Source: Candidatus Uhrbacteria bacterium
GTDB taxonomy: Bacteria; Patescibacteriota; Patescibacteriia; 2-12-FULL-60-25
Length of the DNA stretch: 11,305 nucleotides
Assembly (NCBI GenBank): GCA_903828685.1
Contig: CAIKNB010000139.1
Location: 1-11,305, forward strand
Direction of reading: 5' to 3'
Below are positions 1-11,305 of this stretch, one piece after another. Made by a program: the position numbers and the translations under genes. Under the pieces are notes generated by a model. It saw only the letters and a program-made list of their open reading frames with translations. It searched no databases and was not told the DNA's origin. Positions within the stretch are counted from its first letter, which is position 1, and each line of letters opens with the position of its first letter.

Positions 1-69
1 ACACAAGCAGACAACATCGCTGATTCAATAATAAAAGGACGCCAATGGTGGCAGGTGCGACGTGTCTGA
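1..69 (+). CDS. 3' end of an upstream gene (partial)
   Basis: An open frame runs from the first base of the window to a TGA at 67-69 and encodes 22 residues, TQADNIADSIIKGRQWWQVR followed by RV. It overlaps the GTG start of the next gene by 8 bases, as in tightly packed phage operons. The piece is too short to recognise a family. It is called only because the frame is open to the edge and the overlap is typical. Confidence 0.4.
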   Translation, partial: TQADNIADSIIKGRQWWQVRRV

Positions 70-811
70 CTTCCCTTATTTTCCGCTATACCCTACCGAT
101 TTACTCGGTGATGATAAAGTAATCATCCAAGACCTAACCGAATTCGGTGCTTATATGCGCCTGCTGTGCCTTGCTTGGCAACAGAACCCGCCCGCATCAA
201 TCCCCTCAGACGACGCCGTGATCGCAAAGATGCTTTGCGTCACGCCCGATGTTTGGGCACGATTGCGGCCAGCGGTTATCCCTTGCTGGCAACTGCGCGG
301 AAACAGGTTGTTTAATAAGCGTCTTAATATGGTATATCAATCCATGATTGAACGCCGCCAGAAGTATCAGAAGGCTGGAGAAAAAGGCGCGCAGCATCGC
401 TATAGCATCGCTATAGCATCGCTACAGCCATCTGGAAGTGGAGATGGAAATGGAATTAGAGATGGAGATGGAAATGCCGGAACAGATGCCGACGATCTGC
501 CACCGCTGACACCAGAGCAGCGCAAAGAGGTCAACCGGCTCCACGCATACACGCTTGAACGGTTCGGGTTGACGGCCATGGACATCAACCGTGAGCGCAT
601 ACGGGCGAACCTGTGCGAACTTCTCCAGCGCGGATACCGGCCAGAGCAGGTCGAGGAGGTTGTTGCGTGGGCGAAGTCGCCAAAGGCCGGCAAGGGAACA
701 CCGCAATCCGCCGTCTCCGCCACTGACCCGCTCAAATTCGGGCAATGGCTGACGACGATGGAGAATCACCGGAAATTCCTAGAGCAGGAGAAAGCGAGGC
801 GGAACCGATGA
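62..811 (+). CDS. DUF1376-family phage replication-type protein
   Basis: The 249-aa protein starts at GTG 62, since an in-frame TAA at 32-34 excludes longer versions; AGG at 53-55 can serve as ribosome binding site. Residues 3-105 match the DUF1376 pattern: an N-terminal FPYFPLYPTDLL, then a GAYMRLLCLAWQ helix. Such proteins usually sit in phage replication modules and resemble replication initiators with a winged-helix fold; the role here is inferred from that. Residues 113-145 are a low-complexity Ser/Gly/Asp/Asn linker encoded by 11-bp direct repeats and a purine-rich tract. Residues 146-249 form a charged helical C-terminal domain ending KFGQWLTTMENHRKFLEQEK. The stop overlaps the next start (ATGA), implying translational coupling. 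Confidence 0.8.
   Translation: MSDFPYFPLYPTDLLGDDKVIIQDLTEFGAYMRLLCLAWQQNPPASIPSDDAVIAKMLCVTPDVWARLRPAVIPCWQLRGNRLFNKRLNMVYQSMIERRQKYQKAGEKGAQHRYSIAIASLQPSGSGDGNGIRDGDGNAGTDADDLPPLTPEQRKEVNRLHAYTLERFGLTAMDINRERIRANLCELLQRGYRPEQVEEVVAWAKSPKAGKGTPQSAVSATDPLKFGQWLTTMENHRKFLEQEKARRNR
393..425 (+). repeat. Three 11-bp direct repeats inside the DUF1376 gene
   Basis: The unit AGCATCGCTAT occurs at 393, 404 and 415 (last copy ends in C). Junctions create the palindrome GCTATAGC. The unit is not a multiple of three, so gain or loss of a copy would shift the reading frame between the two halves of the protein. A strongly purine-biased stretch (about 431-474) follows directly. The layout resembles iterons placed within a replication initiator gene, as in the lambda O gene; that reading is inference. 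Confidence 0.75.
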
Positions 812-1194
812 ACGTCAACGGAATCCAACAGACCGTTTCTTTGACAACCTTCGCGTGGACGTGCAAGTTTTGCCATCGCGGGTTTGAGTCGAAAACTCTA
901 GGCGAGAATCCGCCAAAGGAATTAGTGTGCAATGATTGCGCCGATGCCTACAATTCCAAGGCATTTCAGACGTACCGGCTGGACGATGTAGGAGAGCGCG
1001 TAGCGCGGAAGGTCGGCAACAAGAGTGATTGCCGAATGGAACAGCGGGAAACGCTGGCACGCTGGCAGCAGTTGGCGATGAACGGCGATCTCCAGACGCG
1101 GCTTCGGTACACGGCGATGTTCACGCTGGCGAATCGTATCAGGACAGGAATGGAATCGTCACCGGCACCGAAGCAAAACCGAGGCGATTGGTGA
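808..1194 (+). CDS. Small zinc-finger-like phage protein
   Basis: The chosen start is ATG 808, which overlaps the previous stop as ATGA and follows GAGG at 796-799; a longer frame from 745 would lie inside the previous gene. The 128-aa product has two CxxC pairs, C19-C22 and C41-C44, separated by 18 residues, which is the layout of a single zinc ribbon or finger. The remainder (about 55-128) is charged and helical with no motif I recognise. Its position after a replication-type gene suggests a DNA- or RNA-binding accessory protein. Family not recognised. Confidence 0.7.
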   Translation: MNVNGIQQTVSLTTFAWTCKFCHRGFESKTLGENPPKELVCNDCADAYNSKAFQTYRLDDVGERVARKVGNKSDCRMEQRETLARWQQLAMNGDLQTRLRYTAMFTLANRIRTGMESSPAPKQNRGDW

Positions 1195-1215
1195 AAATAA
1201 ACAGGGTTACACGCC

Positions 1216-1244
1216 TTCACAGACCGTCAGTAAATTTGTATAAT
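1216..1244 (+). promoter_or_regulatory. Sigma70-like promoter
   Basis: The -35 box TTCACA (1216-1221) is separated by exactly 17 bases from the consensus -10 box TATAAT (1239-1244). The predicted start near 1251 lies about 15 bases before the lipoprotein gene. It may drive the downstream + strand genes, possibly the whole cassette region, because no other convincing promoter was seen before 5714. Confidence 0.65.
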
Positions 1245-1265
1245 CAAGAAAGTTAAGGACACGAT

Positions 1266-1514
1266 ATGAGCACGATGAAGATACCGAGAGCTATGAAAAA
1301 AACCATGAAACCAATCGGAATGGCGGGGCTGATGTTCGCTGCATCGAGCCTGTTCAACGGCTGCACCGAGCGCAAAACAATCAAGGTGCAAGAATGGCGT
1401 CCAATAATGGCCTCCAGCATTACAAACGCTTTGGCGTGTGGCCAACAGGTGCTAATCACCACCGAAGATAACGGCATGATTGTAATGGAGATTTCCAAGA
1501 GGGAAAGCCGTTGA
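1266..1514 (+). CDS. Small putative lipoprotein
   Basis: The 82-aa protein starts at ATG 1266 with AAGGA at 1255-1259, six bases upstream. The N-terminus is basic (MSTMKIPRAMKKTMK), followed by a hydrophobic stretch (residues about 17-30, IGMAGLMFAASSLF) and NGC at 31-33. This looks like a type II signal peptide with C33 as lipidated cysteine, but phenylalanine in the lipobox makes it non-canonical. The remaining 49 residues show no known domain. It directly follows the promoter at 1216-1244 and is therefore the first gene of its unit. Confidence 0.6.
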   Translation: MSTMKIPRAMKKTMKPIGMAGLMFAASSLFNGCTERKTIKVQEWRPIMASSITNALACGQQVLITTEDNGMIVMEISKRESR

Positions 1515-1585
1515 ACGCAGAAGCAAAAGCCAAAGAAAGTATGAAGGAATGCAACCGCAATCGAGCGCGGAGAACTGGAGGTAAA

Positions 1586-1894
1586 ATGAGCGAGAAAATT
1601 CCAAAGCTGAAACTGCGGTTGACGACGGAACAGTTCGAGAAAATCGAATGGTTCGTCGTCAAGAACAAAAAACGCCGCGATGAATTTATCAACCAATACA
1701 TGCTGATTTCCGAGCCGCGCATGGAAGCCGGACCAACCACAAAACGCCGCGAACTGCGCATATGGATGCTGATACCGCAGGAAGGCACGGCGGCAATGGC
1801 CATCCGCCTGCTGATGAGCCTGCGCGACTACGACTACCGGCGAAGTCCTCAACATACGCAGAACGCCGAGGGTCAACCTCGGCGCGAAGCGTAG
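1586..1894 (+). CDS. Hypothetical protein (102 aa)
   Basis: The start was chosen at ATG 1586 because GGAGG lies at 1577-1581. The frame is open back to a TTG at 1511 that overlaps the previous stop, so a 127-aa version cannot be excluded. The product is basic and begins MSEKIPKLKLRLTTEQFEKI; residues 10-32 are helical with alternating charge, and the tail is polar and rich in Arg/Gln. Family not recognised. A 7-bp hairpin (1865-1883) lies in the last codons without a T tract. It is the last gene before the first candidate attC-like site. Confidence 0.55.
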   Translation: MSEKIPKLKLRLTTEQFEKIEWFVVKNKKRRDEFINQYMLISEPRMEAGPTTKRRELRIWMLIPQEGTAAMAIRLLMSLRDYDYRRSPQHTQNAEGQPRREA

Positions 1895-2021
1895 CCCCAA
1901 CGTTCAAACTCTGCCGCGCCGTCAAATAACCAAGGAGGAATCAAATGCCAATAAACCGTAACACGCCCTACGCTATCGCAACGCCGGAAGATAAGGCGTT
2001 GGCATCATCGGGTGGTTCGGC
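1895..2021 (-). repeat. Tentative degenerate attC-like site 1
   Basis: The left box CCCCAAC (1895-1901) is followed by a 5-nt spacer. A short stem pairs TGCCGCGCC (1912-1920) with GGCGT-T-GGCA (1995-2004), with one bulged T and one G-T pair. The right box GTTCGGC is at 2015-2021. The outer part of the stem does not pair, so the site itself is weak. Its right box is strong: GTTCGGCAC (2015-2023) is complementary to GTGCCGAAC (2173-2181), the opening box of the next site. The start codon of the 96-aa gene (1945) lies in its loop, as in other sites here. Confidence 0.4.
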
Positions 2022-2235
2022 ACGCGACATCGCCAAATCACTCGCCAAAACGAACGGGTGCAACTGTGACCTAGACAACTGGGAACCGGAAGCCAGCACC
2101 GGACACTCGTGGGTCTGTCGAATCCACAAGACTGCCTCAGAGCTACGAGACGAATACCTGCTGAGTCAGCCAGTGCCGAACGTGGAAGCTGACGCACGCC
2201 GCGTCGAACAACCAAAGGAGAAACATGGAAACTGA
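1945..2235 (+). CDS. Hypothetical protein (96 aa), cassette gene 1
   Basis: ATG 1945 follows a strong ribosome binding site (AAGGAGG, ending 8 bases upstream). The 96-aa product has no recognisable domain. A CNCDL...WVC..H stretch (residues about 39-61) might bind a metal, but this is speculative. The first 24 residues are encoded by the tentative attC-like site 1, so the cassette body begins around SARDIAKSLAKTNG. The stop overlaps the RNA ligase start by 11 bases, inside the loop of attC-like site 2. Confidence 0.65.
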   Translation: MPINRNTPYAIATPEDKALASSGGSARDIAKSLAKTNGCNCDLDNWEPEASTGHSWVCRIHKTASELRDEYLLSQPVPNVEADARRVEQPKEKHGN

Positions 2236-2308
2236 ATCAACCGGAGTACCGATGACCACCACACTGCCACAGGAGCAAGCGGCGTTGTCGTCCAGCGCCT
2301 TGTTAGGT
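2175..2308 (-). repeat. attC-like site 2 (96-aa gene / RNA ligase junction)
   Basis: Left box GCCGAAC (2175-2181), 6-nt spacer, stem arm GCTGACGCACGCCGC (2188-2202). The opposite arm at 2279-2296 pairs over all 15 bp if T2286, T2288 and one C (2292 or 2293) are bulged. Then a 5-nt spacer and right box GTTAGGT (2302-2308). All bulges are on the right arm. The loop contains the previous stop and, with its ribosome binding site, the start codon of the RNA ligase. Length 134 bp is within the attC range. Strand is given from bulge polarity. Confidence 0.7.
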
Positions 2309-2950
2309 GCTTTCGTGGAATTTCCAAAAATCGCCCGACTGTCGAGGGAGTGCTGGATAACAGAAAAACTCGACGGCACAAACGCGCAGGTCTGCATCAC
2401 CGAAGATGGGCAAATGCTCGTCGGTAGCCGGACGCGGTGGCTGACACCGGAGACGGGAGACAACCACGGCTTCATGCTGTGGGCGCTGACACACCGGGAC
2501 GAACTGATGACGCTCGGAGTAGGGCGACACTTCGGGGAATGGTGGGGCAGCGGAATCCAGCGCGGCTACGGACTGCCAAAAGGTGAAAAGCGGTGGAGTC
2601 TCTTCAACGTCTCGCGCTGGTGTCTGCACGGCCAAACACCGCAACGAATCGCTACCGCTGACCCGCGCATCGAGAAATATCAGGACGCGCTCCCGCCATG
2701 CTGCGGAATCGTGCCAGTGCTCTATCGCGGAATCTTCACGACCGACGCTTGCGAGGCGGCACTGGCAGACCTGAGAGCGAACGGAAGCAAAGCATCGCCG
2801 GGCTTCGGAAAGCCAGAGGGCATCGTGTGCTTCCACGTCGCCGGTAACTGCGGCTTCAAAAAGACGCTCGAAAAAGATGAAGTGCCGAAAACACTGTCAG
2901 CACCTAACGCAGACTTGAGCCGCCGAGACCAGAAATCGAGTCAACCATGA
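2225..2950 (+). CDS. RNA ligase, T4 Rnl2-like (cassette gene 2)
   Basis: The 241-aa protein carries the nucleotidyltransferase signature of the RNA ligase family: motif I EKLDGTN with K48 as predicted AMP-accepting lysine, a VGSRTRW element at 66-72, GEWWGSGIQRGYG at 104-116, RWSLFNVSRW at 123-132 (motif IIIa), KPEGIV at 196-201 (motif IV) and FKKT at 211-214 (motif V). The family seals nicked RNA using ATP through an enzyme-AMP intermediate; phages use it to repair host-cleaved tRNA. The start follows AAAGGAG. Residues 1-26 precede the fold and are encoded by the upstream attC-like site; the tail, from about 226 on, is encoded by the next one. The stop overlaps the next start (ATGA). Confidence 0.85.
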   Translation: METESTGVPMTTTLPQEQAALSSSALLGAFVEFPKIARLSRECWITEKLDGTNAQVCITEDGQMLVGSRTRWLTPETGDNHGFMLWALTHRDELMTLGVGRHFGEWWGSGIQRGYGLPKGEKRWSLFNVSRWCLHGQTPQRIATADPRIEKYQDALPPCCGIVPVLYRGIFTTDACEAALADLRANGSKASPGFGKPEGIVCFHVAGNCGFKKTLEKDEVPKTLSAPNADLSRRDQKSSQP

Positions 2951-3024
2951 AAACCAAGGCATCAAAATCTCCATCAACCGAGGCCGCGAAGCGGGTCTCG
3001 GTTGGCTCGAAGGAATTGTTCGCG
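2902..3024 (-). repeat. attC-like site 3 (RNA ligase / 92-aa junction)
   Basis: Left box ACCTAAC (2902-2908), 5-nt spacer GCAGA, left arm 2914-2930 (CTTGAGCC, G, CCGAGACC). Right arm 2994-3012 reads GGTCTCGG, TT, GGCTC, bulged G3009, AAG. Spacer GAATT, right box GTTCGCG (3018-3024). Apart from the G/TT internal mismatch the 16 bp pair perfectly. On the - strand the end box reads GTTAGGT, a perfect GTTRRRY. The overlapping stop and start codons (2947-2950) are in the loop. Confidence 0.8.
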
Positions 3025-3225
3025 CTTTGCAAGACGTGGGAGGGTGAAGGCAAGGAACTGCTCATACAGGCATCGAGTGCGCCAACGTGGGAAGGCGACG
3101 CCACGCTGCGTAATGCTGGCGTTCCCCGTATCAAATGCGCCAAAGACCTTCGTGAACTCATAAGCGCGAACGTAGAACTCACGCATGGCGGGCGTGAGGC
3201 ATCCGATTGCAAACTGAAGCCGTAA
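2947..3225 (+). CDS. Hypothetical protein (92 aa), cassette gene 3
   Basis: ATG 2947 overlaps the RNA ligase stop as ATGA. There is no clear ribosome binding site, so translation probably depends on coupling. The first 24 residues (Lys/Ser/Ala-rich) are encoded by attC-like site 3; the body starts near FALCKTWEGEGKELL. No domain recognised. The TAA stop (3223-3225) lies in the loop of attC-like site 4, so both ends of the gene are inside such sites. Confidence 0.6.
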   Translation: MKTKASKSPSTEAAKRVSVGSKELFALCKTWEGEGKELLIQASSAPTWEGDATLRNAGVPRIKCAKDLRELISANVELTHGGREASDCKLKP

Positions 3226-3254
3226 CCGCCATTGCGTGCAGTGATTTGTTAGAC
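3165..3254 (-). repeat. attC-like site 4 (92-aa / 67-aa junction)
   Basis: This is the cleanest example. Left box CGCGAAC (3165-3171), 5-nt spacer GTAGA, left arm ACTCACGCATGGCGG (3177-3191), 34-nt loop, right arm 3226-3242 reading CCGCCAT, bulged T3233, GCGTG, bulged C3239, AGT. Then 5-nt spacer GATTT and right box GTTAGAC (3248-3254). The 15-bp stem has no mismatch and only two single-base bulges, both on the right arm, and both spacers are 5 nt. Total 90 bp. Confidence 0.85.
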
Positions 3255-3283
3255 ATCAACGTAAAAACTGAAAGGAACAAAAT

Positions 3284-3487
3284 ATGGAACAAGCATGGCT
3301 GATATGGAGTAATGAACATCGTGCGTGGTGGGGGCCGGATAACAACGGCTACACCAAAAGCCGAAAAGCTGCCGGACGCTATACCCGCGCCGACGCTCTG
3401 GACATCTGTAAGGGTGCAAACTGTGCGCTGGATGATAAACAGGAACCCCATGAGACAATGCGTGCAAGATGTCTAACGGGAAGCTGA
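3284..3487 (+). CDS. Small conserved phage-type protein (67 aa), cassette gene 4
   Basis: ATG 3284 has a good ribosome binding site (AAAGGA, 8-9 bases upstream). The sequence WLIWSNEHRAWWGPDNNGYT followed by AGRYTRADALDIC resembles short hypothetical proteins common in tailed phages; function unknown. This is the only cassette gene here whose start lies after the GTT box, i.e. within its own cassette. The TGA stop (3485-3487) is in the left arm of attC-like site 5. Confidence 0.7.
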   Translation: MEQAWLIWSNEHRAWWGPDNNGYTKSRKAAGRYTRADALDICKGANCALDDKQEPHETMRARCLTGS

Positions 3488-3573
3488 TGGACAGAGACCA
3501 GCGATGAACACGCTCTCGCCAACACCCTCGATGCCCGCCGCTGGTCTCTGTTCCATCCAGCGCATGGTTGGCC
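3471..3573 (-). repeat. attC-like site 5 (67-aa / cytosine methyltransferase junction)
   Basis: Left box GTCTAAC (3471-3477), 5-nt spacer GGGAA, left arm 3483-3503 (GCTGATGG then ACAGAGACCAGCG), 35-nt loop, right arm 3539-3561 pairing over 21 bp with bulged T3552 and C3557. Then 5-nt spacer GCATG and right box GTTGGCC (3567-3573). The methyltransferase ATG at 3504 is the first loop base; an alternative ATG at 3564 is in the spacer directly before GTT. The - strand end box is GTTAGAC, a perfect GTTRRRY. Confidence 0.85.
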
Positions 3574-4445
3574 GCTGCCTCGACCTCTACTGCTGTGAAG
3601 GCGGGGCGGGAATGGGCTATGCGCTCGCGGGATGGAAAGTGACGGGCGTGGACATAAAACCGCAACCGAGATACCCGCAAACTTTCGTCCTCGGTGACGC
3701 GCTCGAATACCTCGAAGCGCACGGCAGCGAATACGACCTAATACACGCCAGCCCGCCGTGTCAGGGGTACAGCCACCTCACACCGGGAAGCCACCGCGAC
3801 AAGCACGCTCGCATGATACCGGCGGTACGCGCACTACTCCAACGCATCGGCAAGCCCTACGTGATCGAGAATGTCGCGGGGGCGCGGCACGAACTCAGAA
3901 ACCCGGTCATGCTGTGTGGCTCAATGTTCGGGCTACGCACGCGGAGACACCGCTACTTCGAGACCAACTTCCAAGTGACTGCGCCGCGCCCATGTGACCA
4001 CTCGACGCTCCCGCTACTGGTGACGACCGCCAGCAAATCGAGCCGAGAAAAACGGTACGCGCTCGGCATGAAACCGAAGACCGTGAAAAATGCACCGCTC
4101 GCATACGGCATCGGCTGGATGTCATGTGACGGACTGAAAGAGGCGATACCGCCCGCCTACACTCAGTACATCGGAACTTGTGCGGCCTGTACACACGCCA
4201 GCATGGCGCAGGTGGTGGAAACCGTACCCACCTGCATCATCCGTACCCCCGGAGGCCCGCCCGCCAAAGGCGTCCGCGAATCCCTCAAAGGCCACGGATT
4301 CCACTGGAACCCCGACGACATGCGTGGCGACCGAAACTACCCGGTGAATGCTTGGTTATTGCACCGTGTACCCGCGCCCGAACTTCCCACGTACCAGAAA
4401 TTCGCCACCGACCTCAAAATGGAGTTCGATTATTTCCCCCGATGA
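3504..4445 (+). CDS. DNA (cytosine-5) methyltransferase-like protein
   Basis: The 313-aa protein has SAM-binding motif I as LDLYCCEGGAGMGYA (26-40), the catalytic SPPCQGYS with C86, IENV (121-124), the arginine-rich RTRRHRYF (145-152) and a C-terminal AIPPAYTQYIG (214-224), the motif order of C5 methyltransferases. It is short, with little target-recognition domain. Residues 225-313 extend past the normal end with a second element (GHGFHWNP near 263-270) that I cannot assign. ATG 3504 lies in the loop of attC-like site 5; ATG 3564 (residue 21) is an equally plausible start because conserved sequence begins at residue 24. Neither has a strong ribosome binding site. The stop overlaps the next start (ATGA). 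Likely role: protection of phage DNA. Confidence 0.85.
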   Translation: MNTLSPTPSMPAAGLCSIQRMVGRCLDLYCCEGGAGMGYALAGWKVTGVDIKPQPRYPQTFVLGDALEYLEAHGSEYDLIHASPPCQGYSHLTPGSHRDKHARMIPAVRALLQRIGKPYVIENVAGARHELRNPVMLCGSMFGLRTRRHRYFETNFQVTAPRPCDHSTLPLLVTTASKSSREKRYALGMKPKTVKNAPLAYGIGWMSCDGLKEAIPPAYTQYIGTCAACTHASMAQVVETVPTCIIRTPGGPPAKGVRESLKGHGFHWNPDDMRGDRNYPVNAWLLHRVPAPELPTYQKFATDLKMEFDYFPR

Positions 4446-4969
4446 ACACAACACACAAAACAATCACGGAAATATTTCCGCCAATCCTCGACGCCTGCTG
4501 TGGTGGGCGACAATTCTGGTTCGATAAAAAAAACCCCAACGTGCTGTTTGCCGACTGCCGCATGATGCCACCCAAATTAGTCGGAAGCGGCAAGGATGCC
4601 AGGATGCGCCAATGCCTACCGGACCGTGTACACGACTTTCGAGAAATGAACTATCCAGACGAAACCTTTCAGCTTGTCGTATTCGATCCACCACATCTTT
4701 TCCTTGGCGCTAATAGCTACATGGCGCAATCCTACGGACGGCTGGACCGCGAAACATGGCGCGACGACTTGCGCCGTGGATTCTCCGAATGCTTCCGAGT
4801 CCTGAAACAAGGCGGCGTGTTGATATTCAAGTGGAATGAATGCGACGTGCCACTCTCTGAAATACTGAAATGCACACCACATCAACCGCTCTTTGGACAC
4901 CCATCAGGCAAGGCACAAAAAACGCACTGGTGCGCATTCTGGAAAATGAACGGTCGGGATCAGAGATGA
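4442..4969 (+). CDS. Class I SAM-dependent methyltransferase, DPPH type
   Basis: ATG 4442 overlaps the previous stop as ATGA; the frame is open further upstream but that part lies within the cytosine methyltransferase gene. The 175-aa product has motif I as ILDACCGGRQFWFD (15-28), motif IV as VVFDPPHLFLG (79-89) and a post-motif strand VLKQGGVLIFKWNE (120-133). DPPH/DPPY motifs are typical of amino-methyltransferases acting on adenine or cytosine N4; the substrate cannot be read from the sequence. A 14-bp palindrome (4467-4480, CGGAAATATTTCCG) lies early in the gene. The stop overlaps the MT-A70 start within attC-like site 6. Confidence 0.8.
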   Translation: MNTTHKTITEIFPPILDACCGGRQFWFDKKNPNVLFADCRMMPPKLVGSGKDARMRQCLPDRVHDFREMNYPDETFQLVVFDPPHLFLGANSYMAQSYGRLDRETWRDDLRRGFSECFRVLKQGGVLIFKWNECDVPLSEILKCTPHQPLFGHPSGKAQKTHWCAFWKMNGRDQR

Positions 4970-5042
4970 GCACAGCGCAACAGATGATGACTCTCCCTAG
5001 CGCGCCGCCGCTGTGCTCATTCTCTGCATCCCGTGGTTCGGC
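4945..5042 (-). repeat. attC-like site 6 (DPPH / MT-A70 methyltransferase junction)
   Basis: Left box AATGAAC (4945-4951). Left arm 4955-4977 (CGGGAT, CAGAG, ATGAGCACAGCG) pairs with right arm 5009-5033 over 23 bp, with bulged T5021 and C5027 on the right arm. Right box GTTCGGC is at 5036-5042. Excluding the outer two pairs, spacers are 5 nt and 4 nt. The MT-A70 ATG (4966-4968) is inside the stem, so an RNA hairpin would hide the start unless ribosomes arrive from the preceding gene. Confidence 0.8.
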
Positions 5043-5646
5043 CTTTCGGTGCATCGTAGCTGACCCACCGTGGAAATATGATGAAGGCTTCGTCGGCGGA
5101 TCGGGGCACGGAAACTGGAAGAACGTCCCCCTGCCATATCCCGGCATGAGCGTAGAAGAAATATCCGCCCTGCCGATAGCCACGCTCGCGGCGGAAGACT
5201 GCCGCCTGTGGCTGTGGACGACGAACCGATACCTACCGGCCTCTTTCGGAGTGATGCGAGCGTGGGGCTTCGAGTACCGGCAAACTCTCGTCTGGCATAA
5301 ACTCGACGCCAACCTAGGCGGCTCAGTAGCACCAAACAGCGTGGAATTTCTGCTCGTGGGCGTGCGCGGAACACCGCCCTGCAAAAAACGGCTCAAGACG
5401 GCACTGGTCGCAACCGCCCACGGGAAGCGTCACAGCCAGAAACCGACCGAATGGCACTACCTCATCGAAACGGTATGCGATGGGCCATACCTCGAACTAT
5501 TCGCCCGCCGAACACGGCCCGGCTGGCAGGTATGGGGCAACGAAGTCGAAAGCAACGTGGAGATAAGGCCGAACGGGGGAGTGGAGCGACGGGAGTCCTC
5601 TCCCGTTCGCTCGCACGACTTGTTAGAGCATTCGGAGGACAAATGA
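4966..5646 (+). CDS. MT-A70 family adenine methyltransferase (cassette gene 6)
   Basis: The 226-aa protein starts at ATG 4966, overlapping the previous stop as ATGA. It has the MT-A70 signature: CIVADPPWKY with DPPW at 33-36, LWLWTTNRYLP (about 82-92), a LVWHK strand, and HSQKP (about 161-165) followed by YLELFARRTRPGWQVWGNEV. The family transfers a methyl group to N6 of adenine; phage members modify DNA. Residues 1-24 come from attC-like site 6 and the last ~25 residues after WGNEVE are encoded by attC-like site 7. The TGA overlaps ATG 5643 of the next, interrupted gene. Confidence 0.87.
   Translation: MSTAQQMMTLPSAPPLCSFSASRGSAFRCIVADPPWKYDEGFVGGSGHGNWKNVPLPYPGMSVEEISALPIATLAAEDCRLWLWTTNRYLPASFGVMRAWGFEYRQTLVWHKLDANLGGSVAPNSVEFLLVGVRGTPPCKKRLKTALVATAHGKRHSQKPTEWHYLIETVCDGPYLELFARRTRPGWQVWGNEVESNVEIRPNGGVERRESSPVRSHDLLEHSEDK
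5568..5628 (-). repeat. attC-like site 7 (end of MT-A70 cassette)
   Basis: Compact 61-bp site. Left box GCCGAAC (5568-5574), 6-nt spacer, left arm 5581-5595 (GTG, GAGCGA, CGGGAG), TCCT loop, right arm 5600-5616 (CTCCCG, bulged T5606, TCGCTC, bulged G5613, CAC), 5-nt spacer GACTT, right box GTTAGAG (5622-5628). On the - strand the 5' arm has bulges C and A six bases apart, the same arrangement as in classical aadA-type attC sites. It lies in the last codons of the MT-A70 gene. Confidence 0.85.
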
Positions 5647-5717
5647 TAAAAGCGGGGGAACTATATACAAAGTCACCCTGCCGGGCGAATCGAAAAATAG
5701 TTCAATTTGATAGTTGA
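5643..5717 (+). pseudogene. Start of a cassette gene cut off by the transposon
   Basis: GGAGG at 5635-5639 and ATG 5643, overlapping the MT-A70 stop as ATGA, mark a real gene start. Only four native codons (MIKA, plus part of a fifth) precede the transposon end at 5656. The frame then runs into the terminal repeat and stops at TGA 5715-5717, giving a 24-residue remnant. No continuation is visible on the far side of the transposon (after 8048), so the rest of the gene and its closing attC-like site are missing. Confidence 0.65.
5656..5679 (+). repeat. Left terminal inverted repeat
   Basis: The 24-bp sequence begins GGGAACTATATAC and ends AAAGTCACCCT. It is identical, in reverse complement, to 8025-8048. 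The GGG outer end fits IS1595-type termini. Confidence 0.92.
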
Positions 5718-5742
5718 CAACCCCGCCGTGATCCTGTATATT
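5714..5742 (+). promoter_or_regulatory. Transposase promoter with internal GATC, leaderless
   Basis: Perfect -35 TTGACA (5714-5719), 17-bp spacer, -10 TATATT (5737-5742). Transcription should start around 5749, which is the A of the transposase ATG, so the message would have little or no leader. A GATC sits in the spacer at 5730-5733, where Dam-type methylation could affect promoter activity. Confidence 0.75.
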
Positions 5743-5748
5743 GCCACC

Positions 5749-6684
5749 ATGAAAACGGGAATGGGATTCAAGAGCCTGACAGAGTTCGTTGACCACTTCA
5801 AAGACGAGGCAACATGCCGGGAGCATTTCGCTAAGATTCGGTTTCGTGATGGCGAGTATTGCCCGCACTGCGGCCATTCGGAAATCTATCGGTTCAAGAG
5901 CGGGGCGCGGTATCGTTGCGCAAAGTGCAAAGTGGACTTCACGATCAAGACGGGCACGGTTTTCGGTGAAAGCAAGTTGCCGTTGCGGAAGTGGTTCATC
6001 GCAATTTATTTGCTTTCCACCAGCAGCAAGGGTATTTCTTCCGTGCAGTTGGCGAAGCAAGTCGGCGTGTCTCAAAAGACGGCGTGGTTTCTGAATCATC
6101 GTATCCGGGCGGCGATGAAGCAAAACAACGGCCAATTATTCGGCAGCGTGGAGATGGACGAAACCTATATCGGCGGCCAAGAGAAAAATAAACACCGCTC
6201 CAAGCGGACAAGCGGAACACAAGGGCGCAGCGTCAAAACGAAAGTACCCGTCATTGGATTGGTAGAACGGGGCGGCGAAGTTCGGGCAGAGGCCAGCGAT
6301 AGAGTAGGGATGCGGCAAGTGGAAAAACTTATCGTGCAGCACGTCGCAATGGGTTCAAAACTTCACACGGATGATTGGGGAGCTTACTCTCACATTGGCC
6401 GATTATTCTTGCATGAGATTGTCAACCATTCGACAGGGCAGTACGCGCGACCGGGCGGCGTCCACACCAATACAATCGAAAGTTTCTGGGCACTGTTCAA
6501 ACGCGGGTTTCAGGGTGTGTATCACTCCATGAGCCGGAAGCATCTGCAACGGTACGTCAACGAATACGCTTACCGCTGGAACATCCGCCCCGGTGATCTC
6601 CAAGACGTGTTTTCCGATATGGTCAACCGGGTTTCCCAAAGCAATCAGCTTTCCTATAACCGCCTAACGGAGAAATTCGCATGA
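5749..6684 (+). CDS. IS1595-family (ISXO2-like) transposase
   Basis: The start is taken as ATG 5749, giving 311 aa; the frame continues back to TTG 5707 but that lies within the promoter. An N-terminal zinc ribbon (C38, C41, C57, C60; CPHCG...CAKC) is followed by a helix-turn-helix-like stretch (about 96-118, VQLAKQVGVSQKTAWFLNHRI) and the ISXO2-like catalytic domain: VEMDETYIGG with D137, LHTDDWGAY with D208/D209, and VHTNTIESFWALFKRG with N241 and K251, matching the DDNK arrangement of the family rather than DDE. It catalyses cut-and-insert transposition at the 24-bp ends. Length is normal and the frame intact, so it may be active. The stop overlaps the methyltransferase start as ATGA. Confidence 0.92.
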   Translation: MKTGMGFKSLTEFVDHFKDEATCREHFAKIRFRDGEYCPHCGHSEIYRFKSGARYRCAKCKVDFTIKTGTVFGESKLPLRKWFIAIYLLSTSSKGISSVQLAKQVGVSQKTAWFLNHRIRAAMKQNNGQLFGSVEMDETYIGGQEKNKHRSKRTSGTQGRSVKTKVPVIGLVERGGEVRAEASDRVGMRQVEKLIVQHVAMGSKLHTDDWGAYSHIGRLFLHEIVNHSTGQYARPGGVHTNTIESFWALFKRGFQGVYHSMSRKHLQRYVNEYAYRWNIRPGDLQDVFSDMVNRVSQSNQLSYNRLTEKFA

Positions 6685-7565
6685 GCAGACCCCGCACGAT
6701 TTTCCCGCCAATACAAGGCGGACTCGATGAAGTGCTGACGGCAATAGCTGACCAGCACAAACCAGAAAACCAGACCATCGGGGCGCGTCCGTTCCTAAAA
6801 TGGGTGGGGGGCAAGCGTTCAATACTGCCGCAACTGATTGAGCGGATGCCAGAGCAATACGGAACCTACCGGGAGACGTTTGTAGGCGGCGGCGCGCTTT
6901 TCTTCGCAGTGCAGCCGACAAAGGCATATCTGTCGGACATAAACTTTCATCTGATCCTGACCTATAGGGCAGTCCAGAACGATATTGACCGGCTCATTCT
7001 CAATCTGAAACTCCACGAAAAGAATCACGGCAAGGAATACTACCAACGAGCGCGGGAGCGACTCAGCACCGAGACGGACACGACGAAGATCGCTGCATTG
7101 GTCATCTACTTGAACAAGACCTGCTTCAACGGTCTTTACCGCGTCAACAAACAAGGCAAGTTCAACGTGCCAATCGGCTCCTATAGTGACCCGGCGCTTT
7201 TCGAGGAAGATGTTCTGCGCAATGATTCCAAGCTATTGCAGGGTGTCTCGTTGATGCAGCACCCATTTTCACAAACGCCGATTGTCCGAGAGGATTTCTA
7301 CTACCTAGACCCGCCATATCATCAAGTCTATGCACAGTATGACAGCCGTGGTTTTGGTGAGACAGAGCACAAGCAGCTTGCCGAGTTCTGTCGTGAACTG
7401 GCCGACGCCAAAGCCTACTTCATGCTCTCAAATTCCGATACGCCTTTTGTGCGGTCGCTTTTCTCCAAGTTTCATATTGAACGAATTTCGGCAGCGCGGT
7501 CGGTGTCCTGCAAGGCGCAAGGACGTGGCAAAGAAAATGAGCTTATCATCCGCAACTACGAGTAG
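6681..7565 (+). CDS. D12-class DNA adenine N6-methyltransferase, DpnM/Dam-like
   Basis: ATG 6681 overlaps the transposase stop and has GGAG at 6669-6672. The 294-aa protein follows the D12 order: FLKWVGGKRSILPQL (38-52), FVGGGALFF (67-75), a LSDINFHLI strand (84-92), NGLYRVNKQGKFNVPIGSY (150-168), the catalytic YYLDPPYHQ with DPPY at 210-213, and YFMLSN. The blocks around GGGALFF and NGLYRVN.KG.FNVP.G.Y are close to DpnM as I remember it, which methylates GATC; that specificity is likely but unproven. About 37 extra residues precede the usual start of the fold. As partner of the following nuclease it would protect DNA bearing the element. Confidence 0.88.
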   Translation: MSRPRTIFPPIQGGLDEVLTAIADQHKPENQTIGARPFLKWVGGKRSILPQLIERMPEQYGTYRETFVGGGALFFAVQPTKAYLSDINFHLILTYRAVQNDIDRLILNLKLHEKNHGKEYYQRARERLSTETDTTKIAALVIYLNKTCFNGLYRVNKQGKFNVPIGSYSDPALFEEDVLRNDSKLLQGVSLMQHPFSQTPIVREDFYYLDPPYHQVYAQYDSRGFGETEHKQLAEFCRELADAKAYFMLSNSDTPFVRSLFSKFHIERISAARSVSCKAQGRGKENELIIRNYE

Positions 7566-8031
7566 CGGCACTAGGGCAAACCAGAGCGGGAATCGCTTGG
7601 AGCGATTTGTCCAGCAGCTTTTACTGGACAAGGGCTATGCCGAATTTTGGAATCACAAGAAAACAGTCTTTGCTAATCGTGCTCTTATCGGCGGCAAGCA
7701 ATTCGTGAAGCAAGTGCCAGTTGGCGACACGATTTACGAGACCATGCGCAAGTGCGATTTCCTTGTGATCAATCACGAGAAGTTTCCCGACGGCCTGATA
7801 ATCGAGTGCAAATGGCAGCAGTCAAAAGGCTCTGTGGACGAAAAATATCCATTTCTGCTCTACAACATCATCCGCACCGGGATTCCGACAGTGGTATTGC
7901 TGGACGGCGGCGGCTACAAACCAGCCGCGTTGACTTGGTTGAAAGACATGGTCAACAAGAATGGCGCGCTGATCGGCGTCTGGACAATGGCCGAATTTCA
8001 GAAGCAAGTGAACGATGGGTTTTTAGGGTGA
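7537..8031 (+). CDS. Putative PD-(D/E)XK restriction endonuclease
   Basis: The start chosen is ATG 7537, overlapping the methyltransferase by 29 bases; AAGGA at 7519-7523 is a distant ribosome binding site. The 164-aa product has GNRLERFVQQLLLDKGY (18-34), a predicted catalytic D74 (KCDFLVIN) and IIECKW with E90 and K92, the D-ExK core, followed by YPFLLYNI and a TVVLLDGGGY strand. This is a small single-domain nuclease. Next to an adenine methyltransferase it is most simply the restriction half of a type II system. It does not resemble the full-length DpnII endonuclease beyond the core. Its TGA stop (8029-8031) lies within the right terminal repeat. Confidence 0.75.
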   Translation: MSLSSATTSSGTRANQSGNRLERFVQQLLLDKGYAEFWNHKKTVFANRALIGGKQFVKQVPVGDTIYETMRKCDFLVINHEKFPDGLIIECKWQQSKGSVDEKYPFLLYNIIRTGIPTVVLLDGGGYKPAALTWLKDMVNKNGALIGVWTMAEFQKQVNDGFLG

Positions 8032-8048
8032 CTTTGTATATAGTTCCC
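8025..8048 (-). repeat. Right terminal inverted repeat
   Basis: Perfect 24-bp reverse complement of 5656-5679. The first seven bases also encode the end of the nuclease gene, so the passenger operon is fitted exactly into the element. Confidence 0.92.
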
Positions 8049-8049
8049 G

Positions 8050-8142
8050 TCATTTATTCCTTGAACCGCGCCAGTATTCCATAGCCAATGCAATGACCGT
8101 GGCTATACAAAATAGGATGCCGATGGCGCGGCCTGTTGTCAT
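8050..8142 (-). CDS. Tiny membrane protein (30 aa)
   Basis: Reading the - strand, ATG at 8142-8140 starts two bases after the previous stop and encodes MTTGRAIGILFCIATVIALA followed by MEYWRGSRNK. Residues 5-21 form one membrane segment, with a basic C-terminus. The stop is two bases from the transposon end, so the gene is intact. Its position at the end of a late operon suggests a lysis-associated or other small membrane role; this is inference. Confidence 0.5.
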   Translation of the reverse strand: MTTGRAIGILFCIATVIALAMEYWRGSRNK

Positions 8143-8144
8143 GG

Positions 8145-8381
8145 TTATTCAGGGTCGGCGTCCAGTTTCCAACTTGGAGGCACGTCTCCGGTTAGTGCCG
8201 CCGCTTGCACGGCTTCAATGTGAGCATGAAGTTCGTTCTGGACTTCAATGGTGATGAGGCCGTCGCTGAACAGCGCGTTGATTAACTTGCGCCCCTCTTC
8301 ATAAACCGACTGCACGAATGGTTTGGCAGAGATGGCAAGGCCGATATAGGCCACGATTTGAGCTAGTAATGCTGCTGACAT
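8145..8381 (-). CDS. Small phage protein with N-terminal hydrophobic helix (78 aa)
   Basis: The start has AAGGAG seven bases upstream. Residues 4-20 (ALLAQIVAYIGLAISAK) are hydrophobic, followed by an amphipathic helix and an acidic tail ending DADPE. No family recognised. It sits between a lipoprotein and a tiny membrane protein in the - strand operon, so an envelope or lysis role is possible. Confidence 0.65.
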   Translation of the reverse strand: MSAALLAQIVAYIGLAISAKPFVQSVYEEGRKLINALFSDGLITIEVQNELHAHIEAVQAAALTGDVPPSWKLDADPE

Positions 8382-8392
8382 GGTGATTCTCC

Positions 8393-8788
8393 TTATTGCG
8401 CGGCGGTGATGGCGGCCTGTGCTGCCGTTGAAATGTTCTGAATCTCAACAAGAATGGTCTGTAATGTCGTCAGGTTGCCCGCTACGGGGTTGGCTTCGTA
8501 GATTGACCTAGCGATAGCCCAACGCTTGTGAATGTCCACGGCCTGCGGTCGTAGAGCGTCCAGCGCGTGTTTAATCTTCGGACTGACAGCCCAAAGGACG
8601 GCTCGGTTGTTTTTCTCATAGGTGAACGCGGCGTCAATCGTGGTGTAGGCGAATGAGTACGTCGCATCCAGTTTGTAGAGGGCGATATTGGACACTTGCC
8701 CGGTTGGGTAGTATGCCCCGCCTTGCTGTAGTTGCCCGGCGCACCCGATCACGGCCAAAGCGAGGACTGCGATTAGGACTTTCTTCAT
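8393..8788 (-). CDS. Phage lipoprotein (131 aa)
   Basis: The start is preceded by AAAGGAG. The N-terminus MKKVLIAVLALAVIGC is a clear type II signal peptide with lipobox AVIGC and C16 as the lipidated residue. The mature part is helical and alanine-rich with repeated aromatic/charged spacing and no recognised enzyme motif. Lipoproteins in late operons can be outer-membrane spanin subunits or exclusion factors; nothing here decides between them. Its ATG overlaps the stop of the preceding small gene. Confidence 0.75.
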   Translation of the reverse strand: MKKVLIAVLALAVIGCAGQLQQGGAYYPTGQVSNIALYKLDATYSFAYTTIDAAFTYEKNNRAVLWAVSPKIKHALDALRPQAVDIHKRWAIARSIYEANPVAGNLTTLQTILVEIQNISTAAQAAITAAQ

Positions 8789-8955
8789 TTCTTTCTCCTT
8801 TTGGTTTGAACTTGTAAGGAATCCTTAAAAGTTCGTTCTGGTTGTTCCGCCCAAAGTTTTGCCATTGTACCCCATACTGACATCAGGAACCCGGCGCACA
8901 ACAGCATGACGTACATCGGCCATTTCTTGACCCGCGTCGCTTCAATGTTGTTCAT
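8785..8955 (-). CDS. Small single-pass membrane protein (56 aa)
   Basis: ATG at 8955-8953 overlaps the previous gene's TGA (8954-8952) as ATGA, and its own TGA (8787-8785) overlaps the next ATG (8788-8786). The product starts MNNIEATRVKKWPMYVMLLC; residues 12-34 form one membrane segment, followed by a charged tail ending TKRRKK. Both junctions are coupled, which strongly supports a real gene despite its size. Family not recognised. Confidence 0.7.
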   Translation of the reverse strand: MNNIEATRVKKWPMYVMLLCAGFLMSVWGTMAKLWAEQPERTFKDSLQVQTKRRKK

Positions 8956-9215
8956 GGCGTTGTTGACGGTGGAGGTGGTTCTTCTTTTGGCACTGGCGAT
9001 TGCTTGAGATAAAAGAACATAGAGAGTGCGCCCTGCAACAAGCCGGAGACGCCAGCCATGTAAAGCGTGTTGCTGAGGTTGGTCGTCAGATTGAACTTGT
9101 CAGGTGCAATTCCCATTGCCGTCAATCCACTGACCACTCCGCCACTGAATCCACCTATCAAGGCCGCCGATAATCCCAGCAACCAGTTCCGCCAGTCGAG
9201 CATTTGAGTTACCAT
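8952..9215 (-). CDS. Holin-like protein with two membrane segments (87 aa)
   Basis: The start has AAAGGA seven bases upstream. Hydrophobic segments at about 11-35 (LLGLSAALIGGFSGGVVSGLTAMGI) and 50-70 (TLYMAGVSGLLQGALSMFFYL) are joined by a short polar loop, and the tail is proline/glutamate-rich. Size and topology fit a class II holin, but the family is not recognised by sequence. It is followed directly by the 56-aa membrane protein. Confidence 0.6.
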   Translation of the reverse strand: MVTQMLDWRNWLLGLSAALIGGFSGGVVSGLTAMGIAPDKFNLTTNLSNTLYMAGVSGLLQGALSMFFYLKQSPVPKEEPPPPSTTP

Positions 9216-9237
9216 TGTTTTGTCCTTTCGTAGCTTG

Positions 9238-9447
9238 TTATTTGACTATGTTGAAAAGTTTACTGACGATCCCGCCGCTGATCCCGCCACCGAGAAACGC
9301 AAGCCCGATGAATTTTCCCAAGCCGCGCCACGCCTGTAATTCAACCTTCATCGCCACCGGGCAGGTTGTGACGTGTTCGCGCAACACCTCGCGGGCAGCC
9401 TCTCGCGCAATCATCTTGATCTGGTCTTCGGTCAATATCGTCCCCAT
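9238..9447 (-). CDS. Small protein with coil and C-terminal membrane helix (69 aa)
   Basis: The start has AAGGA upstream. Residues 6-26 form a charged amphipathic helix (EDQIKMIAREAAREVLREHV) and residues 44-66 (GKFIGLAFLGGGISGGIVSKLFN) a glycine-rich hydrophobic helix. The layout is like XhlA-type accessory proteins of phage lysis cassettes, though no sequence match can be claimed. It lies 22 bases before the holin-like gene. Confidence 0.6.
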   Translation of the reverse strand: MGTILTEDQIKMIAREAAREVLREHVTTCPVAMKVELQAWRGLGKFIGLAFLGGGISGGIVSKLFNIVK

Positions 9448-9465
9448 ATTTTCCTTGTTGTCGTT

Positions 9466-9507
9466 CCGCCTTCTGTCTCCTGACTCCTATCTTCTGACTT
9501 CCTTCCC
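9466..9507 (-). repeat. Degenerate heptamer tandem repeat
   Basis: On the + strand the units run CCGCCTT, CTGTCTC, CTGACTC, CTATCTT, CTGACTT, CCTTCCC, about six imperfect 7-mers with consensus CTGACT(C/T). They occupy the short gap between two - strand genes, upstream of the 69-aa gene. No function is evident. Confidence 0.55.
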
Positions 9508-9508
9508 C

Positions 9509-10036
9509 TTACGGTAACACCTGCACAAAATTCGTCCCGCCCGTCCAATCCGCCCACGGATCGGCGAGCAATGAAGTGCCCAAGTCAGACAATGTTAAAC
9601 TGTCGGCTAAAATGGATATTCGTTGCGTATCAGTCGTGGCAGCACCGAGCGAAATCTGTATGCCAGCCCTCATCGCATCGCGCGTGGTGTCAACCGTGAA
9701 CCCGTACTTGGCGCACAAAGCGAGATAAGCCACCTCGTTACTCACCGTCTGTGACGGCTTATTGCGCGTCATTACCACACCCGTCGTGGTGTTGCTCACG
9801 GCCACCACGGTAGGACTCAACCAAAACTGATACAACGCATTGGTATCGTTTCCGCACGACGCGGGCGCGAGGAGTAGGGCGTTGTAAATAGCGACAACAA
9901 AAATCGAGTTAGATGTTGTCTGTGAAGCCACTATCCAAGGGAGCACCTCACTCACAGTTTTCCGTCGGGCGGGTTGAACTGCTGAAAATGCGGTGACAGT
10001 CAAAACGAGACTCAAGACCAGATATATTGTTTTCAT
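9509..10036 (-). CDS. Secreted phage protein of unknown function (175 aa)
   Basis: The start chosen is ATG at 10036-10034 because AAGGGA precedes it; an upstream in-frame start at 10072 would overlap the tail protein gene. The N-terminus MKTIYLVLSLVLTVTAFSAV is a signal peptide, probably cleaved near AVQPA. The rest has mixed polar content with no recognised domain; DPWADWTGGTNFVQVLP ends the protein. It follows the tail-fibre-like gene by 8 bases and is probably translated with it. It may be a structural or tail-associated protein, since secretion signals on virion proteins are unusual. Confidence 0.65.
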   Translation of the reverse strand: MKTIYLVLSLVLTVTAFSAVQPARRKTVSEVLPWIVASQTTSNSIFVVAIYNALLLAPASCGNDTNALYQFWLSPTVVAVSNTTTGVVMTRNKPSQTVSNEVAYLALCAKYGFTVDTTRDAMRAGIQISLGAATTDTQRISILADSLTLSDLGTSLLADPWADWTGGTNFVQVLP

Positions 10037-10044
10037 ATTCCCTT

Positions 10045-11305
10045 TCATTGCGGTAGTGCCTCTGATACCCATTGTGGATTAGCATTCCTGAAGCTGAGAT
10101 GATTGCCATTGCCAGAACTATCAACACAGTTTGTGCCCGAACCATCGTTGAGATGCCACAATGCCCGCGTATTAGCATCAGTAGTCGGGTGGCGGGTAGG
10201 GGTATAGACGTTGCCGTTTGTGTACCGCACCACCGAGGAAACTTGGAACTCACTCAACCAACCAGCCCAAGTCCAACTGAAATCGGGATAGTTTCCTAAC
10301 AAAACAGTACCGCTGAGATTGGCACTAACGAGCGTTTCACTATTACTGGCGATACACGTCCCGTCTAACCACAAAGTCGTCCCCGAAGAATCGCTACACA
10401 CAGCCGAATGATGCCAAGTATTGCTTGTAAGAACAAAAGGCGGAGATTGTAAATAAGCAGATGTCAACGGCGGGTCAGAACGCATAGATAACCCGTCTAC
10501 CCAATACCATGGTCCTATTACCCCTCCAAAAAGGTTTGCACTCAATGAGGGAAAGCCGATGTTATCTTTAATTGCAAACCAGCATGAAACCGTGATTTCA
10601 GTTAAATCTGTCCAATCAATGTTGTCAACTGCCGCTCCCTGTGCACCCAGATTCCCCGGTCCGTCGAACTGCAAACAAAACTGCGGAGGCGTCACCGTCA
10701 CCGCGCCGATTTGCGTGTTTGTGCTGACGCCGTTGACATCTGCCACGATCAACGCAATATCGAAAGTCCCCGTCGAACTGTAAACGTAATGGAACGGATT
10801 GTTGTAGATGAGGTTAGTCGTCCCGCCGTCACCAAAATCCCAAAACCGATTCGTGATTGTCCCAGTCGAGTTATCCGTAAACGTCACATCGAGCGGTGCA
10901 CTGCCATTCGTCGGCGAGAGCGAGAACGCCGCTATCGGCGGCACACCCGGTTTCGGGAACGTGATCGTCAAAGAGCCATTCAAAAAGACAACCGATCCCG
11001 TCGTCCCAACCGTCCCGCCATTAACCCAATTCGTAACAGCCAACGCGGTGGCGTTGGTGCCCACAGTGTATGCTGATTGCGCGAGCTGGGCGGCGTTTGT
11101 CCCGATAGTGTAAGCCGCGCCCGCGCTGGCGTTGGCGTTTGTCCCCACCGTGTACGCCGCGCCCGCCATGGCATTGGCGTTGGTCGAATTATCAAACGCC
11201 GTGCCCGCCGTGATACCGGCCGCGCTGGCTATCGCCGATGCGTTTGTCCCGATAGTGTAGGCCGATCCCGCTACGGTGTTAGCATTCGTTCCCACCGTGT
11301 ACGCC
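10045..11305 (-). CDS. Tail-fibre-like protein with 14-aa repeats, PKD and LamG domains (partial)
   Basis: The frame is open at the right edge, so the N-terminus is missing; 420 codons are visible. Counting from the GTG at 11295, residues 1-90 are tandem repeats of about 14 residues, such as AGAAYTVGTNANAS, rich in Ala/Thr/Asn and likely an elongated trimeric stalk. Residues about 118-202 form a PKD domain with WDFGDG (152-157), and about 205-410 a LamG/concanavalin-like domain (SCWFAIKD, TWHHSAVCSDSSGTTLWLDG, LWHLNDGSGTNCVDSSGNGN). PKD and LamG modules bind glycans or surface proteins, so this is probably the receptor-binding fibre. The repeats make it prone to copy-number change. Confidence 0.8.
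   Translation of the reverse strand, partial: AYTVGTNANTVAGSAYTIGTNASAIASAAGITAGTAFDNSTNANAMAGAAYTVGTNANASAGAAYTIGTNAAQLAQSAYTVGTNATALAVTNWVNGGTVGTTGSVVFLNGSLTITFPKPGVPPIAAFSLSPTNGSAPLDVTFTDNSTGTITNRFWDFGDGGTTNLIYNNPFHYVYSSTGTFDIALIVADVNGVSTNTQIGAVTVTPPQFCLQFDGPGNLGAQGAAVDNIDWTDLTEITVSCWFAIKDNIGFPSLSANLFGGVIGPWYWVDGLSMRSDPPLTSAYLQSPPFVLTSNTWHHSAVCSDSSGTTLWLDGTCIASNSETLVSANLSGTVLLGNYPDFSWTWAGWLSEFQVSSVVRYTNGNVYTPTRHPTTDANTRALWHLNDGSGTNCVDSSGNGNHLSFRNANPQWVSEALPQ

Follow-up and report, generated by a model that had tools for sequence, protein, structure and literature searches.

Integrons are viewed as bacterial devices that phages sometimes acquire, and CALINs are common in bacteria. Integrons of phages have been described by Qi et al. 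2023 (PMC9892861), who reported three complete integrons and 17 CALINs, methyltransferase cassettes included; IntI1 recombined five of the six phage sites tested. According to the parts of that paper drawn on here, its complete integrons or In0 elements are of Vibrio, class 1 or Shewanella type, the cassettes follow the typical direction in two phages and a third has divergent attC sites; these parts make no mention of attC sites 5' of all genes or of a phage-wide IntI family. The 'atypical' integrons of Treponema, as described in the sections of PMC3607928 used here, have intI and the cassette genes on one strand, with intI transcribed toward attI and the cassettes after it. In the phage record of virus Rctr41k (KX853513, L180), an IntI-like gene accompanies a linked attC array of the usual polarity (genes on the + strand, extra bases mostly in the AAC arm), and intI comes before the array. 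Two arrays served as controls: the class 1 integron of an Aeromonas plasmid (L183), whose IntI1 has the IntI insertion, and an unannotated Gemmatirosa array (L185) beside an IntI-like gene.

The window, meaning the whole stretch of DNA that we analysed, comprises positions 1 to 11,305 (11,305 nt, forward strand) of contig CAIKNB010000139.1 from a Candidatus Uhrbacteria bacterium (GCA_903828685.1). We are confident that six attC-type hairpins between 2179 and 5624 split a probable phage region into cassettes that were likely moved by an integron integrase encoded off the contig (Table 1). The array resembles those of the phages of Qi et al. (PMC9892861, in the parts used) in that it lacks an integrase and has methyltransferase cassettes. 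It shares the attC fold and pairing boxes with both control integrons, but these run gene then attC, whereas here attC precedes the gene.

Table 1. Positions of the attC-type sites, cassette genes and neighbouring features in the window.
Feature	Position	Strand	AAC and GTT boxes (site limits)	Remarks
DUF1376 / phage primosomal-like protein gene	62..811	+		Upstream of the array on the same strand; Pfam and phrog matches
Cassette gene, 96 aa	1945..2235	+		Ends within S1; no family matches
S0, GTT box GTTCGGCAC of a distal site	2015..2023	+		Perfect 9-nt complement of the S1 AAC box; hairpin unsupported
attC S1, both R boxes	2173..2311	+	AAC 2179-2181, GTT 2302-2304 (2179-2304)	Folds; boxes linked to S0 and S2
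RNA ligase cassette gene	2225..2950	+		Pfam RNA_ligase, 49.8 bits; phrog_548; starts in S1, ends in S2
attC S2	2899..3027	+	AAC 2906-2908, GTT 3018-3020 (2906-3020)	Strict bulge motif; 10-nt box links to both S1 and S3
Cassette gene, 92 aa	2947..3225	+		Begins within S2 with an ATGA overlap and stops within S3
attC S3	3162..3257	+	AAC 3169-3171, GTT 3248-3250 (3169-3250)	Strict motif; R1 match
Cassette gene, 67 aa	3284..3487	+		Resembles C-terminal part of phrog_7674; ends in S4
attC S4	3468..3576	+	AAC 3475-3477, GTT 3567-3569 (3475-3569)	Strict motif; R1 18.3 bits
Phage-type DNA methyltransferase gene (phrog_363)	3504..4445	+		Core to ~4187, with an in-frame fusion to another coding sequence
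Remnant of AAC-side box, GCGGCC(AAC)	4182..4187	+		AAC missing; once matched the GTTGGCCGC of S4
DNA methyltransferase cassette gene (phrog_954)	4442..4969	+		Ends in S5
attC S5	4942..5045	+	AAC 4949-4951, GTT 5036-5038 (4949-5038)	Strict motif; linked to S6 over 10 nt
MT-A70 adenine methyltransferase cassette gene	4966..5646	+		Starts in S5, ATGA overlap with preceding gene; spans S6
attC S6	5565..5631	+	AAC 5572-5574, GTT 5622-5624 (5572-5624)	Strict motif; last site before the transposon
IS1595-family transposon	5656..8048	+		24-bp inverted repeats 5656-5679 and 8025-8048; inserted directly after S6

A preliminary description had listed six clear hairpins in this region, and all six were found and folded, with AAC and GTT around imperfect stems. 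Each site has two or three single extra bases, which in all six lie in the GTT-side arm, with none in the AAC-side arm; as had been proposed, a T is found toward the loop and a C or G toward the base. A strict pattern (a 5-6 nt spacer, 3 bp, an extra base, 5 bp, an extra T and 6 bp) fits five of the six sites with at most one mismatch and has no matches in 400 dinucleotide shuffles of the window. S1 fits less closely (3 mismatches); its three extra bases are again confined to the GTT arm. Outside the window, only 28 of 79 linked sites conform to the strict motif when one mismatch is allowed. The boxes GTTAGGT and GTTAGAC fit the core GTTRRRY; GTTCGGC, GTTCGCG, GTTGGCC and GTTAGAG do not fully fit it. 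A seventh hairpin, tentatively placed at 1895-2021, did not hold up: pairing its GTT with nine nearby AACs gave a best stem score of 14, compared with 21 to 40 for the six sites. The S0 GTT box itself has support, as it pairs perfectly over 9 nt with the S1 AAC box. An extra attC candidate at 4381-4521 (score 20) was rejected; 15 hairpins scoring at least 20 occurred in 8 shuffled windows, and its right arm is part of the following methyltransferase's coding sequence.

The opening box of an integron cassette is complementary to its closing box, which provides our strongest test, one that is free of folding. At five of the six neighbouring pairs, a site's GTT box and the AAC box of the site that follows are perfect complements (over 9, 10, 10, 10 and 10 nt). 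Complementarity between non-neighbouring window sites does not exceed 7 nt, and 9 nt or more is seen for 15 of the 38,110 other GTT/AAC pairs of the window. The sixth neighbouring pair fails at a visibly broken box, the remnant after the phrog_363 methyltransferase core; the intact form is present in phage G100, which has GCGGCCAACG at the equivalent point. No partner for the S6 GTT box was found within the window. A box pair at 1352/1516 (11 nt) has no fitting hairpin and was taken as chance. Since the sites in one alignment (A3) were picked for zero mismatches, its pair counts prove little. The one-arm bulges, the five box pairs and the absence of the strict pattern from shuffles all support the proposal that the sites form an attC-type array.

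We built a covariance model (R1) from eight sites of other viral contigs, chosen for perfect fit and with their loops removed. On the window, R1 matched S6 (48.2 bits, E = 1.7e-11), S3 (31.1 bits, E = 7e-07; 44.4 bits in another R1 search), S4 (E = 0.002) and, marginally, S5 (13.3 bits, E = 0.05), and did not match S1 or S2 as sites, even at E = 10. The suggested covariance check, carried out with our own model, had a divided outcome: three sites scored at E < 0.01, S5 was marginal, and S1 and S2 were missed. R1 also recovers class 1 attC sites and the Gemmatirosa array. The outcome that the preliminary description had named as telling against it, namely models scoring the sites no better than shuffled sequence and a fixed gene order in relatives, did not occur.

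The phage-like context that had been claimed for the array has support in its phage-type genes. That the window is phage DNA is likely but unproven, with no terminase, portal or capsid genes among the 20 proteins searched in its 11.3 kb. Because the contig is a fragment, this absence is not decisive. The same array could instead be an ordinary CALIN on a bacterial chromosome or plasmid whose phage-like genes are incidental. We consider this unlikely, although the contig is binned in a 996-kb bacterial bin that is 90.9% complete and the missing structural genes would fit. With 150 of 192 candidates scored, R1 matches in the bin are confined to this contig. The genes, among them primosomal DUF1376, an RNA ligase and orphan methyltransferases, are of phage type, and close relatives of two of the cassettes occur in terminase-bearing phages (the methyltransferase in G100 and the ligase in G003), both with arrays of reversed polarity. 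The region 3472-4187 has 86-93% nucleotide identity to G100, and 4242-4455 has 70.6% identity to another part of G100. Three flanking proteins had no relatives among the viral contigs, one searched against a large protein database returned only itself, and matches of flanking proteins to phage records were weak. Rfam returned nothing at gathering scores for the window. On the balance of its genes and their relatives, the window probably belongs to a phage.

As previously noted from the sequence, no integrase is in view: no IntI over the cut-off was found in the whole 996-kb bin, contig included, and the recombinase matches from this search were XerC/D-like only. No attI was found in the window, where the lone core match (1 mismatch), at 7274 inside the Dam gene, is at chance level. 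Given that there is no attI and no IntI over the cut-off, nothing shows that the window array still moves. With six sites within 3.5 kb and no such IntI on the contig or in the bin, the array is a CALIN. The transposon that follows S6 carries a transposase, a Dam-type methyltransferase and a PD-(D/E)XK nuclease. Within the array, the MT-A70 gene also has an in-frame ATG at 4870. The RNA ligase is conserved to about residue 228 (2909), its residues 229-241 fall in S2, and nucleotide matches to relatives stop at 2911 or before.

A family of viral contigs, one of them an apparently complete 39-kb phage, has the reversed layout together with its own integron integrase and attI. The IntI proteins of G005 and G087 score 346.8 and 354.3 bits against TIGR02249 (cut-off 265) and have the IntI insertion in the alignment; in the phage records collection, no match to the L008 IntI exceeds 45% identity. 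An attI-like core lies 35-65 nt before intI in 23 of 23 tested loci (at most 2 mismatches), a set that includes near-copies and has 15 distinct boxes, and a complementary GTT box is found upstream in 22 of these 23 loci compared with 66 of 460 control AACs. In these loci attI lies between intI and the first cassette. After the last attC come one cassette body and attI-intI in the relatives, and the IS1595 transposon in the window. Unlike in Treponema (PMC3607928, sections used), intI, attI and attC in these phages keep the class 1 geometry and it is the genes that are flipped, although here too intI and the cassette genes share one strand.

Whole cassettes differ between these phages, and the differences are cut at AAC boxes beside the phage-encoded IntI and attI. 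G004 and G005 have in common a block of 1011 bp (two cassettes, 2 mismatches) bounded by AACG...AACG, while the flanks of the block are identical at 19 of 60 positions on each side (ungapped). Over ~11 kb around the array, L110 and G087 (L108) have 98-100% identity, but inside it they differ by whole cassettes, exactly at the boxes. L108, L109 and L110 have the same attI, and in each of the three it adjoins a different cassette end. The ligase cassette is the only part of the window that matches L004-L008, and its homology halts at or beside the boxes (2291/2300-2909 in L004, L005, L007 and L008). Linked boxes are absent from 65 of 83 relatives' loci in one set and 37 of 54 in another; a shuffled control for the second set gave 1 link, compared with 53. 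None of 11 MT-A70 loci has a linked array, and among 17 methyltransferase loci L130 alone has one.

An attC array in a phage had been thought undescribed, but it is not in itself new, since phage CALINs have been published (PMC9892861, in the parts used). What is new is the polarity: attC occupies the gene's 5' end, the reverse of the control integrons. We assigned gene strand with a codon-usage score, which called 29 of 29 genes correctly; several of these were in its training set (the five genes of L183 were not). In the window, all four linked units are reversed by the sign of the score, one of them clearly. Among 55 cassettes of related viral contigs, in which one contig (L124/L169) may count twice, all 30 clear ones (26 groups by nucleotide comparison) carry attC at the gene's 5' end, and the remaining 25 were not scorable for strand because the score difference was too small. 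Copies or overlaps of other loci (a skip list) and ties were dropped before this count, and the 30 leave out an L181 unit that scored as reversed but falls within the terminase gene, and the L182 links, which are chance-like in AT-rich DNA. The usual arrangement, attC at the gene's 3' end, was found neither in the window nor in the 30 clear viral units. Similarly, R1 matches in the window are on the + strand, that of the genes, and those in L025, L040 and L130 share the strand of the ligase or methyltransferase, but they are opposite to the annotated genes in the class 1 control and to the scored majority gene strand in Gemmatirosa. As the sites are reversed relative to the genes, each attC belongs to the gene downstream.

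The reversal could be only apparent, with each attC being the 3' end of the upstream gene as usual. Upstream genes do end within the hairpins, and Qi et al. (PMC9892861, in the parts used) report that the cassettes of two phages all share an orientation, as is most typical in bacteria. A strand test based on the longest ORF was also mixed: in the window it called two units reversed and two canonical, and of the 30 clear units from viral loci and phage records (including L180-L182 and L184) it called 22 reversed and 8 canonical. The longest ORF misleads in GC-rich DNA, and for this reason it was replaced by the codon-usage score. We regard the usual polarity as very unlikely: the same metric and model read the controls correctly (1 of 1 clear units in L183, 5 of 6 in L185), the mobile blocks span one AAC to the next and so take the hairpin preceding the gene, and attI-intI lies beyond the GTT-box side, at the genes' 3' end, in the intI loci. 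Weaker evidence from the window itself is that the S4 hairpin is identical at 75 of 95 positions to the hairpin preceding the same gene in G100, compared with 38 of 60 in the gapped flank. Translation-coupling or terminator hairpins of a phage operon, which the starts and stops of neighbouring genes overlapping within the hairpins might suggest (ATGA at 2947 and 4966), are scarcely credible here, because they leave box pairing across different hairpins unexplained and predict neither the fixed one-arm bulges nor cassette exchange exactly at the boxes.

In the recombination model that we prefer, an integron integrase would act on the folded + strand and, as none was found on this contig, would be supplied from elsewhere; the window's own intI may have been lost or may lie off the contig. 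The cassette is attC then gene, 5'-AA/C-hairpin-GTT-gene-AA/C-3' (slashes mark putative IntI cuts at the AAC boxes), the reverse of the usual gene-then-attC, and the array genes may be transcribed from an upstream promoter. We think it probable that these arrays represent an integron lineage of the phages' own, defined by an IntI family, attI and reversed cassettes in which the next hairpin encodes the protein's last residues, that swaps anti-restriction methyltransferases, RNA ligases and other genes, with the window as a member that lacks an integrase and is served in trans. Whole-cassette differences between phages of 98-100% identity in the region around the array are expected if capture is ongoing in nature. 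Gene finders that assume a 3' attC would misassign these cassettes. The layout raises the questions of how genes reading toward attI are expressed and what effect a C-terminal tail encoded by the next cassette has. If our reading is true, phages would have a ready route to trade methyltransferases and other counter-defence candidates.

The 11,305 bp window is the whole of contig C139, from a bin of 174 contigs (996 kb). Six of the hairpins that the preliminary description had proposed as attC sites (S1 to S6) fold as claimed, while its tentative seventh (1895-2021) is without support. The extra bases lie in the GTT-side arm at all six sites. A strict arrangement (a 5-6 nt spacer, then 3 bp, a single base, 5 bp, a single T and 6 bp) matched five of the six and had no matches in 400 dinucleotide shuffles of the window. 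The transposon to the right carries a restriction-modification-like pair, a Dam-type methyltransferase and a PD-(D/E)XK nuclease, and no target-site duplication is visible at its ends. The 149-aa protein has a single match in a large protein database, namely the entry for the window's own contig. The PKD and laminin-G protein has AYTVGTNANA-like repeats and a weak likeness to virion proteins, and is possibly a tail fibre.

Features of the window and of related viral loci
Feature	Location	Strand	Remark
DUF1376/primosomal-like gene	left end of window		followed by three more ORFs, then the hairpin region
149-aa protein	745-1194		
Lone GTT box (S0)	2015-2023		
attC hairpins S1 to S6	2179-5624	+	
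IS1595-family transposon	5656-8048		right of hairpin region; 24-bp inverted repeats
Genes right of transposon		-	last one encodes the PKD/laminin-G protein
PKD and laminin-G protein	10045-11295	-	
Apparent second array, G087	about 31.6-33.0 kb		in L177
Apparent second array, L118	97-932		
TAAC stop, L006	18473		
TAAC stop, L030	10597		
TAAC stop, L108	3484		
TAAC stop, L118	9430		

Because a cassette circle is cut within a single box, an inserted cassette is bordered by boxes complementary to each other; the two boxes of a single hairpin need only AAC/GTT in common. The GTT boxes of S0, S1, S2, S3 and S5 are perfect complements of the AAC boxes of S1, S2, S3, S4 and S6, over 9, 10, 10, 10 and 10 nt, respectively. 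Non-neighbouring box pairs show at most 7 nt of complementarity, and 15 of 38,110 other GTT/AAC pairs in the window reach 9 nt. The sole exception among neighbours is the S4-S5 pair (3 nt only). A methyltransferase cassette in phage G100 that corresponds to window 3472-4187 closes with GCGGCCAACG, and at the same point the window retains GCGGCC and then departs from the G100 sequence. The S4-S5 mismatch is thus explained, since the window keeps only GCGGCC of this box. At the lost box the methyltransferase cassette (fused gene at 3504-4445) runs on in frame into a second coding sequence, which is found elsewhere in G100 (70.6% identity), where the two parts are separate.

Among viral contigs, the RNA-ligase gene of the window has 288 relatives; 80 loci were retained from these and scanned together with three from the bin. 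Box-linked hairpins were identified in 18 of these 83 loci (57 links, versus 0 when each locus was shuffled once). Nucleotide similarity between the window and these loci is confined to the ligase cassette, except for one stretch of methyltransferase sequence in L072. In L004, L005, L007 and L008 it covers window 2291/2300-2909, starting at the GTT of S1 or 11 bases ahead of it and stopping just past the AAC of S2. The last 13 ligase residues (229-241) are encoded by the next hairpin and have no counterpart in the relatives.

With the genes read 5' to 3', two control arrays (L183, a class 1 integron from an Aeromonas plasmid, and L185, from Gemmatirosa) have the extra bases in the AAC arm and the attC after the gene, whereas the window and its relatives have them in the GTT arm. 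Coding strand was assigned using a codon-usage score, which was correct for 29/29 genes, several of them in the training set. Of the 55 box-linked cassettes scored in related viral contigs, 25 were unclear and 30 gave clear calls, every one reversed (attC then gene); these 30 represent 20 loci and 26 distinct sequence groups. All four window cassettes scored point to reversed polarity, one of them clearly. The clear units of the controls were canonical in 1/1 (L183) and 5/6 cases (L185). For a covariance model, eight sites with perfect stems were taken from other viral contigs and their loops removed, so that long-loop sites score low. The model's matches lie on the gene strand in the window and on the same strand as the ligase or methyltransferase in L025, L040 and L130; they lie opposite to the annotated genes in L183 and opposite to the majority strand score in L185. 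S1 and S2 were missed by this model.

The ligase contigs G004 and G005 encode an integron integrase (IntI) above the curated cut-off (about 346 bits versus 265). The integron-specific insertion is present in the G005 enzyme but absent from the bin's XerC/D-like enzyme. Relatives occur at 25 viral loci (some being copies); among collected bacterial and archaeal genomes, a search that detects close relatives only gave a single record, a MAG of Verrucomicrobia (46%). A core like AACAGTGATTATCC (at most two mismatches) is located 35-65 nt before intI in all 23 loci tested, a set that excludes L119 and L122, where intI is truncated. The boxes preceding this attI-like core are of 15 different sequences, and a complementary GTT box lies within 2.5 kb upstream in 22/23 loci, compared with 66/460 control AACs. 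The remaining locus has just 118 bases of upstream sequence. G087 (39,440 bp) is apparently complete, given its exact 127-bp terminal repeat, and encodes a major capsid protein (SU10_MCP, 158.6 bits), DnaB and a primosomal protein; it is a phage carrying a complete integron. Reversed arrays are also present in G003 (71 kb; terminase and portal-like protein) and in G100 (43 kb; terminase), neither of which has an IntI above the cut-off. In some integron phages there appears to be a second box-linked array, which lies apart from intI and on the opposite strand.

G004 and G005 are 67-83% identical in aligned pieces of at least 90 nt, and have in common a block of two cassettes (1011 bp, 2 mismatches) with AACG at its start and end and 60-nt flanks that are 19/60 identical on each side. 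The array of L110 is flanked by sequence 98-100% identical to that of G087, for 7.4 kb on one side and 3.7 kb on the other, the match ceasing beyond the flank on the intI side; L109 is 98% identical to G087 over 0.76 kb (to its contig end) and 3.7 kb. Inside the array, L108 (the G087 locus) has one more cassette than L110, about 304 bp and AACG-bounded. L108, L109 and L110 diverge after one common AACG and rejoin at the AAC of attI, with a different cassette end before attI in each. The moving unit is thus the hairpin plus the gene behind it.

The preliminary description took such an array, in a phage-like gene context with no integrase in view, to be undescribed; integrons and CALINs (attC arrays lacking an integrase) have been reported in phages (Qi et al. 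2023, PMC9892861). A limited search of open-licence PMC literature, covering parts of papers including PMC9892861, PMC3607928, PMC9668308, PMC8876359 and PMC11551772, found no description of attC sites at the 5' end of phage cassettes or of a phage IntI family. In the Treponema integron it is intI that is flipped, not the genes (PMC3607928, consulted in part), unlike in the phage arrays here. The public phage record KX853513 (Virus Rctr41k; L180) has at 4680-10097 an IntI-like gene, annotated 'integrase-like', and a six-site box-linked attC array of normal polarity; the portion of Table 1 of Qi et al. (PMC9892861) that was covered does not mention it.

Reading of the window array would come from upstream, along the + strand, because it follows the primosomal gene, which has the same orientation. 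Such a layout is not general, as the G005 replication genes are on the other strand. The genes of S1, S2 and S4 (and S5, if 4966 is used) start inside their own hairpins, and those of S3 and S6 start 34 nt and 19 nt after theirs, the S6 gene being shortened by the transposon. Window cassette genes end inside or past the next hairpin, as do 32 of 44 reversed units scored (3 from the window); the chosen start, itself uncertain, lies inside the unit's own hairpin in 14/44. In several cassettes the closing box itself forms a TAA stop codon (TAAC). G087 has the order array, attI, intI. The window's transposon starts 32 nt past the last GTT, and neither attI nor intI was seen in the window; we infer that intI was lost around the transposon insertion. 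The integrase for the window array would be supplied by another phage or by the host.
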